In this document: piece after piece, positions 1 to 64,000 of the stretch
Layout: each line of letters starts with the position of its first letter
Numbering within the stretch: position 1 is the first letter of the stretch
Program-made: the position numbers and the translations under genes
The notes under the pieces: generated by a model
The model's database searches: none
What the model saw: the letters and a program-made list of their open reading frames with translations, nothing else
Told to the model about the DNA's origin: nothing
NCBI GenBank assembly: GCA_011525805.1
Contig: WYBR01000028.1
Location: forward strand, 1-64,000
Source: Vicinamibacteraceae bacterium
GTDB lineage: Bacteria; Planctomycetota; Phycisphaerae; Phycisphaerales; UBA5793
Length of the DNA: 64,000 nucleotides
Reading direction: 5' to 3'

Positions 1-141
1 ACGAGCGCCGTTGCCCTTCGCACTGCACTCTCGCTCAGAGCCGCGAGCGTGCAGTGGCACCCATTTCAGAACGGGGGTGGCATCGATCGCCGCCGCTCCG
101 GGCGGAGATCGATGCGAACGTGCAGGCGCGCCCACTGCGCC

Positions 142-594
142 TCACCCCAACCCCAGGTCGAGCAGCAACTGGCCCGGGAGGTCGCCGGGGGGGAGGGAGT
201 CGTCGAGGTCTTCGGGGATGGCGAGTTCTTCCTGGACGGACGGCCCGATGGGGACCCCGAAGGGGGTGACGAAGACCAGTTGGGCGCTGCGCGGGTGAGA
301 ACCGCCGCGGGGCCGGTTCTGGTCCGAGCGCTTCTCGAGGCATCCTTCCGGGCGCTGGTCGCTGCCGCCGTCGCTTCGCCCGCCGCGCATCTCGCGCTGC
401 GGATCGCCGGCCGCCTCGCGGCGCCGCGCTGACGCTCGATCTCCGCCGCCGGTCTCCGCGCGGCCGCCGCGCCGATTCTCTCCCGCCCGCTCAGGTCCGC
501 TCATCTTCCCCTCCGCGCGCCTCGCGCCCGCGCCGGCATTCCGTTCCCGCTTTCGCCAGACGAACATCGGCCTTCGCCATTCGATCCGTCGCAT
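142..594 (-). CDS. Hypothetical basic, low-complexity protein
   Basis: 150-residue protein that I do not recognise. The ATG is preceded by a strong purine-rich ribosome-binding stretch (GGAAGGAAGG, about 4 bases upstream), which is the main reason to believe it is translated. The first ~95 residues are very rich in Arg, Gly and Glu and look disordered. The last ~45 differ: they begin LVFVTPFGVPIGPSVQEE and end in a Leu/Asp/Pro-rich tail, so any folded or binding segment would be there. No signal peptide or membrane segment is visible. It lies on the same strand as the toroid protein and csrA upstream, but repeats separate them, so co-transcription is uncertain. Confidence 0.5.
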   Translation of the reverse strand: MRRIEWRRPMFVWRKRERNAGAGARRAEGKMSGPERAGENRRGGRAETGGGDRASARRREAAGDPQREMRGGRSDGGSDQRPEGCLEKRSDQNRPRGGSHPRSAQLVFVTPFGVPIGPSVQEELAIPEDLDDSLPPGDLPGQLLLDLGLG

Positions 595-718
595 TTCTGT
601 CCTTCCTTCCGTGGAGGTGAGTTATGGGGCGGCGGTCCGTCCTGATCGAGATTCCGGAGGTGGGCATCCGTGGTGTTCAGGGCCTCGTGGATGCAGCCTG
701 TCAACGAACTCCTTCAAT

Positions 719-796
719 GCACCCCACGGATCTCAGGGCCTCATCGTGGGCGTTGACGCACCCCACGATCCGCTCAAAGACTCGCTCATCGTGGGC
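719..796. repeat. Two copies of a CCCACGAT...ATCGTGGGCG palindromic repeat
   Basis: Copy 1 (719-752) and copy 2 (758-796) both start GCACCCCACG and end TCATCGTGGGCG, so each can fold into a hairpin through CCCACGAT / ATCGTGGG. Copy 2 matches, in inverted orientation, the repeat at 16663-16703 (CTCGAAGACTCGCTCATCGCGGGCG version) and resembles the shorter pair at 27674-27746. The copies fill the gap between two minus-strand genes. A REP-like dispersed family is the simplest reading. Confidence 0.75.
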
Positions 797-812
797 GCTT
801 GGTCTCCTTGCG

Positions 813-1364
813 TCAGGCGGCAGAGACGGGGCGCGGCGCGAGGCAGCGCCAGCGCGTCGCGCCCACCGCTTCAACGAGTTCGTCCAATCGCACGGCCGCG
901 GCGAACTCGGCGCGGCCGCCGAGTTGCCACAGCGCGATGGCCGAATCGATCTCGCTGCCGCCGAGCAGACCCTCCTCATCCTGCTGCTGCGCGAGGAAGC
1001 GAAGCGCGTGTTCGACGGCGAATTCGAGGCGCTCGGCCAGGGCCTCCGCGCCCGGCATGGCCCGCAGGTCGAGAAGCGCCCGCACCACCGCGCTCGTCGC
1101 CGCGACGGAGCCGAACGATCCGTCATCCTCCTGCGCGCTGAGCAGATCATCCGCCAGCGCCTGGGCGAGCGGGCAGAGGGCGTAGGAGAGTTCGCACACG
1201 CGCTGGAGGGCGAACGCGGCCGAAACGTGGTGGAGCGACTCGCCCTCACTCAGCCGCAGGCGGATGGGCAGGTCCACCGGCCGGCCGTTGCTCAGGACGT
1301 CATCAAGCAGGCGGTGCCAGCCCTGGGCGAGGGCGGTGCGTTCGATTCGCGTGAGGGTGATCAC
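813..1364 (-). CDS. Small alpha/alpha-toroid (terpene-cyclase-like repeat) protein
   Basis: 183 residues from a GTG start. This start is preferred because AAAGGAGG lies 7 bases upstream, whereas the ATG further upstream (1385) has no such site. The protein is almost all helical. It contains two QxxDGSFG-like turns typical of the alpha/alpha-toroid repeats of prenyltransferases and squalene-hopene cyclases: LLSAQEDDGSFGSVAAT and FLAQQQDEEGLLGGSEID, each followed by a helix with regularly spaced Ala and Leu. It is far shorter than a cyclase (over 600 residues) and has no DxDD motif, so it is more likely a small toroid-repeat protein of unknown role than an enzyme. It has no signal peptide and so is probably cytoplasmic. 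It lies downstream of csrA on the same strand. Confidence 0.65.
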   Translation of the reverse strand: MITLTRIERTALAQGWHRLLDDVLSNGRPVDLPIRLRLSEGESLHHVSAAFALQRVCELSYALCPLAQALADDLLSAQEDDGSFGSVAATSAVVRALLDLRAMPGAEALAERLEFAVEHALRFLAQQQDEEGLLGGSEIDSAIALWQLGGRAEFAAAVRLDELVEAVGATRWRCLAPRPVSAA

Positions 1365-1390
1365 TGGCGGCCTCCTTTCGAGCATTGATC

Positions 1391-1409
1391 GGTATCTGTA
1401 CGGTATACC
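1391..1409. promoter_or_regulatory. Possible operator: inverted repeat GGTAT...ATACC
   Basis: GGTAT (1391-1395) and ATACC (1405-1409) form an inverted repeat with a 9-base spacer. It lies just upstream of the 1364 start, in a locally AT-richer stretch (about 1385-1480) that could hold the promoter of the toroid gene. No clear -35/-10 pair was found. Confidence 0.22.
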
Positions 1410-1578
1410 AATCATGACAGGTTCTCGGCGTTTGTCCAGTGACTTTTTGAGTTTTGTTCGGTATTTTCTTCCGGGCCGCCCGCAGGGGAGAAAAAGGGGA
1501 GAAAAGCGGCACCCCGGCCGGCAGAGCGCAGCGGAAGAATCCCCGGATTCTGGATGAATTGTGGAAAACCAGGCCGGT

Positions 1579-1800
1579 TCAGGCCCCTGAGGCGCGGCCT
1601 ATCTTGGCGACCACGGCCGTCTCGCCCTCGGCCTTGATCTGCTCGGCCACCTCGCGCCGGTGGACGGCCACATCGCGCGGGAACTCGAAGGCGATGCGCA
1701 CCCGGTCCCCCTTGATGCCGGCGATCCTCACGATTCCCTGTGGGTTGCGGGGGTCGCCGATGACGACCTCCTCGCCTTCGCGTCGAGTGATGACGAGCAT
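1579..1800 (-). CDS. csrA: Carbon storage regulator CsrA
   Basis: 73-residue RNA-binding translational regulator. It opens with the family's N-terminal signature MLVITRREGEEVVIGD, followed by the beta-strand core VRIAGIKGDRVRIAFEFPRD and the VHRREVAEQI helix. Dimeric CsrA binds GGA-containing loops in mRNA leaders and, in species that have it, is antagonised by FliW; no fliW is visible here. AGGAGGT 8 bases upstream of the ATG fixes the start. The ~10-residue C-terminal extension is within the family's range. The gene is divergent from the lipoprotein gene at 2196 and upstream of the toroid-protein gene. Confidence 0.97.
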   Translation of the reverse strand: MLVITRREGEEVVIGDPRNPQGIVRIAGIKGDRVRIAFEFPRDVAVHRREVAEQIKAEGETAVVAKIGRASGA

Positions 1801-1890
1801 AGTTCGGGACCTCCTGCCCCTTGCGACACCGTACGTGCGGCCGGCCGACATGTTCCCACCACCCGGCCGATCGCCTTCACCTTTGTCCCA

Positions 1891-1918
1891 AGCATACCGA
1901 CGAACCGGCCGTTGCCAA
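1891..1918 (-). promoter_or_regulatory. Predicted sigma-70-type promoter of csrA
   Basis: On the minus strand TTGGCA (1918-1913) and TATGCT (1896-1891) are separated by 16 bases, giving a csrA leader of roughly 85 bases. The rest of the 395-bp divergent gap (1801-2195) shows no convincing gene. The sequence fit is moderate. Confidence 0.38.
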
Positions 1919-2195
1919 GTCGAGTGGAGCGTGCGGGGGCGAATTTCTCGCGGGTGCTCCGGGCGAAAGTCCGCACGGCGGGCCAGGTGCCGCGGTCTCG
2001 CTCGGCGGGCAGCGAGCGCGCTGGGCGCGGAAATGGCGAGGCGCCCCATCCCACGGGCGCCGATCCGGTTATGATGCCCACGAACGGCGGTGCGGCCCGG
2101 AGCAGGCCATCGCGCCGCGGCGTCGCCGCAAGCCGCCCGACCGCGACGGAGCCGAGCCGCATTCGCGAGAACCGCCGAGCGGAAGGAGCGCGGGA

Positions 2196-3425
2196 ATGAT
2201 CCGCAGACATTCAAGAGTGTTCCTGACGATCGTTCTCTTCTGCGCGTGCGGCGCGCTGTTCTCATGCGGCAAGGGGGAAGAAGAGCCGGAAAGCGCTGCC
2301 GCAGCGCCAGTTGGGCCGCCGGCGGCGGTGATGGCGGAGATCGCGGCGTGGCAGGCCGTCGGCGGCAAGATCGCCTTGCGCGATCTCGCGGCAAAGCCCG
2401 CCACGCCCGGCACGCGCAACGCCGCCGACCTTCACAAGCCGCTCATCGATCTCATGCAGAGCATGTCGATGAGCGATCGCGAACTGATCGGCGACCCGTG
2501 GGGATCGTCGGCGAGTTCGCTCGAGTACGTGCTCGAAACGTATGAGAAGGAACTGGCGACGCTCAAGGAAGCGCTCGCGCTGCCTTACTGCAACTGGCAG
2601 ACGCCCTTTGAGGAGGGGCAGGAAGTTCTCGTGCCGCATCTCTCCTACGCGCGGACGATGGCTCGTCTGCTCGTCTGCGAGGCGCGGGTCCGCTCAGAAG
2701 CCGGCGACTTCGACGCAGCCGCGGATTCGATCTTCAACACTCTCCGCCTCAGCGAGCAGGTGGCGGACGAGCCTCTGTCGATCTCCGTGCTCGTTGCCGG
2801 CGCGCTCGATGCGTTCGCCATCGAGGCGATCGAGCGGTTCCTTGAGAAGTCGGAGCGGATCCCCGCGTCGCTGCTCGAGTCGCTGAAGTCGCGCCGCCCG
2901 CGCACACGGTTGCGGGAGGCGCTCCTCTGCGAAGGCACGATGCTGATCAGCACCTTTGTCGAACTCGCCGGCGGCTCGCCGGCGACGCCGATCGCCGAGC
3001 AGTCGATGTCCGAGCCGGTGGCGCAGGGGCTGGTCTGGACGCTTGCGACGATTCGGCTCTTTGTGGAGCAGTCCGACCGCCCGCTCTGGCAGAAGACCGA
3101 CGAGGCGGAGGCCCGGCCGAAGCCGTCGAGCGCGATGCTCCCGGAAATGCCCTTCGGAATGTCTTTCGATGCCGGGACGTTTGCCCGTCTGAGCCACACC
3201 AGCGCGTCATTTGAGAATAATCTGAGTCTGGCGATTACGGCCCTGCAACTGCGCGAGCACAAGGCCAGACACGGCGAGTACCCCGACCCGCGAACGTTCA
3301 AAACGCCCGAGGACGCCTTCACGGGCCGGCCCATTGAATACGTGCGCGGCGCGAGCGGCTTCACACTGGTGGCGGAACGCGCCGGCCTGACGGGCCAGCG
3401 CGATCAGTATGTATGGGAGTGGTAG
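2196..3425 (+). CDS. Predicted lipoprotein of unknown function
   Basis: 409 residues, starting at an ATG with GGAAGGAG upstream. The N-terminus is a lipoprotein signal: basic start, hydrophobic stretch LTIVLFCACGALFS, then Cys followed by GKGEEE, so the mature protein should be lipid-anchored. The body is mainly helical. Near the C-terminus, ALQLREHKARHGEYPDPRTF resembles the short 'lekgkYPd' segment found in pseudopilin-like and many planctomycete envelope proteins. No enzyme motif is visible. It is the first gene of a closely spaced plus-strand run with mntA, hepT and the L,D-transpeptidase-like gene, although functional linkage to the toxin-antitoxin pair need not follow. Confidence 0.75.
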   Translation: MIRRHSRVFLTIVLFCACGALFSCGKGEEEPESAAAAPVGPPAAVMAEIAAWQAVGGKIALRDLAAKPATPGTRNAADLHKPLIDLMQSMSMSDRELIGDPWGSSASSLEYVLETYEKELATLKEALALPYCNWQTPFEEGQEVLVPHLSYARTMARLLVCEARVRSEAGDFDAAADSIFNTLRLSEQVADEPLSISVLVAGALDAFAIEAIERFLEKSERIPASLLESLKSRRPRTRLREALLCEGTMLISTFVELAGGSPATPIAEQSMSEPVAQGLVWTLATIRLFVEQSDRPLWQKTDEAEARPKPSSAMLPEMPFGMSFDAGTFARLSHTSASFENNLSLAITALQLREHKARHGEYPDPRTFKTPEDAFTGRPIEYVRGASGFTLVAERAGLTGQRDQYVWEW

Positions 3426-3460
3426 GAGATCTCCGCGTACAATGTGATCAGGCAGAAGCG

Positions 3461-3796
3461 ATGGAGCCGACGCGCTTGACGCAACGCACCGAGGACAACA
3501 TCCAGTACGATGGGCCATCCCTGGCGGACTTCTGCCGTCGATGGAAGGTGGTCGAGTTGTCGCTCTTCGGCTCCGTGTTGCGCGACGACTTTCGGCCCGA
3601 GAGCGACGTGGATGTGCTCGTCGAGTTCGAGGCGGGCGCCCCGTGGTCCTACTGGGACTGGGGCGCGATGACGGAGGAACTCACGGCGATCTTCGGCCGG
3701 CCTGTTGACCTGGTGGAGAAGCGCTCCGTCGCGAATCCGTATCGGCGACGGCACATCCTCGCGAATCGCAGAGTCCTCCACTTCCACGCGGCCTGA
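3461..3796 (+). CDS. mntA: MntA-type nucleotidyltransferase antitoxin
   Basis: 111 residues. It contains the minimal nucleotidyltransferase signature GSx10DxD as GSVLRDDFRPESDVDVLVEF, where the two Asp residues bind Mg-ATP. In characterised MntA-HepT systems this antitoxin attaches AMP groups to a tyrosine of the HEPN toxin and so inactivates it; the presence of both partner motifs here makes that role likely. The ATG at 3461 (MEPTRLTQ) gives the usual length of about 100-110 residues; longer upstream starts would overlap the previous gene. The hepT start lies 19 bases after its stop. Two-gene order is antitoxin first. Confidence 0.88.
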   Translation: MEPTRLTQRTEDNIQYDGPSLADFCRRWKVVELSLFGSVLRDDFRPESDVDVLVEFEAGAPWSYWDWGAMTEELTAIFGRPVDLVEKRSVANPYRRRHILANRRVLHFHAA

Positions 3797-3815
3797 AGAA
3801 GGAGACCTGGCGCGC

Positions 3816-4163
3816 GTGTGGGACATCGTCCGTTGGGGCGAGCGGCTGGCGCGCCTGCTCAACGGCGTCACGTGGGACGAGTATCGCGGCGACGAAGAGA
3901 AGCAGGTGGCCGTCGAACGCTGCATCGAAGTCATCGGCGAGGCGGCACGGTACTTTTCAAACGAGTTCAAGCGAACCCACCCTGAAGTTCCGTGGCGCGA
4001 CATCGTGCAGCAGCGCAACGTGATCGCACACGGCTACTTTTTCCTCGAACATGATCGACTCTGGGGAGTCGCGACGGTGGAGGTGCCGAGGCTCCTCGCG
4101 CAACTCGCGCCGCTGCTCGATGATCAGCCGGACGATCCAGAGCGCAACGAAACGGAGAACTGA
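3816..4163 (+). CDS. hepT: HepT-type HEPN toxin (DUF86)
   Basis: 115-residue all-helical HEPN-domain protein. The key motif Rx4HxY is present exactly as RNVIAHGY: Arg and His form the RNase site, and Tyr is the residue AMPylated by MntA in characterised pairs. Upstream segments VERCIEVIGEAARYFSNEF and HPEVPWRDIVQQ are typical of DUF86. The GTG start is chosen because AGAAGGAGA lies about 9 bases before it. It follows mntA by 19 bases and ends 3 bases before the next gene. Expected role: ribonuclease toxin held inactive by MntA. Confidence 0.88.
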   Translation: MWDIVRWGERLARLLNGVTWDEYRGDEEKQVAVERCIEVIGEAARYFSNEFKRTHPEVPWRDIVQQRNVIAHGYFFLEHDRLWGVATVEVPRLLAQLAPLLDDQPDDPERNETEN

Positions 4164-4166
4164 CCG

Positions 4167-4988
4167 TTGTCTCCGAGCGACCGCATTGCCGCGAAGGGTG
4201 GATTGGATGAAGCGGCCGGAACGCGACGAGAGACCGCGTCCATCTGCCCAGATCGGAAGGCAGACAATCGCAGGCGGTTCGTGATCACCGTCACACTTGT
4301 GGCTGTTGGCGTCGCGGTACTCGCCCTCTCTCCCGGCGTCCGCAACAGGGCGCACGGCATGCTCATGCGACTTCGTGGGCGTCTCACGGTCGAGCAGCGG
4401 CTCGCGCTACTCGATCCAGGCGTGCGCGAACGGCTCGCGGTTCGCTGCGCTGCCGTGGGCATCGCCTATCCACCCACCGGCGTCGTGCTGCTGGGACTCA
4501 AGCAGGAGCGGCGGCTGGAGGTGTATGCTCGAAGCGGCCAAGGCCCGCACCAACTGCTGCTGCAGCATCCCGTGATCGCGACAAGCGGGAGCCTCGGCCC
4601 AAAACTCCGCGAAGGCGATCGACAGGTGCCCGAGGGCATCTACCGCGTCGTGAGCCTCAATCCGAACAGCCGCTTCCACCTCTCCGTGGAGATCGACTAC
4701 CCGAACGAGTTTGACCGCCGGGTCGCGGCGCAGGAGGGACGGGAGCGGCTCGGCGGCGACATCTTCATTCACGGAGGCAGCGCATCAATCGGCTGCCTCG
4801 CCATCGGTGATCCCGCGATCGAGGAAGTGTTCACGCTTCTGGCCGACGTCGGGATCGGCGAGGCTGAGGTGTTGATTTCCCCGCTCGATCTGCGAGTCCA
4901 TCCGCTGCCCGACGGCCTGGGCGGCGGCTGGCGCGACGAACTGTACGAATCGCTCCGCCGGCGGCTTGATGAACTGCCCAGGCCCTGA
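4167..4988 (+). CDS. Membrane-anchored L,D-transpeptidase-like (YafK/DpaA type) protein
   Basis: 273 residues from a TTG start, 3 bases after hepT; a GTG inside the membrane segment is an alternative. One N-terminal transmembrane helix (about residues 39-54) is followed by a periplasmic YkuD-fold domain. The catalytic signature IHGGSASIGC (His202, Cys210) is intact. The preceding VPEGIYRVVSLNPNSRFHLS and DYPNEFDR segments match the YafK subfamily, whose E. coli member DpaA cleaves the link between Braun lipoprotein and peptidoglycan. The substrate in a planctomycete is unknown. The start codon is the least certain point. Confidence 0.8.
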   Translation: MSPSDRIAAKGGLDEAAGTRRETASICPDRKADNRRRFVITVTLVAVGVAVLALSPGVRNRAHGMLMRLRGRLTVEQRLALLDPGVRERLAVRCAAVGIAYPPTGVVLLGLKQERRLEVYARSGQGPHQLLLQHPVIATSGSLGPKLREGDRQVPEGIYRVVSLNPNSRFHLSVEIDYPNEFDRRVAAQEGRERLGGDIFIHGGSASIGCLAIGDPAIEEVFTLLADVGIGEAEVLISPLDLRVHPLPDGLGGGWRDELYESLRRRLDELPRP

Positions 4989-5053
4989 TGGGATGTTCGG
5001 CGCGCTGCGTCCGCTCGCGCTCCCCTTCGCAGAGCCTTCGGGTCTCGGCTAGG

Positions 5054-5152
5054 AGACTGTTTCACAACGGTGGGACGGGCGTCTCGCCCGTCCAAACCGA
5101 ACGGGCCAGAGGCCCGTTCCACCACTTCGACGTCAGTTGTGAAACAGATTCT
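5054..5152. repeat. 99-bp MITE-like palindromic element, copy 1
   Basis: Begins AGACTGTTTCACAAC and ends GTTGTGAAACAGATTCT, giving ~14-bp terminal inverted repeats. Inside are two further palindromes, GGACGGGCGTCTCGCCCGTCC and ACGGGCCAGAGGCCCGT. A second copy at 42572-42670 has the same length and about 92% identity. No coding capacity and no clear target-site duplication. The element occupies the middle of the 263-bp gap before the spoVR gene; the rest of that gap shows nothing. Confidence 0.85.
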
Positions 5153-5251
5153 AAGCGAGGGCGGCCCTGCACGAAGCGCACCTTCATTCCCGCCTCCCGC
5201 CATCCGCCATTTTCCTCGAACCGCGGGGCGTTTCGTCCGATACCGTTAAGC

Positions 5252-6802
5252 GTGCCGATACGAACCTCCACCGATCTCTCGCCCGAACTCAAGGCCTGGC
5301 AGGCCGAGGCGCGGCTGCGCGCCGCCGAGTACGGCCTTGACTTTTTCGAGACCATCTTCGAGGTCGTCGACTTTGACACGATGAACCAGTTGGCGACGTA
5401 CGGGGGCTTTCCCGTCCGCTACCCCCACTGGCACTGGGGAATGGAGTACGAAAAACTCCGCAAGCGCGACACCTACGGCATGGGCCGCATCTACGAGATG
5501 GTCATCAACAACGACCCCTGCTACGCCTACCTCCAGGAGAGTAACTCCGTCACCGACCAGAAACTGGTTATGGCCCACGTCTACGCCCACTGCGACTTCT
5601 TCAAGTGCAACGCCTGGTTCGGCAAGACGCACCGCAACATGATGGATGAGATGGCCAACCACGCCACCCGCGTGCAGCGGCTCATCGACCGGCACGGCCT
5701 GGATACCGTCGAGCGCTTCATCGACTCGTGCCTGAGCATCGAGTACCTCATCGACCCGCTCTCGATGTGGATGAGTCGCGAGGGCGACCAGCGTGCGGCC
5801 GGGCAGATGGCCCAGCCGGAGGAGCCGACGCTCTTTGACGGCATCAAACTGCCGGCCAAGGACTACATGGACCGGTTCATCAACCCGCCGGCGAAGATCG
5901 CCGAGGAGCAGGCGCGGCGCAAGGAGACGGAAGCGGCGGCGAAGCGCAAGTTCCCCCTCGAGCCGACGCGCGACGTGCTCCAGTTCCTGCTCCGCCATGC
6001 CCCCCTCGAGGAGTGGCAGCGCGACATCCTCTCGATTATCCGCGACGAGGCGTACTACTTCGCCCCGCAGGCGATGACCAAGATCATGAACGAAGGCTGG
6101 GCGACCTACTGGCACAGCAAGATCATGACTTCGCACCTGCTCGACACGACGGAGATCATCGACTACGCCGAGCAGCACAGCGGCGTCGTCCACATGGGGC
6201 CGGGGGGGTTCAACCCCTACAAGATCGGCGTCGAGATCTTCAAGGACATCGAGGAGCGCTGGAACACCGGCCGCCACGGGCCGCAGTGGGAGGCCCTCGA
6301 AGGCATCGGCGACAAGCAGCGCTACGACGACCACGCGGGCAAGGGGCGCGAGAAGATCTTCGAGGTCCGCCGCATCTACAACGACGTCAACTTCATCGAC
6401 GAGTTCCTGACGGATGAGTTGATCGAGCGGCTGAAACTCTACCAGTACCGCCGCGACCCGCACACCGGCGAGAACGTGATCGTCAGCCGCGACCCGCGCG
6501 TGGTGCGGCAGACGCTGCTGTACCGCATCAGCAACATGGGCCAGCCCTTCATCTACGTCGTGGATGCGAACTACCGCAACCGGGGTGAACTCTACCTGGC
6601 CCACCAGTGGAACGGCCTGGAGGTCGATGCGGCCAAGGCGGCGGAGGTGCTGCACGCGATCCAGGTCATGTGGCGCCGCCCCGTCCACCTGCAACAGCGG
6701 GTCAACGAGGAGATGACGCTGCTCACCTGCCGCGGGACCGATGAGATCGCTCGTGAAAAGATTAACGAGCAGACCCCCGCGCCGGCTCACCTCGTCGCCT
6801 AG
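5252..6802 (+). CDS. spoVR: SpoVR family protein
   Basis: 516 residues from the GTG encoding VPIRTSTDLSPELKAWQ. This start is chosen because family similarity begins there and longer frames would run through the repeat element. Family hallmarks are plentiful: TYGGFPVRYPHWHWGMEYE, GRIYEMVINNDPCYAYLQES, HVYAHCDFFKCNAWF, then the C-terminal half with RDEAYYFAPQAMTKIMNEGW and HSGVVHMGPGGFNPYKIG. SpoVR is needed for spore cortex formation in Bacillus; in non-sporulating bacteria it belongs to the conserved PrkA-YeaH-SpoVR stress group of unknown biochemistry. PrkA is in this window (49941) but far away, and no YeaH/DUF444 gene is seen. Confidence 0.95.
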   Translation: MPIRTSTDLSPELKAWQAEARLRAAEYGLDFFETIFEVVDFDTMNQLATYGGFPVRYPHWHWGMEYEKLRKRDTYGMGRIYEMVINNDPCYAYLQESNSVTDQKLVMAHVYAHCDFFKCNAWFGKTHRNMMDEMANHATRVQRLIDRHGLDTVERFIDSCLSIEYLIDPLSMWMSREGDQRAAGQMAQPEEPTLFDGIKLPAKDYMDRFINPPAKIAEEQARRKETEAAAKRKFPLEPTRDVLQFLLRHAPLEEWQRDILSIIRDEAYYFAPQAMTKIMNEGWATYWHSKIMTSHLLDTTEIIDYAEQHSGVVHMGPGGFNPYKIGVEIFKDIEERWNTGRHGPQWEALEGIGDKQRYDDHAGKGREKIFEVRRIYNDVNFIDEFLTDELIERLKLYQYRRDPHTGENVIVSRDPRVVRQTLLYRISNMGQPFIYVVDANYRNRGELYLAHQWNGLEVDAAKAAEVLHAIQVMWRRPVHLQQRVNEEMTLLTCRGTDEIAREKINEQTPAPAHLVA

Positions 6803-7008
6803 CCTCGCCGACCGAAACTGGAACATGCGGCTGCTCCGGGCGTCCTTGCCCTAGAAACGCGACGAATTCGGCGTCCCGGCGCATCCAGTGGGGTGCGGAA
6901 GCCGGCCGGCGCCGCCCGCGAATCGTGCGAACCCACTTGCGAACGGGCGAGAGATGGCTCATACTTATGGCAGACGCGACACGCTCAAAGGCCAGAGGGA
7001 GGTCGCCG

Positions 7009-7443
7009 ATGCGCACCATGGGCCAATTGCTGGACCGCAAGGGACGCCACGTCATCACCGTGAACCCGGAGACGGTCGTCAAGGACGCGGCGAAGGTGAT
7101 GAGCGATCACCACATCGGCGCCGTGATGGTGGTGAAGGGCGACGGGGAGATCGCGGGCATCTTCACGGAGCGCGACGTGATGCGCCGCGTCGTGGCCGAG
7201 TGCCGCGACCCCGGCCGCACGCCGGTGCGCGACGTGATGACGACCGCCGTCGCCTGCTGCTCGACGAAGACCACCCTCGACGAGGTGCGGACGCTCATGC
7301 GCGAAAAGAAGATCCGCCACATGCCCGTGGTCGAAGACGGCCGGCTGGTCGGGATCATCTCGCTTGGCGACCTGAACATCGTCGAGGAGGAGATCCGCAT
7401 CGAGACGATCCAGTACCTCGAGCAGTACCTGTACAAGCCGTAG
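7009..7443 (+). CDS. CBS-pair domain protein
   Basis: 144 residues consisting almost only of two CBS motifs in tandem (a Bateman module). CBS1 is around VITVNPETVVKDAAKVMSDH through GIFTERDVMRRVV. CBS2 runs from VRDVMTTAVACCSTKTTLDE to HMPVVEDGRLVGIISLGDL. Such stand-alone pairs bind adenine nucleotides and act as energy-sensing regulators; the partner is unknown. AGGGAGGT eight bases upstream supports the ATG at 7009 over longer versions. The C-terminal YLEQYLYKP tail is common in this subgroup. Confidence 0.9.
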   Translation: MRTMGQLLDRKGRHVITVNPETVVKDAAKVMSDHHIGAVMVVKGDGEIAGIFTERDVMRRVVAECRDPGRTPVRDVMTTAVACCSTKTTLDEVRTLMREKKIRHMPVVEDGRLVGIISLGDLNIVEEEIRIETIQYLEQYLYKP

Positions 7444-7523
7444 CGCGCCGCCGGGCGCTGCGGCCTGCGGCGCTATCATTGTGCTGCCCCCCGATTCTCT
7501 AAAGAGCCTCAAGGAGCGACTCC

Positions 7524-8645
7524 ATGTCTCGCCTCAGATTCCTCGCGCTGACCGCCGCAGGCGGCGCCGCCTTCGCCTCCGCCTCGCCTCCGCTGAGCGA
7601 CGCGATCCAGCGCTACGAGCCCATCGAGTACAAGTTGAACCTCGAAGGTCGGATCACCGCCTACCGCGACAAGATCCAGGCCGACGTCCAGTTCCAACTC
7701 GAACTCGAAGGCGCCCCGCTCGTCTTCCCCATCATTCCCGACGGGGCCTACCACGCCATCGACATGACCCGCCTCAAGACCACCCTCGAACTTGACGACC
7801 GCGAGGTCGATTCGCAGTTCGAGATCCTCCCCACGTCGCAGGCGGACGGGCGGCTGGCGCGCTTCGTCATTCCCAAGTTCAAGGGGCACCACATCGAGTT
7901 CTTCCTCGAGGAGTACGTGACCTGCTACAACGCCCGCGTGGATGAGGACAAACTGCGGGCGATTCCGTGGACCGAATCCTGGCCGGCGGAGGTCTCGGCG
8001 GAACTTCGCCCCCAGCGCTACATCGAATCGACGAACGAGCAGGTGGCGCAACTGCTCGAGAAGATGACCAAGGGCAAGCACAAGTCCGTCGCCCCCTTCC
8101 TCCTCGGCAAGGAACTGGTCCGACAAGTCGTGAACAACTTCCAGGTGAGCGGGAAGAACTGGTACAACGACCATCACGGCCAGTTCGCGGGCCTCGAGGT
8201 CAGCGGCGCGCTCAAGGCGATCGAGCAGATGCGCGGCACGTCGCACGACAGCGTGTGCGTCTTCGTCGCGCTGTGCCGCGCGGCGGGACTCCCGGCGCGG
8301 CCGGTAATCGGCCTGGACATGAAGGACAAGTCGCGCGAACTCATCTCGTGGGCGGAGTTCTTCGTGCCCTCGGCGGGATGGATCACGGTCGACTTGCGGC
8401 CCCTCTACAGCGCCCCGGGCCGCGCCCACGACATCATGCGCGCCTGGCCCGGCGTCGGAGCCAACGACGAACTCAACCTCCTCGTGCCCATCTCCTATCA
8501 CTTCCACCCGCCCGCCGGCGTGCGCGCCGAGGGCCGGGCCGGCAAGCCGATGCTCTGGGGATGGATGCCCATTCCCGTCTCCGTCCCCTGCGACCAGTAC
8601 CTCAACTGGAAGTTGATCGAAGCGCCCAAGCGCAGCGGCAAGTGA
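7524..8645 (+). CDS. Secreted transglutaminase-fold protein, probably without the catalytic His
   Basis: 373 residues with an N-terminal signal (LTAAGGAAFASAS), ATG preceded by AAGGAGC. The N-terminal ~150 residues are beta-rich; the C-terminal half is transglutaminase-like. The Cys-containing helix is clear (HDSVCVFVALCRAAGLPARP) and so is the strand ending GWITVDL with its Asp. Between them, where the family normally has HAWxE, the sequence is ISWAEFF: Trp and Glu are kept but the usual His is Ile. If the alignment is right, the Cys-His-Asp triad is incomplete and the protein may bind rather than hydrolyse peptides. It is followed 80 bases later by the DUF2330 gene. Confidence 0.75.
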   Translation: MSRLRFLALTAAGGAAFASASPPLSDAIQRYEPIEYKLNLEGRITAYRDKIQADVQFQLELEGAPLVFPIIPDGAYHAIDMTRLKTTLELDDREVDSQFEILPTSQADGRLARFVIPKFKGHHIEFFLEEYVTCYNARVDEDKLRAIPWTESWPAEVSAELRPQRYIESTNEQVAQLLEKMTKGKHKSVAPFLLGKELVRQVVNNFQVSGKNWYNDHHGQFAGLEVSGALKAIEQMRGTSHDSVCVFVALCRAAGLPARPVIGLDMKDKSRELISWAEFFVPSAGWITVDLRPLYSAPGRAHDIMRAWPGVGANDELNLLVPISYHFHPPAGVRAEGRAGKPMLWGWMPIPVSVPCDQYLNWKLIEAPKRSGK

Positions 8646-8725
8646 CCCGACCCGCGGAACCGCGGCGCATCGCGGGACGAATACGGCGGCGGAGGACCGC
8701 TCGGCCCTCCGCGTCGAGAACCGCG

Positions 8726-10285
8726 ATGGCCACGAGACGACTTCTCGTTCTGCTCCTCATCGCCGCCCTGCTGACGGCCCGCCCCTCAACCGCCTGCGCC
8801 GACGGCAAGTACTTCGGGCGCATCACCGCCGCCGTCGAACCGGGCATCCCGCATCAGGCCGCGATCATCGCCTTTCGCGACGGGGTGCAGACGCTCATCG
8901 TGCAGTCCACGGTGAGTGCCGATGGGGAGGAGGTGGGGTGGATTCTGCCGCTGCCGGCCGTGCCGACGGCGATCGAGGCGGCGACGCCCGGCACCATTGC
9001 GACGCTCGAGCAACTCGTCCAGCCGGCCTTCATCACCGAGCGCGACATGCGGGCCGGGCACTGGCTGTCCACGGCGGCGGCGCTCATCTTCGCCATCATG
9101 CTTCTCGCGGCGTGCGTGGTCCGGCGCACGAAGACGCCGGCGTGGCGCGTGGTCCAGTACGTCGTGGCGCTGCCGATCGTCGCTCTTCTCGTGCTGGGTC
9201 TGTTCCTTCCCGCCGCCGCGAGACCGCGCAGCCACGCGGCGCAAGCCCGCACCGAGACCGGGGCGCAGACTCTCATCCACGAGACGATCGGCGCCTACGA
9301 CGTGACCGTCCTCACCGCCGACCGCGGCGCTGAAGTGCGCGACTGGCTCACGGGCAACGGCTTCGAGTGTGATGAGGCGTCCGTCAAGACGCTTGACGCC
9401 TATGTGAATGAAGGCTGGTGCTTTGCTGCGGCGAAGATCCGCTGGTCGGAGGATGGAACGCTCACGCCGCACCCGCTCAAGGTGGTCTTTCCTGCGGCCG
9501 AAGCGGTGTACCCCATGCGCCTTACCGGCGTCGGGGCCACGCAGCCACTGGCGCTGGACCTGTTCATCGTCGGCGAGGAGATGGCGGAGGCGGAGGGGCT
9601 GGAGGCGTGGCGCTGCGAATCGTTCACGCACACGCTCGGCGGCTACAATGAGCCCGTAGAAGTTTACGACGGCACCTCAACGCGACTGCGCCTCGGTCAT
9701 CCGCAGATCACTTCGCTGCTTTGGGACGGGGCGGTGCTTACGCACCTGAGCGGCTCGCTCTCGCCGCGCGAGATGGCAAACCGCGACGTTGCCATTGCGT
9801 GGCGGCCTGCTGAGCCGATGCAGCGCGAGTTCTACACCGAGGCGGCTGCAGTGGTTCGCAGCTGGACGGCGATGCTCAGCGCGCTGGCGCTGGCGCTCTT
9901 CATCTCCTCACTGCTGACGCTCCGCCAGGAGATGCCGGGACGGCGGATCGTGCGAGCGGCGCTCCTGCCGGGGCTGGGGCTGTCGGTCGTTGCCGCGGTG
10001 GTTGTGGCGCTGTTCACGCCGACGATTCGTACAAGCGTTGACGAGCATGGACGGGATCAACACAACGCGGGCAAGCGAGTCATCTCGGAACTCCTGCGCA
10101 AGGACTACGAGCCGCACGCCTCCGCCGCCGCGTACATCGACATGCTCCTGCACAACCCGCCGGAGCACCTGACGCGCGGCGATGTGCCCAACGGCGTGGT
10201 GATCGACGAGGATGAGACGGGCTGGACCGTCGTTATCCACGACCGCGACGCCACGCCGCAGACCTACCGCGTTGAGCGGCCTTGA
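8726..10285 (+). CDS. DUF2330-type membrane protein
   Basis: 519 residues. The signal peptide RLLVLLLIAALLTARPSTACA leads into an extracytoplasmic beta-rich region beginning DGKYFGRITAAVEPGI. Two transmembrane helices follow near residues 110-160. Then comes a central domain with DVTVLTADRGAEVRDWL and TGNGFECDE, the pattern that recalls DUF2330. Another pair of helices lies near residues 375-440. No catalytic motif is apparent. The start at 8726 is chosen for the signal peptide; the longer open frame upstream overlaps the previous gene and is not expected to be coding. Confidence 0.7.
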   Translation: MATRRLLVLLLIAALLTARPSTACADGKYFGRITAAVEPGIPHQAAIIAFRDGVQTLIVQSTVSADGEEVGWILPLPAVPTAIEAATPGTIATLEQLVQPAFITERDMRAGHWLSTAAALIFAIMLLAACVVRRTKTPAWRVVQYVVALPIVALLVLGLFLPAAARPRSHAAQARTETGAQTLIHETIGAYDVTVLTADRGAEVRDWLTGNGFECDEASVKTLDAYVNEGWCFAAAKIRWSEDGTLTPHPLKVVFPAAEAVYPMRLTGVGATQPLALDLFIVGEEMAEAEGLEAWRCESFTHTLGGYNEPVEVYDGTSTRLRLGHPQITSLLWDGAVLTHLSGSLSPREMANRDVAIAWRPAEPMQREFYTEAAAVVRSWTAMLSALALALFISSLLTLRQEMPGRRIVRAALLPGLGLSVVAAVVVALFTPTIRTSVDEHGRDQHNAGKRVISELLRKDYEPHASAAAYIDMLLHNPPEHLTRGDVPNGVVIDEDETGWTVVIHDRDATPQTYRVERP

Positions 10286-10326
10286 CCGCGCCGAGCAGCA
10301 TCGCTCCCCTCACCCCGCCGCACTCT

Positions 10327-10356
10327 TTGGCCGACAATGCACGGGCGCCGTATCAT
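10327..10356 (+). promoter_or_regulatory. Predicted promoter of the clpP pair
   Basis: TTGGCC (10327-10332) and TATCAT (10351-10356) are 18 bases apart, about 70 bases upstream of the first clpP start. Plausible sigma-70-type match. Confidence 0.35.
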
Positions 10357-10367
10357 CCGTTACCGCG

Positions 10368-10385
10368 TCCGAATTACGTATCGGA
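10368..10385. promoter_or_regulatory. Inverted repeat in the clpP leader (possible operator or mRNA stem)
   Basis: TCCGA (10368-10372) and TCGGA (10381-10385) flank ATTACGTA, with an inner TACGTA palindrome. It lies just downstream of the predicted -10 box and 42 bases before the clpP start. It is not a CIRCE element. Confidence 0.3.
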
Positions 10386-10427
10386 CCTTCAGACTTGCTC
10401 ACACCCGCCTCGGGAGGATGGCCTGAG

Positions 10428-11138
10428 ATGACCTTCAATCCGTTTTCGCGCTCCTTTGACCCCGCTCACCCCGCTTCGAGCGACCCGCAGGTGGCCGCGG
10501 CGGCGATGCAGGTGCTCCCCCACCTCACCAACTCCGTCCACTACCAGCGCACCCGCGAGATGACGATCGACGAACTCCTGCTCGAAAATCGCGTCGTCTT
10601 CCTCATCGGCGAGATCAACTACGGCTCGGCGGCGCGGGTCATGATGCAGATGCTCTACCTCGACAATCAGAAGAAGGGCCAGGACATCAACCTCTACGTC
10701 AACAGCCACGGCGGGACGGTGGATGACACCCTGGCCGTCTACGACACCATGCAGTTCCTCTCCGCCGACGTGGCGACCTACTGCATCGGCCGGGCCTACT
10801 CCGGCGGGTCGATCATCCTCGCCGCCGGCACCAAGGACAAGCGCTTCATGCTCCCCCACGCCAAGGTGATGATCCACCAGCCCCTTGGCGGCGTCGGCGG
10901 GCAGGCCGAGGACATCAAGATTCAGGCCGAGCAGATTATCAAGAGCAAGCGCATGCTCGCGGAGATTCTCGCCAAGCACACCGGCCAGACGGTCGAGCAG
11001 GTGCTCGCCGACTCGGAGCGCGACAAGTACTTCACCGCCGAGGAGGCGAAGAACTACGGCATCGTCGATGAAGTGCTCACCTTCGACCCGACCGGCAAGG
11101 AGAAGGGCAAGAAGACCTCCTCGAGCACGTCGAGTTGA
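10428..11138 (+). CDS. clpP: ATP-dependent Clp protease proteolytic subunit (first of two)
   Basis: 236-residue serine peptidase subunit of the Clp ring. The catalytic triad is present: Ser125 in GRAYSGGSIILAAG, His150 in HAKVMIHQPLGG and Asp199 in SERDKYFTAEEA. Differences from a standard ClpP are a longer N-terminus (about 50 residues before LLENRVVFLIGEI), NSHGG in place of the usual NSPGG, and YSGGS around the nucleophile instead of ASMGA. The ATG at 10428 follows GGGAGGATGG. A second, more canonical clpP begins 83 bases downstream, so a mixed hetero-oligomeric ring is possible. No clpX is in the window. Confidence 0.93.
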   Translation: MTFNPFSRSFDPAHPASSDPQVAAAAMQVLPHLTNSVHYQRTREMTIDELLLENRVVFLIGEINYGSAARVMMQMLYLDNQKKGQDINLYVNSHGGTVDDTLAVYDTMQFLSADVATYCIGRAYSGGSIILAAGTKDKRFMLPHAKVMIHQPLGGVGGQAEDIKIQAEQIIKSKRMLAEILAKHTGQTVEQVLADSERDKYFTAEEAKNYGIVDEVLTFDPTGKEKGKKTSSSTSS

Positions 11139-11221
11139 AGCCCGGCAACGCGCGTTGACCCACCCGATCCTCCGCGCGGCCGGCGCCGCATCGCCCGCCG
11201 CGCTTCAGCAAGGACCAGACC

Positions 11222-11839
11222 ATGCCCAATCTCATTCCCATCGTCGTCGAGCAGACCGGCCGCGGCGAACGCGCCTACGACATCTACTCGCGCCTCCTCA
11301 AGGACCGCATCATCTTCCTCGGCGGAGGCGTCGACGACGAAGAGGCGAACCTCATCGTCGCGCAACTGCTCTTCCTCGCCAACGAAGACCCCAAGGCGGA
11401 CATCCAGTTCTACATCAACTCACCGGGCGGGAGCGTGACGGCGGGCCTGGGCGTCCTCGACACGATGAACTACATCCCCTGCGACGTGGCGACCTATTGC
11501 GTCGGGCAGGCGGCATCCATGGGCGCCGTCCTCCTCGCCGCCGGCGCCCCCGGCAAGCGCTTCTGCCTGCCCTCGAGCCGCATCCTCCTCCACCAGCCGC
11601 TCATCGGCGGCGTGATGGAGGGGCAGGCGACGGACCTCGAAATCGAAGCCCGCGAAATGCTCCGCCTGCGCGAGATGCTCTACAAGGGACTCGCCAAGGC
11701 CACGGGCAAGAGTTTCGAGCAGATCGAAGCCGACTGCGACCGCAACAAGTGGCTCAGCGCCGAAGAAGCGAAGCAGTACGGCCTCATCGACGCCGTCCTC
11801 GCGCACACGGAGATGGTCGGGACGAAGAAGGACGATTGA
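11222..11839 (+). CDS. clpP: ATP-dependent Clp protease proteolytic subunit (second of two)
   Basis: 205 residues, of canonical ClpP length. Oxyanion loop [14 protein letters not shown], Ser99 in [14 protein letters not shown], His124 in [13 protein letters not shown] and Asp173 in [13 protein letters not shown] are all intact. The N-terminal segment [20 protein letters not shown] is the usual axial-loop/handle entry. AAGGACCAGACC lies upstream of the ATG. Forms the proteolytic chamber used by ClpX/ClpA-type unfoldases. A GC-rich hairpin CGCGCGCTGCAAAGCGCGCG at 11868-11887 follows and may help end transcription. Confidence 0.96.
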
Positions 11840-11949
11840 GCGAGATCGCGCGCCGCGTCGATTGAGTCGCGCGCTGCAAAGCGCGCGTCAGCGCGACGGC
11901 TCTCTCCAGCCCCACGCGCCAGCGCGGACGACGACTCTGCGCCTGATCC

Positions 11950-13065
11950 TCACGGGGTCGTTGTTTCAGGTGAAGGGTCCAGCACAGCGACCGGCCCGAC
12001 GCCGTGTGCGAGCAGCGTCACTTTGCGCGTGCGGACGTTCAGAAGGCAGGTCTGAAGTCCGAAGTCGAAGACGGCCAGATCGCCGGGCAACGCGGTGACG
12101 CAGTGAGTGCGCCAGGTGTCGAAGGGTGTGTCGAAGGTGATTTCAATTCGCCCCGCCGGCTCCTTGACACGCACGGCCAGTCCGCCATTGCCACGCGCAT
12201 CCGCCACCCATGATCGTTCCGAGTCAGGGCGCAGGTCTGCCTGCGCCATTCCAAACCCAATTGCCCAGGATGCGCCAACGTAGCTGGGTTTCTTTTCGTC
12301 GAAGCGAGATCCCATGAATGTCCGAATGTTCGCTGAGGCGTCAAATCGTGTGACCGTCTGTTCTCGCAGTTCTCCTTCGTACGATACGAGTTGCAGGTCG
12401 TAGTAGGGTGGATCCTCTTCGGGGGGGACGTCGATTCCTACCCACATGATCGCCCGATGCGGATCGGCGCCCGCCCGCATCACAAGTTCATCTCGCGACC
12501 CATCGAGCCGGATGCGATGCACGTCGCCGCTGCGGCGGTGGACGTAGTAGACCCAGCCCTGGAGAGTCGCAGGATCAGCCTTGAGGTCTCGGACGACCCT
12601 CACGTCGCGGCCGAGCGTGTTGCTCGACGGCGGCCAGAACCAGCCGCACAGGCAGGTGATCGAGACGGCATGCACAAGGAGGAGCGCTTTGAGGGATCTG
12701 ACGAGTCGATCTCGAGTGCCGCCCAGCGCCAGCCAGACAAACGGCCACTCGAGGGCCAGCGTCATCGCAATGCCGACAGCGATGCAGACCCAGACGATGA
12801 CCTGCACCTGGTACAGCGGTTCCTGAAAGAGCCACTCGACAAGCGGCGTCGGCTCCTCGCCGAGGCCGAACACAAATCTGGCGGCCCAGGCCGAGGCCAG
12901 ATTCGCCACGACCATCAAACCCACCGCTCGGAATGCGTTGACCCGGAAGACCGATGCGATCAGGCCCCCCTCGATCACCGCGATGATGAGGTTCCCGAAC
13001 AGGACCGCCCAGAGGAAGCCCCACATCACCTGCGTCAGCGAGTTGGCGAGCACCAGTCCGTTCAT
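11950..13065 (-). CDS. Membrane protein of unknown function
   Basis: 371 residues. Four transmembrane helices occupy roughly the first 145 residues (LTQVMWGFLWAVLFGNLIIA; AVGLMVVANLASAWAARF; VQVIVWVCIAVGIAMTLALE; ALLLVHAVSITCLCGWFW). The remaining ~220 residues form a beta-rich domain with WVYYVHRRSGDVHRIRLDG, reminiscent of a TolB/PQQ-like blade, presumably outside the cytoplasm. No Shine-Dalgarno sequence is obvious at the ATG, which is the only reasonable start. The gene is convergent with clpP and has no identifiable partner. I do not recognise the family. Confidence 0.65.
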   Translation of the reverse strand: MNGLVLANSLTQVMWGFLWAVLFGNLIIAVIEGGLIASVFRVNAFRAVGLMVVANLASAWAARFVFGLGEEPTPLVEWLFQEPLYQVQVIVWVCIAVGIAMTLALEWPFVWLALGGTRDRLVRSLKALLLVHAVSITCLCGWFWPPSSNTLGRDVRVVRDLKADPATLQGWVYYVHRRSGDVHRIRLDGSRDELVMRAGADPHRAIMWVGIDVPPEEDPPYYDLQLVSYEGELREQTVTRFDASANIRTFMGSRFDEKKPSYVGASWAIGFGMAQADLRPDSERSWVADARGNGGLAVRVKEPAGRIEITFDTPFDTWRTHCVTALPGDLAVFDFGLQTCLLNVRTRKVTLLAHGVGPVAVLDPSPETTTP

Positions 13066-13199
13066 CGCGCAATGCTACCCTCGCTTGTTTGGTAACGCGA
13101 TAGACCATTCGCAGCGCCCGCATCAGGTGATCCTCAGGTAGACATGTCCATAGACAATTTGACAGTACAATGACGAGTTCCACCTTACGGAGCCGCGCC

Positions 13200-13691
13200 A
13201 TGCCTTCCGGTCGACTCGCCTTGTTCTACTGGTCCGGCGGGGTGTGGTTCGTTGCCCTCATGTTCTCTCCAATGCTCCTGCCGCTTTCGAGCATTTTGTC
13301 TACAAAGGCAGCCGTCCAGATTCCCGCGGAGCTCCCGATTGCGTTGATACTCGTCCTTGGCGTGCTCTTCTGGCTGACGCGCCGGTCGTTTTTCAGGCGC
13401 CTTCGTGCGCACTGGCTGGCTGTCTGCCCAACCTGCCTCTATCCGCTCAAGATGGAGATGGGTCGATGCCCCGAGTGCGGCCGGGTAGTCACGCGGCGTG
13501 CGGCGCGCATGTACTGGTTCGGGATTCTCTTCTCCCCCGTGAACGTGCTCAAATCCGAGAGCAAGGTCCTCCGCGACGGTCAGATCTGGCGCGATCAACG
13601 GCGCGATCGCATTCGCTTGAATAACTGGCGATTCGGCCCCCTGGCTCGCCGACAGCGCGCTTCGCCCGGTCCGCCACCTTCCATGTCCTGA
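13200..13691 (+). CDS. Small membrane protein with a zinc-ribbon-like motif
   Basis: 163 residues from the ATG at 13200 (ACGGAGC seven bases upstream; an ATG at 13170 is possible but lacks a site). Two transmembrane helices (LFYWSGGVWFVALMFSPMLL and LPIALILVLGVLFWLT) are followed by a cytoplasmic zinc-ribbon-like segment CPTCLYPLKMEMGRCPECGR, four cysteines in two CxxC pairs. Many planctomycete small membrane proteins carry the same C-P-x-C...C-P-E-C-G ribbon; their function is not known. The C-terminus is basic. Confidence 0.65.
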   Translation: MPSGRLALFYWSGGVWFVALMFSPMLLPLSSILSTKAAVQIPAELPIALILVLGVLFWLTRRSFFRRLRAHWLAVCPTCLYPLKMEMGRCPECGRVVTRRAARMYWFGILFSPVNVLKSESKVLRDGQIWRDQRRDRIRLNNWRFGPLARRQRASPGPPPSMS

Positions 13692-13784
13692 ATTGGATGA
13701 GCGGAGACACGCCGAGCCGCTCGCCGAGCGGTAGCATGTATCACGCCCTCGCACCATTTGCGCCGGGCCCACTGGAGAATCCCC

Positions 13785-15275
13785 ATGCTTCGCCGCGCCC
13801 TGTCGCTCCTTCTCGCAATCGCCCTTCTTGCCGTCGCCTCGTACGCGGCCCCGCCGAAGGCCGCGCCCGCCGGGGCCGAGCACTGGAAGGGCGCCATCGC
13901 CCTCCCCGGCGTCGAGCTCACCTTCACCGTTCACTTCAGCAAGGATGACGCCGCGCCCGGCGGCTGGGCCGCCACGCTCGACATTCCCATGCAGGGCGTG
14001 GCAGGTGCGATGATGAAGGACGTCGTCTACACCAACAAGGAACTCGCCTTCACCTTCGCCGTCCCCGGCACCCCCGTCTTCAAGGCTGAGATCGACGAAA
14101 GCGGCCGCACCGCCTCCGGCACCCTCACGCAGGCCGGCCAGACTTTCCCCCTCACCCTCACGAGGCAGACCGACGAAGAAGCCGCGGCCAACACGCTCAA
14201 TCGGCCGCAGAACCCGCAACCCCCCTTCCCCTACGAAGTGCGCGAGGTGAAGTTCCGCAACGAGATCGACGGCATTGACATCGCTGGCACGCTGACCATC
14301 CCCAACGGCGCCGGGCCGTTCCCGGCCGTCGTGATGATCACGGGCTCGGGGCCGCAGGACCGCGACGAGTCGCTCATGGGGCACAGGCCCTTCTGGGTCA
14401 TCGCCGACTACCTCTCGCGCAATGGCATCGCGGTGCTGCGCTGCGACGACCGCGGCGTGGGCGGCACCGGCGGAAACGTCATGCAGTCCACCAGCGAGAA
14501 CTTCGCCCTTGATGCGCTCGCCGGCGTGGCGCATCTCAGGACGATCGACCGCATCGACGGCGGCAAGATCGGCCTGATGGGCCACAGCGAGGGCGGCATC
14601 GTCGCGCCCCTCGCGGCGGTGCAGTCCAGGGATGTCGCGTTCATCGTGCTCCTCGCCGGCACGGGCCTCCCCGGCCACGAGATCCTCCGCCTCCAGACGC
14701 GCCTGCTCGTGGCCTCGGCCGGCGCCTTTACCGACGAGCAACTCGACGAGATGATGGCCAGACACACCGCGCTCACGCAAGCGATCATGAACGAATCCCC
14801 GCCGGCCGAGCAGTTGGAGGCGATGAAGGCCCTCATGCGGGCACAGTTGGGCGAGGCGTCAGAGTCGGCGATGGATGACAACGCGCTGGGCCAGGCCGCG
14901 ATGCAGCAACTGGCGCAGATGAGATCGCCGTGGTTCCGCTACTTCCTCACCTACGACCCCCGGCCGACGCTGCGGAAGGTGACGTGCCCGGTGCTGGCGC
15001 TCAACGGCTCGCTCGATCTCCAGGTGCCCGCGGATGAGAACCTCGAAGAAATCCGCAAGGCGCTGGCCGAGGCGGGCAATGCCGACGCGACGATCACCAA
15101 ACTCGACGGCCTCAACCACCTCTTCCAGCACGCGACCACCGGCTCGCCGGCGGAGTACATGACGATCGAAGAGACGTTCGCCCCCGAAGTGCTCGAACTG
15201 ATCACGAAGTGGATTCAGCAGCGCTTCGGCGCCGCGGCGACGGAGCCGGAGGCGGCGCCGGCGACAGCGCAGTAA
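13785..15275 (+). CDS. Secreted alpha/beta hydrolase
   Basis: 496 residues with an N-terminal signal peptide (LSLLLAIALLAVASYA). An N-terminal beta-rich domain (to about residue 150) precedes an alpha/beta-hydrolase domain of the dienelactone-hydrolase/S9-like group. The oxyanion segment is MITGSGPQDRDE, the nucleophile elbow is MGHSEGG, the acid is in NGSLDLQVP and the His in LDGLNHLFQH. An Arg/Asp-rich CDDRGVGGTGG loop follows strand 4. Substrate cannot be read from the sequence; esterase or peptidase activity in the periplasm is most likely. The ATG follows CTGGAGAATC. Confidence 0.85.
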   Translation: MLRRALSLLLAIALLAVASYAAPPKAAPAGAEHWKGAIALPGVELTFTVHFSKDDAAPGGWAATLDIPMQGVAGAMMKDVVYTNKELAFTFAVPGTPVFKAEIDESGRTASGTLTQAGQTFPLTLTRQTDEEAAANTLNRPQNPQPPFPYEVREVKFRNEIDGIDIAGTLTIPNGAGPFPAVVMITGSGPQDRDESLMGHRPFWVIADYLSRNGIAVLRCDDRGVGGTGGNVMQSTSENFALDALAGVAHLRTIDRIDGGKIGLMGHSEGGIVAPLAAVQSRDVAFIVLLAGTGLPGHEILRLQTRLLVASAGAFTDEQLDEMMARHTALTQAIMNESPPAEQLEAMKALMRAQLGEASESAMDDNALGQAAMQQLAQMRSPWFRYFLTYDPRPTLRKVTCPVLALNGSLDLQVPADENLEEIRKALAEAGNADATITKLDGLNHLFQHATTGSPAEYMTIEETFAPEVLELITKWIQQRFGAAATEPEAAPATAQ

Positions 15276-15282
15276 GCACTGA

Positions 15283-15510
15283 TCAGCGACCGGTATTGCG
15301 CCGCGATTCCCACCGCCGCCAGCCGACGGCCGCGAGGCACAACAGCGCCCCGAAGGCGCCGACGGCGAAGGCGACGGGGTGGCGGACGCCCAGCACCGCC
15401 GGCCGCGCCAGCCAGCCGCGGTCGAGCATGACAAACGATGCGCCCATGCACAGCAACCCGACGAAGAGCAGGAGCGAGACAACGAGCGACCGGGCGCGGC
15501 GGGCAGGCAT
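15283..15510 (-). CDS. Small two-helix membrane protein
   Basis: 75 residues with two predicted membrane helices (SLVVSLLLFVGLLCMGASFV and VAFAVGAFGALLCLAAVGW) between basic ends (MPARRAR at the start, WRRWESRRNTGR at the end). It is convergent with the hydrolase gene, 7 bases from its stop. The ribosome-binding site is weak. The clean helix pattern argues for a real gene, but the family is unknown. Confidence 0.5.
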   Translation of the reverse strand: MPARRARSLVVSLLLFVGLLCMGASFVMLDRGWLARPAVLGVRHPVAFAVGAFGALLCLAAVGWRRWESRRNTGR

Positions 15511-16008
15511 CGCCCTGACCTTACCCGCGCGTCGCGTCGTTTTCCCGCGCCGGCGCGCCGAGCCGACGCCCAACGCCGGGTGTTGCACGTCTACGTACAG
15601 GGCGCCGCTCGCCGGAATGAGCGTGTGGTCCTCCCGCGAACATCCGGCATCGGTCGGAGGATGTGCGTCCTGGCGTTCGCCTCATTGCCGGGCAGAATCG
15701 CCTGTTTGAACAGGCGGCGAGCCATCAAGGACTCACGGTGACGGGGCTCGCCGATGCGACGCTCGTCAAGGTGCAAGCCGTTGAAGTGGTCGCCATCGAC
15801 GAGGCCAGGCGACGGCTCCGCGTGAAGTGCGGCTTCAACGAACTTCGAGACGACCGCCGCCACCTCTTTCTCCCGCTCAAACGATCCGCCGCCTGCGTCT
15901 GGAGCGAAGGATCCGCCCCCTGGCGGACACGGCGGATTCAGAGGTGGCCGACTGGCCTACGCTTCCGTTGAAACCGGTCACCCGCCAACGTGAGAAGGAT
16001 GCACTCGC
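15511..16008. other. Gap of ~500 bp without an assignable gene
   Basis: Two overlapping open frames exist here: 15663-15971 on plus (103 residues) and 15591-15863 on minus (ending RTTRSFRRAAPCT). Both have G/C-biased third positions and neither has a good ribosome-binding site or recognisable similarity. The minus frame remains open further upstream through a Gly/Pro-rich stretch. It may be a decayed gene or an unknown small one. The leader of the transaldolase gene lies at the right end. Confidence 0.3.
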
Positions 16009-16653
16009 ATGGACATCTACATCGACACCGCCAACCTCAACGAGATCCGCGAAGCACACGCCCTCGGCGTGCTCGACGGCGTGACGACCAACCCCTCTCT
16101 CGTCGCCAAGGAGAAGGTGGACTTCCACACCCGCCTGCGCGAGATCTGCGAAGTGGTTCAGGGCCCCGTCTCGGCCGAGGTCGTGAGCACCGAGCATGAC
16201 GGCATGATCCGCGAGGCGGACAAACTCACGCAGATCGCCGACAACATCGTCATCAAACTGCCCAGCACCGTCGAGGGCCTCAAAGCCTGCAAGACCCTCA
16301 GCGACCAGGGCGTGAGGGTGAACATGACGCTGTGCTTCCAGGCGCTGCAGGCGCTGCTCGTGGCCAAGGCCGGGGCGTTTCTGGTGAGCCCCTTCATCGG
16401 ACGCGTCGATGACATCGCCGGCGACGGCGTGCACCTCATCGGCCAGATCCGCGCCATCTACGACAACTACGGATACGAGACGCAGATCCTCGCCGCGTCC
16501 ATCCGCCACAGCAAACACCTTGTCGACGTCGCCCTCGCCGGCGCCGATGTCGCCACCGTGCCCTTCAGCGTGATCAAACAGATGATGAGCCACCCGCTCA
16601 CCGACGTCGGCCTCGAGAAGTTCCTCAGCGACTGGAAGAAGGCGAACGGATAG
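16009..16653 (+). CDS. fsa: Transaldolase / fructose-6-phosphate aldolase family
   Basis: 214-residue TIM-barrel aldolase of the short (TalC/FSA) subfamily. The N-terminus [16 protein letters not shown] and [13 protein letters not shown] are signature segments, and the Schiff-base lysine is in [33 protein letters not shown] and [19 protein letters not shown] follow in the usual order. Members interconvert C7/C4 and C6/C3 sugar phosphates or cleave fructose 6-phosphate, and sequence alone does not separate transaldolase from aldolase activity. AGAAGGA upstream supports the ATG. Confidence 0.94.
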
Positions 16654-16662
16654 GGCGACACA

Positions 16663-16703
16663 CGCCCGCGATGAGCGAGTCTTCGAGCGAATCGTGGGGT
16701 GCG
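16663..16703. repeat. REP-like CCCACGAT palindrome (inverted copy)
   Basis: Reads, on the minus strand, CGCACCCCACGATTCGCTCG followed by AAGACTCGCTCATCGCGGGCG. It is the inverted counterpart of 758-796, differing at a few positions. It sits between fsa and the thioredoxin-like gene and may form the fsa terminator hairpin. Confidence 0.72.
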
Positions 16704-16756
16704 TCTGCGAATCGTGGGAGGCGCTCGCGCGCAAAATTTCGCGAAAGGAGACCGCC

Positions 16757-18001
16757 ATGCTGAATCACCTCCGATCGTTCACGGCCGCCGCGATTCTGAG
16801 CGCGACGACGTTGCTGATGTGTCCCGCGACCAGTCTGTGCCAGGACGAGCCGCCGGCCGCCGAAGCCGCGCTCATCGACGCCGCGGAAGCAGCGCGTCAG
16901 AGACTCATCGACGCGACGCCGACGGGTGGAACCGCGCCGCCTGAACTGCTTCGCGCTTTCGCCGATGCGTGGGAGGCGTACCTCGCCGAATTCCCCAAGG
17001 GCGATCGCGCCCCGCAGGCGCGCTCGACCATCCTCTCGTGCCTGATGCGCCTCGACGATCCGGCGCGCGTCGTGGAGACCGTGGACCGCTGGTTCGCGGG
17101 CGATGCGCTCACGCCCCCTGAGTTCGACCGGGCGCTGAAGATGCGTTTCGCGGCGGTGGAGCGGCTCCGCGGCCCCGAGGCGGCGCTGCGCGAGGCCGAC
17201 GCCGCCATCAGCGCCGCGCAGGAGAAGCACGTCCGCCTCCTGCTCGCCAAGTCGGCGATCTCGGGCCTGAGTGCTGCGCAGCGCCTCGCGATCATCGACG
17301 AGGCGATCCGCGCCTCAAGCGGCGTCGCCGCCCTCCGCGCCGAGTCGCTGGCGAGCAAAGCGCTCGTCCTCATGGAGCAGGGCGGCGAGGAGCGCGCGGC
17401 CGAAGCGCGGAAACTCCTCGATGAAGCGAGCGGCCTCGACCCGCGGGCGCCGAGCGTCACCCGCGCCCACATGCAGATGCGCAGCCGTGCCGAGGCCCTC
17501 GAGGGCCAGGGCGACATCGCCCCCGGCAAGGCCGCCCCCCTCTTCGCACTCAACAACATCCGCACCAACGAAGTCGTCAAACTCGAAGACCTGCGCGGCA
17601 AGGTGGTCCTGCTCGATTTCTGGGCGACGTGGTGCGGGCCATGCCTGAGCCTCATGGACTCGCTCCTCGCCGATCTGCACCGCGACTACGCGGACGACGG
17701 CCTGGTCATCGTCGGCGTCGGCACGAACTGGCGCGGCGAGACCGCTGCGAAGCAACTCGAATGGGCCGAGGCGAAGGATCAGCCCATCCTCCGCGGCTCG
17801 CAGCGCACCCGCGGCCAGTGCAACTGGCTCAAGGTCCACGACCCGACGAACGAAGTCGCGCAGACCTACGGCGTGCAGGGCATCCCCTTCTGCGTCCTCA
17901 TCGACAAGGAAGGCAGGATCGTCCTTGCCGGCAACGGCCACGCGCTCAAGGCGGACATTCTCAAGTACGTGCAGGAGCACTGCGGCAAGTCGGGGAACTG
18001 A
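16757..18001 (+). CDS. Secreted TlpA/ResA-like thioredoxin protein with a helical N-terminal region
   Basis: 414 residues; ATG with AAAGGAG six bases upstream. An N-terminal signal (AAAILSATTLLMCPATSLC) is followed by ~220 residues of helical, TPR-like sequence. The C-terminal ~150 residues form a thioredoxin domain: APLFALNNIRTNEVVKLEDL, the redox motif WATWCGPC and the cis-Pro loop GVQGIPFCVLID. It probably reduces or isomerises disulphides outside the cytoplasm, fitting the many Cys-containing secreted proteins nearby. The last ~33 codons plus six bases beyond the stop are repeated, slightly diverged, at 19501-19609. It is convergent with the kelch-like gene. Confidence 0.88.
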   Translation: MLNHLRSFTAAAILSATTLLMCPATSLCQDEPPAAEAALIDAAEAARQRLIDATPTGGTAPPELLRAFADAWEAYLAEFPKGDRAPQARSTILSCLMRLDDPARVVETVDRWFAGDALTPPEFDRALKMRFAAVERLRGPEAALREADAAISAAQEKHVRLLLAKSAISGLSAAQRLAIIDEAIRASSGVAALRAESLASKALVLMEQGGEERAAEARKLLDEASGLDPRAPSVTRAHMQMRSRAEALEGQGDIAPGKAAPLFALNNIRTNEVVKLEDLRGKVVLLDFWATWCGPCLSLMDSLLADLHRDYADDGLVIVGVGTNWRGETAAKQLEWAEAKDQPILRGSQRTRGQCNWLKVHDPTNEVAQTYGVQGIPFCVLIDKEGRIVLAGNGHALKADILKYVQEHCGKSGN

Positions 18002-18050
18002 GGCCGGAGACGTTTGGCGACGAGCACCGGCCAACGGCACGCTGTTCCGC

Positions 18051-19292
18051 CTATTCGACGCGCGCGACGTTGCTCGTGGCGCAAGTGCTCAGGTCCACGA
18101 GCTGCATCGAACCGCCGCACGCTTCGGCGCGTGCTGAGGCGACGATCGTCGCCTGACCTCCGGCACCGGTCATGGCCTCGGCAACCAGCCGCAAGCCGCC
18201 TCGAAGGCCAAGCAGTGTCCCAGCGCACGCATAACCGTGCGGCACAGCGGTCTCGCCCAACGAGCGGCCAAAAACAAGGGCCACGCGGCCGCGAGGCGTA
18301 GCGCCGTCCCACGCGATCCGGATCGGTCCTCCGCCTGGGCAGGTTGCATCAATCGACAATCGGATCGGCGGCGGGCAGGAGTATTCCCACGCATCCAGCC
18401 GCAGGCCGCGCCCATCGTATCCGCCGTCGAGCACCATCCGATGCCGACGAGTGTCGTAGACCATTGCCGCGCGCGCACATCGGCCGGCGCCGGTGACCGG
18501 TTCCTGCATCCAGTCCACGCCATCCCAGATCCACGTTTCATCAAGCATGGGATTGCCCCCACGGCTGCCGCCGTAGAGCAGTGACACGCCTCGGCGCGTG
18601 TCGAACGCCATGACGTGATTCGAATGGGACGGCGCCTCAGGGGAGACTCGCCTCCATTCCACCGTATCCCATTCCCACGTCTCGCCGACGCTGCACATGA
18701 CGAGAATGCGGCGCCGGGAGTCATAGGCGAGATTCGAGCCGCCCAGCGCGAACGGCGCCGGATCGGCGAGCAGCAACCAGTGTTCTCCATCCCACTCCCA
18801 CAGTTTCATATAGCCGAGCCCACCCTGATGAAGCACTGATCGTCGGCGATCGCTGTCGTAGACCATGCTCTGGTCCGGACAGGGAGGCGGGCCGGATTTG
18901 AAAACCCTCGTCCACGTCTGCCCGTCCCACTCCCACGTGTCGCCAAAGAGCGACGACTCCCCTTCACCGCCGAAGAGCACGGTAACGCCCCGCGACTCAT
19001 CGAAGGCCATGCCGTGGCCGCTGCGCGGTTCGGGGCCGTTCATCGTCGCCAGCGACCACTCCCGTCCGTCCCACTCCCAGGTGTCGCGCAGCTTGACGCC
19101 GACGGCATCTCCCCCGAACAGCACCGTCACGCCGCGCCGGCTGTCGTACGCCATGGCGTGATCGGCTCGCGGCGGTCCGCCGCCCACAGCGATCCACTCG
19201 CACTCCTGGGCCGCGATCGGGCTGGCGAGCAGGTGGAGCGCAAGAACGGCGATCAGCGTCAGGGTCAGGCCGACACTTCCCGGCGCGTTCAC
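18051..19292 (-). CDS. Secreted kelch-like propeller protein with SNVAR-type C-terminal domain
   Basis: 413 residues from a GTG with GGGGAGG six bases upstream. A signal peptide (LTLIAVLALHLLASPIAA) precedes six kelch-like repeats of the form MAYDSRRGVTVLFGG...DTWEWDG..W, about 45-50 residues each, predicting a six-bladed propeller. The last ~95 residues are a separate beta-rich domain: CPGGGPIRIAWDGATPRGR, YACAGTLLGLRGG, EACGGSMQLVDLSTCATSN, ending VARVE. The same domain closes the genes at 20012 and (internally) 21900, and a remnant is at 21380-21460. Four conserved Cys suggest disulphides. The function may be surface attachment or display; this is inference. Confidence 0.82.
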   Translation of the reverse strand: MNAPGSVGLTLTLIAVLALHLLASPIAAQECEWIAVGGGPPRADHAMAYDSRRGVTVLFGGDAVGVKLRDTWEWDGREWSLATMNGPEPRSGHGMAFDESRGVTVLFGGEGESSLFGDTWEWDGQTWTRVFKSGPPPCPDQSMVYDSDRRRSVLHQGGLGYMKLWEWDGEHWLLLADPAPFALGGSNLAYDSRRRILVMCSVGETWEWDTVEWRRVSPEAPSHSNHVMAFDTRRGVSLLYGGSRGGNPMLDETWIWDGVDWMQEPVTGAGRCARAAMVYDTRRHRMVLDGGYDGRGLRLDAWEYSCPPPIRLSIDATCPGGGPIRIAWDGATPRGRVALVFGRSLGETAVPHGYACAGTLLGLRGGLRLVAEAMTGAGGQATIVASARAEACGGSMQLVDLSTCATSNVARVE

Positions 19293-19500
19293 AATGAGCC
19301 TCCCCTCTTCTTGCCGGTCCACCGGCGCGGTGGTCAGAGGATCGTAACGCCTTCGTGTCCGTGCGCTCATGCGGAACCGGCCGCGCCCGGAACTTCGGGG
19401 TGGATTGCCTGCTGCTCTCCGGACACCCGCTGCAGATCCTGCGACTCTCTTTCACTTGGCCGTGAGAGGCGGCGCGCCATTCTGCATTCCTTATCCGTCC

Positions 19501-19609
19501 CGACAAGGACGGCAAGATCGTCTACGCCGGCAACGGCCACGCGCTCAAGGCGGACATTCTCAAGTACGTGCAGGAGCACTGCAACAAGTCGGGGAACTGA
19601 GGCCGCGGC
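19501..19609 (+). pseudogene. Duplicated 3' end of the thioredoxin-like gene
   Basis: About 105 bases match 17905-18009 with seven differences (~93%), from DKDGKIVYAGNGHALKADIL through the stop codon and the following GAGGCCG. The matching frame is open only from about 19490 and lacks a start and the thioredoxin motif. Coding changes relative to the intact gene are conservative or residue-plausible (E to D, R to K, L to Y, G to N), which suggests the source was a working paralogue rather than a decaying copy. The rest of 19293-20011 holds a promoter and no other gene. Confidence 0.85.
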
Positions 19610-19813
19610 GAACGCGATCCGGGGACCATGATCCTGCCGGTTCGCCGCATTCAAGCCGCCGATTGGGCCGCATCGCCTCCGGGTCGGAGGGAGGTCGCGC
19701 GCTGCGCACCGGCAGGGCCCCCGCACCGGCCGATCCCCGGCCAGCCAATTGACGCGGCGCCGACACCGGTTTCGCCGCTGGGCGGAGATTCACACCGATT
19801 CGCGGATCGGGTC

Positions 19814-19843
19814 TTGACAAGCCCCCTCCCGATCGGCCATACT
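19814..19843 (+). promoter_or_regulatory. Predicted sigma-70-type promoter
   Basis: TTGACA (19814-19819) and CATACT (19838-19843) with an 18-base spacer, about 165 bases upstream of the start at 20012. This is one of the best -35/-10 matches in the window. Confidence 0.55.
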
Positions 19844-20011
19844 GTTGTTGGCGCCCGCTGCGGCCCGGGAATCGCCGTTACGCGCCCGCGATGGGCGCGG
19901 GAGTCGAGGGGAGTTGCCCAGCGCGGTCGTTCGGCGCTGCTCCCGCTTTGAAGCCGATCAGGCGCTCGCCGGCTCGTCGCGATTGCCGCTCGAAGAACGA
20001 AGGAGAATCCC

Positions 20012-21013
20012 ATGAGGCGCCGTCTTTCCGCCGTCCTCCTGTCGGTTCTGCCCGCGCTGTCGGGCGTGGCGCTCGCCCAGGACGATGTGCTTACCGCGGC
20101 CGGATCGGGAGGCGAACGCCGTCTCGAAGCCGGCCTCGTCGCTCCCGCCGCCATCTGCTGGTACAACGGCGACATCGACTATCGCAACGGCTTTACCAGC
20201 GAGCGCAACACAGCGGTGACTGCGACATGGACCTACGACGACGTCGTGTGGGACGGCGGCGTAGTCACGGGCGCGCGCGCCCACTTCGTCATCAACCCCG
20301 GCACGGTCATCGTCGGCGGCGACCTCATCATCTACCAGGGGATGAGCGAAGGGAATTTCGGCCGGCTGATCCGCGAGGTCAGTGACATCACCGACTTCAA
20401 GTTCACCCGCACCGGGATTCGGGCCTTCAACCGCGACGAGTACCGGCTGGAACTGACCCTCGGACATTCCGCATTCCGGCTCGATCCCGGCGAGTACCAC
20501 GTCGGCATTCGCTGCATCGGTTCGGGTCAGGGGCAGGCCTTCGTCGTCGTGACCAGCGGCGAAAACGCCATCGGCACGCCGCCGGGCAACAACGGCCGGA
20601 CATTCCTCTGCTCTTCCTTCCAGGGCCCCTGCTTCCCCACGGACTGGCAGAACCTCGTCGGACCGGGAACGTGGGACGTGTCCTACGGCCTCGACTGCCG
20701 GCCGAGCGACTACACCCTGGCGCTCAGCGGCCAGTGCCCGGGCCTGGTGCGCGTCGAGTGGAGCGGCGCTGAGCCGGACCGGCGGCAGGGCATCCTCTTC
20801 GCGTTCGACGTCGGCAACTACACCCTCCCCACCGGACCGTGCCAAGGCACGGAACTGGGCCTTGGAACGAGAGGCTTGATGCTCATCGCCGTCATCAGCA
20901 CTGGCGCCGGCAGCGGGGCGGTGAGCGGCGCCACAGGATCCCAGTGCCAGGGCTACGCCCAGTTGATCACGATTTCATCCTGCGCCACCAGCAACGTCGC
21001 GCGGGTGCCGTGA
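20012..21013 (+). CDS. Secreted protein with SNVAR-type C-terminal domain
   Basis: 333 residues; AAGGAGAAT upstream of the ATG. A signal peptide (LSAVLLSVLPALSGVALA) is followed by ~215 residues of beta-rich sequence beginning with an ICWYNGDIDYRNGFTSERN segment, a pattern seen in planctomycete secreted proteins of unknown function. Residues ~240-333 are the shared C-terminal domain: GQCPGLVRVEWSGAEPDRR, GPCQGTELGLGTRG, SQCQGYAQLITISSCATSN, ending VARVP. Downstream, the minus-strand tail of a SecA-like gene copy starts about 100 bases away, tail to tail, mirroring the arrangement at 23204/23355. Confidence 0.8.
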   Translation: MRRRLSAVLLSVLPALSGVALAQDDVLTAAGSGGERRLEAGLVAPAAICWYNGDIDYRNGFTSERNTAVTATWTYDDVVWDGGVVTGARAHFVINPGTVIVGGDLIIYQGMSEGNFGRLIREVSDITDFKFTRTGIRAFNRDEYRLELTLGHSAFRLDPGEYHVGIRCIGSGQGQAFVVVTSGENAIGTPPGNNGRTFLCSSFQGPCFPTDWQNLVGPGTWDVSYGLDCRPSDYTLALSGQCPGLVRVEWSGAEPDRRQGILFAFDVGNYTLPTGPCQGTELGLGTRGLMLIAVISTGAGSGAVSGATGSQCQGYAQLITISSCATSNVARVP

Positions 21014-21115
21014 GCGCGGAACGCGCACGGGCAGTCCTATGCGTGCGACCAAATCGCGCCAGAACGTCGGCGCACGACACACTTGAGTGCGCCGCCGCCC
21101 CGATCGCCGGTCCGA

Positions 21116-21460
21116 TCAACGGTTCTCAAAATACAGTGCCCGGTCGAACCAGAGATCGGACTTGGCGATCATGCGCCGCGTCAGCGCCTGGCGGCGCGAG
21201 GCGGCGCGCTGGGCGTGCCACCAGAGCGGCACGTCCAGTCGCAGGCGGCGCGCGAGGAAGGAGTCGCGCAGGAGGCGCATCAGCGGGCGGATGCCGTTGA
21301 GTTTGAGCAGCGCATCGTCAAGGGACTTGAAGACCTCCGCTTGGCCGGGGTCGCCGTGGCGGCCCGCGCGTCGTCTCAAGCGCGACTCGCGCCGAGCGAC
21401 ATTGCTCGTCACGCAGGAGGTCTGGTCGAGTAGTCGCAGATGTGATCTGCACCCGCTCCG
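21116..21460 (-). pseudogene. Chimeric remnant: SNVAR-domain end fused to a duplicated SecA-like 3' end
   Basis: Bases 21119-21370 are ~95% identical to 23359-23610, the last ~83 codons of the SecA-like gene (GDPGQAEVFKSLDDALLKLN to ALYFENR), with only Q-to-H and R-to-D type changes. Upstream in the same frame, instead of SecA sequence, comes RLLDQTSCVTSNVAR, which matches the closing motif of the shared C-terminal domain (CATSNVAR). So the end of one gene family is joined to the tail of another. No start codon or upstream domain remains. Confidence 0.8.
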
Positions 21461-21475
21461 CGGATAAGTGTCGAC

Positions 21476-21899
21476 CTCCGTACATCCGCGCTGAAGGTGG
21501 TATGAATCGCGGGGACGGGTCAGGTTTGAATCGACGCGCGGCCGGGCGCAGATCCGCCAGGGAGCAGGCCATCTTCATTGCGCCCTTGGGATCTCAATCG
21601 CGCTCGATCTGCAGAGTTGTACATCAGTCCAAGACCTCATTCACGACGCGTTTGGGTCCGTAAGCGCCTGTGCGGATGCAAGTTCAGATCGACTGGCGGT
21701 TGGAGGCTGCTCCCCGCATCGCGCGATTGCAGGCAACTGTGCGTAACTCTTTACGTACCAAACAGATAGATCAATTACATGAAAATCTACACAGAATTGC
21801 CGTGCAGTCTCTTGACAGGCATGCTGCCGAGCAGTCACAATCCCTTCGGTCTCGGGTGAGAGCAGGTCTCGTGTATCGCCGGTGGCGAGGGAGGCATTC
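21476..21899. other. AT-richer intergenic stretch upstream of the 21900 gene
   Basis: No gene is seen. From about 21590 to 21840 the composition is visibly lower in G+C than the surroundings (for example TTTACGTACC, GATAGATCAATTACATGAAA). TTGACA at 21812-21817 with TCACAA 17 bases later is a weak promoter candidate. The composition break suggests DNA of different origin or an unusually long regulatory region. Confidence 0.4.
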
Positions 21900-23204
21900 A
21901 TGCAATTCTCTACGCGTAGCGTGCAGATGCTGGCTGCGATGCTCGGTTTTGGCTCGGCGGTGTACGGCCAGAACTGGAGTGAGAACTTCGAGTCCTACGC
22001 CGACGGCCAGGTTCTTTACAACGTCAATGGCTGGAGCGGATGGGACAACGTGCAGCAGGTCGCCGGCTCCTGCACTACGCAGCAGGCGCACGGCGGAAAC
22101 AAGTCCATCCTCATCGAGCCGAACGATGACGCGATCCGCACGTTCGATGCGGGCTACAACGCCGGCCTCGGGGCGATGCGTACGTGGATGCTTCTCCCTT
22201 CGAGCCAGCACACGGCCGACACCTACTACATCGTGCAGAACGAATACGCCCACGGTGGGCCATACCAGTGGTGCATCGAACTCCAGTTCGACATCAGCAC
22301 CCGCACGGTTCTCGACGACTTCCGCGACGAGTCCGGCGTCGTCAACATCATCTACGACCAGTGGGTGGAACTGCGATTCGACATCGACATAGAAAACGAC
22401 TTCATCATCTGCTACTACAACAACCAGGAGGTGTCCCGCGGACAGTTGTTCATCCGAGGCGGCGACGCGCAGATCAAGAACATCGACCTCTACTCGACCG
22501 GCTCGACCAACTATTTTGATGACCTGGCAATCACGGGTCTGCACACTTACGAACTGATCCCTTGGCCCTTCCTGGAGATCGAGGGATCCTGTCCCGGACA
22601 GATGACCGTTCGCGTCAGCCACGCCACGCCCGGTGGTTCTGTGGCGTTCATCTATGGCTTCGGCGAGGGAAGCATCCTTGTTCCGCCCGGCCAGCCCTGT
22701 GCGGGTACAAGGCTCGGCCTTCGCAGCCCCGTGCTTGCCGGCATCGCCCGCGCCGATCAGGACGGTGTGGCCGAGTTGCGAGCGAGTGTACCCCTTCAGG
22801 CGTGCGGACGTGTGCATGTGCAGGGGCTTGATGTCACTGGCTGCAAAGTGTCGAACGTCGAGCTGGTGTGCGAAGATCAAGGACGATGCAAACGGTGTGA
22901 GTACACCATCGAGTGTCGCCTGGTCGATGATCAGGGAGATTGCTCGGGACCGGTTCGAAGATTGGTGCGCGATCTCGATCCGCTTGATCGCATCGTCTAT
23001 TGGAGCAAGTGCAAGGAGCTGCGGGACTGCAGCCAGGGCCCCTTCTCTGCATCGCTGTTCATTGCTTACAGAGTGGACGGTGGCGATCTGCGGGAATGCG
23101 TCATGCAAGTCAAACTGAATCCGCTTAACGGCTGCGTACTCCCAACGCCAACGCCGTTCTCTGCGCCGTTCAATCTGCCGCCTCGTGCATGCGGGGGGTG
23201 GTGA
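21900..23204 (+). CDS. Secreted protein with internal SNVAR-like domain and Cys-rich tail
   Basis: 434 residues; GAGGGAGG seven bases before the ATG at 21900 decides the start over 21882. A signal peptide (LAAMLGFGSAVYGQ) leads into a ~200-residue lectin/LamG-like beta region (NFESYADGQVLYNVNGW at its start, RFDIDIENDFIICYYN later). The shared domain follows: GSCPGQMTVRVSHATPGG, QPCAGTRLGLRSP, LQACGRVHVQGLDVTGCKVS, NVEL. Unlike its relatives it continues for another ~110 Cys-rich residues (CEDQGRCKRCEYTIEC and on). It is convergent with the SecA-like gene. Its base composition is slightly less GC-rich than the neighbours. Confidence 0.78.
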   Translation: MQFSTRSVQMLAAMLGFGSAVYGQNWSENFESYADGQVLYNVNGWSGWDNVQQVAGSCTTQQAHGGNKSILIEPNDDAIRTFDAGYNAGLGAMRTWMLLPSSQHTADTYYIVQNEYAHGGPYQWCIELQFDISTRTVLDDFRDESGVVNIIYDQWVELRFDIDIENDFIICYYNNQEVSRGQLFIRGGDAQIKNIDLYSTGSTNYFDDLAITGLHTYELIPWPFLEIEGSCPGQMTVRVSHATPGGSVAFIYGFGEGSILVPPGQPCAGTRLGLRSPVLAGIARADQDGVAELRASVPLQACGRVHVQGLDVTGCKVSNVELVCEDQGRCKRCEYTIECRLVDDQGDCSGPVRRLVRDLDPLDRIVYWSKCKELRDCSQGPFSASLFIAYRVDGGDLRECVMQVKLNPLNGCVLPTPTPFSAPFNLPPRACGGW

Positions 23205-23354
23205 GTCTTGCGATTGCACGCCGCAACTCATGGGCAGGAGTCAGTCACCGTTCCCCGCCTCGACGGGCGGGGAACGGATTTCCAAGATTGCTCATGAGCG
23301 AGCCCAACGGTTGCGCGCCCGGTCGAGCACAAGGTAGTGCGCCATCGGTCGGCC

Positions 23355-25424
23355 TTATCTATTCTCGAAATACAGCGCCCGGTCGAACCAGAGGTCGGAC
23401 TTGGCGATCATGCGCCGCGTCAGCGCCTGGCGGCGCGAGGCGGCGCGCTGGGCGTGCCACCAGAGCGGCACGTCCAGTCGCAGGCGGCGCGCGAGGAACG
23501 AACGGCGCAGCAGGCGCATCAGCGGCCGGATGCCGTTGAGTTTGAGCAGCGCATCGTCAAGGGACTTGAAGACCTCCGCCTGGCCGGGGTCGCCCTGGCG
23601 CCCGGCGCGGCCGAAGAGTTGCCGATCGATGCGGCGCGAGTCGTGCCGCTCGGTCGCGATCACCACCAGGCCGCCGAGGTCCGCCACCCCAGGGCCGAGG
23701 AGAATGTCCGTGCCGCGGCCGGCCATGTTGGTGGCGACGGTGACGGCGCCGAGTTTGCCCGCAGCCGCGACGATCACTGCCTCTTCCTCGTGGCGGACCG
23801 CGTTGAGCACGCGGTGCGGGATGGCGCGCTGCTCGAGGAGGCGCGACATCGCCTCGCTCGCCTCGACGCTGCGCGTGCCGATGAGCACGGGCCGCCCCCT
23901 CCGGTTCAGTTCCACGACGCGGTTCGCCACCGCCTCAAACTTGGCGTCGCGGTCGAGGAACATGCGGTCGGGCCGTTGCCGGCGGATCATCGGCTTGTGC
24001 GTCGGAATGCGCACGACGGGCAGGCGGTAGATGCTCCACATCTCCTTGCGGACTTCCCACGCCGTGCCGGTCATGCCGCTGAGTCGGCGAAAGAGTTGGA
24101 AAAACCGCTGGTAACTGATGCGGGCCATGGTTTCGCGGGGCGCGGTGACCTTGAGCCCCTCCTTGGCCTGGACCGCCTGGTGCAGGCCGAGTTGCCACTG
24201 CCGCCCTTCGAGGACGCGGCCGGTCTGCGGATCCACGATGTGCACGTCGCCGTCGCGGACGATGTAGTGATCCTCGATGTGGTAGAGTTCTCGGGCGACG
24301 AGCGCCTGGGTAACGAGTTCGGCCCGGCGGCGAGGGCCAGACCAGAACGCCGGCAGCGCGTCGGCGACCTCCGCGAGGCGCTCGCGCCCCGAGTCGGTGA
24401 GATCGACGCGGTGCTGCTGGACGTCGACGGCGTAATGCTCGCCGCGGCGGAGTTTCGCGGCCAGTTCGGCGGCGGTGTAGTAGTACTGCGCCGACTTGTC
24501 CTCGCCCCCCTCGGAGCCGATGATCGCCGGCGTCGTCGCCTGGTCGATGAGAACGCTGTCCGCCTCGTCGATGATGGCGGAGTAAAGCCCGCGCTGCACG
24601 ATGCGGCCTGTCCACAACTCGCGCGGACCCCCCATCGCCGTGTCCGTCACCTCGTCGAGCAGCAGCGCCGAGACGCGCGGCTGAAGGGGCGCGTGCAGTT
24701 TGTCGCGCAGGTAGTCGAAGATCAGTTGCTGGTCGGTGATGTAGGTGATGTCGCGCGAGTAGGCTTCGAGGCGCTCGGGAGGCGGGCTCTGGTCCTGCAC
24801 GACGCCGACGCTCAGTCCGAGGCGCTTGTAGATCGGGCCGTTGAGTTCGGCGTCGCGCCGGGCGAGGTAGTCGTTGACGGTGACGACGTGCGTGCCGTAG
24901 CCCATCCATCCCTGGACCGCGGCGGTGAGGCAGGCGGTGACGGTCTTGCCTTCGCCCGTGGCCATTTCGGCCAGGCAGCCGTCCTCCATGACCCACGCGC
25001 CCATGACCTGCTCGACGTAGAGGCGCAGGCCGACGGTGCGGCGGACGGCCTCGCGCACGACGGCGAAAGCGTGGGTGCGGGCGTCGTGGTCGCGCCGGCC
25101 GCGCCGCGCCGCTTCGCGGGCGGCCTCGATCTGCTCGTCGAAGGCCGTTTCGGACAGCCGCAGGAACGAATCGCTCAGCCGGACGACGCCTTCGCCCGCG
25201 GCGCGGAGGCGACGGCGCGACCAGGTCGCGCGCCGCGCGGCCCCGATGAGCGTCTCGTTGTAGCGGTCGAGTTCCTTGAGTTCGCGCGGCCGGGGCGGGC
25301 GATAGGAGAACGGCCGCCAGAGGCGCTGCGTGCTCCGCTCGGAGCCCGGCGCCGTCGCGGGCGCCACCCCGGCCGGCCCGTCGCCATCGCTTCCTCCGGG
25401 TTGGACGCGAGCGCGCACCGCCAT
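23355..25424 (-). CDS. Shortened SecA-like ATPase
   Basis: 689 residues. The SecA motor is intact: Walker A ATGEGKT (155-161), DEADSVLID (286-294), SGMTGTA (449-455), ATNMAGRGTDI (564-574) and LFGRAGRQGDPG (603-614). The preprotein-binding region between the ATPase halves is present in outline. Only ~75 residues follow the last motif, so most of the helical scaffold/wing region and the C-terminal zinc finger of a housekeeping SecA (usually 830-1000 residues) are missing. It is therefore a paralogue, not the general SecA. Its ATG overlaps the stop of the M50 gene (TGATG), implying translational coupling and a shared job. The 3' end is duplicated at 21119-21370. Confidence 0.9.
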   Translation of the reverse strand: MAVRARVQPGGSDGDGPAGVAPATAPGSERSTQRLWRPFSYRPPRPRELKELDRYNETLIGAARRATWSRRRLRAAGEGVVRLSDSFLRLSETAFDEQIEAAREAARRGRRDHDARTHAFAVVREAVRRTVGLRLYVEQVMGAWVMEDGCLAEMATGEGKTVTACLTAAVQGWMGYGTHVVTVNDYLARRDAELNGPIYKRLGLSVGVVQDQSPPPERLEAYSRDITYITDQQLIFDYLRDKLHAPLQPRVSALLLDEVTDTAMGGPRELWTGRIVQRGLYSAIIDEADSVLIDQATTPAIIGSEGGEDKSAQYYYTAAELAAKLRRGEHYAVDVQQHRVDLTDSGRERLAEVADALPAFWSGPRRRAELVTQALVARELYHIEDHYIVRDGDVHIVDPQTGRVLEGRQWQLGLHQAVQAKEGLKVTAPRETMARISYQRFFQLFRRLSGMTGTAWEVRKEMWSIYRLPVVRIPTHKPMIRRQRPDRMFLDRDAKFEAVANRVVELNRRGRPVLIGTRSVEASEAMSRLLEQRAIPHRVLNAVRHEEEAVIVAAAGKLGAVTVATNMAGRGTDILLGPGVADLGGLVVIATERHDSRRIDRQLFGRAGRQGDPGQAEVFKSLDDALLKLNGIRPLMRLLRRSFLARRLRLDVPLWWHAQRAASRRQALTRRMIAKSDLWFDRALYFENR

Positions 25425-27673
25425 CAGAGTTCAAACCTCTCGCTGAGCGCCTGGCGCGCGCGGCGGTACCACTGCCGGGCGAGCGGCTCGGATGGCCGGC
25501 TGAGGCGCACGCGCACGCGCGTTCCGGGCAGCGTGCCCAGCGCCGCCCCTTCGCCGCCCCCATCCAGGCCGCGCTCGCGCAGCGGCGTTCGCGGCCGGAG
25601 CGTGATGAGCCACTGCGGGGCGAGCGTCTGGCGACCCTGCGCATCCGTCGGGTCCAGGGCGATCCCGCCCCCGCGCACGTTCAGCGAGAGCGACTCGTGG
25701 GGCAGCGCCCGCGTCGCGGTGCGGCCGGACCGCTCTACGTCAAGGTCAAACTCGAGAACCTCGTCGAGGTGGTCGTACAGCCGGCCCTCGATGCGCACCG
25801 ACGCCGCGTCGGCCTCCGTCAGCCCGTTCGGAAACACCCACGCGAAGTCGCGGTCGTCCACAAAGGCGCGGATGACCATCTCATCGAGCGTGGCGAGGAG
25901 CATGAGCGGCTCGCCGCGCTGAATGAAGGCGCCGACCCGGCTGTGAAGTTGAGGAGCGACGATCAGGCCGCTGAAGGGCGCGCGAACGTCCATCTCCGCG
26001 ATGATCTCCTCGACCGTCTCGAGCCGATCGACCGCGTCGGCGTAGAGGAGGTCGGAGACCTGCCACTCCGAAACGCCCTCCGCGAGCGCGGCGTCGCGGC
26101 GCACGCGCTCAAGTTCGAGGCCGGCCGCGGCTCGGGCGAGTTGATGCTCCATCTCGGGATTGAAGAGCGTGAAGAGCGGCTCGCCCGCGGCGACCTCCTC
26201 CCCGTTGCTGACGTAGAGGCGCTCGAGGAAGCCGTCCTGCGCCGCCCGGCAGGTGAGGCGCTCGAGCGGATCGACCACGCCGATCGCGTGGACGCGCGCC
26301 GGCATCGGAACGAACCCGACGAAGCCCACCGCCAGCGCGATCAGCCCGAAGGACACGACGACGGCCCGCACGCGGACCAGTTGCAGACTCGGCTCGGTGA
26401 GGACGTAACTGAGCCCCTTGACGATCGGCGCCCCAAGCCACATCACCGCGCCGAACAGGCCCACAAGAAGGCCGAAGACGAAGTACTGCTGCGCCACGAA
26501 GAGCACGATGGTGAACATGACCAGAAGCCGGTACGGGAAGGCGAGCACCGCGTGCGTGACCATGATCGCCCCCTCCGTCCGGTCGTGCAGCGTCGGGCAC
26601 GGCTCGCCCTTGACGCCGAAGGCATACCGCCGCGTCATCCACTTGAGCAGTTCGTGCGAGCGCGTCGAGAGGTTGGGGATCTCAGCAAGGTCGGCGAGGA
26701 TGTAGTACCCGTCGTAGCGCAGCAGCGGGTTGATGTTGAACAGCAGCGTCGCCACCGACGCGACGAACATCACGTTGTACGCAATGGTGTGCGCCAGCCC
26801 GGCCTCGGTGCGGGCCCAGACGATCGCCGCGACGCAGGCGACCGCCATCTCGCACAGGACGCCGGCGCTGCTCACGAGAATGCGGCGCCACTTGCTCGGA
26901 AAGGCCCAACTCGCGGTCGCGTCGCAGTAGGGAATCGGCAGGACGATCATGAACATGATGCCGATCTCCGTCACGCGGCCGCCGCAGGCCTTGCACGCAA
27001 ACCCGTGCCCGAGTTCGTGGATCACCTTCAGCGCGAGGAACGAGAGCGAGAGCAGCGGGAGGTTCTCGACGGCGATGACGGAGTTGAGCGAGCCGGCCAG
27101 TTCCTCCCACCGCGGCAGCACGGCGCGGAGAGCCAGCGCGAAGAGCACGAGCAGCGCCAGCAGCCCCCAGCGGCTGAAGACGAGGCGCGCCGGCTCGGCG
27201 AACTTCGCGAGGAACCGCTCGGGGTTGAAAAGCGGCACGGTCCAGAAGAGGTAGTTGCCCGTAAACTCGCGGAAGCGCTGCTCGCGGATCTGCTCGATGC
27301 GCTCGCGCAGGCGCTGGATGTCCACGGGCAGGTCGTTGCGCAGCAGGCCGAACAACTGGAGTTGGGCGAGCAGGTCGATGCAGTCGCGCTGCGTCGGGGC
27401 CTCGTCGCCGAGTTGGGCGTTGCAGACGTCCCACGCCTCCTGCACCGTGCGCTGGCCGTCGAGCAGGCCCAGGAACCGGTACGCCGCCGCGTTGAATCGG
27501 TAAAACTTGCTGCTCGTCGGATCGCCGAGAATGAACCACGTCTGGCCGCGATACGTGTGCCGCCGCACCACGAGGTGGGCGCTGAGGCGCGGCTTGAACT
27601 CCGCGACGCGGTACCAGAGTTCACTGAATGTGCGGCTGATGTCGGCCATGTCGGGTTCACTCGTCGCGGGCAT
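25424..27673 (-). CDS. PqqD-like / M50 zinc protease / HlyD fusion membrane protein
   Basis: 749 residues. Residues ~40-115 resemble a PqqD-type winged helix, the recognition fold for peptide precursors (FYRFNAAAYRFLGLLDG, LLAQLQLFGLL). Residues ~165-450 form a multi-pass site-2-type protease with HELGH (219-223) and the third zinc ligand in NINPLLRYDGYY (Asp321). Residues ~455-650 are a membrane-fusion (HlyD/lipoyl-like) domain: CRAAQDGFLERLYVSNGEEV, VRAPFSGLIVAPQ, RVGAFIQRGEPL. The start may instead be the ATG at 27649. It is coupled by overlap to the SecA-like gene. It probably clips or exports a peptide or protein across the inner membrane; the substrate is unknown. Confidence 0.88.
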   Translation of the reverse strand: MPATSEPDMADISRTFSELWYRVAEFKPRLSAHLVVRRHTYRGQTWFILGDPTSSKFYRFNAAAYRFLGLLDGQRTVQEAWDVCNAQLGDEAPTQRDCIDLLAQLQLFGLLRNDLPVDIQRLRERIEQIREQRFREFTGNYLFWTVPLFNPERFLAKFAEPARLVFSRWGLLALLVLFALALRAVLPRWEELAGSLNSVIAVENLPLLSLSFLALKVIHELGHGFACKACGGRVTEIGIMFMIVLPIPYCDATASWAFPSKWRRILVSSAGVLCEMAVACVAAIVWARTEAGLAHTIAYNVMFVASVATLLFNINPLLRYDGYYILADLAEIPNLSTRSHELLKWMTRRYAFGVKGEPCPTLHDRTEGAIMVTHAVLAFPYRLLVMFTIVLFVAQQYFVFGLLVGLFGAVMWLGAPIVKGLSYVLTEPSLQLVRVRAVVVSFGLIALAVGFVGFVPMPARVHAIGVVDPLERLTCRAAQDGFLERLYVSNGEEVAAGEPLFTLFNPEMEHQLARAAAGLELERVRRDAALAEGVSEWQVSDLLYADAVDRLETVEEIIAEMDVRAPFSGLIVAPQLHSRVGAFIQRGEPLMLLATLDEMVIRAFVDDRDFAWVFPNGLTEADAASVRIEGRLYDHLDEVLEFDLDVERSGRTATRALPHESLSLNVRGGGIALDPTDAQGRQTLAPQWLITLRPRTPLRERGLDGGGEGAALGTLPGTRVRVRLSRPSEPLARQWYRRARQALSERFEL

Positions 27674-27746
27674 CCCACGATTCGCCCAGCCTCATCGTGG
27701 GCGTTGCTTCTTCACGCCACGATTCGCCCAGCCTCATCGTGGGCGT
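27674..27746. repeat. Tandem pair of short CCCACGAT...ATCGTGGGCG palindromes
   Basis: Copies at 27674-27703 and 27716-27746 share CCACGATTCGCCCAGCCTCA followed by TCGTGGGCG. Each can form a hairpin. They lie inside the operon, in the gap between the GAF/HlyD gene and the M50 gene, the first copy abutting the M50 start region. They could modulate mRNA stability or relative expression. Related to 719-796 and 16663-16703. Confidence 0.75.
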
Positions 27747-27753
27747 GGTCGCT

Positions 27754-29637
27754 TCACCACCAGAAGCGCAGACGGATCGCGTCGAAGAGCGGCCGGGTGT
27801 AGATCGTGAAGAGGTCGGTCCTCCGTCCCCACACCTTGGCCTGCCCCTCCATGCCCGGTCGCAGCCAGTCGGGCGGCTCGATCAGTTCGACTTCGACGCG
27901 ATACACGTTCTTCTGCTGAAGCACCTCGGAGGCGGGCGTGATTCGCGTCACGCGGAAGTTGATCTTTTCCGCGGGCCGTGCGGTCACGATGAGTGTGCCG
28001 CGCTGCCCCACCTCGACGCGCGCGATGCCGCTCTCGGGAATGAGCGCCACGGCGGTGATGGTGTCGAGGCGGGCGATTTCGATGAGCGGCCGGCTCGCCT
28101 CGACCACCTCGCCGAGGCGATCTTCAAGATCGCCCTGCGTCACCACGCCCGAGATCGGCGCGACGATCAACGCCTGATCGACGCGGTATTTCAAGCGCTC
28201 GGCATCCGCCTCCGCCACGCGGCGCCGGGCGTCGACCTGGGCGGCGTCGGCCGTCTTGCCCTGCGTGCGTGCCGCATCCGCCTGAATGCGCAGGCGCTGA
28301 ATCTCGCCGAGCGTGGCCTGGAGTTCCAGGCGATCCTCGCGCGTGTCGAGGGCAAAGAGCGGCGTCACACCCGCCTCCACGGCGTCCCCGGGCTTGACAA
28401 ACACCTCGTCAAGACGGCCGGAGTACGGCGGCGAGATCTCGCGCCGCTCGTCCGCGATGATGCGGCCCGTCCCCACCGCGCGGTCGCGCACCGGGACCGC
28501 CAGTGAGATCACCAGCAGCAGCAGCGCCGCGAGCAGAAACATCTTGATGCCTGTCTTCTGCGGCCCGACGAGCGTCTCGGAGAGATCAACGACACGGTCG
28601 CGGCTGACGGCGAGCACGCCGCGGTCAGCCATGCGCCGCGTCCACACCATCGGGCCGATGTATTCGGCGATGAGGCGCAGGAGGCGCAGCGTCGCGTCGT
28701 TGAAGGGGTCAGAGGCGTTTCGCTCCATGACGACGACGCCGATCAGCCCCTCCTCGATGCGAAGCGGGAAACTCGCGATCGCGCACGGGCCGAATCGCTC
28801 GCTCAGCGAGGCGTGCGCGCGGACGACGCGCCGCTCGGAGGGATCGGCGTCGGCGGGCTGGGGGAAGCGGATCTCGGTGTCCTGGTCGGCGCACTCCTCC
28901 ATCAGGGCTTCGAGCGCTTCGGCGAACTCGCTGCGGCGGTCGAGATGCTCCGCCCCGCCGATGGCGACGACGCGCACGCCGTGTCCGTGGACCAGCCCGA
29001 TCGACACGCGCAGGCAGCCGAAGCGGCGCTGAAGTTCGTTGCAGAACATCGCGGCCATCTCGGCCGTGTCGTGCCCCTGGTTGGACTTGTCGATGAGATC
29101 GAGCGCCTCGCGCAACTGGATCTTGGACTCGGCCTCGACGAACGCCTGCTGCCGCCAGAGGAACGCTTCGAACGCGAGGGTGCTCAGTTCGAGTCGCTTG
29201 AGCCCTTCCTCGAGTTCCTGCTCGGGCCGGTCGGGCACGATGCACAGCGACGCGCCGTGCGGCCGGCCGGCGAGCATGAGCGGCGCCGCCAGCACGCGGA
29301 ACTCCGGCTCGGCCGAGAGCAACCCCGTCGTCGCGGCCACCTGGTCGAGCACCGGCTTGTTCTCCCGCGCCGCCCGCGCCGCGATCTCGGTCAGCCGCCG
29401 GTACTGCTTGGGGGTGATCGCAAAGCGCGGATCGACCTCGTGCCGGACCGTCGAGCCGCCCGGCTGTTCGCGCGTCGGCCGCAGCAGGATGACGCCGGAG
29501 ACGGCCTGGACGAGGGCGCACTGCCGCTTGATGAGGTCCCCCAGGAACGCATCGACGCCGTGGCCGGGGCGCAGCGGCCCCGATCCCTCCACCTCCGTTG
29601 AGGTCGATGCGGATATGGAGACGACCTGTTCGTCCAT
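27754..29637 (-). CDS. Double-GAF / HlyD membrane-fusion protein
   Basis: 627 residues with an unusual sensor-plus-adaptor architecture. Two GAF-like domains occupy roughly residues 30-165 and 180-345 (second one with RVSIGLVHGHGVRVVAIGG and EEGLIGVVVMERN). One transmembrane helix follows (MFLLAALLLLVISLAVPV, ~380-398). The rest is a periplasmic HlyD/RND-type adaptor: ISPPYSGRLDEVFVKPGDAV, a coiled-coil hairpin, LIVAPISGVVTQGDLED, and a beta-barrel with VALIPESGIARVEVGQRG. Cytoplasmic ligand sensing could gate the adaptor. It is third in a five-gene minus-strand operon, between DUF3467 and the M50 fusion. Confidence 0.87.
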   Translation of the reverse strand: MDEQVVSISASTSTEVEGSGPLRPGHGVDAFLGDLIKRQCALVQAVSGVILLRPTREQPGGSTVRHEVDPRFAITPKQYRRLTEIAARAARENKPVLDQVAATTGLLSAEPEFRVLAAPLMLAGRPHGASLCIVPDRPEQELEEGLKRLELSTLAFEAFLWRQQAFVEAESKIQLREALDLIDKSNQGHDTAEMAAMFCNELQRRFGCLRVSIGLVHGHGVRVVAIGGAEHLDRRSEFAEALEALMEECADQDTEIRFPQPADADPSERRVVRAHASLSERFGPCAIASFPLRIEEGLIGVVVMERNASDPFNDATLRLLRLIAEYIGPMVWTRRMADRGVLAVSRDRVVDLSETLVGPQKTGIKMFLLAALLLLVISLAVPVRDRAVGTGRIIADERREISPPYSGRLDEVFVKPGDAVEAGVTPLFALDTREDRLELQATLGEIQRLRIQADAARTQGKTADAAQVDARRRVAEADAERLKYRVDQALIVAPISGVVTQGDLEDRLGEVVEASRPLIEIARLDTITAVALIPESGIARVEVGQRGTLIVTARPAEKINFRVTRITPASEVLQQKNVYRVEVELIEPPDWLRPGMEGQAKVWGRRTDLFTIYTRPLFDAIRLRFWW

Positions 29638-29689
29638 GCTCGTGCCTTCGACTTACCTCTCGCCCGCCGTCTCCGCGAGGTTCGCGCTC

Positions 29690-30031
29690 TCAGCCGGCCT
29701 GGCTCTGCTGCCCGTCCCGGGTCTGCTTGATGTCGATCTCGCCGAAGCGCTCCTCGTGCTGGCGGACCAGGTTGGCGAGCGTGAGCGCGAGGCGCTTGGT
29801 GTTGCGCCAGTTGAGAATGACCTGGTTGCGCACTTTGAAGAGCATCTCGTTGGAGCGGCCCGGCACGAGGCGGTTCATGCCGAAGTCGAGAATCACCTCC
29901 TCGATCGAGCCGTCCGTGCGGAAGGTGTTGCAGTAGGCCGACGTCATGTCCGACTCGTCGATTCGAAGGGTCATCTCGCGGCGCTGGCCTTCCGCTTCCG
30001 GGTTTGATGCTTGTGGTTTCTGCTCGGCCAC
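29690..30031 (-). CDS. DUF3467 family small protein
   Basis: 113 residues from a GTG with AAAGGA about 7 bases upstream, preferred over a longer start that would overlap the next gene. After ~20 polar residues comes the DUF3467 core: MTLRIDESDMTSAYCNTFRT, EEVILDFGMNRL, KVRNQVILNWRNTKRLALTL and a final helix. Such proteins are small, cytoplasmic and of unknown function. Its conserved-looking position between two adaptor genes suggests a role in the same assembly, for example regulation or a chaperone-like role; this is inference. Confidence 0.85.
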   Translation of the reverse strand: MAEQKPQASNPEAEGQRREMTLRIDESDMTSAYCNTFRTDGSIEEVILDFGMNRLVPGRSNEMLFKVRNQVILNWRNTKRLALTLANLVRQHEERFGEIDIKQTRDGQQSQAG

Positions 30032-30137
30032 TTGGGATCCTTTCGATTCAGGAGATGGCGGCGGGGCGTGCCGGTTCCCCGCGCCCTGCGTCCGGGGTTC
30101 GACCATCACCGGTTCCGGAGGTGATGGTAGGTTTGAC

Positions 30138-31100
30138 TCATGGAAGGGATCGGCGAAGCGCATCCTCCGCCTCCGGGAACTGCACCAGCGCGTGCAGCCC
30201 CGCAGGCAGGCGCTGCGGGTTGTCCACCTCGAGGCGAATGACGATCGAACTCGCGGAGGCGTCGGCCACGGGCGAGACCCAGAGGACGCGCCCCTCGACC
30301 GGAACGTCGCCGGGCACGTCGCGCCACCGCACGACCGCCACGCTTCCCGCCTCGGTCATCAGGCCGAGGCGGACGGGAACGGCCACGTCGAGCCAGAGCG
30401 GGTCGATTGCGACGATGTGGGCGACGGGCTGAAGGGCCTCAATCGTCTCGCCCTGCTCGACGGCGACGCGCGCCACGATGCCGTGGATCGGGCTGCGCAG
30501 CGTCATCTGGTTGAGCGTCGCGGATTCGCGGTCCAGGAGAATCCGCGCCTGCTCGCGGTCGCGCTGGGCCGCGGAGATGTCGATCTCGCGAAGGGCGGTC
30601 TCGGCCTGGGCGCGTTCGAGTTCGCGCGGCGCGGCCGCGCCTTTGCCCCGCATCTCCTTCACGTTTTCGAGGTCGTATTTCGCCAGTTCCGCCCGCCGCC
30701 GCGCCGCCTCGATCGCCGACTGGTCCTCCGCCGCGAGCCCCTGCGCCGCCACGGTGAACCGCTGCACGCGGTCGTCGAGTTGCGCAATCACATCGCCGGG
30801 CGCGACCAACTGGCTCTCCACCACCGGCACGCGGTCAATGGCGCCGGAATGAACGAACGCGAGCGTGATGGTCTGGCTCGGGGCGGAAATCGCGGGATAG
30901 CCCTCGGCGCGATACCCCTCAAAGAGCGGCGGACCCGTCCGGGCGGAGAGCGGCTGGGACGAAGGGGCCGCGCCGATCGGCACGAACGCCGCCGCCGCGA
31001 GCAACAGGACGGCCGCATAGCGCCTGCGGGTCTCTCGCGGCCGGTCGTGCGCGTGCTGGGCCTGGGCGTCGAGCCGACAACCACCGGTGATCCATTCCAT
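30138..31100 (-). CDS. HlyD/RND-type periplasmic adaptor protein
   Basis: 320 residues from an ATG with AAGGAG about 8 bases upstream. One N-terminal membrane helix or signal (AAVLLLAAAAFVPIGAA) is followed by an adaptor: SAPSQTITLAFVHSGAIDRV, VAPGDVIAQLDDRVQ, a coiled-coil hairpin (residues ~130-200) and TLRSPIHGIVARVAVEQGE. The domain order is that of RND or type I secretion adaptors. No inner-membrane pump or outer-membrane channel gene adjoins it. It is the first gene of the operon leading through DUF3467, GAF/HlyD and M50/HlyD to the SecA-like ATPase. Confidence 0.88.
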   Translation of the reverse strand: MEWITGGCRLDAQAQHAHDRPRETRRRYAAVLLLAAAAFVPIGAAPSSQPLSARTGPPLFEGYRAEGYPAISAPSQTITLAFVHSGAIDRVPVVESQLVAPGDVIAQLDDRVQRFTVAAQGLAAEDQSAIEAARRRAELAKYDLENVKEMRGKGAAAPRELERAQAETALREIDISAAQRDREQARILLDRESATLNQMTLRSPIHGIVARVAVEQGETIEALQPVAHIVAIDPLWLDVAVPVRLGLMTEAGSVAVVRWRDVPGDVPVEGRVLWVSPVADASASSIVIRLEVDNPQRLPAGLHALVQFPEAEDALRRSLP

Positions 31101-31290
31101 CGCGGAACTCCTTGGCGATCCAACTGGCTTGCTGCGGCGGCCGCATCCCTTGGCGGGGAGAGTCCATCTCTCGATGCGGCCCGCGCCTGCCGCCACCTCG
31201 CCACAATGGCGCAGGCCGCGGACCGGACGCTTCGGTCCGCCCGACAAGGCGTCTGGCAACGCCTCGGATCGTCGGGCACACCGATCCTAT

Positions 31291-31319
31291 GAATATAGCC
31301 TCGATTCGCGCGATTTCGA
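31291..31319 (-). promoter_or_regulatory. Predicted promoter of the HlyD-to-SecA-like operon
   Basis: On the minus strand TTCGAA (31319-31314) and TATATT (31296-31291) are spaced by 17 bases. The -10 box is a strong match in otherwise GC-rich DNA. It implies a leader of ~185 bases before the first gene's ATG at 31100. Confidence 0.48.
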
Positions 31320-31379
31320 ATCGCAGACAGGATTCTCGCCGAACTTCGCCGCGATCCTCCGCAGATTATCGGAACTCCA

Positions 31380-31943
31380 ATGGCCCGCGCCCCCGACAAC
31401 CTCAGCCCGTGGCGGACCATCTCGGGACGCGTTTTTCCGGTCGGCGACGACGTGGGCGCTGAGGCCATCATCGCCCCGGAGTACCTCACGTTCGATCTCG
31501 ACGACGCCGCCGAGCGTCGCTGGCTGGGCGCCTATGCCTTTGCATCGCTCGCCGAAACCGCGGGAGAGTTCGTCCCCGTCGGCGAGTTTCGATCGCCGTA
31601 CGCAATCGTCGTCGCGGGCAGGCGGTTCGGCCACGGCAGCGCCCGCATCCACAGTGCCGTGGCCCTGGCCGAAGGGGGGGTGCGGTGCGTCGTCGCCGAC
31701 ACCTTCGCCTCGGGTTTCCTTCGCGCGGCCACCAACGCGGGCCTGCTGCTCTGCCTGACTTTCGAGCAGCCGGGCGCCGGGCGGCTGATCGGTCGCGGCG
31801 CCAACGCGCAGATCGACCTGGCGACCCCGGCTCTGATCGCCGGACCGGAGCGAATCCCGCTCAACCCCCCTGGCGCGGTGCTCGAAATCGTCGAAGCGGG
31901 CGGGCTCGCGGCCAGGCTCCTCCGATCCGCACCGATCGATTGA
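31380..31943 (+). CDS. LeuD-like / aconitase-swivel protein
   Basis: 187 residues resembling the small (swivel) subunit of isopropylmalate or homoaconitate dehydratase. Matching segments are ISGRVFPVGDDVGAEAIIAP near the N-terminus and the substrate loop RRFGHGSARIHSAVALAEGG, followed by VRCVVADTFASGFLRAATNA. The family loop is usually NFGxGSSREHAP; here the second Ser and the Glu are altered (GSARIH), so substrate or activity may differ. No LeuC/large-subunit gene is nearby. Divergent from the export operon. The start at 31380 has only a weak GGAACTCC site. Confidence 0.75.
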   Translation: MARAPDNLSPWRTISGRVFPVGDDVGAEAIIAPEYLTFDLDDAAERRWLGAYAFASLAETAGEFVPVGEFRSPYAIVVAGRRFGHGSARIHSAVALAEGGVRCVVADTFASGFLRAATNAGLLLCLTFEQPGAGRLIGRGANAQIDLATPALIAGPERIPLNPPGAVLEIVEAGGLAARLLRSAPID

Positions 31944-31973
31944 CCCGGCACGCCGCTACGATCAGCCGCCGCG

Positions 31974-32498
31974 ATGCAGAACATCGAATTCAAAGCCGAA
32001 TTGCGCGACCTGACCCTGGCGCGCGCCCGCTGCCAGGCGCTCGATGCGACGTTCGTGCGGATTTCCGAGCAGCGCGACACGTGCTATCGCCTGCCCGACG
32101 GGCGGCTCAAGAAGCGCGAAGTGCCGGGGGAGGCGGCCGAGTGGATCTTCTACCACCGCAGCGACCGCCCCGTGCCCCGCATGAGCCACTTCATGCTCTA
32201 CTCCGACGAGCAGGCCCGCACGCGCTGGGGCGCCCTGCCCCTGCGCGAGTGGCTCGTCGTGCGCAAGGTCCGCGAATTGTGGGTCCTCGGAAACGTGCGA
32301 ATGCACCTCGACCAGGTCGAGAATCTCGGCCTGTTCATCGAGTTCGAGGCCCAGGTGAGCCGAAAGCACGACGTGAAGACCTGTCACGAGCGGATCGCCT
32401 CCCTGCGCGAGTCCTTTGGACCCATCCTCGGCGAGTCGATCGCGGGCAGTTATGCCGACCTGCTCGATCAGGCGCAGCGTGAACCGGCCGATGAATGA
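31974..32498 (+). CDS. CYTH (class IV adenylate cyclase / triphosphatase-like) protein
   Basis: 174 residues. The N-terminal QNIEFKAELRD corresponds to the ExExK strand of the CYTH tunnel fold. Basic and acidic strand residues follow in RLPDGRLKKRE, LVVRKVRELWVLGNVRMHLD and LGLFIEFEAQV, and the C-terminal helices YADLLDQAQ close the fold. CYTH enzymes hydrolyse or cyclise nucleotide or inorganic triphosphates using metal ions held by these Glu residues; which reaction applies here is not readable. It starts 30 bases after the LeuD-like gene, so they may be co-transcribed. Confidence 0.78.
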   Translation: MQNIEFKAELRDLTLARARCQALDATFVRISEQRDTCYRLPDGRLKKREVPGEAAEWIFYHRSDRPVPRMSHFMLYSDEQARTRWGALPLREWLVVRKVRELWVLGNVRMHLDQVENLGLFIEFEAQVSRKHDVKTCHERIASLRESFGPILGESIAGSYADLLDQAQREPADE

Positions 32499-32574
32499 GG
32501 CCGTATTATCAAGGTGCGCCGCGATGCCGGCTGCCGTTCGATTTGCCGCCGCATCCGCCGGCCGGAAGGGTGAA

Positions 32575-33528
32575 ATGAAGCCTCGAACACTCTCGCGCAA
32601 GAAGTCAGCCGGCAAGGGACGGCGGGCGATGCAGGTGGTCAGTTCGGGCATCCGGCGCTACCCGCGCGAGTTGTGGCGTTCGGTCCGCCGTGCTTCGCCG
32701 CGCGCCGTCGAGGAGGCGCCGTGGACCCTTCCTCCCGACTTCGAGATCCAGCCCCTCGCCGCCGCGTGGCTCGGACACGCCACGGTGCTCATCCGCGTCG
32801 CCGGCCGGACGATTCTCACCGACCCGGTTCTGTCGAATCGGATCGGGCCCAGCGTCGGCCGGCTCAAGGTCGGCCTCGGGCGCGTGAGCGAATTGCCGGC
32901 CCGGCCCGAGCACCTGCCGCCCATCGACATCATCGCGATCTCGCACGCCCACTTCGACCACCTCGACAAGCACACGCTCGCTCAACTCGCCCACTCGCGC
33001 ACGACGGTGGTGACGGCCAGGCACACGCGGCGGCTGATCCCGCGCGGCTTTCGTCGCGTCATCGAACTCGACTGGGGCCGTTCCATCGCCGTCGGCCCCG
33101 TGCGCCTCGGGGCGATCCGCCCGCGGCACTGGGGCGCCCGCGCCGCGTGGGACCGCCACCGCGGGTACAACAGTTATCTCATCGAAGCGGCGAGCCACCG
33201 CGTCCTCTACGCCGGCGATACGGCGCTGACGGCCGCGTTCAATCATCTCCGCGACATCGACCTCGCCATCTTCGGCATCGGCGCCTACGACCCCTGGGAG
33301 GCGGCGCACGCCACGCCCGAGCAGGTCTGGACGATGTTCAACGCCTGCGGCGGGCGGCTGCTCCTGCCCGTTCATCATTCGACGTTCAGGTTGAGCGACG
33401 AGCACCGCGATGAGCCGATCGACCGCCTCGTGCGGGCCGCCGGCGAACGCGGCCTGGCGCGGATCATCCGCTGCGGGTTGGGGGAGACGTGGCGCGCCGG
33501 CGGCGAGACGCGCGCCCGCGGCGCCTGA
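32575..33528 (+). CDS. Metallo-beta-lactamase-fold hydrolase (NAPE-PLD/UlaG-like)
   Basis: 317 residues; GGAAGGGTGA before the ATG at 32575 supports this start. The metal-binding motif is SHAHFDHLDKHTL, with further ligands in AIRPRHWG, LYAGDTALT and LPVHHSTFRL. The N-terminal AAWLGHATVLIRVAGRTILT and SNRIGPSVGR resemble the N-acyl-phosphatidylethanolamine phospholipase D branch, which makes phospholipid or other phosphodiester hydrolysis one option, but members of this fold have many substrates. No signal peptide. Its stop is 3 bases from the convergent cardiolipin synthase stop, which fits loosely with lipid metabolism. Confidence 0.85.
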   Translation: MKPRTLSRKKSAGKGRRAMQVVSSGIRRYPRELWRSVRRASPRAVEEAPWTLPPDFEIQPLAAAWLGHATVLIRVAGRTILTDPVLSNRIGPSVGRLKVGLGRVSELPARPEHLPPIDIIAISHAHFDHLDKHTLAQLAHSRTTVVTARHTRRLIPRGFRRVIELDWGRSIAVGPVRLGAIRPRHWGARAAWDRHRGYNSYLIEAASHRVLYAGDTALTAAFNHLRDIDLAIFGIGAYDPWEAAHATPEQVWTMFNACGGRLLLPVHHSTFRLSDEHRDEPIDRLVRAAGERGLARIIRCGLGETWRAGGETRARGA

Positions 33529-33531
33529 GTC

Positions 33532-34992
33532 TCACAGCAGCGGGCTGAGCAATTGCGCGCCGTTGTCCAGGAAGCGCCGGGCGAGGCTGCGCTTGAGCCA
33601 CCAGTCGCGGTGGATGAAGGAGGCGCGATTCAGGTAGTCCACCTGCATGAAGCGCACGAGGCTCGAGAAGTCGTCGTCGTAGATGAACAGCGTAATCTCG
33701 AAGTTGAGCCAGAAGGAGCGCATGTCGAGGTTCGCCGAGCCGATGATCGCCAGTTTGCGGTCGGCAGTCATGGTCTTGGAGTGGAGCAGCCCGCCGCGGT
33801 AGTGGAAGATGCGAACGCCGGCGTCGAGGAGGTCGAGGTAGTGGGACCGCGAGGCGGCGGCGACGACGGGCGCATCGAGGCGCTCGGGGACGACGATCGT
33901 CACCTCCACCCCGCGCATCGCCGCCATGCACAGCGCCGCCTTGCTCGCCTCGTCGGGAACGAAGTAGGGCGTGGTGATGATGATCTCCTCACGCGCGGTG
34001 TAGATCGTCGAGAGGAAGGTCTGCTGCACGGCGTCGAGCGGCGCGCCAGGCCCCGAGGGAATCACGTGCAGCACGCTCCCGGAATCGGACCGAAGCACAT
34101 CCTCGGGGAAGAAGCGTCCCAGCGCCTCGAACCGCTCGCCGCTGTCGAGCATCCAGTCGCGCAGAAACACGACCTGAAGCGCGTGCGCCGCGGGGCCTTC
34201 GAGGCGCACGGAGGCGTCGATCCACGGCCCGATGCCCGTGCGGGGATTGAACTTGAACGTGTCGTCGGTGATGTTCTGGCTTCCGGCGTAGCCGATGCGG
34301 CCGTCGATCACGGCGAGTTTGCGATGGTTGCGCAGGTCGATCCGCGCCAGAAGCATGCGCAGCGGATTGACCGGCAGCGCGGCCACGACGCGCACCCCCG
34401 CCTCCCGAGCCGCCCGCGCTTCCCCGGACCGGAGAAACGCCTTGCTGCCCACGGCGTCGACGAGGACGCGGCACTCCACGCCCCGCGCCGCCGCCCGCCT
34501 CAGCGCCTCCGCCACTTCCACGCCGCGACCGCCCTTCATCCAGATGAAGTAGAGCAGGTGGCAGTGGTCCTGCGCACCATCGATGTCCGCGATGAGGCGG
34601 TCGAGCATCGATCCGCTCTCGGAGATCAGTTCGAGGTTGTTGCCGGTGAGCGGGGGAAGGCCTGAGACCGCCGTGCCCAACTTCGCCGCGTGCCGATAGA
34701 ACTCCTCCTGCGCCTGCCACTCCACGTGGTGATGCTGCCACATCGCCGCCGCCTCGGAGTCGATGCCTCGCGTCAGTTCGTTGTACTGGCGGACGCGACT
34801 CCGGCCAAGCCGGTTCTCCCCGATCAAGAGATAGACGACGAAGCCGACGAACGGCATGAAGAGGACAATCAGCAGCCACGCCAGCGAAACCGGCACCGAC
34901 GCCCGCCGCATGATGATCCGGATCGCCAGGCCGATGCGGATCATCCAGTCGGACGCCAGAACGATGACCGTGATCCAACTGAGCGATCCCAT
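33532..34992 (-). CDS. cls: Cardiolipin synthase (phospholipase D superfamily)
   Basis: 486 residues. Two N-terminal membrane helices (including VSLAWLLIVLFMPFVGFVVY) precede two HKD catalytic motifs, HRKLAVIDGRIGYAGSQN and LHSKTMTADRKLAIIGSAN. Each contributes His and Lys to the phosphatidyl-enzyme mechanism. Length and layout match bacterial ClsA-type enzymes, which join two phosphatidylglycerols to make cardiolipin at the inner membrane. The C-terminal SLARRFLDNGAQLLSPLL is also typical. Start at the ATG of MGSLSWITV. Confidence 0.93.
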   Translation of the reverse strand: MGSLSWITVIVLASDWMIRIGLAIRIIMRRASVPVSLAWLLIVLFMPFVGFVVYLLIGENRLGRSRVRQYNELTRGIDSEAAAMWQHHHVEWQAQEEFYRHAAKLGTAVSGLPPLTGNNLELISESGSMLDRLIADIDGAQDHCHLLYFIWMKGGRGVEVAEALRRAAARGVECRVLVDAVGSKAFLRSGEARAAREAGVRVVAALPVNPLRMLLARIDLRNHRKLAVIDGRIGYAGSQNITDDTFKFNPRTGIGPWIDASVRLEGPAAHALQVVFLRDWMLDSGERFEALGRFFPEDVLRSDSGSVLHVIPSGPGAPLDAVQQTFLSTIYTAREEIIITTPYFVPDEASKAALCMAAMRGVEVTIVVPERLDAPVVAAASRSHYLDLLDAGVRIFHYRGGLLHSKTMTADRKLAIIGSANLDMRSFWLNFEITLFIYDDDFSSLVRFMQVDYLNRASFIHRDWWLKRSLARRFLDNGAQLLSPLL

Positions 34993-35065
34993 CGCAGCAG
35001 TGTATCAGGGGCGTGGGGCGTGAGACTTGCCCCCCAAAGCCGTTTGCGGCTTCGCGCCCCCCCGC

Positions 35066-36286
35066 TCACTCGCCCAGCACCGCCGCGAGGTCGATCCGCG
35101 AGCCCGCCGGCGCGATCGGGTCGGCGAGGCGCCGATGCCGGCGCAGCAGAGTAACAAGTCGGCGCATGTCCGGCCAGAGAGGAGCGGTGAATTCGAGCGG
35201 CCGACCGTCCGACGGATGGCGCAGGCGCAGCGCCGTCGCGTGCAGCGCCTGGCGGTGCACGATCGGCCCGGCCTCCGCCTCGCCCGCGCCGCCGATTTCC
35301 GCCGCGCTCACCAGCCGCCCGCCGTAGGGTTCGTCTCCGACGATCGGCCAGCCGAGGTGCGCCAGATGAACGCGGATCTGGTGCGTGCGGCCGGTGTGCA
35401 ACTCAAGTTCGACCAGCGCGAAGTCCCGGAACTGCTCGCGCACGCGGTAGATGGTGCGCGACTCCTTGGCCGTTTCGTCGTAGCGCACGGCCATGAGTTC
35501 GCGGTGGACGGGATGCTTGCCGATCGGCAGATCGACAACGTCGGCGACGGGTTCGACGCGCCCGTGCACCACGGCAAGGTAGCGCTTGTCCGTCGTGCGG
35601 TTCTCGAACTGCCTCGCCAGGCGCCAGTGGGCGACGTCGGTCTTGGCGACCACGATCACGCCCGTCGTGCTGCGGTCGAGGCGGTGCACGACGCCCGGAC
35701 GAGCCTCTTCCGCCCCCACCGTCGAGAGCGCGCCCGCGGAGCGATGCTGAAAGTGCCAGACGAGCGCGTTGATCAGCGTGCCGCGCTTGTTGCCGCGCGC
35801 CGGGTGGACGATCAGGTCCGCCTGCTTGTTGACCACGATCAGGTCCTGATCCTCGTAGAGCACGTCGAGCGGAATCTCCTCTGCGGGAATGTCCTTCGTC
35901 GGCGGCGGCGGGACGATGACGGTCACAACGTCTCCGGCTCGGAGGATCGTCGCGGCCTTCGGCGCGCGGTCGTTCACCGTCACCGCCTGCTCGGCGATGA
36001 GGCGCTGCAACTGCGTGCGGCTCATGAAGGGGATGCGGTCCTGGAGGTACTTGTCCAGCCGCTTCTGGAGGTCGCGCGTCAGGCGGAACGTGACGCTCAG
36101 CGCCGCATCGGTGTTGTCTTCGTCGTTCTGTGCGGCGGCGGTACGGACGAGATCAGGATCGACCTTGCCGCCGGAGGCGAGGAGGGAGAACGCGGAGTCG
36201 GCTTCGGGGCGGGCCTCGGCTTCATCACCGCGAGGCGATGGGTCGCCCTGGCTTCGAGTCGGATCATCGCGGCCCGGGCCGGACAC
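35066..36286 (-). CDS. rluD: RluD-family 23S rRNA pseudouridine synthase
   Basis: 406 residues from a GTG, 5 bases after the stop of the preceding gene. A polar N-terminal ~65 residues is followed by an S4 RNA-binding domain (LDKYLQDRIPFMSRTQLQRL) and the RluA/RluD catalytic domain. The active-site motif is GVVHRLDRSTTGVIVVAK with its Asp nucleophile. HTGRTHQIRVHLAHLGWPIV and GDEPYGG follow. RluD makes pseudouridines in helix 69 of 23S rRNA. Last gene of the coaX / GTPase / TPR-like / rluD run. The exact start is uncertain because the extra N-terminal stretch is not conserved in the family. Confidence 0.92.
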   Translation of the reverse strand: MSGPGRDDPTRSQGDPSPRGDEAEARPEADSAFSLLASGGKVDPDLVRTAAAQNDEDNTDAALSVTFRLTRDLQKRLDKYLQDRIPFMSRTQLQRLIAEQAVTVNDRAPKAATILRAGDVVTVIVPPPPTKDIPAEEIPLDVLYEDQDLIVVNKQADLIVHPARGNKRGTLINALVWHFQHRSAGALSTVGAEEARPGVVHRLDRSTTGVIVVAKTDVAHWRLARQFENRTTDKRYLAVVHGRVEPVADVVDLPIGKHPVHRELMAVRYDETAKESRTIYRVREQFRDFALVELELHTGRTHQIRVHLAHLGWPIVGDEPYGGRLVSAAEIGGAGEAEAGPIVHRQALHATALRLRHPSDGRPLEFTAPLWPDMRRLVTLLRRHRRLADPIAPAGSRIDLAAVLGE

Positions 36287-36291
36287 GTGCG

Positions 36292-37209
36292 CTACCGGCC
36301 GCCGCCCGAAGCGGGATCGTCCGGCTTGTCCGTCGGCGCGGGCGCGGCGCCGCCGTCGTCCGCGGGCTTGTCTTCAGGAGACTCCGTCCCGACGCCTGCG
36401 CCGGCCGGAGCGGTCTCGCCGTCGGCCGCAGCCTCGGTCGAGGCGTCGCCGGCGGGCAACTGCGGCTTGGGATCGCTCAGGGCTTCATCGATCACACTCT
36501 GCGCGTAGAACTCGATGCGGGTGCGCGAAGCCGTGTCGGCGCGCCACGCCGCGGCCACCTTGGCGAGTTCCGGGAAGCGGTCGGCCGCCTCGGATTCGAT
36601 GCGGATGAACCAGTCATCGGCGGCGGTGAAATCCCCGCGCATCTCGGCGACGGCCGCCAGGCCGAACATCGCCTCCAGGTGCAGCCCTTCCTTCCAGTTC
36701 GTGCCCTTGCCGGAGAATGCGGTCGAGTCAAGCACGCGGCGGTAGAGGCGCTCCATGCGGTCGAGCGTTTCGGTCCGCTCCCGCTCGGTCATGCGCGGCT
36801 GCTCCTTGGGCTCCGGCTCGGGGGGGTCGGGCTGCTCCGCGCTCGGGTCGGTCAGCGTCGGCGCCTCGGGGACGAGTTCGAGCGACTCGTCGCGGAGCAC
36901 GTCGCGCAGGTAGAGGCGGCAGGCGCGAAGCAGCGCCACTTCCGCGACCGAGTCGATCCCCTGCACCCGGTCCGCGAGACTCTCGAGCGAGGGAGCGAGG
37001 TCGGTGCTGGCGAGGTCGGCCCACGCCTGATCGCGGATGCGCTCGGCGCGATCGCCCCACCAGAGGTAGACCCGGGCGATGAGGACGACGACGAGTACGA
37101 CCACCAGGTAGTTCACGCCGCTGGTCTTGAGCCACTCGATCAACTCGACGTTGACCCTCGACTCGGCATCGTCGCTCGTCCGGATGTCCGCAAGCCGCTT
37201 GTCCGCCAT
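36292..37209 (-). CDS. Membrane-anchored TPR-like protein
   Basis: 305 residues; AAGGAATGG upstream of the ATG. An N-terminal cytoplasmic stretch precedes one strong membrane helix (GVNYLVVVLVVVLIARVYLW, ~residues 31-50), followed by helical repeat-like sequence to about residue 245 (EGLHLEAMFGLAAVAEMRGD is a good TPR-type helix pair). The tail is low-complexity, rich in Ala, Gly, Pro and Asp. The layout recalls YfgM-like periplasmic TPR proteins, which act as chaperone adaptors at the translocon, but the similarity is only architectural. It lies directly upstream of rluD. Confidence 0.72.
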   Translation of the reverse strand: MADKRLADIRTSDDAESRVNVELIEWLKTSGVNYLVVVLVVVLIARVYLWWGDRAERIRDQAWADLASTDLAPSLESLADRVQGIDSVAEVALLRACRLYLRDVLRDESLELVPEAPTLTDPSAEQPDPPEPEPKEQPRMTERERTETLDRMERLYRRVLDSTAFSGKGTNWKEGLHLEAMFGLAAVAEMRGDFTAADDWFIRIESEAADRFPELAKVAAAWRADTASRTRIEFYAQSVIDEALSDPKPQLPAGDASTEAAADGETAPAGAGVGTESPEDKPADDGGAAPAPTDKPDDPASGGGR

Positions 37210-37299
37210 CGAGACCATTCCTTGAGCAGGGATTCGCCGGCCGCGGAACGCTTCTCCCGCGGAGCGGGGATGATAGGTTGCCCGCCTCGGCGGTGCGAA

Positions 37300-38286
37300 T
37301 CAGGTCAGGCTCAATCGCTGGTCAAAGAGCCACGGGCCGGGGTGGTAGAGCGCCTCGATCGGGACGAGCGCCTCGCGGATGGACGAGACGAACCGGGCGA
37401 GTCCGGCGCCGGTCCTGGCGCTCACGCGGAGCAGATCCGCCGACGCGTCCGTCGGGTCGCCAGGCGGCTCGAGGTCGGCCTTGAGCAGCACTCGCCGGTC
37501 GGGCCTGCGGTCAAGACTCGGCCAGTCGATCTCGGGCGCCGCAGCCGCGATGAGGCAGTCCGCGCGATGGATGAGGTCGGCCGCGAGGGCAATCGCCTCT
37601 CGCTCGATGGGATCGGCCGCGTCGCGGCGGCCGGGCGTATCGCACCAGTGGACGACCAGGCCGGCCAGATCGAGGCGCGAGACGACGTAGTCGCGCGTCG
37701 TCCCCGCCTCCTCGGCTTCGATCGAGGCCCGCCGGCCGAGCAGGGAATTGGAGAGCGTGCTCTTGCCCACGTTGGGCCGGCCGGCAAGCACCACCAGCGG
37801 CGGATCAAGCAGGCGGTCGAGTATTCGCGATCGCTGCGCCATCGACTCGAACGGCTCGACGGGATGCGCCCGGTGCTGCGCCCAGCGCCGCGGCTGATCG
37901 AGCAGCAGATCGACGGCAAGCGGGCTGGCCGCGCGGCCGAGGGCGGCGAGCGCCAGCGCCTCATCGCGCGATTCCGCCTCGGGCCAGGCCATGACCGGAT
38001 CAATCTCGCGCACCGGTCGGGCGCCTTCGTCGGCGAGGCGCTGCGCCAGGCGCTGGAGGATGCGCGGCCCGCCGTGCGGCATGATCCACCAGAGATCGTC
38101 GGAGACGCGCCCCGCCACGCCGTCGTCGATCTCGCCCAGCCGCGCGTACCTCAGCACTCCCGCGGGCCAGTCCGCCACGCCGGTCAGGCGCGCGACGATC
38201 GCGCCTGCGGCCCCCGTGAGTTCGATCAGCGCCACGGCGCCGGGGGCGCTGGCAGTCGCGATGCGGAATCCCGGGGTCGTAGTCAT
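37300..38286 (-). CDS. MnmE-like GTPase lacking the C-terminal region
   Basis: 328 residues. The N-terminal RIATASAPGAVALIELTG and WWIMPHGGPRI echo the folate-binding domain of MnmE. The GTPase core has GRPNVGKST (169-177), AGTTRDYV and DTPGRRD. The usual NKxD is replaced by LLKADLE, so base recognition is altered. Canonical MnmE is ~450 residues and ends with a CxGK cysteine motif; here the protein stops soon after the G domain without it. It is probably a paralogue that no longer does tRNA wobble-uridine modification. It sits 17 bases downstream of coaX. Confidence 0.82.
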   Translation of the reverse strand: MTTTPGFRIATASAPGAVALIELTGAAGAIVARLTGVADWPAGVLRYARLGEIDDGVAGRVSDDLWWIMPHGGPRILQRLAQRLADEGARPVREIDPVMAWPEAESRDEALALAALGRAASPLAVDLLLDQPRRWAQHRAHPVEPFESMAQRSRILDRLLDPPLVVLAGRPNVGKSTLSNSLLGRRASIEAEEAGTTRDYVVSRLDLAGLVVHWCDTPGRRDAADPIEREAIALAADLIHRADCLIAAAAPEIDWPSLDRRPDRRVLLKADLEPPGDPTDASADLLRVSARTGAGLARFVSSIREALVPIEALYHPGPWLFDQRLSLT

Positions 38287-38303
38287 GCGGGCGGTCGATT
38301 GGC

Positions 38304-39092
38304 TCAGCGGCCGGCATCTTCGGCGGCGCCGGCGACGCGAAAGGCCGCGAGCATGCCGTGCAGCGTCAGGTCATCGACGATGTGCTCGACGAGTTCATCG
38401 CCGTCGAAGAGGAGATGAGCGTCTCCGCCCGTGGCGAGGATGGCGGGGTAGGCGAGGTAGGCTTCCGCGTAGCGCTCGGCGATGTGCCGCACCATGCCCC
38501 GGATGCCGTAGAACACGCCGTGCAGCATCGCCTGCCGCGTGTTCGGCCCGAAGGCGTCCGCCCCGGGGGCGGCGAAACTCAGCGCGGGCAGCGCATCGGT
38601 CCATTCGTGCAGCGCATCGAGTTGCATCTGCGCGCCCGGCGCGATGGCGCCGCCGTGAAACGTCCCTTCCCCGTCGACGAAGTCGATCGTTATCGCCGTG
38701 CCCGCGTCAATCACCACGCACGCCTGCCGGAATCGATCGAACGCCGCGGCCGCGTTGAGCAGCCGATCCTGGCCCGGCGTGGCGTCGGCGTCCAGGCACG
38801 TTCCCACGGGAATCGGCAGGTCGTCGCCGATGCGGAGCACCCGCGCCGACAGGTCGGCCCCGAGCCGGTCGATGAGCGGCGCGGAGACGCTCCGGTTCAC
38901 GGTGGAGACGACGACCAGCGGCTCGGAAGCCGCATCCGAACCCGCCAGGTAGGAGCGCATCGTCTCCACCATCGCCCCCATCTCCGCGTTGCGAAGGCGA
39001 TCGACCCGAAGCAGGCGGTCGGGCGAAGCGCAGGCGAGAGCGGTTCGAGAGTTGCCGACGCTGGCGAGCAGGACTGATAACTCGGGCACCAT
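38304..39092 (-). CDS. coaX: Type III pantothenate kinase
   Basis: 262 residues of the ASKHA fold. The [20 protein letters not shown] segment, the [13 protein letters not shown] motif and [20 protein letters not shown] are typical of CoaX, which phosphorylates pantothenate in the first step of CoA synthesis and needs a monovalent cation. The N-terminal phosphate motif, normally DxGNT, reads ASVGNSRT, so its Asp is absent; activity may be reduced or the gene may have drifted. First gene of a four-gene minus-strand run ending in rluD. The GTG/ATG at the start has a close GGAG. Confidence 0.85.
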
Positions 39093-39345
39093 GCTCCGTG
39101 AGCATAGGCGGGCGCCGCGTACCCGCTGCCGGCGTCTCGCCCCGGCGCCGCGCCCCGGCGCCGCGCCGAATCGTCGCCCGCGAGGTCAAGAACCCGCGAT
39201 TCAGGACCGATGGATTGGGAAGTCGAACGCGGGGGCCGCGATCGGGTCTGACGCACCTGCCGTGCGTCGCGGCGCGGGCGTTCGTCGGTTCGCTGCGCTC
39301 CCGCCGCAGCGACGGAACGGCGGAGTGCGGCGGGTTTCAACGAAC

Positions 39346-42300
39346 ATGCCTGAAAGCCCGGCCATGACCAACGCCCCGATCCCCCCGACCGGCGCCAGCC
39401 CATTGAAGGCAGACGCGTCCACCAGGCCGGGACTCTTCGTCCTCGGTTTCGGCTGCACCATCGCCGCGACGGTGGCGGCGGTGGTTCTCGCCGGCCACGC
39501 CACCGGCGTTGACATGCTCACCCGCCTCGCGCCGGACAGCGATCCGATGCCGTGGACGCTGGCGGCGGGGACCGCCATCGGTGCGTGGGGCGTCTACGAA
39601 GCCTCAAGGCGGATGGCCCGCCGCGCCCTGGTCGCGGGAGTCGCGCTGGCGCTGCTCGGAATGCTGATTCTCGCCGCGCGGACCTCGGCTTCGCTCAACG
39701 AGTTCTACCTCGCGCTGGCGAGCCTGCCCTCGCAGTTTCACCCTTCGCCCCGAGTCACGAACGTCTCGGCCGTGAGCGGCGCCTGCCTGCTCCTGGCCGC
39801 CGTCGGACTGCTCCTGCACGGCGGGCGCGTGGCGGCGGAGGTGCGGACGGCCGCGACGGCCGTCGTCGGCGCCCTGGTGGTCGGGCTGGTGGCGATGCCG
39901 ATGGCGTCGCGCCTCATCGGCTTGAGTCCAGCCGTCGGCTGGGAGCATCTCACGTTCATCTCGACGGGCTCGATCATCGCGCACGGGTGCATCGGCGCGA
40001 GCCTGTTGGCGCTGGCGTGGAGTCAGTCGAGCGTCGGGCTGGTCCGCCTGCCGCGCTGGGCCGCCGCGGTGGTCGGCGTGGCGCTGGCGGCCAGCACCGT
40101 CATCGCCTGGCAGGCCGCCGCCGCCGCCGAAGACCAGCACATCCGCCGCGTGGTCCATTCGCAGGCCTCTCGAATCGCGAGCCTGCTGCACAGCGAAGTA
40201 ACGCACCGCGTTGAACTGCTCGAGCAACTCGCCGCCCACATCCCGCGCGAAGGCTCCGACCTCTCCCCCGAGTGGACCGCCGACGCGAATCGAATCCTTG
40301 CCCGGCCGCCGCGCCTCACGAATATCGAGTGGGTTGACGGCGGCGGGCTGGTCCTGCGCCGCATCGCCGGCCCCCCCGACGCCGGCGACCCCAACGCCGG
40401 CCCGATCCCCGCGCCCGGCGCCGCCCGCCGAACGCTCCTGCCCGTGCGCGCCCCCGTCCTCATGGCCGTGGACGAAGAGATTCTCGCGGTCCTGCCCGCC
40501 GACTCGAAGTCCTACCCCGGTGGTCGCATCGTCGCCTCCTTCGACCGCGCCGCCCTGCTGACCCACCTGCTCGAATCGCCGCACATCGACCGCGGCTACC
40601 GCGTCTCGCTCCACGGCGAGAGGGCCGCGGATGCGCTTGCCGACTCCTTCGACCCGCGCTTCTCCGTGCGGACCGCCTTCGAGGCGCATCACTTCGAGTG
40701 GGCCATTCGCATCACTCCCATGCGCCGCACCATCGCATCGCTGCGCACGCCGATGCCCAGCGCGGCGCTGACGATCGGCCTGCTCCTTTCCGCCCTGGTC
40801 CCCTTCACCCTTCACCTCTGGCAGACCGCCAACGAACGGGCGGCCCACCTCGCGCGACGCGAAGAGCGATACGACCTTGTCGTCCGGGGATCGGACAGCG
40901 GCATCTGGGACTGGGACCTGGCGCGCGGCCTCATCTACTACTCCACGCGATTTGACGAACTCGTCGGCGCTTCGCTCAGCGCCGCCGTCCAGCCGGCTGA
41001 CTCGCTCACCGCCCTCGTTCATCCCGGCGACCGGGCGCAGGTGCTCGAGGCGATCGACCGTCACCTGACGGCTCGGACGCCCCTCGCCGCCGAGTGCCGC
41101 ATGAGCGCCCCGGGCGCGGCGCCGCGCTGGTTTCAGTTGCGCGGCCAGGCGGTCTGGAGCGACTCGGGCCAGCCGCTGCGCCTCGCCGGCTCCATCACCG
41201 ACGTGAACGAACGGCGCCTCGCCGAGGAGAACCTTGCGCGCACGCTCGTGGACCTCATCACCTCGAAGGAGCAGATCGAAGAACACAGCGCCGCCCTCGC
41301 CTTGAAGACCCGAGAACTGGAGATCGCCCGGGCCGAGGCCGAGGCCGCCAACCGCGCCAAGAGCGAGTTCCTCGCCAACATGAGCCACGAGATCCGCACG
41401 CCGATGACGGCGATCCTCGGCTACGCCGACCTGCTCATCGACGAGGGTCAGGGACCGCTCGACCGCCTCGAGTGCATCCAGACCATCCGCCGCAACGGCG
41501 CGCACCTGCTCGCGCTCATCAACGACATTCTCGACCTCTCCAAGATCGAGGCGAACCGGATGTCGGTCGAGCGCATCGCCTTCTCGCCGGCCGAGGTGAT
41601 CAGCGACGTCGAATCGCTCATGCGCCTCCGCGCCGCCGCCAAGGGCCTGCTATTCGAGGTCGAGTGCGCCACGCCCATACCGCACACGATCCACTCCGAC
41701 CCCACGAAGTTCCGCCAGATCCTCCTCAATCTCGCCGGCAACGCCGTCAAGTTCACCGACGCGGGCGGCGTGCGGCTCATCGCGCGCCTCGTCGGACGCG
41801 AGAATGAGGACGACGGCCTGCTGAGCGTCGAAGTCGTCGACACCGGCATCGGCATCCGCCCCGACCAACTCGACCGCCTCTTCGCCTCCTTCACCCAGGC
41901 GGACACTTCCATGGCCCGGCGCTTCGGCGGGACCGGCCTCGGGCTGGCCATCTCCCAGCGACTCGCGCGCATGCTCGGCGGGGACATCAGCGTCCGCTCC
42001 ACGCCCGGCGAGGGAAGTTCGTTCACGGCCACGATCGCGACGGGCCCGCTGCGCCAGGTTCGGCTCGTGCAGTCCGCCTCGGCGCCGCGGGCGCTGGCTT
42101 CAACCTCGCCCGGCAATGAGGCCCAGGCGCCTCGCCTCGACGGCCTGCGCCTCCTCCTCGCCGAGGACGGCCCGGACAACCAGCGCCTCATCGCCTTCCA
42201 CCTGCGCAAGGCCGGCGCTGAAGTGGTGATCGCCGGCAACGGCCGCATCGCCGTCGAGCGGGCCTTTGAATCGCTTCGGGATCACCCCTTCGACGTCGTC

Positions 42301-42540
42301 CTCATGGACATGCAGATGCCCGAACTCGACGGCTACGCCGCCACGCGCTACCTGCGCGCCCACGCCTACGCGCGGCCGATCATCGCCCTCACCGCGCACG
42401 CGATGGCGGGCGACCGGGAGCGCTGCCTCGCCGCCGGCTGCGACGACTACACCACCAAGCCCATCGACCGCGTGGAACTGCTCAGCATCGTGCGCCGGCA
42501 CAGCGATCGCGCCGCCGCGCGGGAAGCCATCCGCGCCTGA
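39346..42540 (+). CDS. Membrane-bound hybrid sensor histidine kinase
   Basis: 1064 residues from ATG 39346 (39364 is equally possible; neither has a clear ribosome-binding site). About seven membrane helices occupy residues ~25-250, like a MASE-type sensor. An extracytoplasmic ligand-binding region of the CHASE kind follows (~260-470) and ends in another helix. Then come a PAS domain ([17 protein letters not shown]), HisKA with the phospho-accepting His in [13 protein letters not shown] (His681), HATPase with NAVKFTD, DTGIGI and GTGLGLAIS, and a receiver domain whose phospho-Asp is in [10 protein letters not shown] (Asp988). No partner response regulator adjoins it. Confidence 0.92.
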
Positions 42541-42571
42541 CCGCCTCGCCGCGCCATGGATTGCCCTTCAG

Positions 42572-42670
42572 AGACTGTTTCACAACGGTGGGACGGGCGT
42601 CCCGCCCGTCCAAGTCGAACGGGCCGGAGGCCCGCTCCACCGCTTCGACGTCAGTTGCGAAACAGATTCT
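42572..42670. repeat. 99-bp MITE-like palindromic element, copy 2
   Basis: Same structure as 5054-5152: AGACTGTTTCACAAC at the left, GTTGCGAAACAGATTCT at the right, with internal palindromes. Eight mismatches with copy 1. It lies between two convergent genes, and its last base forms part of the aminotransferase stop codon, so it may serve as a bidirectional terminator. Confidence 0.85.
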
Positions 42671-43542
42671 CAGCGCCGGACGCTCGCCGCCACCGCCTCG
42701 ACGAAGCGGTCGAGCAGCGCGCAAGCGACCGGCCCGGCCCGCCCGTCGCCCACCGCCTCGCCGTCCAGGCGCGTCACCGCCGCAAGCAGCGTGCGCGTGC
42801 CCGCGAGGATGATCTCGTCGGCCGCGCGGAGGTCGTCGACGCGCACCGGCTGCTCGACGAGATCGACGCCCGGCAGGCGCGCGACCACTCGGCGCGTGAC
42901 GCCGTGCAGGATGCTCAGGTCGGGATCGTCGATGGGCGGGGTGATGACCCGGCCGCCGCGCGCAATGAGCACCGTCGTCGAGCCGCCCTCGGTCACCCAG
43001 CCGTCGCGGTGGAAGATGACCTCCGCGGCGCCGCGGTCGGCGACGGCGATCTTGCCCAGCACGTTGGGCAGCAGGTTCGTCGACTTGATGTCGCACCGGC
43101 TCCAGCGCCAGTCCTCGTGCAGCGCCGCCGAGACTTCCGCCGCAACCCCGCACTCGCTCAGCGGGGGCGTGCGATCGACGCAGCCGAACACCGTCGCGCG
43201 CATCTCCGCCGGCGGCAGGTGCGTTCGCCCCGTGCCGCAGCCGCGGGTGATCTGCCAGTAGGCGCAGGCGTTGCTCAGGTCGTTGCGCGCGAGCAGTTCC
43301 TTCCCCAGCGCCACGATGTCGCCCGCGCGGAAGTGCGCAAAGCGCACCTCGCGCAGCGTGCGCTCCAGCCGCTCGAGGTGCAGGTCCATCGCGAAGGGAA
43401 CGCCGTCGAAGTAGCGGATCACCTCGTACACCGCGTCGCCGAAGAGAAACCCGCGGTCGAAGACGCTCACGCGCGCCTCCGCGGCCGGGAGGAACTCGCC
43501 GTTGAGGTAGACGGTTGATGATGTGAGGGCGTGCGCAGCCAC
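42670..43542 (-). CDS. Class IV (branched-chain/D-amino-acid type) aminotransferase
   Basis: 290 residues from a GTG at 43542. A start at 43593 is open but would leave no room for the divergent folD promoter, and family homology begins at TVYLNGEFLPAAEARVS. PLP fold-type IV landmarks: VFDRGFLFGDAVYEVIRYFD, the lysine in DIKSTNLLPNVL, and the phosphate-binding EGGSTTVLI. The DIKSxNLL variant is closest to D-alanine aminotransferase-type and 4-amino-4-deoxychorismate-lyase-type members; substrate is not decided. The stop codon abuts the MITE-like repeat. Confidence 0.88.
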   Translation of the reverse strand: MAAHALTSSTVYLNGEFLPAAEARVSVFDRGFLFGDAVYEVIRYFDGVPFAMDLHLERLERTLREVRFAHFRAGDIVALGKELLARNDLSNACAYWQITRGCGTGRTHLPPAEMRATVFGCVDRTPPLSECGVAAEVSAALHEDWRWSRCDIKSTNLLPNVLGKIAVADRGAAEVIFHRDGWVTEGGSTTVLIARGGRVITPPIDDPDLSILHGVTRRVVARLPGVDLVEQPVRVDDLRAADEIILAGTRTLLAAVTRLDGEAVGDGRAGPVACALLDRFVEAVAASVRR

Positions 43543-43613
43543 CGGAGAGGATCGTAATCCGCCGGCGCCGCTGCTTCCTGCCCGTTCACGCATCCGCTAT
43601 GATGTCGGCGAAC

Positions 43614-44498
43614 ATGGCCTCGTCGGGCGCACAAATCATCGACGGCCGGGCCCTGGCCGACCGCTTCCGCGCCGAGATCAGGCGCGACGTCCAAGCGCTG
43701 CGCTCGCGCGGCGGGAGCGTCTCGCTCGACGCCGTCCTCGTCGATGGCCCGCCCGGGCCCGACGGCCGCAACTCCGCCCGCACCTACGCCGAGAGCCAGA
43801 AGAGCGGCTGCGCCGAACTGGGCATCGACTACCGCCTCCACGTCCTGCCCCACCGCGCCACCTACGAGGACATCGCCGGCCGTGTCCTGCTCCTCAACGC
43901 CGACGAGCGCGTCACGGCCGTCATGGTCCACCTGCCCCTGCCCGAAGGAGTGGACCCCTATCGCATCCAGTCCCTCATCGATGCCGGAAAAGACGTCGAG
44001 GGCGTCAACCCCGCCAACATCGGCAACGTCGTCTACGACCGCTCCTCCCTCGTGCCCTGCACCGCCCTGGCGGTGATGAAGATGGTCGATTCGACGGGCG
44101 CCGAACTCCGCGGCGCCGAGGTCGTCTGCGTCGGCGCAAGCAACATCGTCGGAAAACCCGTCGCCATCCTCATGATGCAGCGCGAGGCGACGGTCCACAG
44201 TTGCAACAAGTACACCCGCGACCTGGCGTCAATGACGCGCCGCGCCGATGTCCTCATCGCCGCCGCCGGCAAGGCGAACCTCATCACCGCCGACATGGTG
44301 AAGCCCGGCGCCGTCGTGATCGATGTCGGCATCAACCGCGTGCACGACCCCGCCACGGGCAAAAAGCGCATCATCGGCGACGTCGCGTTCGATGAAGTGC
44401 GGCCCGTCGCCGGCTGGCTCTCCCCCGTCCCCGGCGGCGTCGGCCCCGTCACCGTCGCCATGCTCCTGCGCAACACCGTCGACGCCGCGCGCGGGTAA
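43614..44498 (+). CDS. folD: FolD methylene-tetrahydrofolate dehydrogenase, catalytic Lys replaced
   Basis: 294 residues (ATG 43614; ATGs at 43599 and 43602 possible). Rossmann and folate signatures are clear: ASSGAQIIDGRALADRF, VHLPLPEGVDPYRI, VCVGASNIVGKPVAI, VIDVGINRV and the closing SPVPGGVGPVTVAML. FolD normally oxidises methylene-THF and hydrolyses methenyl-THF; the latter depends on Lys in a YxxxK motif. Here the segment is TYAESQKSG, putting Gln at the Lys position. The folate loop KDVEGVNP (usually KDVDGFHP) and PCTALAV (usually PCTPxG) also differ. The dehydrogenase role is likely; cyclohydrolase is doubtful. Confidence 0.92.
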   Translation: MASSGAQIIDGRALADRFRAEIRRDVQALRSRGGSVSLDAVLVDGPPGPDGRNSARTYAESQKSGCAELGIDYRLHVLPHRATYEDIAGRVLLLNADERVTAVMVHLPLPEGVDPYRIQSLIDAGKDVEGVNPANIGNVVYDRSSLVPCTALAVMKMVDSTGAELRGAEVVCVGASNIVGKPVAILMMQREATVHSCNKYTRDLASMTRRADVLIAAAGKANLITADMVKPGAVVIDVGINRVHDPATGKKRIIGDVAFDEVRPVAGWLSPVPGGVGPVTVAMLLRNTVDAARG

Positions 44499-44521
44499 CG
44501 CGCATCACCCCACATAGCCCC

Positions 44522-45228
44522 CCACATAGCCCCGGGTCAATGACCCGGGGTTTGGACGTCCGATCCGCCTTCACGCCCAACATCCAGGTCAATGACCGGA
44601 AGTCACCGCCCCCGACGCGATAGATACACATCCACCGGCGTGACAAACGGCCACGCCGGCGCTCCGCTCGCTTCATCGTGCCGCAGCACATACCGCACAC
44701 GATTCACCAGTGACTGTTCGTCGAAACAGAACCGTTTGTCGTACCCGTCCGTCCAGATCGGTCGGCCGGGGCGCAGGCCGTACCGCACCGCGTCCTTCGC
44801 GCACTTCACTACCACACCGATGTCGTGCCTGGTCGCGCCGATGACAAAGTGAACATGCCAGGTCTGCACAGTCAGTGCGAGGATGACCAGGTCGAGTCGA
44901 TCCACGAGTGCATCGCCGATCATCTGCCCGACGCTGCGCTGTTGATCGCGGTCAAACCGAAAGGCCGGGTGGGCCGTGCGCCTTGCGTCGTTTGATTCGA
45001 GTATCGGGTCCGGCGGCATGAGAACGCCGTCCTCGATCCAGCCGCGATGGTCCCCGCGCAGCCACGTGCCGTAGGTCGTCATGGTGACCATGATGCCGAC
45101 GGTGCGGCCCATGCGGCATTGTATCGAACGCCGCAGTGGGGGTTGGGTGTTATGTACGCCGCACGCTTTGACCCCGGGTCATTGACCCGAGGCTAAGTGG
45201 GCCCCGGGCCGTTGACCCGGGGCTATGT
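44522..45228. mobile_element. REP-associated transposase element with REP palindromes at both ends
   Basis: The left end CCACATAGCCCCGGGTCAAT (44522 onward) is inverted at the right as CCACATAGCCCCGGGTCAA read from 45228. Perfect or near-perfect palindromes CCCCGGGTCAATGACCCGGGG lie at 44530-44550, and at 45171-45190 and 45201-45220. A second CCCCACATAGCCCC unit lies at 44509-44522 and a degenerate one near 44585-44600. They bracket a single Y1-type transposase gene. This is the classic RAYT/REP arrangement, sitting between the 3' ends of folD and the propeller gene. Confidence 0.85.
44603..45112 (-). CDS. REP-associated tyrosine transposase (RAYT, IS200-like)
   Basis: 169 residues of the Y1_Tnp/HUH family. 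The metal-binding HUH motif appears as TWHVHFVIGA, and the catalytic tyrosine is probably in the C-terminal VNRVRYVLRHDE helix. The start GIMVTMTTYGTWLRGDHRGW matches the RAYT opening seen in many planctomycetes. RAYTs cut and join single strands at REP palindromes and spread them through the genome; they are usually single-copy and domesticated. Flanked on both sides by palindromes of the same sequence. Confidence 0.9.
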   Translation of the reverse strand: MGRTVGIMVTMTTYGTWLRGDHRGWIEDGVLMPPDPILESNDARRTAHPAFRFDRDQQRSVGQMIGDALVDRLDLVILALTVQTWHVHFVIGATRHDIGVVVKCAKDAVRYGLRPGRPIWTDGYDKRFCFDEQSLVNRVRYVLRHDEASGAPAWPFVTPVDVYLSRRGR

Positions 45229-45229
45229 G

Positions 45230-45250
45230 GAGCATCATTCGATGATGCTC
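45230..45250 (-). terminator. Perfect hairpin overlapping the end of the propeller gene
   Basis: GAGCATCAT and ATGATGCTC are perfect complements around TCG. The stem spans the last sense codons and stop of the gene ending at 45235, immediately next to the REP element. There is no T-run; it may stabilise the mRNA 3' end or act as a weak terminator. Confidence 0.35.
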
Positions 45251-46770
45251 TCGACGACCTCCGTCTTGCGACCGACTTCCGCGGCCTGGAGCCAGAGCGT
45301 GCGGCCGGAGGCGTCCGGCGGGATCGCGCGGCTCAGTCCCGCTTTGCCACCCGGATCGGCGATCGAGTGGCCGATCAGTTGCGGCCGATCGAGATCGATC
45401 GAGATGCCGAGTTGCGGGATGAAGACTGAGCCGAGGCCGCGCGCGGAGTAGATGAAGTTCACCCGCTGCCCGGGCGTCGAGCAGGAGGTGGCGAACGCCG
45501 CCCGCTGCCCGGCGCGCAGGGGTGAGTGCGAGAGAGCCATGTGCGGCGGCGACCAGCGGGTGATGTTCCGAATGGACTGGCCGTTGGCTCTCCATAATTC
45601 TCCACCCGCGTAGAGAGCCTGTCCGAATCCATCATTGTGCGAGGCGAGTGTGTAGACCCAGAATGAGAGATCGACGTGACCCTCGGGAACAGAGAGACTC
45701 TGTCCATCCCACTGGTAGATTGAAGACGTACGACCCAGGTCGTTGATCCAGACTTCGCCGCCGCCGATCCAGAGTGCCGGGCCGGTGCCGTCGTCGTAGA
45801 CACACATGCCGTCGCCGTGGAAGTTCTGGCCGGACCGGATGCCGCCGCCGAGGGCGCTCCACTCCGTTCCGTCCCACCGAAGGAGATACTCCCCGGTACC
45901 CTCGCGCGCGAACTGGCCCGCCACGAAGAGCGCGGGTCCGTTGCCGTCATCGTGCACGAGGATCTGGTCAACGTGAGAGCCGGTGCCTCGGTTCGAAAAC
46001 ATTGCACCTGGAACGGGCAACCAGGCCTGGCCATTCCAGCGCGCGAGGAGATAGGCGGGTGCAGCTTGTGGCGCAGGGTAATCTATTGCATAGACCTCCC
46101 CGCCGACGTAGAGCATTGAGCCAAAGCCATCATCAAAGACGGCCATCGTGCATACTCCCAGGCCAGTCCCACCCCAAAAGCCCCCGCCCAGTGCTTCCCA
46201 TCGCGAGCCATCCCATCGAGCAACGTGTCGAGCCCCGGCTCCTCCAGCCTGGTCGAATGTCCCGCCAACGTACAGGGCGTCGCCGCGACCGTCGTCGAAG
46301 TCGCAGAAAGAGAACACAGAGCGGGAAACTCCCGCTCCGAGCGGTTCCCAGTTCCTTCCGTCCCAGCGCGCCACGCTTTGGGCGCGGATGTTTCCGGCGA
46401 ATTGGAAGTGGCCGCCGACATAGAGCGCCGGACCCCGGCCGTCATCCCACACGTAGAGCGAATTGGCTCCACCCTCCCTCCCGATGATGCTGAGTCCACC
46501 GCCGACTTCACTCCAGTCGCGCCCATCCCACTTGGCGATCCCCCAGGCACGCTTGCCCTGCATTTCGGTGAACCAACCGGCCGCGTAGAGCGCTGGTCCC
46601 GTTCCATCGTCGTACTCCTCCAAGTCCCAGACCCGCCCGTTGGCGCCCGACGCCCCGAACTCGATGTCCCACCCGGCCGCGCAAGGCTGGGCGGACGCAC
46701 GTGTCTCGAGCAGTGTGATGCTCACGAGCGCGGCGAAAGCATTGATGATCGACGTGCGAAGAGAAGCCAT
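45235..46770 (-). CDS. Secreted seven-repeat beta-propeller protein
   Basis: 511 residues; GAGGAGG six bases before the ATG (a GTG two codons earlier is unlikely). A signal peptide (AFAALVSITLLETRASA) is followed by seven repeats of ~55 residues with the pattern DDGxGPALYVGGxF...VARWDGRNWEPLGAG, predicting a seven-bladed propeller. The last ~95 residues are a beta domain similar in layout to the SNVAR-type domain (GQRVNFIYSARGLGSVFIPQ) but without the Cys pairs or the SNVAR ending. Exported; function unknown. Downstream is the RAYT element. Confidence 0.8.
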   Translation of the reverse strand: MASLRTSIINAFAALVSITLLETRASAQPCAAGWDIEFGASGANGRVWDLEEYDDGTGPALYAAGWFTEMQGKRAWGIAKWDGRDWSEVGGGLSIIGREGGANSLYVWDDGRGPALYVGGHFQFAGNIRAQSVARWDGRNWEPLGAGVSRSVFSFCDFDDGRGDALYVGGTFDQAGGAGARHVARWDGSRWEALGGGFWGGTGLGVCTMAVFDDGFGSMLYVGGEVYAIDYPAPQAAPAYLLARWNGQAWLPVPGAMFSNRGTGSHVDQILVHDDGNGPALFVAGQFAREGTGEYLLRWDGTEWSALGGGIRSGQNFHGDGMCVYDDGTGPALWIGGGEVWINDLGRTSSIYQWDGQSLSVPEGHVDLSFWVYTLASHNDGFGQALYAGGELWRANGQSIRNITRWSPPHMALSHSPLRAGQRAAFATSCSTPGQRVNFIYSARGLGSVFIPQLGISIDLDRPQLIGHSIADPGGKAGLSRAIPPDASGRTLWLQAAEVGRKTEVVESIIE

Positions 46771-46916
46771 GGCCACCTCCTCTGGGTTATGAGATGTTAC
46801 AGCGCGCGGCCGTCGGCGGCGGACGCGGTTCCCGGTGCGTGGATCGGCCGGCCGGCGGGCTGTGCAACCCGATGCCCCGCAGGCGATCCGCCTTCAGTCT
46901 AACAACTCCCGGCCGG

Positions 46917-47010
46917 GCCGCAAGAGAAAAAACCGAAGAACGCGAAAAAAGTCGGAATCCTTGCCCCGCCCGACTCCGGGTCGATCGCCCGATTCCGGGG
47001 CGGGATCGCG
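46917..47010 (-). terminator. Possible intrinsic terminator of the cyclophilin gene
   Basis: On the minus strand a GC-rich imperfect stem (CCGCCC...GGGCGG with inner TCGGG/CCCGG) is followed by ACTTTTTTCGCG and then CGGTTTTTTCTC, the only long T-runs in this neighbourhood. The remainder of 46771-47095 should hold the promoter of the propeller gene; no clear match was found. Confidence 0.35.
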
Positions 47011-47095
47011 GCCGATCCACAAGCGCGAAGCCGCTCCTCGGTGGTGCCGGCTCCTCCCAGGTGGGGTTGGAGCGATCAGCGGCAGACTGTCCGTC

Positions 47096-48085
47096 TCACC
47101 GCTGCGGATTCGCCGGCGCCGCCGGCTTCTCGGCCGGGGCGGCCGGAACCGGGGCGATCCACTTCGGCGCCTGCCCGGGCGTGCGCGGCTCCGAGGCGAC
47201 CAGTTCCGCCGTCTCGATGTACGGCATCTCGATCGGCCGGTCCTGGTTGCCCACGCGCAGACCGCCGATCTTCTTCACCACCCCGACGCCCTCGATCGTC
47301 TGGCCGAAGGTCGTGTATTGCACGTCGAGCCGGGCCGTCGCCTCGCGCGAGAGACAAAGAAAGAACTGGCTGCCGGCGGTGTGGATGTCGTTGCCTTCGC
47401 GGGCCATGCTGATCACGCCGAGGTCGTGCGGCAGCGTGCTGGCCTCGAGGTCGATGCGGTAGCCCGGCCCGCCCGACCCGTTGCCCGTCGGGTCGCCGGC
47501 CTGGATGACGAAGCCCGGCCCGCCGCTGGACGTGCCGACGACGCGGTGAAAGGGAATGCGCGTGTAGAACCCCCCTTCGACGAGGTGCAGGAAGTTCCAC
47601 ACCGTGTTGGGCGCGTGCTCGGGGCGCATCACGAGGCGGATGTCGCCGTGCGTCGTGTGAAGCACGGCGTCGCGCTCGACGTAGACGCGAAAGCCCGCCA
47701 TGTTCTTCTCCTGCTCGGACTGCTCAATCCACGTCTCGACGAAGGGCCCGCGCTCGGTGTAGCGCAGAACGGGATTGCGCACGCGGACGAGGGGCTGGAG
47801 CACGATCGCCGCGCCGACCGGCGCGCTGTTATCCACGAGTTGGAGGTAGTGGACGGTCGTGAAGGAGTAGAGGTTGGGGATGAGCGACGCGGCGTCGACT
47901 TCGCCCACCCCGTCGGGCACGGCCGCGCGGGCCACTTCGCGGTTGTCAGGGGCGAGCAGGACAAGTTCGCGCCCCTCCCCCGCCTCGACGCTCAGCGGCA
48001 TCGGACCGTTGACCTGGTAATACAGGCGCTGGGGGGCGAGAGGCGTGGAGGAAACGAGAACCGCGGCGGCGAGGGCGTGGAACAT
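47096..48085 (-). CDS. Secreted cyclophilin-type peptidyl-prolyl isomerase
   Basis: 329 residues from the ATG at 48085 (CGGAGA upstream), which places a hydrophobic export signal (MFHALAAAVLVSSTPLAP) at the N-terminus. Residues ~20-150 are a beta-rich region of unknown type. Residues ~150-300 are a cyclophilin domain: HTTHGDIRLVMRPEHAPNTV, FLHLVEGGFYTRIPFHRVV, GFVIQAGDPTGNGSGGPGY, GSQFFLCLS and FGQTIEGVGVVKKI. The catalytic Arg is in PFHRV. It should speed proline isomerisation during folding of exported proteins. The C-terminus is Pro/Ala-rich. Confidence 0.9.
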   Translation of the reverse strand: MFHALAAAVLVSSTPLAPQRLYYQVNGPMPLSVEAGEGRELVLLAPDNREVARAAVPDGVGEVDAASLIPNLYSFTTVHYLQLVDNSAPVGAAIVLQPLVRVRNPVLRYTERGPFVETWIEQSEQEKNMAGFRVYVERDAVLHTTHGDIRLVMRPEHAPNTVWNFLHLVEGGFYTRIPFHRVVGTSSGGPGFVIQAGDPTGNGSGGPGYRIDLEASTLPHDLGVISMAREGNDIHTAGSQFFLCLSREATARLDVQYTTFGQTIEGVGVVKKIGGLRVGNQDRPIEMPYIETAELVASEPRTPGQAPKWIAPVPAAPAEKPAAPANPQR

Positions 48086-48315
48086 GGTGTATCTCCGTGG
48101 CTTGCAGGGATGGCAATGGTAGGTGGAGCGGCATGGCGCCGCGCTTCGCTCGACGATGCGTGGTGTGCGAGGGCGATCGATTCGGGGTGGCATGGCCTGG
48201 CGCTTCGCCTGGCTATGCCGAACGGGCCACCGCGCCCGAACGCCTCGAACCGCTTGGCGGAGCGACGCGAGGCGCGACGCCATGCCACCCCTGACCCCGC
48301 GGCATGGCAGCGCGA
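48086..48315. other. Intergenic stretch with GGCATGGC/GCCATGCC repeats
   Basis: No gene is seen. GGCATGGCGCCGCGCTTCGC (around 48130) and GGCATGGCCTGGCGCTTCGC (around 48189) are near-repeats, and GCCATGCCACC near 48279 is their inverse. The region can fold into long hairpins and may be another dispersed repeat family. Confidence 0.4.
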
Positions 48316-49005
48316 TCAACGCTTGCGCAGGATCATCGCGTGAAAGGGCCGGCCTTCGCGGCGGTACTTGCGCTCGAAGTTCGTGCCGACGATCTCCTCC
48401 GACGCTTCGCTCGCGCTGAGCGACGCATTAGGAGTCGAAAGGCCGGCGCGCTCGAATGGCCCGCGCGCGAAGAGGTCGGCCGCGCGGCTCGCGTGCTCCT
48501 CGATCCACTTCCAGTATTCGTCGTGGTCCGTCACGATCCGCACTTCACCGCCCGGCGCGAGGATGCGGTGAAAGTCGCGCAGCGACCGGTCCTGCACGCT
48601 GCGGCGCTTGTGGTGGCGCTTCTTGGGCCAGGGGTCGGGGAAGTAGAGGTGAATGACGGCCGCGATCGCCTCGGGGCAACGGCAACGGATGAACTCGACC
48701 GCATCAGCGTGGAGCATCTTCACATTGGTCACGTTGTTGCGGCGCAGGCGGTCGGCGGCGTAGCGGAAAAACTCGCCCGCCCACTCGATGCCCAGGAAGT
48801 TGACCTGCGGCCGCTGCGGCGCTTCCTGCACCAGAAACGTGCCCTTGCCCGAGCCGATCTCAATTTCGAGGGGCAGCGCCGCGCGGTCGCCGAACCAGGC
48901 GCGCGGGTCGATGATCGGCTCGCGGTCAAAGGGAGGCAGGTCGGCGGATTCAAGGCCGACGCCGGTTGTGTCGAGTTGTCTGCCGCGCGCGAGCCCGAAA
49001 CTCAT
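48316..49005 (-). CDS. trmB: tRNA (guanine-N7)-methyltransferase
   Basis: 229 residues. The SAM-binding motif is LEIEIGSGKGTFLVQEA, and the TrmB hallmark IHLYFPDPWPKKRHHKRRSV is complete. The C-terminal GTNFERKYRREGRPFHAM provides the conserved Thr-Asn-Phe-Glu segment. The enzyme methylates G46 in the tRNA variable loop. The only in-frame start consistent with family length is the ATG at 49005, although no clear ribosome-binding site precedes it. Confidence 0.96.
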   Translation of the reverse strand: MSFGLARGRQLDTTGVGLESADLPPFDREPIIDPRAWFGDRAALPLEIEIGSGKGTFLVQEAPQRPQVNFLGIEWAGEFFRYAADRLRRNNVTNVKMLHADAVEFIRCRCPEAIAAVIHLYFPDPWPKKRHHKRRSVQDRSLRDFHRILAPGGEVRIVTDHDEYWKWIEEHASRAADLFARGPFERAGLSTPNASLSASEASEEIVGTNFERKYRREGRPFHAMILRKR

Positions 49006-49054
49006 GCGGACAATGTTACGCGCGGGTGCCGACGCGAAGCTGCAAGCGGCATAC

Positions 49055-49636
49055 TCACGCCTCGCGCACGTTGATCATCAGCGCGCAGCGGACGCGCTCG
49101 GTCCAGTCGAGGACCTGCTTCATGGTGGGGTAACGTCCGCTGTGAATCGCTTCAGCGAGCCGGGCGTACTCGGGGCGGCGTTCGAGCCAGGGGACGCGAA
49201 GGTAGGCGCACATGGTGGACTGGAGGGCGGGCGCGCCGCAGCCGGGCAGGAGGAGCCACCACGCGCCGGCGGCGATGGCGGCGGTGTTGGTGGCCCACAT
49301 CACGAATCCGGGGGCGAGATCGGGAATGTCGAGGTCGCGCTGGGCCGACTCGGCTTCGTCGGCGGCGAGGCGCCAGACCGACTCATCGCCGCACAGGCTC
49401 TGAAGTTCTTTCATGCCCTTGCGCAGCAGGTCGCGCTGCCGGCGGGTGAGGCGAAGGAGGGGTCCGGCCGGCCCCGAGCCGGCCAGGGCGTCGGCGCGGC
49501 CATAGCGCTGCGCCACGAGGCGCTGGGCTACGCCCGCCCGCACTTCGCCGGAGCGCGGGGCCTGAGTCCCGGCGGCTTCGCCTGGTTCCAACGTCGCTCC
49601 TTGCCCGGCCGCTTCCGGCCCGCTGCGGTGAAGCAT
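49055..49636 (-). CDS. Hypothetical protein
   Basis: 193 residues; I do not recognise it. The first ~60 residues are Ala/Gly/Arg-rich and may be dispensable (internal starts are available). The rest looks like a folded, mainly helical protein: LTRRQRDLLRKGMKELQSLC, a hydrophobic stretch FVMWATNTAAIAAGAWWLLL that could be a membrane or buried helix, and ERRPEYARLAEAIHSGRYPT. It ends ~50 bases upstream of trmB on the same strand. Confidence 0.5.
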   Translation of the reverse strand: MLHRSGPEAAGQGATLEPGEAAGTQAPRSGEVRAGVAQRLVAQRYGRADALAGSGPAGPLLRLTRRQRDLLRKGMKELQSLCGDESVWRLAADEAESAQRDLDIPDLAPGFVMWATNTAAIAAGAWWLLLPGCGAPALQSTMCAYLRVPWLERRPEYARLAEAIHSGRYPTMKQVLDWTERVRCALMINVREA

Positions 49637-49728
49637 ACCCGCTTGGGCCGGCGGATCGTGCGGAATGCGCCGTGGCGGACGCGGGCATTTGCGTCGGCGA
49701 AGTCGCCTCGATGCCGCATGGGCGGCCC

Positions 49729-49758
49729 TTGTGCCGATAGAGTGGAATCGGGTAGAAC
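49729..49758 (+). promoter_or_regulatory. Candidate promoter of prkA
   Basis: TTGTGC (49729-49734) and TAGAAC (49753-49758), spacer 18, about 185 bases upstream of the prkA start. Weak to moderate match. The remaining 49637-49940 interval shows no gene. Confidence 0.3.
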
Positions 49759-49940
49759 CTCGATGCGCCGAGGGACGAATAATTATGGGGCGGCTGCACG
49801 CATCCAGCCCGCACGGGCCGTGGCTCTTCGCCCCGGATGCGACCTGCCTGCACGAACGCCTCGACCCCGGCGGCCGCCGCCTGGCCGGCGCTCATTGACC
49901 TGAGCGTGCGGCGATTCAATCCACGGATGGAGGTGTCCTC

Positions 49941-52016
<2,076 letters not shown>

Positions 52017-52279
52017 CGCCCGCGGGCGAGCACGTCCGCCGCGATCTCGCAGGGCCGAGAGGCCGCGACGGGGCGGAGGCCTTTTTCCGCTCGACGGCCG
52101 CCGCCGGCGCATCCGGATTCCGGGGGGCGGCGAGGCGGCGGCAACTTGCTCCGCACCGCGCCGGACCTTACGCTTCACGCTGCGGACGCCGCCGCCCGAC
52201 GCCGCATTCGGCCGGTCGCGGCCTTCCGCCCGCCTCCGTCCGCCACGCCGGCCCATTCGCCAGAAGAGGGAGAGACTCC

Positions 52280-53632
52280 ATGAACCGAACTCGGCGCCCG
52301 CGAGCCTGGCTGGACGTGCGTCTGATCGTGGCGCTGCTGGCGTCCATGGTGCTGGCCTCGATGGCGCCGCCGGCCCGCGCCCAGGTGGAAACCGGCGAGA
52401 GCGGTCTGCAGCCCGGCGATCCGCCCGTCGCCAACGAGCCGGGACAGTCGCTGCTCATCATGAACGACGGCCGTCGATTCCAGGGCCGCATCAAGAGCAA
52501 GGACCGCTTCGAACTCGTCCTCGAGATCGCCGGGATCGACACGCGCTTCAAGGTCGCGGACATCCTCGAAATCGTCGCGCTCAAGACCTTCGACGAGCAC
52601 TACGCCGAACTCAAGAACGCCATTGCGCGTGAAGACTGGGAGAGGCGGTACCAGTTCTGCCAGTGGATTCACAAGCGCCGCCGCCTCGAACTCGCCGCCC
52701 GCGAACTCGAAGAACTTCTCGACGACAACCCGAGGCTCGAGGATGCGCGCGAACTGCTCCGCATCGTCAACGCCGAGATCGAACTCCAGGCCCGGCAGGA
52801 GGAGGCGGAGGCGGAGCGCCAGACCGGTCCCGAGGAGAGCGCCGCCGCGCCTCAGGGTGAGGGACCGCGCCTCACCCCCACCATGCTCCTGACCGACGAA
52901 GACGTCAACCTCATGCGGGTCTACGAAACGGACCTCAAAAACCCGCCGCGCCTCCTGGTCCGCCGTTCCACGATCGAGCGCCTGCTGAGCGAGCACGCGA
53001 CGAGCGAACTGCTGCCGACGACGCCGGAGGGGCGCAAGGCCTACTTCCGGCGCGACCCGGTGGACATCCTCGCCGACATCTTCACGCTCCAGGCCCGCGA
53101 CCTCTACGGCGAGGTGCAGGTGCTCAGCGAGCCGCTCTCGCTCAACAAGTTCCGACTCAACGTCCATCGCGTCTGGCTGATGAACTCCTGCGCGACGAAC
53201 CAGTGCCACGGCGGAGTCGGCGCGGGGCGCTTCTTCCTCTTCAACAAGCGGGCGAACACCGCCAACACCGTCTACACGAACCTGCTCATCATCGAGCGGA
53301 CGGAGTACCGTGGCGAGCCGATGCTCAACTACGACCGCCCCGAGCGCTCGCCCCTGCTGCAACTCGGCTTGCCGCGCGACCGCTCCATCTTCCCGCATCC
53401 GGAGATGGACGGGTGGACGCCGGCGTTCCGCGACCAGTCCGACCCGCGCTTCACCCGCACGGTGGAGTGGATGCGTTCGATGTACATGCCGCGTCCGGCG
53501 TATCCGATCCGATTCGAGCCCCCGTTCGTGGTGTTCAACCTCGGCGGCGAGGCGGCGGCGCGCGGTCCGCAGGCGGAGGAAGTGCCGGGGGGTGGCGATG
53601 CGCCCCCGCCTCCGGCCCAGCCGGAGCGCTGA
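52280..53632 (+). CDS. Secreted protein with a CxxxxCH motif
   Basis: 450 residues; AGAGGGAGAG before the ATG. A signal peptide (VALLASMVLASMAPPARA) precedes a small beta region LLIMNDGRRFQGRIKSKDRF, a helical/coiled region with Glu- and Arg-rich TPR-like sequence (residues ~110-190), and a C-terminal domain containing MNSCATNQCHGGVGAG. CxxxxCH resembles a variant haem c-attachment site, as seen in planctomycete cytochrome-like proteins, but a metal or disulphide role is equally possible. The C-terminus is Gly/Pro-rich. Spaced 263 bases after prkA, so probably its own unit. Confidence 0.75.
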   Translation: MNRTRRPRAWLDVRLIVALLASMVLASMAPPARAQVETGESGLQPGDPPVANEPGQSLLIMNDGRRFQGRIKSKDRFELVLEIAGIDTRFKVADILEIVALKTFDEHYAELKNAIAREDWERRYQFCQWIHKRRRLELAARELEELLDDNPRLEDARELLRIVNAEIELQARQEEAEAERQTGPEESAAAPQGEGPRLTPTMLLTDEDVNLMRVYETDLKNPPRLLVRRSTIERLLSEHATSELLPTTPEGRKAYFRRDPVDILADIFTLQARDLYGEVQVLSEPLSLNKFRLNVHRVWLMNSCATNQCHGGVGAGRFFLFNKRANTANTVYTNLLIIERTEYRGEPMLNYDRPERSPLLQLGLPRDRSIFPHPEMDGWTPAFRDQSDPRFTRTVEWMRSMYMPRPAYPIRFEPPFVVFNLGGEAAARGPQAEEVPGGGDAPPPPAQPER

Positions 53633-53786
53633 CCCCGTAGCGGGCCGACGACAGGGCCGGCCAAACGCCCCGGCGGCGGGGGACGGTGCTACACTAACTA
53701 TTCAGGCGAACGGGGGGAGGCGGACCTGATCGCCCCCGCGCCCGCGACGCCCGCCGCTGACCCGTCCCTGGACGAAAGGCCCGCGA

Positions 53787-55967
53787 ATGAAGCATCTCCC
53801 GACATCGTGCCTTCGCCTCCTCTCCGGCCTCGCGCTCTTCGCCCTGCCCCTCTCCGCGTGCAAGAACGAGGAGGGGCAGGCCCGCAACGAGGCGGCGAAG
53901 AAACTCGCGGCGGCGGCCGAGCAGGTGCAGACCATCTCCCTTCAGAGTTCCTATCCCACACCCATGACCGAGGAGCAGGCGGCGGCCCTGACCGACCTCG
54001 CGCAGAGCGTCCCCTCCGGCGGCAAACCGGAGTGGATGACCGAGGACCAGGAACGGTCGCTGGCCAATCTCAGCGGCTCGCACCGCCCGATCGAGACGCA
54101 CAAGTCGGGCCTCGAGAAAGTCCAGTCCGCCCTCGCGGGAGGCTCAGGCGGGCTGAGCGACCAGCAGGCGGCGCAGGCGGCGCTGCGCTCCGACGCCGCG
54201 CTCGGCCTGGCTCGAGTCCGGCTTGAGGAAGCGGAGCGAAGCGACGAGAGACTCGCCCGGGAGATCTCTCTCGCCGGGGCGCACATCGACGCCAATCTCG
54301 AATTGCGGGCGATCGCCGCGGCCAACGCCGCCTACGACCCGGCCGCGCCGCTCCGCACCATCGACAGCCAGGCGCAGGACGCCCGGACGCGCCTGGCTCG
54401 CTATCAGGCCGAAACGCGCGAACTTCAGAAACGCATCGGCGACCTTCAGGCCCGGATCGACGCCGAGGTCCGCGAGACGAATCGACTCAACGAGACCGCC
54501 GCGACGAAACGCGAGTCGGCCCGAACCGCCCCGCTCGACCGGCGCATCGCGCTCACGGAAGAGGCGGCCTCGATCGCCCGACAGGCCGACTCCCATCAGG
54601 TCGCCGCCGCCCGGCTCGAGGCCGAGGTCGACGTCCTTCAGCCCGAACTCGTCCGCGCGCAGACACACGTGCTCGAAGCCGAAGGAGAACTCAAGGACCT
54701 GGACGCGGCCCGCGCGCGGATCAAGGCCCGGCAGGACCAGGTCGCGGAGGAGGGACGGCGCCTCGACGCCGATCTCCGCGGCGCCCTCGACGCCTTCGCT
54801 GAAGTCTACGGCCCGCTCGCTTCCCGCTTCGAAGAAGAACTCATGCCGCGCTACGAGGCCGCGCGCGAGGCCGCCGACTCCGCGATCCGCGAAGCCCGCG
54901 CCGCGGGCCCCGCGGGCGGACGCGTTCCGGGCGCCCAGCAGGCCCTCGGCCAGGTGCTCTGGCGGCAGGCGATGAGCATCGAGCAGTTCGCGCAACTCAT
55001 CCGCCGCGTGGCGCAGAACGGGCCGGCGCTCGGGCGCAGCGGTCAGGATTCCGCCGCCGCCGATGCGCTCGACGCCCGCGCCAAGGAGGCCCGCGACGCC
55101 GCCGCCGCCATCCTCCAGGAGGCCCTCAGCGCCGTCGAAGGAGGCGGCCGGTCCGAAGAGGAGCGATCCCGCAACGAGCAACTCGCCGGACTCATCCGCA
55201 AGAGCCTCGAGTACATCACCGGCGAGGCGGTCGCCGAGGTGCGCGACCTGTCCGACCTCGGCGAGATCACGCCGATGCCCGAGGACGTGCCGGTCGTGAA
55301 CGTCGGCGAAGGGCCCGTGAGCGCGCTTCGCCGCCTCAAGGCCATCCTCGACGGCGGGAATCTCAGCGATCTCGCCGACCTCCTCCACGCCCGCTCGCCC
55401 GGCCAGCAGGCCGCCCTCGACGCCATGCGACGGACCATCGCCGCCCAGGCGAGGCTCGACGCCGCGGCCCGCAGCGCCTTCGGCGTGGGCCTGATCCAGA
55501 TCGTCCGCGACCCCAGGTTCGCCGAGAGCATGCGGTCCTACGGCTCGGGCAATCCCCTCGTCGCCCAGATGCTCGACAATCCCGACGCCTTCACCGGCGG
55601 CCTGCCCAACCTTCCGCCGAACCTCGATCTCGACGCCGTCGAGTTCATGTATGACAACTCGCGGACGACGGCGTGGGTCGACGACGTGCGCGGCCTCGAA
55701 GGATGGAACTTCGTGCAGGTCGGCGCCGAATGGCTGATCGAAATGCCCGCCGCCCCCGAAGGAACCGAGCAGGTCATGGGCCTCGTCATCGACCCGATGA
55801 TCTCCGCCTACGAGAACATCGCCCGGCGCACGGAAGCGGGCGAATTCTCGAACCAGTGGCTGATGGTCAGCGCGCTGATCGACGAGTTCGTGCGAGCGGT
55901 CACGGAGGCGATCGGCAAGGGCGGGATGCCGGGCGGCACGCCGCCGCGCGGCGGCGGGGGCAACTGA
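53787..55967 (+). CDS. Long coiled-coil lipoprotein
   Basis: 726 residues. A lipoprotein signal (GLALFALPLSAC, Cys at ~25) is followed by helix after helix. Residues ~180-380 are strongly heptad-like coiled coil, rich in Ala, Arg and Glu (TRLARYQAETRELQKRIGDL is typical). The last ~250 residues are more globular and end in a Gly/Pro tail. It may act as a periplasmic scaffold or tether; no family is recognised. A TACACT box lies near 53690. Confidence 0.72.
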   Translation: MKHLPTSCLRLLSGLALFALPLSACKNEEGQARNEAAKKLAAAAEQVQTISLQSSYPTPMTEEQAAALTDLAQSVPSGGKPEWMTEDQERSLANLSGSHRPIETHKSGLEKVQSALAGGSGGLSDQQAAQAALRSDAALGLARVRLEEAERSDERLAREISLAGAHIDANLELRAIAAANAAYDPAAPLRTIDSQAQDARTRLARYQAETRELQKRIGDLQARIDAEVRETNRLNETAATKRESARTAPLDRRIALTEEAASIARQADSHQVAAARLEAEVDVLQPELVRAQTHVLEAEGELKDLDAARARIKARQDQVAEEGRRLDADLRGALDAFAEVYGPLASRFEEELMPRYEAAREAADSAIREARAAGPAGGRVPGAQQALGQVLWRQAMSIEQFAQLIRRVAQNGPALGRSGQDSAAADALDARAKEARDAAAAILQEALSAVEGGGRSEEERSRNEQLAGLIRKSLEYITGEAVAEVRDLSDLGEITPMPEDVPVVNVGEGPVSALRRLKAILDGGNLSDLADLLHARSPGQQAALDAMRRTIAAQARLDAAARSAFGVGLIQIVRDPRFAESMRSYGSGNPLVAQMLDNPDAFTGGLPNLPPNLDLDAVEFMYDNSRTTAWVDDVRGLEGWNFVQVGAEWLIEMPAAPEGTEQVMGLVIDPMISAYENIARRTEAGEFSNQWLMVSALIDEFVRAVTEAIGKGGMPGGTPPRGGGGN

Positions 55968-56030
55968 TCCGCGCTTCGGGGCGTCGCCGCCGTCAGTCCG
56001 AGCCAGCGCCCGGCGGCCGGAGCATGTGCC

Positions 56031-57710
56031 ATGCACGCTCTCTTTGATGATCGACGCTACCTCATCCCCTTCCGCGCCAGCCTGCTGCCGCAGATCTTCT
56101 GCGACACGCTCATCATCGGCACCGGCGTGGCGGGTTTGCGGGCCGCCCTCGCCGCGGCGCAGCACGGCGAGGTCATCGTCCTCGCCAAGGCCGACCTCAA
56201 GCGATCGAGCACCGCCTGGGCGCAGGGAGGAATCGCCGCCGTCCTCGGCGAATCCGAGACCGCCGTGCGCATGCACGTCGAGGACACGCTCGCGACCGGC
56301 GGCGGTCTGTGCGACGGCGGCGTGGTCGAGGCGACCGTCGCGGGCGCCCGGCCGCGAATCGATGAACTGCGCCGCTGGGGCATGCGCTTTGACGTCAACG
56401 AGGAGGGCGAGATCTCGCTGGGCCGCGAAGGCGGGCACCGCGAGTCGCGCATCCTTCACTCCGATGGAGACGCGACGGGCCGCGAACTGGTCCGCTGCCT
56501 CGGCAACCAGGTGCTGAGCACGTCGGGCATCCGCCTCTTCGAGAACTGCTTCGCCCTCGACCTGCTCACGGTCGCCGACGGCGAGGCCAGCCCCATCGTC
56601 GGCGCCATCACTCATCACCCGAAGTACGGCCTTCAGATGATCTGGTCGTGGGCAACGATCATCGCCACGGGCGGCGCGGGCGGCGTCTACCGCGAGACGA
56701 CCAACCCGGCCGGCACCACCGGCGACGGCATCGCCATGGCCTACCGCGCCGGCGCCGCCGTCGCCGACATGGCCTTCATCCAGTTTCACCCGACGACCCT
56801 CTACGTCGCCGGCGCCGAGCGATCCCTCATCACCGAGGCGGTGCGCGGCGAGGGGGCGCACCTCGTCGATCGGCGCGGCGAGCGATTCATGCAGCAGGCC
56901 CACCCCATGGCCGAACTCGCGCCGCGCGACGTCGTCAGCCGCGCCATCATCGAGCACCTCGGCCAGACGGGCGACACCCACGTCTTCCTCGACGCGAGGC
57001 ACTTCAAGCCCGGGTTCTTCACGCAGCGCTTCCCGGGAATCGCCGCCCAACTCGCCCGCTTCGACATCAACCCCGAACACGACCTGATCCCCGTTCATCC
57101 CGGCGCGCACTACACCATCGGCGGAATCCACGTCGACGCCTGCGGGCGCACCACGCGCCCCGGCCTCTACGCCTGCGGCGAGGCGGCGTGCTCGCGCCTC
57201 CACGGCGCCAATCGCCTCGCCAGCAACAGCCTCCTCGAAGGACTCGTCCTCGGCGAGATCACCGGCCGCGTCTGCCAGGAGCAGCGCGAGCCCTCCAACG
57301 GCGCCCGGGCGCCCAAGCGCATCATCAGCGACATCCCCCTCTCGGAGCACGGCGGGCTGGACCTGAGCGACGTGCGCTCGAGCCTGCGCAGCGTGATGTG
57401 GCGGCACCTGGGCATCGTCCGCGACGGGCCGACGATGGCGGACATCCGCGAGATGATCAACTTCTGGGGCCGCTACACGCTCGACAAGATCTTCGACGAT
57501 CCGCTGGGCTGGGAAACGCAGAACATGCTCCTCGTCGCTTCGCTCATCTGCGCCAGCGCGCAGTGGCGCGAGGAAAGCCGCGGAGTCCACAGCCGCCGCG
57601 ACTTCCCGGAGCCGCGCGACGAGTTCCGCTGCCACGATCTCCGGCGGCGCGGCCGGGCCGAGCCCACTCGCCTTGAAGTGCCGGCGGCCACGCAGGAGGT
57701 CGAGGCATGA
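56031..57710 (+). CDS. nadB: L-aspartate oxidase
   Basis: 559-residue flavoprotein that oxidises L-aspartate to iminoaspartate, the first step of bacterial NAD synthesis. The FAD-binding motif is TLIIGTGVAGLRAALAAAQ, followed by SSTAWAQGGIAAVL and ATGGAGGVYRETTNPAGTTG. The substrate/active-site region has FIQFHPTTLYVAGAER, ITEAVRGEGAHLVD and HYTIGGIHVDACGRTT. GEAACSRLHGANRLASNSLL is diagnostic. The C-terminal helical domain ends with SRRDFPEPRDE. Its stop overlaps the next ATG (ATGA). No nadA or nadC is in the window. Confidence 0.96.
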   Translation: MHALFDDRRYLIPFRASLLPQIFCDTLIIGTGVAGLRAALAAAQHGEVIVLAKADLKRSSTAWAQGGIAAVLGESETAVRMHVEDTLATGGGLCDGGVVEATVAGARPRIDELRRWGMRFDVNEEGEISLGREGGHRESRILHSDGDATGRELVRCLGNQVLSTSGIRLFENCFALDLLTVADGEASPIVGAITHHPKYGLQMIWSWATIIATGGAGGVYRETTNPAGTTGDGIAMAYRAGAAVADMAFIQFHPTTLYVAGAERSLITEAVRGEGAHLVDRRGERFMQQAHPMAELAPRDVVSRAIIEHLGQTGDTHVFLDARHFKPGFFTQRFPGIAAQLARFDINPEHDLIPVHPGAHYTIGGIHVDACGRTTRPGLYACGEAACSRLHGANRLASNSLLEGLVLGEITGRVCQEQREPSNGARAPKRIISDIPLSEHGGLDLSDVRSSLRSVMWRHLGIVRDGPTMADIREMINFWGRYTLDKIFDDPLGWETQNMLLVASLICASAQWREESRGVHSRRDFPEPRDEFRCHDLRRRGRAEPTRLEVPAATQEVEA

Positions 57711-58234
57711 GCCGCTCGCGACTCCTCCTCGCGGCGTTCTCGGGCGCGGCGGCGCTGCTCGCCGCATGCCAGGTCGAACTGCGCCGCATCGACGTGCGCG
57801 AAGAGCGCCTCAAGGCCCTCGACCTCGCAATCGCCAAGCAGGCGGAGAGCCTCACCGTCGAGAACGAGGACGGCACGATCACCCTCAACTCGCCCCGGCC
57901 CGAGCACCTCATCGCCCACCTCCGCCAGCAGATCGCCGAGGGCAACGCAGACCTCATCCACGATCAACTCCTCGCCCAGGCCGCAAAGCAGGCCTATGCC
58001 GAGCAGAACCTCGACTCGCGCGAGGCGGCCCACTGGCTCATCGCCAATCAGCGCGACGTGCTCCTGCTCTTGGGCCGCATGGCCGGCGGGCTGAGCAGCC
58101 CCGACGTGATCTCCCAGTCGATGGACAACGGGTTCCGGCTGCGGCTGTCGCCCGACCTCGCGCGGTCGTTCCGCTTCACCACCCTCGACATCCTCCACGA
58201 AAACGGGCAGTTCAAACTCCTGCTGATCTCCTGA
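57707..58234 (+). CDS. Small lipoprotein of unknown function
   Basis: 175 residues. The ATG overlaps the nadB stop by four bases (ATGA), implying translational coupling. The N-terminus is a lipoprotein signal (LAAFSGAAALLAAC, Cys at ~21). The mature part is helical, with coiled-coil-like sequence to residue ~55, then a domain containing AIAKQAESLTVENEDGTITL and RLSPDLARSFRFTTLDI. No enzyme motif is visible. Coupling to nadB may be genomic convenience rather than function. Confidence 0.75.
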   Translation: MSRSRLLLAAFSGAAALLAACQVELRRIDVREERLKALDLAIAKQAESLTVENEDGTITLNSPRPEHLIAHLRQQIAEGNADLIHDQLLAQAAKQAYAEQNLDSREAAHWLIANQRDVLLLLGRMAGGLSSPDVISQSMDNGFRLRLSPDLARSFRFTTLDILHENGQFKLLLIS

Positions 58235-58290
58235 ACACACGGCCGCAGCCGCGCCGCGCCGAGCCCGGCGAGCCATCGAAGGACGATTCA

Positions 58291-58671
58291 ATGAGCAAGG
58301 GATGGTTGAAGCGCGCGTTCGCGGTCGATCCCCCCGGCCCGGCGCAGCCGACCGAGGAGCAGAAGCCCGTGGTCGAATGGGCCTGCCGCGAGATCGCGCG
58401 CCGACGCCTCACCACGCCGGGCCTGCTCTTCCTCGAAATGTCGCGCCCCCTCAACTACGTCGCCGCCCAGACGATGCACTTCTTTCAGCCGGCGTTCTGG
58501 GCGCTGCTGCGGCAGCAGTCCTACGCGAACTACCTCCACTTCTCGGAGTTTCTCGAGAAGCGAGGAGCCGTGGACTACATCATCCAGCGCATCGAGGAGA
58601 TGGAAGCCGAGGCCGTCAAGCGCGAAAGCAACACCGACGCCGCCGACCCGCCCCCATCCCCAGGAACGTAA
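58291..58671 (+). CDS. Small conserved-looking cytoplasmic protein
   Basis: 126 residues; GAAGGACG before the ATG at 58291. Helical throughout, with aromatic-rich FLEMSRPLNYVAAQTMHFFQ and YANYLHFSEFLEKRGAVDYI. These segments look like a real folded domain and appear as a small family in planctomycete genomes to my recollection, without a known role. The tail is acidic and Pro-rich. Third gene of the nadB run; its stop abuts the convergent propeller gene. Confidence 0.7.
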   Translation: MSKGWLKRAFAVDPPGPAQPTEEQKPVVEWACREIARRRLTTPGLLFLEMSRPLNYVAAQTMHFFQPAFWALLRQQSYANYLHFSEFLEKRGAVDYIIQRIEEMEAEAVKRESNTDAADPPPSPGT

Positions 58672-60204
58672 CTACTCCACGAGGCGCAGCCGGCCGAGTC
58701 GCTTGCGCTGAAACTCGCAGAAGTAGATGTCCCCCGACGCGCGGTCGATGGCGATGCCCGTCGATGCGTTCACCGCGTTGGCCGGAAAGTCCGCGAGCGA
58801 AGGCAGGCGCACCACGTGCCGCCCGTCGGCGGTGATGAATCCCAGCGAGGCGTCCGTCGCCGTGTCCTTCGTCGCGTCCTGCGTGAGCCACAGCCGGTTC
58901 TGCGCATCGAAAGCGATCGAGTGAAGCGTCTGGTTCCGCAGGTCGGCCCCGGGCACGATCCACTCGCTGATGCAGGGATTTCGCCCCTCGCCGTTGAGCG
59001 AACGGCAGGCCGGGTCCAGAATGCGCGCGGCGCTGAAGCGCCCGATTGTGCTGTCGAAGTACTCGTTGAAGACGATGTCCCCGCCCGGCGTTTCGAGGAT
59101 CTGCCACGGCCCGGAGCCGACGATCCACACCGGATCGCCCAGCCCGATCGCCCGCGGAAGAGGATACTCGAAGACGCGCCCGGTCTCCGGATGGAGCACG
59201 CCGATGCGATTGCCCCAGAACGCCGTGTACCACACCAGCCCGCGCCGATCGACGAGCAGGTGCGCCGGATGCTTCGAACCTTCAGGCAGGCGATAGACGC
59301 GATAGCAGTCGTCCGTCGGTTGGCCCTCTTCGCAGACCTGGTGCAGCAGCGAGCGGCTGAAGTCAAAGTGATTGTCCCACTCGATGCGCTCCGGATCGAA
59401 ACTGGCGATCGCAGGCCCCTTCTCGAGGCTGCCCTGCGCCACCCACATCCGCCCGCGCCGCTCATCCCACGCCAGCCCGATGATCTCGTTCCAGTCGCCC
59501 GGCATGTTGTAGACGCGCCACTCGCGGCCCGGCTCCGCGTCGGGGTCGTAGCACACGACGCGGCTGTGATTCGGATGCTCCCCCGAATAAAGGCTGCCGC
59601 CTCCCTGCGTGAACCACACCCGCCCGCGAGGATCGACAATCACATCCTCGCCGAGAACGCTCGTCTGCGTGCGATGATCGCGGAAAATCGTCGATGCGAA
59701 CGGTCCCGGGTCGGGCGGCCGCGGGATCGCCAGCCCCTCCACCACTCCCGTCGCCGGATCGAAGTGCTGAAACTCGCGATGGAACTCCTGGTTGATCCAC
59801 ACCTGCGATTCGGCGTCGACGGCGATCGAAAGCGGCAGCGCGTTCGTGCCCTCCGTCGGCGGAATGTCGAACCACTCATACTGGTAGACCTCCACCGCGG
59901 CCGGATTGCTCAGCCCTTCCCCCGTCCGCACGCGCACCGCGCCGCTCCGCGCGGCGTCGTCGACGGCGAGCACAATCCGGTCATCTTCCCAGAGAAGCAC
60001 GGCCGGCGAAGTCGACGCAATGGTGCGACGCTCTTCACCGACCTGCGCGATCACGGCCGCGTCAGGCCCCGGCGATCCGAATCCGCTGCCGGGAATCGTC
60101 AGCGCTGTTCGGCGGATCGTCGCGAGAATCGGTGAGTCAATCTGCGGGCCGGCGGCGCAGCAAGCAGCGCCGACCAGCACCAGTGCGATGGTGTGGATCA
60201 TCAT
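58672..60204 (-). CDS. Secreted NHL/Vgb-like beta-propeller protein
   Basis: 510 residues from ATG 60204 (60201 is possible). A short signal with two cysteines (IALVLVGAACCAAG) precedes ~80 residues of beta sandwich (IPGSGFGSPGPDAAVIAQVG resembles an IPT/TIG fold). A propeller with repeats such as PLSIAVDAESQVWINQEFHR, VIVDPRGRVWFTQGGGS, LLVDRRGLVWYTAFWGN and IAFDAQNRLWLTQDATKDT follows. The pattern is that of virginiamycin B lyase/NHL propellers, but lyase residues cannot be assigned. Probably a periplasmic or surface binding or lyase protein. Confidence 0.82.
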   Translation of the reverse strand: MMIHTIALVLVGAACCAAGPQIDSPILATIRRTALTIPGSGFGSPGPDAAVIAQVGEERRTIASTSPAVLLWEDDRIVLAVDDAARSGAVRVRTGEGLSNPAAVEVYQYEWFDIPPTEGTNALPLSIAVDAESQVWINQEFHREFQHFDPATGVVEGLAIPRPPDPGPFASTIFRDHRTQTSVLGEDVIVDPRGRVWFTQGGGSLYSGEHPNHSRVVCYDPDAEPGREWRVYNMPGDWNEIIGLAWDERRGRMWVAQGSLEKGPAIASFDPERIEWDNHFDFSRSLLHQVCEEGQPTDDCYRVYRLPEGSKHPAHLLVDRRGLVWYTAFWGNRIGVLHPETGRVFEYPLPRAIGLGDPVWIVGSGPWQILETPGGDIVFNEYFDSTIGRFSAARILDPACRSLNGEGRNPCISEWIVPGADLRNQTLHSIAFDAQNRLWLTQDATKDTATDASLGFITADGRHVVRLPSLADFPANAVNASTGIAIDRASGDIYFCEFQRKRLGRLRLVE

Positions 60205-60282
60205 GCTCAATTATTCGCCGGGCCGGCGACGCCGCCCACGCGGGCCGCAAATCGGGGAAACGGCCGCGCACTTCTCGACGCC

Positions 60283-62373
60283 TTACATCCGCGCCCCGGC
60301 CGTTTCCACGGCTTCATCACGCGGCGCGCACAACAGCGGCGCCGGCGGCGCCTCGCGCGGCGGAGCCGGCGATGCGCCCTGCGGCGACGGGTACAGCAGC
60401 AGCCGCAGCCCGTTGGCCACGACCAGCAGCGTCCCCCCCTCGTGCCCGAGCACGCCCAGCGGAAGGTTCACCCATCCCAGCAGCGTCCCGATGATCAGCA
60501 CCACGATCGCCCCGATCGCAAACGTCAGGTTGGCGACGATCGTCCGCACCGTCGAGCGCGCCAACCGCACCGCCCACGTCACCGCGCGCAGGTCTTCGTT
60601 CATGAGCACCACATCCGCCGTCTCCAGCGCCGCGTCCGAGCCGATGCCGCCAATCGCGATGCCCGCGTCGCTCGCCGCCAGCGAGGGCGCATCGTTCACC
60701 CCGTCGCCCACCACAGCCACGCGGCCATGCTCGGCGCGGAGACGTTCGACGAACGCCAGCTTCTCATCGGGATGAAGTTGCGCGTGGTAGGCGTCCAGTT
60801 GCAGGTGCTCGCTCATGCGCCGGGCAACGGCCTGCACGTCGCCGGTGAGCATGACCACCGGCCGCACGCCCAGATCGTGAAACTCCCGCACCATCGCCTC
60901 ACCGCCGCCGCGCGGCTCATCGCGCAGCACGAAGACCCCCGCCTGGTCGCGCCACGCCAGCGCCACCGCCAGGCTCCCGCGCGCGTGCAGCGCCTCCATC
61001 ACTTCGCCAAGCCGCGCGTGCAGGCAAATCGGCATCAGTTCACGCACGTAATCGAATCGACCCAACCGCACCTCCGAGCCGTCGTGCAGGCCCGAAACCC
61101 CCTTGCCCGGATGGAAACTCTGCGCTTCGCCGAGCACCGGCTCGATGCCGCGCCGCTGCGCCTCTTCGATGATCGCCTGCGCGAAGGGGTGCGTCGAGCC
61201 TTGCTCAAGCCCCGCCGCCAGCGCCACCAGCGTCGCCTCATCCGACCACGCCACCGGATGCACCTGCTCAACGCGCGGCCGGCCCATCGTCAGCGTCCCC
61301 GTCTTGTCCAGCGCCGCACACCGGAACGACGCCAGCCGCTCGATCGACTCGCCACCCTTGAAGAGCACACCCGCACGCGCCGCCCGGCTGATGCTCGAAA
61401 GCGTCGCCGTCGGCGTCGCAATGATCAGCGCGCAAGGACTCGCCACGATCAGCAGCGTGATCGCCGTGTACGCCGCGCTCGACCACGCGCGATCCAACCC
61501 GAACCGCAGCACGAGCAGCGAAATCACGCACAACACCACGACGCTCACGCTATACGGCGTCGACAGGCGGTCGATCAACTGCTGCACCGGCTGCCGCCGC
61601 TCCTGCGCACTGAGCACCAGGTTCAGCACCCGCTGAAGGCTCGAATCGCTCGCCAGCCGCGTCACACGGACCTCGACCGGATGGCTCTCGTTGATCGTCC
61701 CCGCGAAAACCTCATCGCCCTCGCCGACGAAACGCGGCCTCGACTCGCCCGTCAGCGACGCCTGATTCAGTTCCGTCGCGCCCGACGTCACCACGCCGTC
61801 CGTCGGCACGCGCTCCCCCGGCCTCACGAGCACCGTCTCGCCGACCTGCGCTTCCTCGGGCCGGATGGCTCGCCACTGCCCCCCGCGCCGCACCAGCGTC
61901 TCAGTGGGAATCATCCGGTTCAGCGCCGTCACCGCCGACGTCGTCCGCTTCATCGCCAGATCTTCCAGCGCGCCCGAGAGCACGAAGAGAAACAACAGCA
62001 GCGCCCCCTCCTCCGGATGCCCCAGACCCGCCGCCAGCACCGCCCCGACCACCATCAGCACGTCGATGTTGAAGTCGAGATCGCGGATTGCCTCCCACGC
62101 CGCCCGCCCGCCATAGACCAGCCCGATCCCCAGGCTCAACCACACCAGCCACTCCCCGCCCGACTGCGGCAGCCGAACGCCGGGTCCCTCCGCCGCCCCA
62201 TCACCCGACCCCACGCCCCCCCCATCCGCCAACTTCACCAGCACAAAACCGATCGCCAGAAACACGCCCGCGAAGATCGCGGCCACGAGTTCATGGCTGC
62301 CGGCAATGCGCGTGTGCCACGCCGGCGACTTCATCACGGGTTGGTCAGGCGCAACCAGCGGCGTCACGACCAA
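60283..62373 (-). CDS. P1B-type heavy-metal-transporting ATPase (P1B-4 like)
   Basis: 696 residues at most (an ATG at 62334 could be the true start; no clear ribosome-binding site at either). Landmarks: the TGES actuator loop, the SPC metal-site motif in VASPCALIIATP, phosphorylation site DKTGTLT, GDGVNDAPSLAASD hinge, and HEGGTLLVVANGLRLL in the penultimate helix. SPC plus HEGG(G)T defines the P1B-4 group, which exports Co2+, Zn2+ or Fe2+. There is no N-terminal CxxC metal-binding domain, as usual for this group. No metal-responsive regulator is visible next to it. Confidence 0.9.
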   Translation of the reverse strand: MVVTPLVAPDQPVMKSPAWHTRIAGSHELVAAIFAGVFLAIGFVLVKLADGGGVGSGDGAAEGPGVRLPQSGGEWLVWLSLGIGLVYGGRAAWEAIRDLDFNIDVLMVVGAVLAAGLGHPEEGALLLFLFVLSGALEDLAMKRTTSAVTALNRMIPTETLVRRGGQWRAIRPEEAQVGETVLVRPGERVPTDGVVTSGATELNQASLTGESRPRFVGEGDEVFAGTINESHPVEVRVTRLASDSSLQRVLNLVLSAQERRQPVQQLIDRLSTPYSVSVVVLCVISLLVLRFGLDRAWSSAAYTAITLLIVASPCALIIATPTATLSSISRAARAGVLFKGGESIERLASFRCAALDKTGTLTMGRPRVEQVHPVAWSDEATLVALAAGLEQGSTHPFAQAIIEEAQRRGIEPVLGEAQSFHPGKGVSGLHDGSEVRLGRFDYVRELMPICLHARLGEVMEALHARGSLAVALAWRDQAGVFVLRDEPRGGGEAMVREFHDLGVRPVVMLTGDVQAVARRMSEHLQLDAYHAQLHPDEKLAFVERLRAEHGRVAVVGDGVNDAPSLAASDAGIAIGGIGSDAALETADVVLMNEDLRAVTWAVRLARSTVRTIVANLTFAIGAIVVLIIGTLLGWVNLPLGVLGHEGGTLLVVANGLRLLLYPSPQGASPAPPREAPPAPLLCAPRDEAVETAGARM

Positions 62374-62509
62374 GTGTACTCGACCCGACAGACGCGCGGC
62401 ACACGGTTAGCCGCGACGCGATGGCCTCGGAGCGGAGCGCGGCAGGCCGGAATCAAAAGCCGGGGTTCACCGCAGAGATCGCAAAGGACGCGGAGCCCGG
62501 CATCGATCC

Positions 62510-62910
62510 GAGCCCCGACCATGAGGGAGCGGTCCGGCCTTCCACGCTCAATCCGAACCCCGACCGCAAGGGAGCGGTCCGGCCCTCTCGGCATCAATCC
62601 GAGCCCCGACCGTGAGGGAGCGGTCCGGCTCTCTCGCCCTCAATCCGAGCCCCGACCGTAAGGGAGCGGTCCGGCCCTCTCGGCATCAATCCGAGCCCCG
62701 ACCGTAAGGGAGCGGTCCGGCTCTCTCGGCATCAATCCGAACCCCGACCGTGAGGGAGCGGTCCGGCCCTCTCGGCATCAATCCGAGCCCCGACCATGAG
62801 GGAGCGGTCCGGCTTTCCACGCTCAAACCGAGCCCCGACCGTGAGGGAGCGGTCCGGCTTTCCACGCTCAATCCGAGCCCCGACCGTGAGGGAGCGGTCC
62901 GGCTTTGCCA
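62510..62910. repeat. Tandem array of nine 45-46 bp units
   Basis: Units begin at 62510, 62555, 62601, 62647, 62693, 62739, 62785, 62830 and 62875. Each has a conserved half, GAGCCCCGACCGTGAGGGAG then CGGTCCGGC, in which GACCG/CGGTC can pair. It is joined to one of two variable linkers (CTCTCGGCATCAATCC or TTCCACGCTCAATCC type). Open frames through the array are a by-product of the repeat. The linkers are themselves repeated, so this is not CRISPR. The surrounding 62374-63189 holds no gene; it also has CACAGAGA-type repeat traces near 62465 and 62960. Confidence 0.9.
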
Positions 62911-63002
62911 GACCGAGGAGTCCCACCCCCAAGGCCCAAAGGCTCCAGGAAACGCATGTCACCACAGAGAACACAGAGAGCACCGAGGGGAGTGTGCGGT
63001 TC

Positions 63003-63058
63003 GGTGGTACAGGCTTTCGAGCCTGTACGATCGTGCAGGCTGGAAAGCCTGCACCACC
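63003..63058. repeat. Nested inverted repeats (two hairpins within GGTGGT...ACCACC)
   Basis: GTACAGGCT/AGCCTGTAC (63007-63028, loop TTCG) and GTGCAGGCT/AGCCTGCAC (63033-63054, loop GGAA) are perfect hairpins side by side, enclosed by GGTGGT and ACCACC. They resemble a dispersed element common in planctomycete genomes. Probably a non-autonomous repeat. Confidence 0.75.
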
Positions 63059-63189
63059 ATTCTGTGAGCCGCCCGAAGCGACGAAGCAGCAACGACGAGC
63101 CGCGCCCGTGAGGAAGCGGGCGCTCGGCGACTGATCCACCAGCGCCGCCCGACCAGCAATCGCGTCCGTGCCGACCCGGCCCTCCCGCC

Positions 63190-63723
63190 TCATCCGCCCA
63201 GCGCCCGTCCGACCTCCGCTTCGATCTGCGCCGCGTCATAAGCCGCGCGCGCCGGCACGTGCAGAGTCGGCAGACCCGCCGCCCCCAGCGCCCGATCCAC
63301 GAACGCATCGCGCTGCCGCCGATCCTCGCGCTCGTGCGAGCGATCATCGAGTTCAATCACCAGCAGCGGCCGCAGGGCGTCGGCCGAGCAGATCACGAAA
63401 TCGACGTGCTTCGATTGGATCCGGTTCCTGTGCGGCTGCTGCTCTGGCGCTCCCTTGGGCAGCCAGAGCAGATCGGACAGCCGCACCTTGCAGAAGATGC
63501 GATGCCGGTTCACGTTCACCGCCATGCACAGCACGTCATAGAACGCCTTTTCACCCTTGGTCAGCAGCCAGTCCTTGCGCCGATAGGGCAGCGTCTCATC
63601 CCGCCCGGCCGACTCGCCGCCCTTCTCCGCCCCCGCGCCGGCAAGCAAGCGGGCCAAAAACCCGAGACATCCCGTCCGAGTCGAAAGACTACTCTCCGCC
63701 GACACAGTGCGTTCATCCACCAT
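63190..63723 (-). CDS. DUF2726 domain protein
   Basis: 177 residues. After ~45 variable residues comes the DUF2726 core: LLTKGEKAFYDVLCMAV, IFCKVRLSDLLWLPKG, KHVDFVICSADALRPLLVIE and LDDRSHEREDRRQRDAFVD. The spaced D/E-x-K-like acidic residues (VDFVI, IELDD) resemble a restriction-endonuclease-type nuclease fold, so a DNA/RNA nuclease or nuclease-derived role is often suggested for the family; activity is unproven. Its start is 24 bases after the stop of the next gene upstream, so the two are likely co-transcribed. Confidence 0.85.
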   Translation of the reverse strand: MVDERTVSAESSLSTRTGCLGFLARLLAGAGAEKGGESAGRDETLPYRRKDWLLTKGEKAFYDVLCMAVNVNRHRIFCKVRLSDLLWLPKGAPEQQPHRNRIQSKHVDFVICSADALRPLLVIELDDRSHEREDRRQRDAFVDRALGAAGLPTLHVPARAAYDAAQIEAEVGRALGG

Positions 63724-63747
63724 CGCCGATTCCCTTTCACAGACCTC

Positions 63748-64000
63748 TCAGCCGCCGGCTTTACCGGGCGACTGGCTCTGAGGTTCGTCGTCGTCCATTG
63801 CCGTGGCAAAGGCGCGCAATTCCGGCACGAGGGTCGCGGCGTCGATCATCCTCACATCATGCTGCCGGAATCGAAAGTAATCGCCGACTTTTGCAAAGCG
63901 ACCGCCGTACTTCCCTTCAAACTGCGCCTTCAACTTCACGTTGCGGCTGAGCACGCTCGCAATCGCCCTCCCTCCCCTGAGAAACTGCCTCGGGTACGTC
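63748..64000 (-). CDS. Partial CDS, unknown (5' end beyond the window)
   Basis: C-terminal 83 residues of a longer protein; the frame is open to the window edge (TYPRQFLRGGRAIASVLSRN at the edge side). The sequence AQFEGKYGGRFAKVGDYFRF looks like part of a folded domain. The tail is acidic and polar (DDDEPQSQSPGKAGG). The ATG/GTG within 63954 is probably internal. Likely co-transcribed with the DUF2726 gene. Family not recognised from this fragment. Confidence 0.6.
   Translation of the reverse strand, partial: TYPRQFLRGGRAIASVLSRNVKLKAQFEGKYGGRFAKVGDYFRFRQHDVRMIDAATLVPELRAFATAMDDDEPQSQSPGKAGG

Follow-up and report, generated by a model that had tools for sequence, protein, structure and literature searches.

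Duplicated host-gene 3' ends flanking accessory genes in a variable slot between convergent thioredoxin-like and SecA-like genes

How a gene comes to lie between two copies of its neighbor's 3' end is the question raised by one locus in the window, the whole stretch of 64,000 nucleotides analyzed here. The initial annotation had placed the last ~105 bases of a thioredoxin-like gene (Trx), with its stop codon and six bases beyond, at 17905-18009 and again at 19501-19609, and had taken the repeat as a mark of integration into the gene end. The repeat is real: 105 nt at 17902-18006 recur at 19501-19605 on the same strand with 93% identity, 1599 nt apart, which puts the first copy ~3 nt from its original placement, and the repeat includes the Trx stop (17999-18001) and five, not six, further bases. 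A gapped alignment lengthens it to the limits given in Table 1 (89% identity, E about 1e-42), and a search of the whole 4.54-Mb genome returned just these two sites. The gene layout bears out that a single kelch-type gene lies between the copies, tail to tail with Trx.

Over their last 102 nt the functional copy and the far copy (Trx*) differ at nine positions, four of the changes falling in the functional copy and five in Trx*, where they are found partly at codon positions 1 and 2 of conserved sites. Because the copies differ, have no exact word longer than 57 nt in common and lie in a region free of N (16-26 kb), simple duplication in the assembly does not account for the repeat. The case that would have spoken for a deletion, a second full-length Trx paralog at 19501, is absent: each of four congeners (G001-G004) has one Trx match, beside the SecA-like gene, with none further between the two, and the idea of a paralog remnant is left without support.

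Table 1. Features of the Trx-SecA interval and its left neighbor (window coordinates).
Feature	Position	Strand	Evidence
Transaldolase-family gene, conserved left neighbor	16009..16653	+	Pfam TAL_FSA 6e-61; adjoins Trx in G001-G004 (in G002 the 3' part alone is on the contig)
Thioredoxin/TlpA-like gene (Trx), host gene 1	16757..18001	+	Pfam AhpC-TSA 6e-16; one match per congener, n=4
Functional copy, duplicated Trx 3' end	17886..18006	+	Sequence comparison
Kelch gene with C-terminal SNVAR domain	18051..19370	-	Pfam Kelch 3e-18; SNVAR HMM 18054-18377
Trx*, non-functional second Trx 3' end, ~117 bases	19489..19605	+	Left junction inferred about 19482-19489
g2, gene with C-terminal SNVAR domain	20012..21013	+	SNVAR HMM 20702-21010
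SecA*, non-functional second SecA-like 3' end, truncated at 21370	21116..21370	-	Sequence comparison
Short remnant of SNVAR gene 3' end, fused to SecA*	21371..21440	-	Sequence (..LRLLDQTSCVTSNVAR..)
Upstream region of g3, homologous to that of the G002 gene at this locus	21779..21875	+	Score 46 vs. maximum 32 in 300 shuffles
g3, mosaic gene with SNVAR domain, tail to tail with SecA	21882..23204	+	SNVAR HMM 22560-22865
SecA-like gene (SecA), host gene 2	23355..25424	-	Pfam SecA_DEAD 2e-89; Trx partner in 4/4 congeners
Functional copy, duplicated SecA 3' end	23362..23609	-	Sequence comparison

A second pair, unlisted in the initial annotation, lies ~3 kb from the first and within the same 5-kb slot: the 3' end of the SecA-like gene recurs at 21123-21370 (248 nt, 95%), with the SNVAR-domain gene g3 between the copies. 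The order across the slot is thus Trx> <kelch / Trx*> g2> <SecA* <SNVAR-remnant / g3> <SecA. The SecA copies differ at 16 of 249 positions (five changes in the functional copy, seven star-derived and four ambiguous), and the longest exact word common to them is 104 nt. Since g3 and the G002 gene have homologous upstream regions, the right half of the slot is of the G002 type; the C-terminal extensions of the two genes have no supported homology, their score being reached by 7 of 500 shuffles. The first 220 aa of g3 have their best match on C39 (59%) and the rest on C8 (44%), as recombination of SNVAR tails with N-terminal modules would produce. The SecA-like protein, of 689 aa, belongs to a second SecA-like gene, another match being found on contig C94; a PqqD/M50/HlyD-type gene adjoins it (window 23355-27673), and the two are perhaps a dedicated export pair.

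The convergent Trx and SecA-like genes are kept together in all four congeners, and what lies between them varies. In G003 the slot is empty, with 2 bp between the two stops; G001 and G004 each have one kelch gene and no repeat; the G002 slot holds another SNVAR-type gene and, before it and to the left of the upstream region in common with the window, a short remnant of a kelch 3' end. No copy of a Trx or SecA end was found in the three occupied congener intervals (G001, G002, G004). Among all loci compared, the best match of the window kelch is the Trx-linked kelch of G004 (49%, 384 bits vs. 280 for the next), and the G001 slot kelch, which may be a paralog, ranks fifth (38%, 256 bits). As G004, and probably G001, carry the kelch gene without the repeat, the kelch gene is probably older at the slot than the Trx duplication, which leaves the earlier proposal that integration into the Trx end brought the kelch gene without support from these genomes. 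The slot contents turn over quickly, given that the sisters G003 and G004 (95.8% nucleotide identity in Trx, 92.3% in SecA) differ in the presence of kelch. Judged from these comparisons, the Trx-SecA interval appears to be a variable slot between conserved convergent genes, open to gain and loss of SNVAR-domain genes; Trx* and SecA* would be 3' ends that insertion with long target duplication left behind.

The name SNVAR, a label only, was given in the initial annotation to a C-terminal motif; the domain comprises about 108 aa and ends in C-x-x-SNV-[AV] in most members. An HMM of the domain gave 150 hits at E <= 0.01 in the 4.5-Mb genome containing the window, several of them at contig ends, and 116 hits at E <= 1e-8 in G003. 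There was no Pfam match for any of 16 members, no NCBIfam match among five SNVAR proteins scanned, no solved relative in the PDB by sequence, nothing at E <= 0.001 in Foldseek, and no literature on the domain in narrow searches. Structure prediction from three window sequences suggests, with moderate confidence (mean pLDDT 70), an all-beta domain. Of the SNVAR genes, 62 of 94 are convergent with their downstream neighbor, and of other genes 150 of 459 (Fisher p 2.9e-9), a count of SNVAR genes with a called non-SNVAR downstream neighbor that uses script gene calls, not curated, and pairs that are not independent; the excess fits insertion slots between convergent genes.

The footprint is not confined to this slot. 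A scan of the 98 SNVAR-containing loci of the window genome (998 kb, 604 tails of non-SNVAR genes) gave five insertion-type cases, the Trx and SecA pairs and one on each of the contigs C25, C41 and C86, and in addition the locus L114. With duplicates of 117, 248, 35, 42 and 46 nt, respectively, the insert faces its host tail to tail in all five. On C25 (host 34509-38684) the insert is a kelch-SNVAR gene and on C41 (host 15142-16224) it consists of SNVAR-type genes; on C86 (host 14511-15689) it is an ankyrin gene, and a SNVAR gene lies on the other side. Locus L114 is a tandem array of co-directional genes, two SNVAR paralogs 65% alike with a copy of the host tail between them, and was classed as a tandem duplication; its host has no homolog in five genomes. 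Control stretches without SNVAR genes (20 stretches, 400 kb, 311 tails) gave no footprint, a difference from 5 of 604 which is not significant (Fisher p 0.17), and we claim no tie of the footprint to SNVAR genes. Left out of these counts were full paralogs (L047, L067, L121, L124), opposite-strand matches (L048, L083) and short, local or palindromic ones (L068, L080, L092) at the SNVAR loci, and in the controls a paralog (L207), a 22-nt match inside a gene (L209) and an opposite-strand match (L213). With another filter, 750 tails yielded these isolated cases again, SecA alone being missed because the filter truncated it, and a scan of 20 of the 71 SNVAR regions of G003 (131 tails) gave tandem paralogs only (L227, L228).

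Repeats of other kinds are also present. Two copies, 92% alike, of a 105-nt sequence lie at 5053-5157 and 42571-42675 of the window; its ends are inverted (GTTTCACAAC...GTTGTGAAAC or close to it), and it resembles a small mobile element, palindromic or of the REP type. A tandem array with a 45-46-nt period occupies 62502-62948. On C50 (94046-94168, locus L034) there is a 44-nt palindrome-like word (CTGCACGCTCGCC...) with 27-28 matches in 14 of the loci examined.

The cases on C25 and C41 indicate which of the two copies is native. The empty C25 site is seen in G002, where the host and mnmE are adjacent, and the far copy, spacer and mnmE start of C25 align with the host-spacer-mnmE stretch of G002; the functional end leads into the insert instead. 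At C41 the host and the next gene are adjacent in G001-G005, the sequence past the far copy resembles that after the G002 host, and the 42 nt show no change in the functional copy and four in the far copy. In both cases the native junction on the downstream side persists at the far copy, so this copy is native and the end in use is insert-borne. At Trx the same polarity is inferred, since the sequence downstream of Trx* has no match to the Trx downstream region of any congener. The C86 ankyrin insert occurs in G003 too, with a far copy of about 73 nt (locus L202), so the footprint can outlast speciation; in the G004 homolog the insert is present and no far copy was detectable. To this extent the initial annotation was right to see a mark of insertion in such repeats: the genome contains the footprint repeatedly, with native far junctions at C25 and C41 and the matching empty sites in relatives.

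The layout has a parallel in the literature. In PMC1643837, insertion with long target duplication is drawn from two Helicobacter pylori genomes as a way in which genes might move, restriction-modification genes being frequently involved; that source and PMC3874152 cite Nobusato et al., 2000 for the H. pylori event, which is also treated in PMC3154945, PMC2749054, PMC4978471 and PMC3031569. As there, a gene is present in one relative and absent from another and is flanked by a long, variable target duplication of the order of 100 bp; the empty site is seen at C25 and C41, while at Trx itself G003 is empty, yet G001 and G004 hold kelch without a repeat. According to these sources, the link to restriction-modification genes in H. 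pylori is frequent and not required, whereas the cargo here is SNVAR-domain or ankyrin genes; the window inserts encode kelch and SNVAR proteins only, none of them restriction-modification cargo. In contrast to H. pylori as described there, the target is the 3' end of a host gene, which the five core cases face tail to tail. Insertion with long target duplication is the closest known layout, with differing cargo, and the footprint looks like a mark left by one-sided recombination at gene ends, itself a known event type, rather than by a dedicated integrase; narrow searches found no literature on such a footprint at gene ends.

Any mechanism must account for a new gene with its promoter behind the host stop, a working host end, that is, the last tens to hundreds of bases, and a single non-homologous junction. 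With modest confidence we regard the footprint as an insertion with long target duplication, most likely made when short fragments recombined, by a single crossover or one-sidedly, within a variable convergent slot. A short fragment would carry the 3' end of a host gene with the adjacent gene, each event being presumably one-sided; having been re-circularized beforehand, or with its other end joined illegitimately, it would recombine by a single crossover within the host 3' end, so that the host gene would remain intact and the old end would be displaced beyond the new gene. For the window, the right half of the recipient would have resembled that of G002, with its SNVAR remnant, promoter region, gene and SecA; one event would have brought in g2 with SecA*, and another the Trx end, kelch and the kelch promoter. 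This reading is favored by two independent pairs in one 5-kb slot, by slot contents that vary among G001-G004, sisters included, by the same footprint at C25, C41 and C86, with native old ends at the first two, and by star-derived changes in Trx* and SecA* that match the expectation for released copies. It also has a precedent in Escherichia coli: in PMC3240628, 56 of 60 selected clones had a duplicated lacZ end, of 109-950 bp in 14 sequenced, ascribed to a single crossover of a re-circularized, partly degraded molecule. The likeness lies in a partial duplication of the end of a homologous gene with one new non-homologous junction; the assay, on the same account, was a laboratory conjugation, and true homology-facilitated illegitimate recombination there usually deletes rather than duplicates.

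Several observations count against this reading. No relative was found to combine all the proposed donor arrangements: Trx-kelch is present in G001 and G004, while Trx-g2, Trx-g2-SecA and C25 host-kelch were not found, and in G001, G003 and G004 the C25 host has no SNVAR gene within about 1.5 kb downstream. Two events in one slot require a specific order, and microhomology at the junctions is unreadable at the present divergence of the copies. The region upstream of kelch in the window genome (G000) has no similarity to its counterparts in G001 or G004, so that the right end of the presumed inserted fragment stays unconfirmed.

Other origins can be set against the same evidence. Replication-based templated insertion, in which repair of a break near the host end takes a distant gene as template and comes back a little upstream, would need no donor cell and would suit repeat lengths varying from 35 to 248 nt; the C41 insert has the look of a two-gene unit on C15 (83956-86096, pieces 78-88% identical) that was copied and then decayed, and both copies of the C25 end are of the G000/G002 type. 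Loci covering about 1/3 of the genome, however, hold no near-identical source for the Trx, SecA or C25 inserts, and we consider this origin rather unlikely. Tandem duplication of a host 3' end with the adjacent gene, followed by loss of the second gene copy, has an actual example in the array at L114 and would agree with a kelch gene that was probably in the slot beforehand, but we think it improbable: no second kelch copy is left after Trx*, and the far copies of C25 and C41 pass straight into native sequence, so the second gene would need to have been removed exactly at the stop.

Integrases that integrate into gene 3' ends restore the host end and leave a remnant on the far side. Integration into a gene end was the idea of the initial annotation, read here as site-specific integration of this kind (attL/attR) with the recombinase acting in trans, and the layout, with a functional end from the insert and the native end on the far side, matches it. 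The scanned inserts, however, contain no recombinase, only the kelch gene lies between the Trx copies, no 8-mer is common to three of the five junction sets, and in place of a shared core there is a new host gene each time and a repeat of 35-248 nt; the idea is very unlikely to hold. Transposon insertion finds no support, since the 15 pairs include no inverted one at 18007/19488 and the duplications (35-248 nt) are not short and fixed. An assembly chimera of strain haplotypes of the slot is suggested by a draft genome of 138 contigs, by the variability of the slot between congeners and by the long exact word shared by the SecA copies, yet the copies differ, the 16-26 kb region has no N, no shared word across the two junctions exceeds 6 nt, and the footprint is seen on other contigs and, at C86, in the genome of another species, all of which makes it scarcely credible.

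Recombination of short fragments remains the reading we favor. A lineage-specific process directed at 3' ends, placing single SNVAR genes tail to tail with a working host end, might have helped spread a family of ~150 copies per genome, an idea to which we assign a low probability. That the scars lie at gene ends may reflect survival, in a compact genome, of only those events that spare both neighbors. Accessory genes can in this manner enter a tightly packed genome with neither neighbor broken, the insert replacing the host end and the old end staying behind as a scar. A search for such scars across a genus would reveal in which direction genes were gained, which end is native and roughly how old an insertion is, and would allow the dispersal of an uncharacterized domain family to be traced.

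Follow-up and report, generated by a model that had tools for sequence, protein, structure and literature searches.

The G-SecA interval and its contents

Two questions are raised by the window, the whole 64,000-nucleotide stretch of planctomycete DNA that was analysed: how did the closing codons of a lost gene come to precede, in frame, a displaced fragment of a SecA-like gene, and is the DNA encoding its terminal SNVAR motif itself a site of recombination? The window belongs to a 128-kb contig of a 4.54-Mb draft genome in 138 contigs. On the left, the interval is bordered by gene G (P0008; 16694-18001, plus strand), which encodes a TlpA/ResA-like thioredoxin-domain protein recognized by the Pfam AhpC-TSA/Redoxin and NCBIfam ResA-like models. 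The right border is a SecA-like ATPase of 689 residues (P0005; 23355-25424, minus strand), with the Pfam domains SecA_DEAD, SecA_PP_bind and P-loop_SecA. Comparison with the relatives G001 to G004 showed that gene G orthologs adjoin SecA in all four.

Three genes lie between the borders, and truncated copies of the two border genes, in the correct orientation, separate them. The first, P0007 (18051-19370, minus strand), encodes a kelch-repeat protein with an SNV C-terminal domain ending in CATSNVARVE. It is followed by Gtail' (19489-19605, plus strand), a copy of the final 121 bp of gene G (17886-18006) with 89% identity. The second, P0002 (20012-21013, plus strand), encodes a secreted SNV-domain protein ending in CATSNVARVP and is flanked on its other side by SecAtail' (21123-21370, minus strand), so that homologs of the two border genes enclose it. 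SecAtail' is 94.8% identical to the final 248 bp of the SecA-like gene (23362-23609). Beyond a short joint (21371-21385), made up of the position of the lost gene's stop codon and about 12 bp of unassigned sequence, lies the relic (21386-21469, minus strand; firm part 21386-21454), the remaining 3' portion of a lost SNV-domain gene. The third gene, P0003 (21882-23204, plus strand), encodes a secreted chimera of an N-terminal family, a different SNV domain and a C-terminal extension. The window therefore reads as three blocks in series, G-P0007, Gtail'-P0002-SecAtail' and relic-P0003-SecA. Since the N-termini of P0007, P0002 and P0003 are mutually unrelated, plain duplication cannot yield this series.

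The interval differs in content among the relatives. It is empty in G003, where G and SecA stand back to back with their stop codons a few bp apart. In G001 and G004 it holds a single kelch-SNV gene oriented as P0007, and the P0007 counterparts at this position share 38% (G001) and 49% (G004) identity with it. In G002 the 3' relic of an SNV gene adjoins G and is followed by a different gene. The G-SecA interval is thus a hypervariable slot for secreted-protein genes, and SNV-end relics occur in it twice, in the window and in G002. Orthology of the two relics is unsupported, as their subtypes differ, and P0003 could not be assigned as an ortholog of the G002 gene Q, the likeness being confined to the SNV domain and a weak similarity of the extension.

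P0005 passes the Pfam cut-offs for the SecA DEAD, preprotein cross-linking and P-loop domains, and scores under the NCBIfam cut-offs for the SecA and SecA2 equivalogs, which indicates an accessory or divergent SecA. Its orthologs in four congeners share 82-90% identity with it, G002 being closest (90%); the nearest named relatives are from "uncultured planctomycete isolate PLA5" (89%), Planctomycetota KLAP200 (85%) and Phycisphaerales UBA5793 (82%). Upstream of P0005 on its own strand are genes for a PqqD-M50 protease-HlyD fusion and a GAF-HlyD protein. The gene content of 23355-29637 suggests an accessory export system around P0005.

The relic and its joint with the SecA fragment

SecAtail' is preceded, in frame and with no intervening stop codon, by RLLDQTSCVTSNVAR at 21392-21436 (minus strand). 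The first-pass annotation had read this sequence as the closing motif of the SNV family, and genome-wide searches bear the reading out. A consensus sequence of 24 residues, representing the family end, hits 21386-21454 (E=5.8e-4), and at the DNA level the relic is 82% identical over 50 bp to a gene end at G000:C77 (E=1e-6) and 72-84% identical to other family ends over at least 38 bp. A profile HMM of the domain, made from 170 matches, aligns the relic to model positions 68-93 (E=0.008). The short length of the match, a likeness of 15 residues, might invite the view that it arose by chance; given its significance across the whole genome for both protein and DNA, and the presence of such genes in the slots of the relatives, we consider this extremely improbable.

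The relic begins near TYPRSGC (HMM position 68) and includes the terminal Glu, comprising about 70 bases or 23-26 codons. It ends in SNVAR-R-E, where the family consensus is SNVAR-I-E followed by a stop codon. TCG occupies the position of the stop, whereas in P0007 and in the G001 gene the last Glu codon and the stop read GAATAG. DNA alignments of the relic with L018 and L020 extend past the last codon and reach the stop position, and the SNVAR codons were therefore not the place of the cut. Homology to SecA in the tail copy reaches its limit at 21370, and in shuffling tests the SecA similarity of the 60 bp beyond was not above chance (p=0.19). As the relic reaches the terminal Glu and the SecA homology stops at 21370, the joint falls within 21371-21385, just past the gene end. 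Extension of the SecA homology through CGGCGCGAGTCGCGC with an in-frame 15-bp deletion was considered and rejected, as its 13 matches in 15 bases were at chance level in the shuffles (p=0.19). CGGCGCGAGTCGCGC is nearly palindromic and in the reverse direction matches SecA equally well (14/15). The relic has a second boundary on its 5' side, at about 21455-21470, which the first-pass annotation left out of account. The intergenic pieces of the interval have few matches elsewhere, and the joints are therefore given as ranges rather than to the base.

The only in-frame start of the open reading frame listed here is a GTG within the CVTSN codons (21412). An in-frame fusion of the relic with SecAtail' has a one-in-three chance of arising, and no function is needed to account for it. 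Inverted and direct repeats were sought at the joints as ends of mobile elements, and only weak pairs with arms 81-88% complementary were found; a search for a tRNA or Rfam RNA as an integration target returned none.

SecAtail' retains an older 3' end, AACCGTTGA, which in the alignment of SecA ends resembles those of G001, G003 and G004 (AACCG-T-TGA-like), whereas the resident SecA end differs. Similarly, Gtail' retains states (TAC and AAG) no longer present in the resident G. Both tail copies are nevertheless closer to the resident G and SecA genes than to those of any relative. Judging from a few sites, their divergence from the resident genes apparently postdates the G002 split and predates the newest changes. 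Alleles of a close relative would be expected to combine such nearness to the resident genes with older states. SecAtail' also carries several changes packed within seven bases at 21261-21277 (CCGTTCG to CGACTCC). The new bases are complementary to the joint bases 21372-21388, and the cluster is perhaps a templated change.

The SNVAR codons and the gene end

The first-pass annotation had further supposed that the lost gene was cut at its very end, with the junction exactly at the SNVAR codons, and that the conserved DNA encoding the motif may be a hotspot or recombination site. The part of this proposal that a family member was joined to SecA sequence holds, and recombination did shape the locus; the cut, as located above, lies past the gene end. 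Nor does the hotspot survive measurement. Codon usage over 139 motif-bearing ends showed Asn AAC at 78% against a background of 79%, Cys at 86% against 83%, and Asp at background, so that the nucleotide conservation beyond the need of the protein that the hotspot would imply is missing from these codons. The exception in its favour is the motif Ser, encoded by AGC in 86% of copies against a background of 27%, besides Val GTC at 71% against 51%, the bias of Thr and Val being mild. Bias is also seen in Gln and Leu codons that precede the motif, and the Ser AGC excess can be explained by inheritance within the AGY codon box, without selection at the DNA level. In the 155 ends analysed, bases of the coding part carry up to 1.8 bits of information; directly past the stop the value drops to about 0.02, near chance. 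The conservation of the gene end is explained by the protein, as the invariant residues include four Cys.

Junctions do not cluster at the motif either. Among the 116 family ends of the genome, only two are relics away from contig edges, that of the window and one at C37:8998-9111. The other partial ends lie at contig edges or are at noise level (two weak matches, C92/C93, E=1.9). The clear recent junctions of the family are found 8-10 codons upstream of the domain, in the linker, and 60-72 bp past the stop, beyond the terminator. Although the relic ends close to the joint, these results make it very unlikely that the DNA encoding SNVAR acts as a recombination site or hotspot. The second orphan relic of an SNV gene end (G000:C37:8998-9111; L184 2499-2612) is at an unrelated location.

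The SNV domain as a possible mobile module

The SNV C-terminal domain has about 150 matches in the genome of the window and 46-127 in each of five relatives, the congeners having 78-127, and no entry for it was found in Pfam or NCBIfam. The structure model predicts an all-beta domain of seven strands (pLDDT 93.5). Comparison of the model with solved PDB structures gave no significant match, and an assignment of function from the fold was therefore given up despite the confident model.

Nine genes share near-identical 3' DNA, six in G002 (L189, L192, L194, L196, L198 and L200) and three in the window's own genome (L190, L193 and L195). The shared DNA starts some 304 bp ahead of the stop, in a Gly/Pro-rich linker, and ends 60-72 bp beyond it. 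This 370-bp module comprises the linker, the SNV domain, the stop codon and a hairpin that has a T run and resembles a terminator; the right end of the module lies just past the hairpin. In four G002 genes whose N-termini have no detectable likeness, the coding part of the module is 92-95% identical, whereas orthologous pairs between species share 83-88% (C210/C99, C166/C29 and C29-/C100). Copies within a genome are thus closer than orthologs, indicating concerted evolution; the joints lie at the two ends of the module and not at SNVAR. P0003 in the window is a chimera. Its residues 7-220 are 59% identical to genes at G002:C29 and G000:C39, its residues 223-440 are 43-44% identical to genes at G000:C8 and G002:C56, and the joint of the chimera, at about residue 220, is at the same linker as that of the module.

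These data are consistent with the SNV domain of this genus being a DNA module of about 370 bp copied by gene conversion between secreted-protein genes with unrelated N-termini, with recombination channelled to the module ends and the SecA slot as one site of whole-gene swaps. We hold this as an evenly balanced proposal.

Proposed origin of the series

With moderate confidence, we propose that the hypervariable slot came to hold three contents in series through two successive insertions of relatives' DNA carrying other slot contents. In each insertion, the right side would have been integrated by homologous crossing-over within SecA and the left side by illegitimate joining, a mechanism named homology-facilitated illegitimate recombination. 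In the first, the 5' flank of P0007 would have been joined to a donor G 121 bp before its end, bringing in P0002. In the second, the resident SecA, at 248 bp before its end, would have been linked with donor DNA immediately beyond the 3' end of an SNV gene, bringing in the relic and P0003. The relic would then be the end of a gene pointing in the same direction as SecA, like the slot genes of G001 and G004, and its body would have been replaced before or during the second insertion. Because such slot genes end beside G, a joint near a gene end would be expected, and a special property of the SNVAR codons is unnecessary. Two insertions by this mechanism are what we infer from the arrangement.

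Tandem duplication of the slot within the chromosome (SecA tail, content and G tail) by unequal sister crossing-over, followed by replacement of the duplicated contents with family members and decay of the rest, is a less likely origin, but one to be taken seriously. It would account for the tail copies being nearest to the resident genes; in addition, P0002 and P0003 have paralogs elsewhere in their own genome, and family members do recombine within a genome. However, it requires at least two gene replacements besides the duplication, and the 3' end of SecAtail' resembles that of G001, G003 and G004 and not that of the resident SecA. The series could also be an assembly artefact, a chimeric contig in which strain variants of the slot were fused; the draft is metagenome-derived and fragmented, and the tail copies do look like strain variants. 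We think this improbable, as the 121- and 248-bp repeats are inexact (89-95% identity), gene order is conserved on both sides along the contig, and G002 independently has a relic in the same slot.

Comparison with known systems

By serial insertion, as we propose, the slot grew between two conserved planctomycete genes, and the arriving secreted-protein genes left broken copies of the border genes that record the order of events. The locus also allows a conserved protein end to be told apart from a DNA recombination site, and it directs attention to the domain with its terminator as an actual unit of recombination in the family. Shared domains likewise recombine between paralogs of one genome in the 3' ends of meningococcal tpsA (PMC3848433) and the repeat families of Mycobacterium tuberculosis (PMC12046097); the piece exchanged here differs in being a C-terminal domain plus terminator, carried on unrelated N-termini.

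The mechanism proposed here was put forward earlier for immunity arrays of the Vibrio T6SS (PMC5361080) and for effector loci in Pseudomonas (PMC11751169). The slot resembles the T6SS effector-immunity loci of Vibrio cholerae (PMC5361080) in that a variable locus lies beside conserved genes, contents are added serially, older contents remain as truncated or orphan pieces, and one homologous and one illegitimate side are proposed. Unlike in those arrays, the contents here are secreted kelch and other SNV-domain proteins in which no toxin-immunity logic was seen, and both border genes persist as truncated copies as well. Integron cassette arrays similarly hold unrelated genes in series at one locus, whereas the joints here have no conserved site and the family genes have no conservation past the stop codon.
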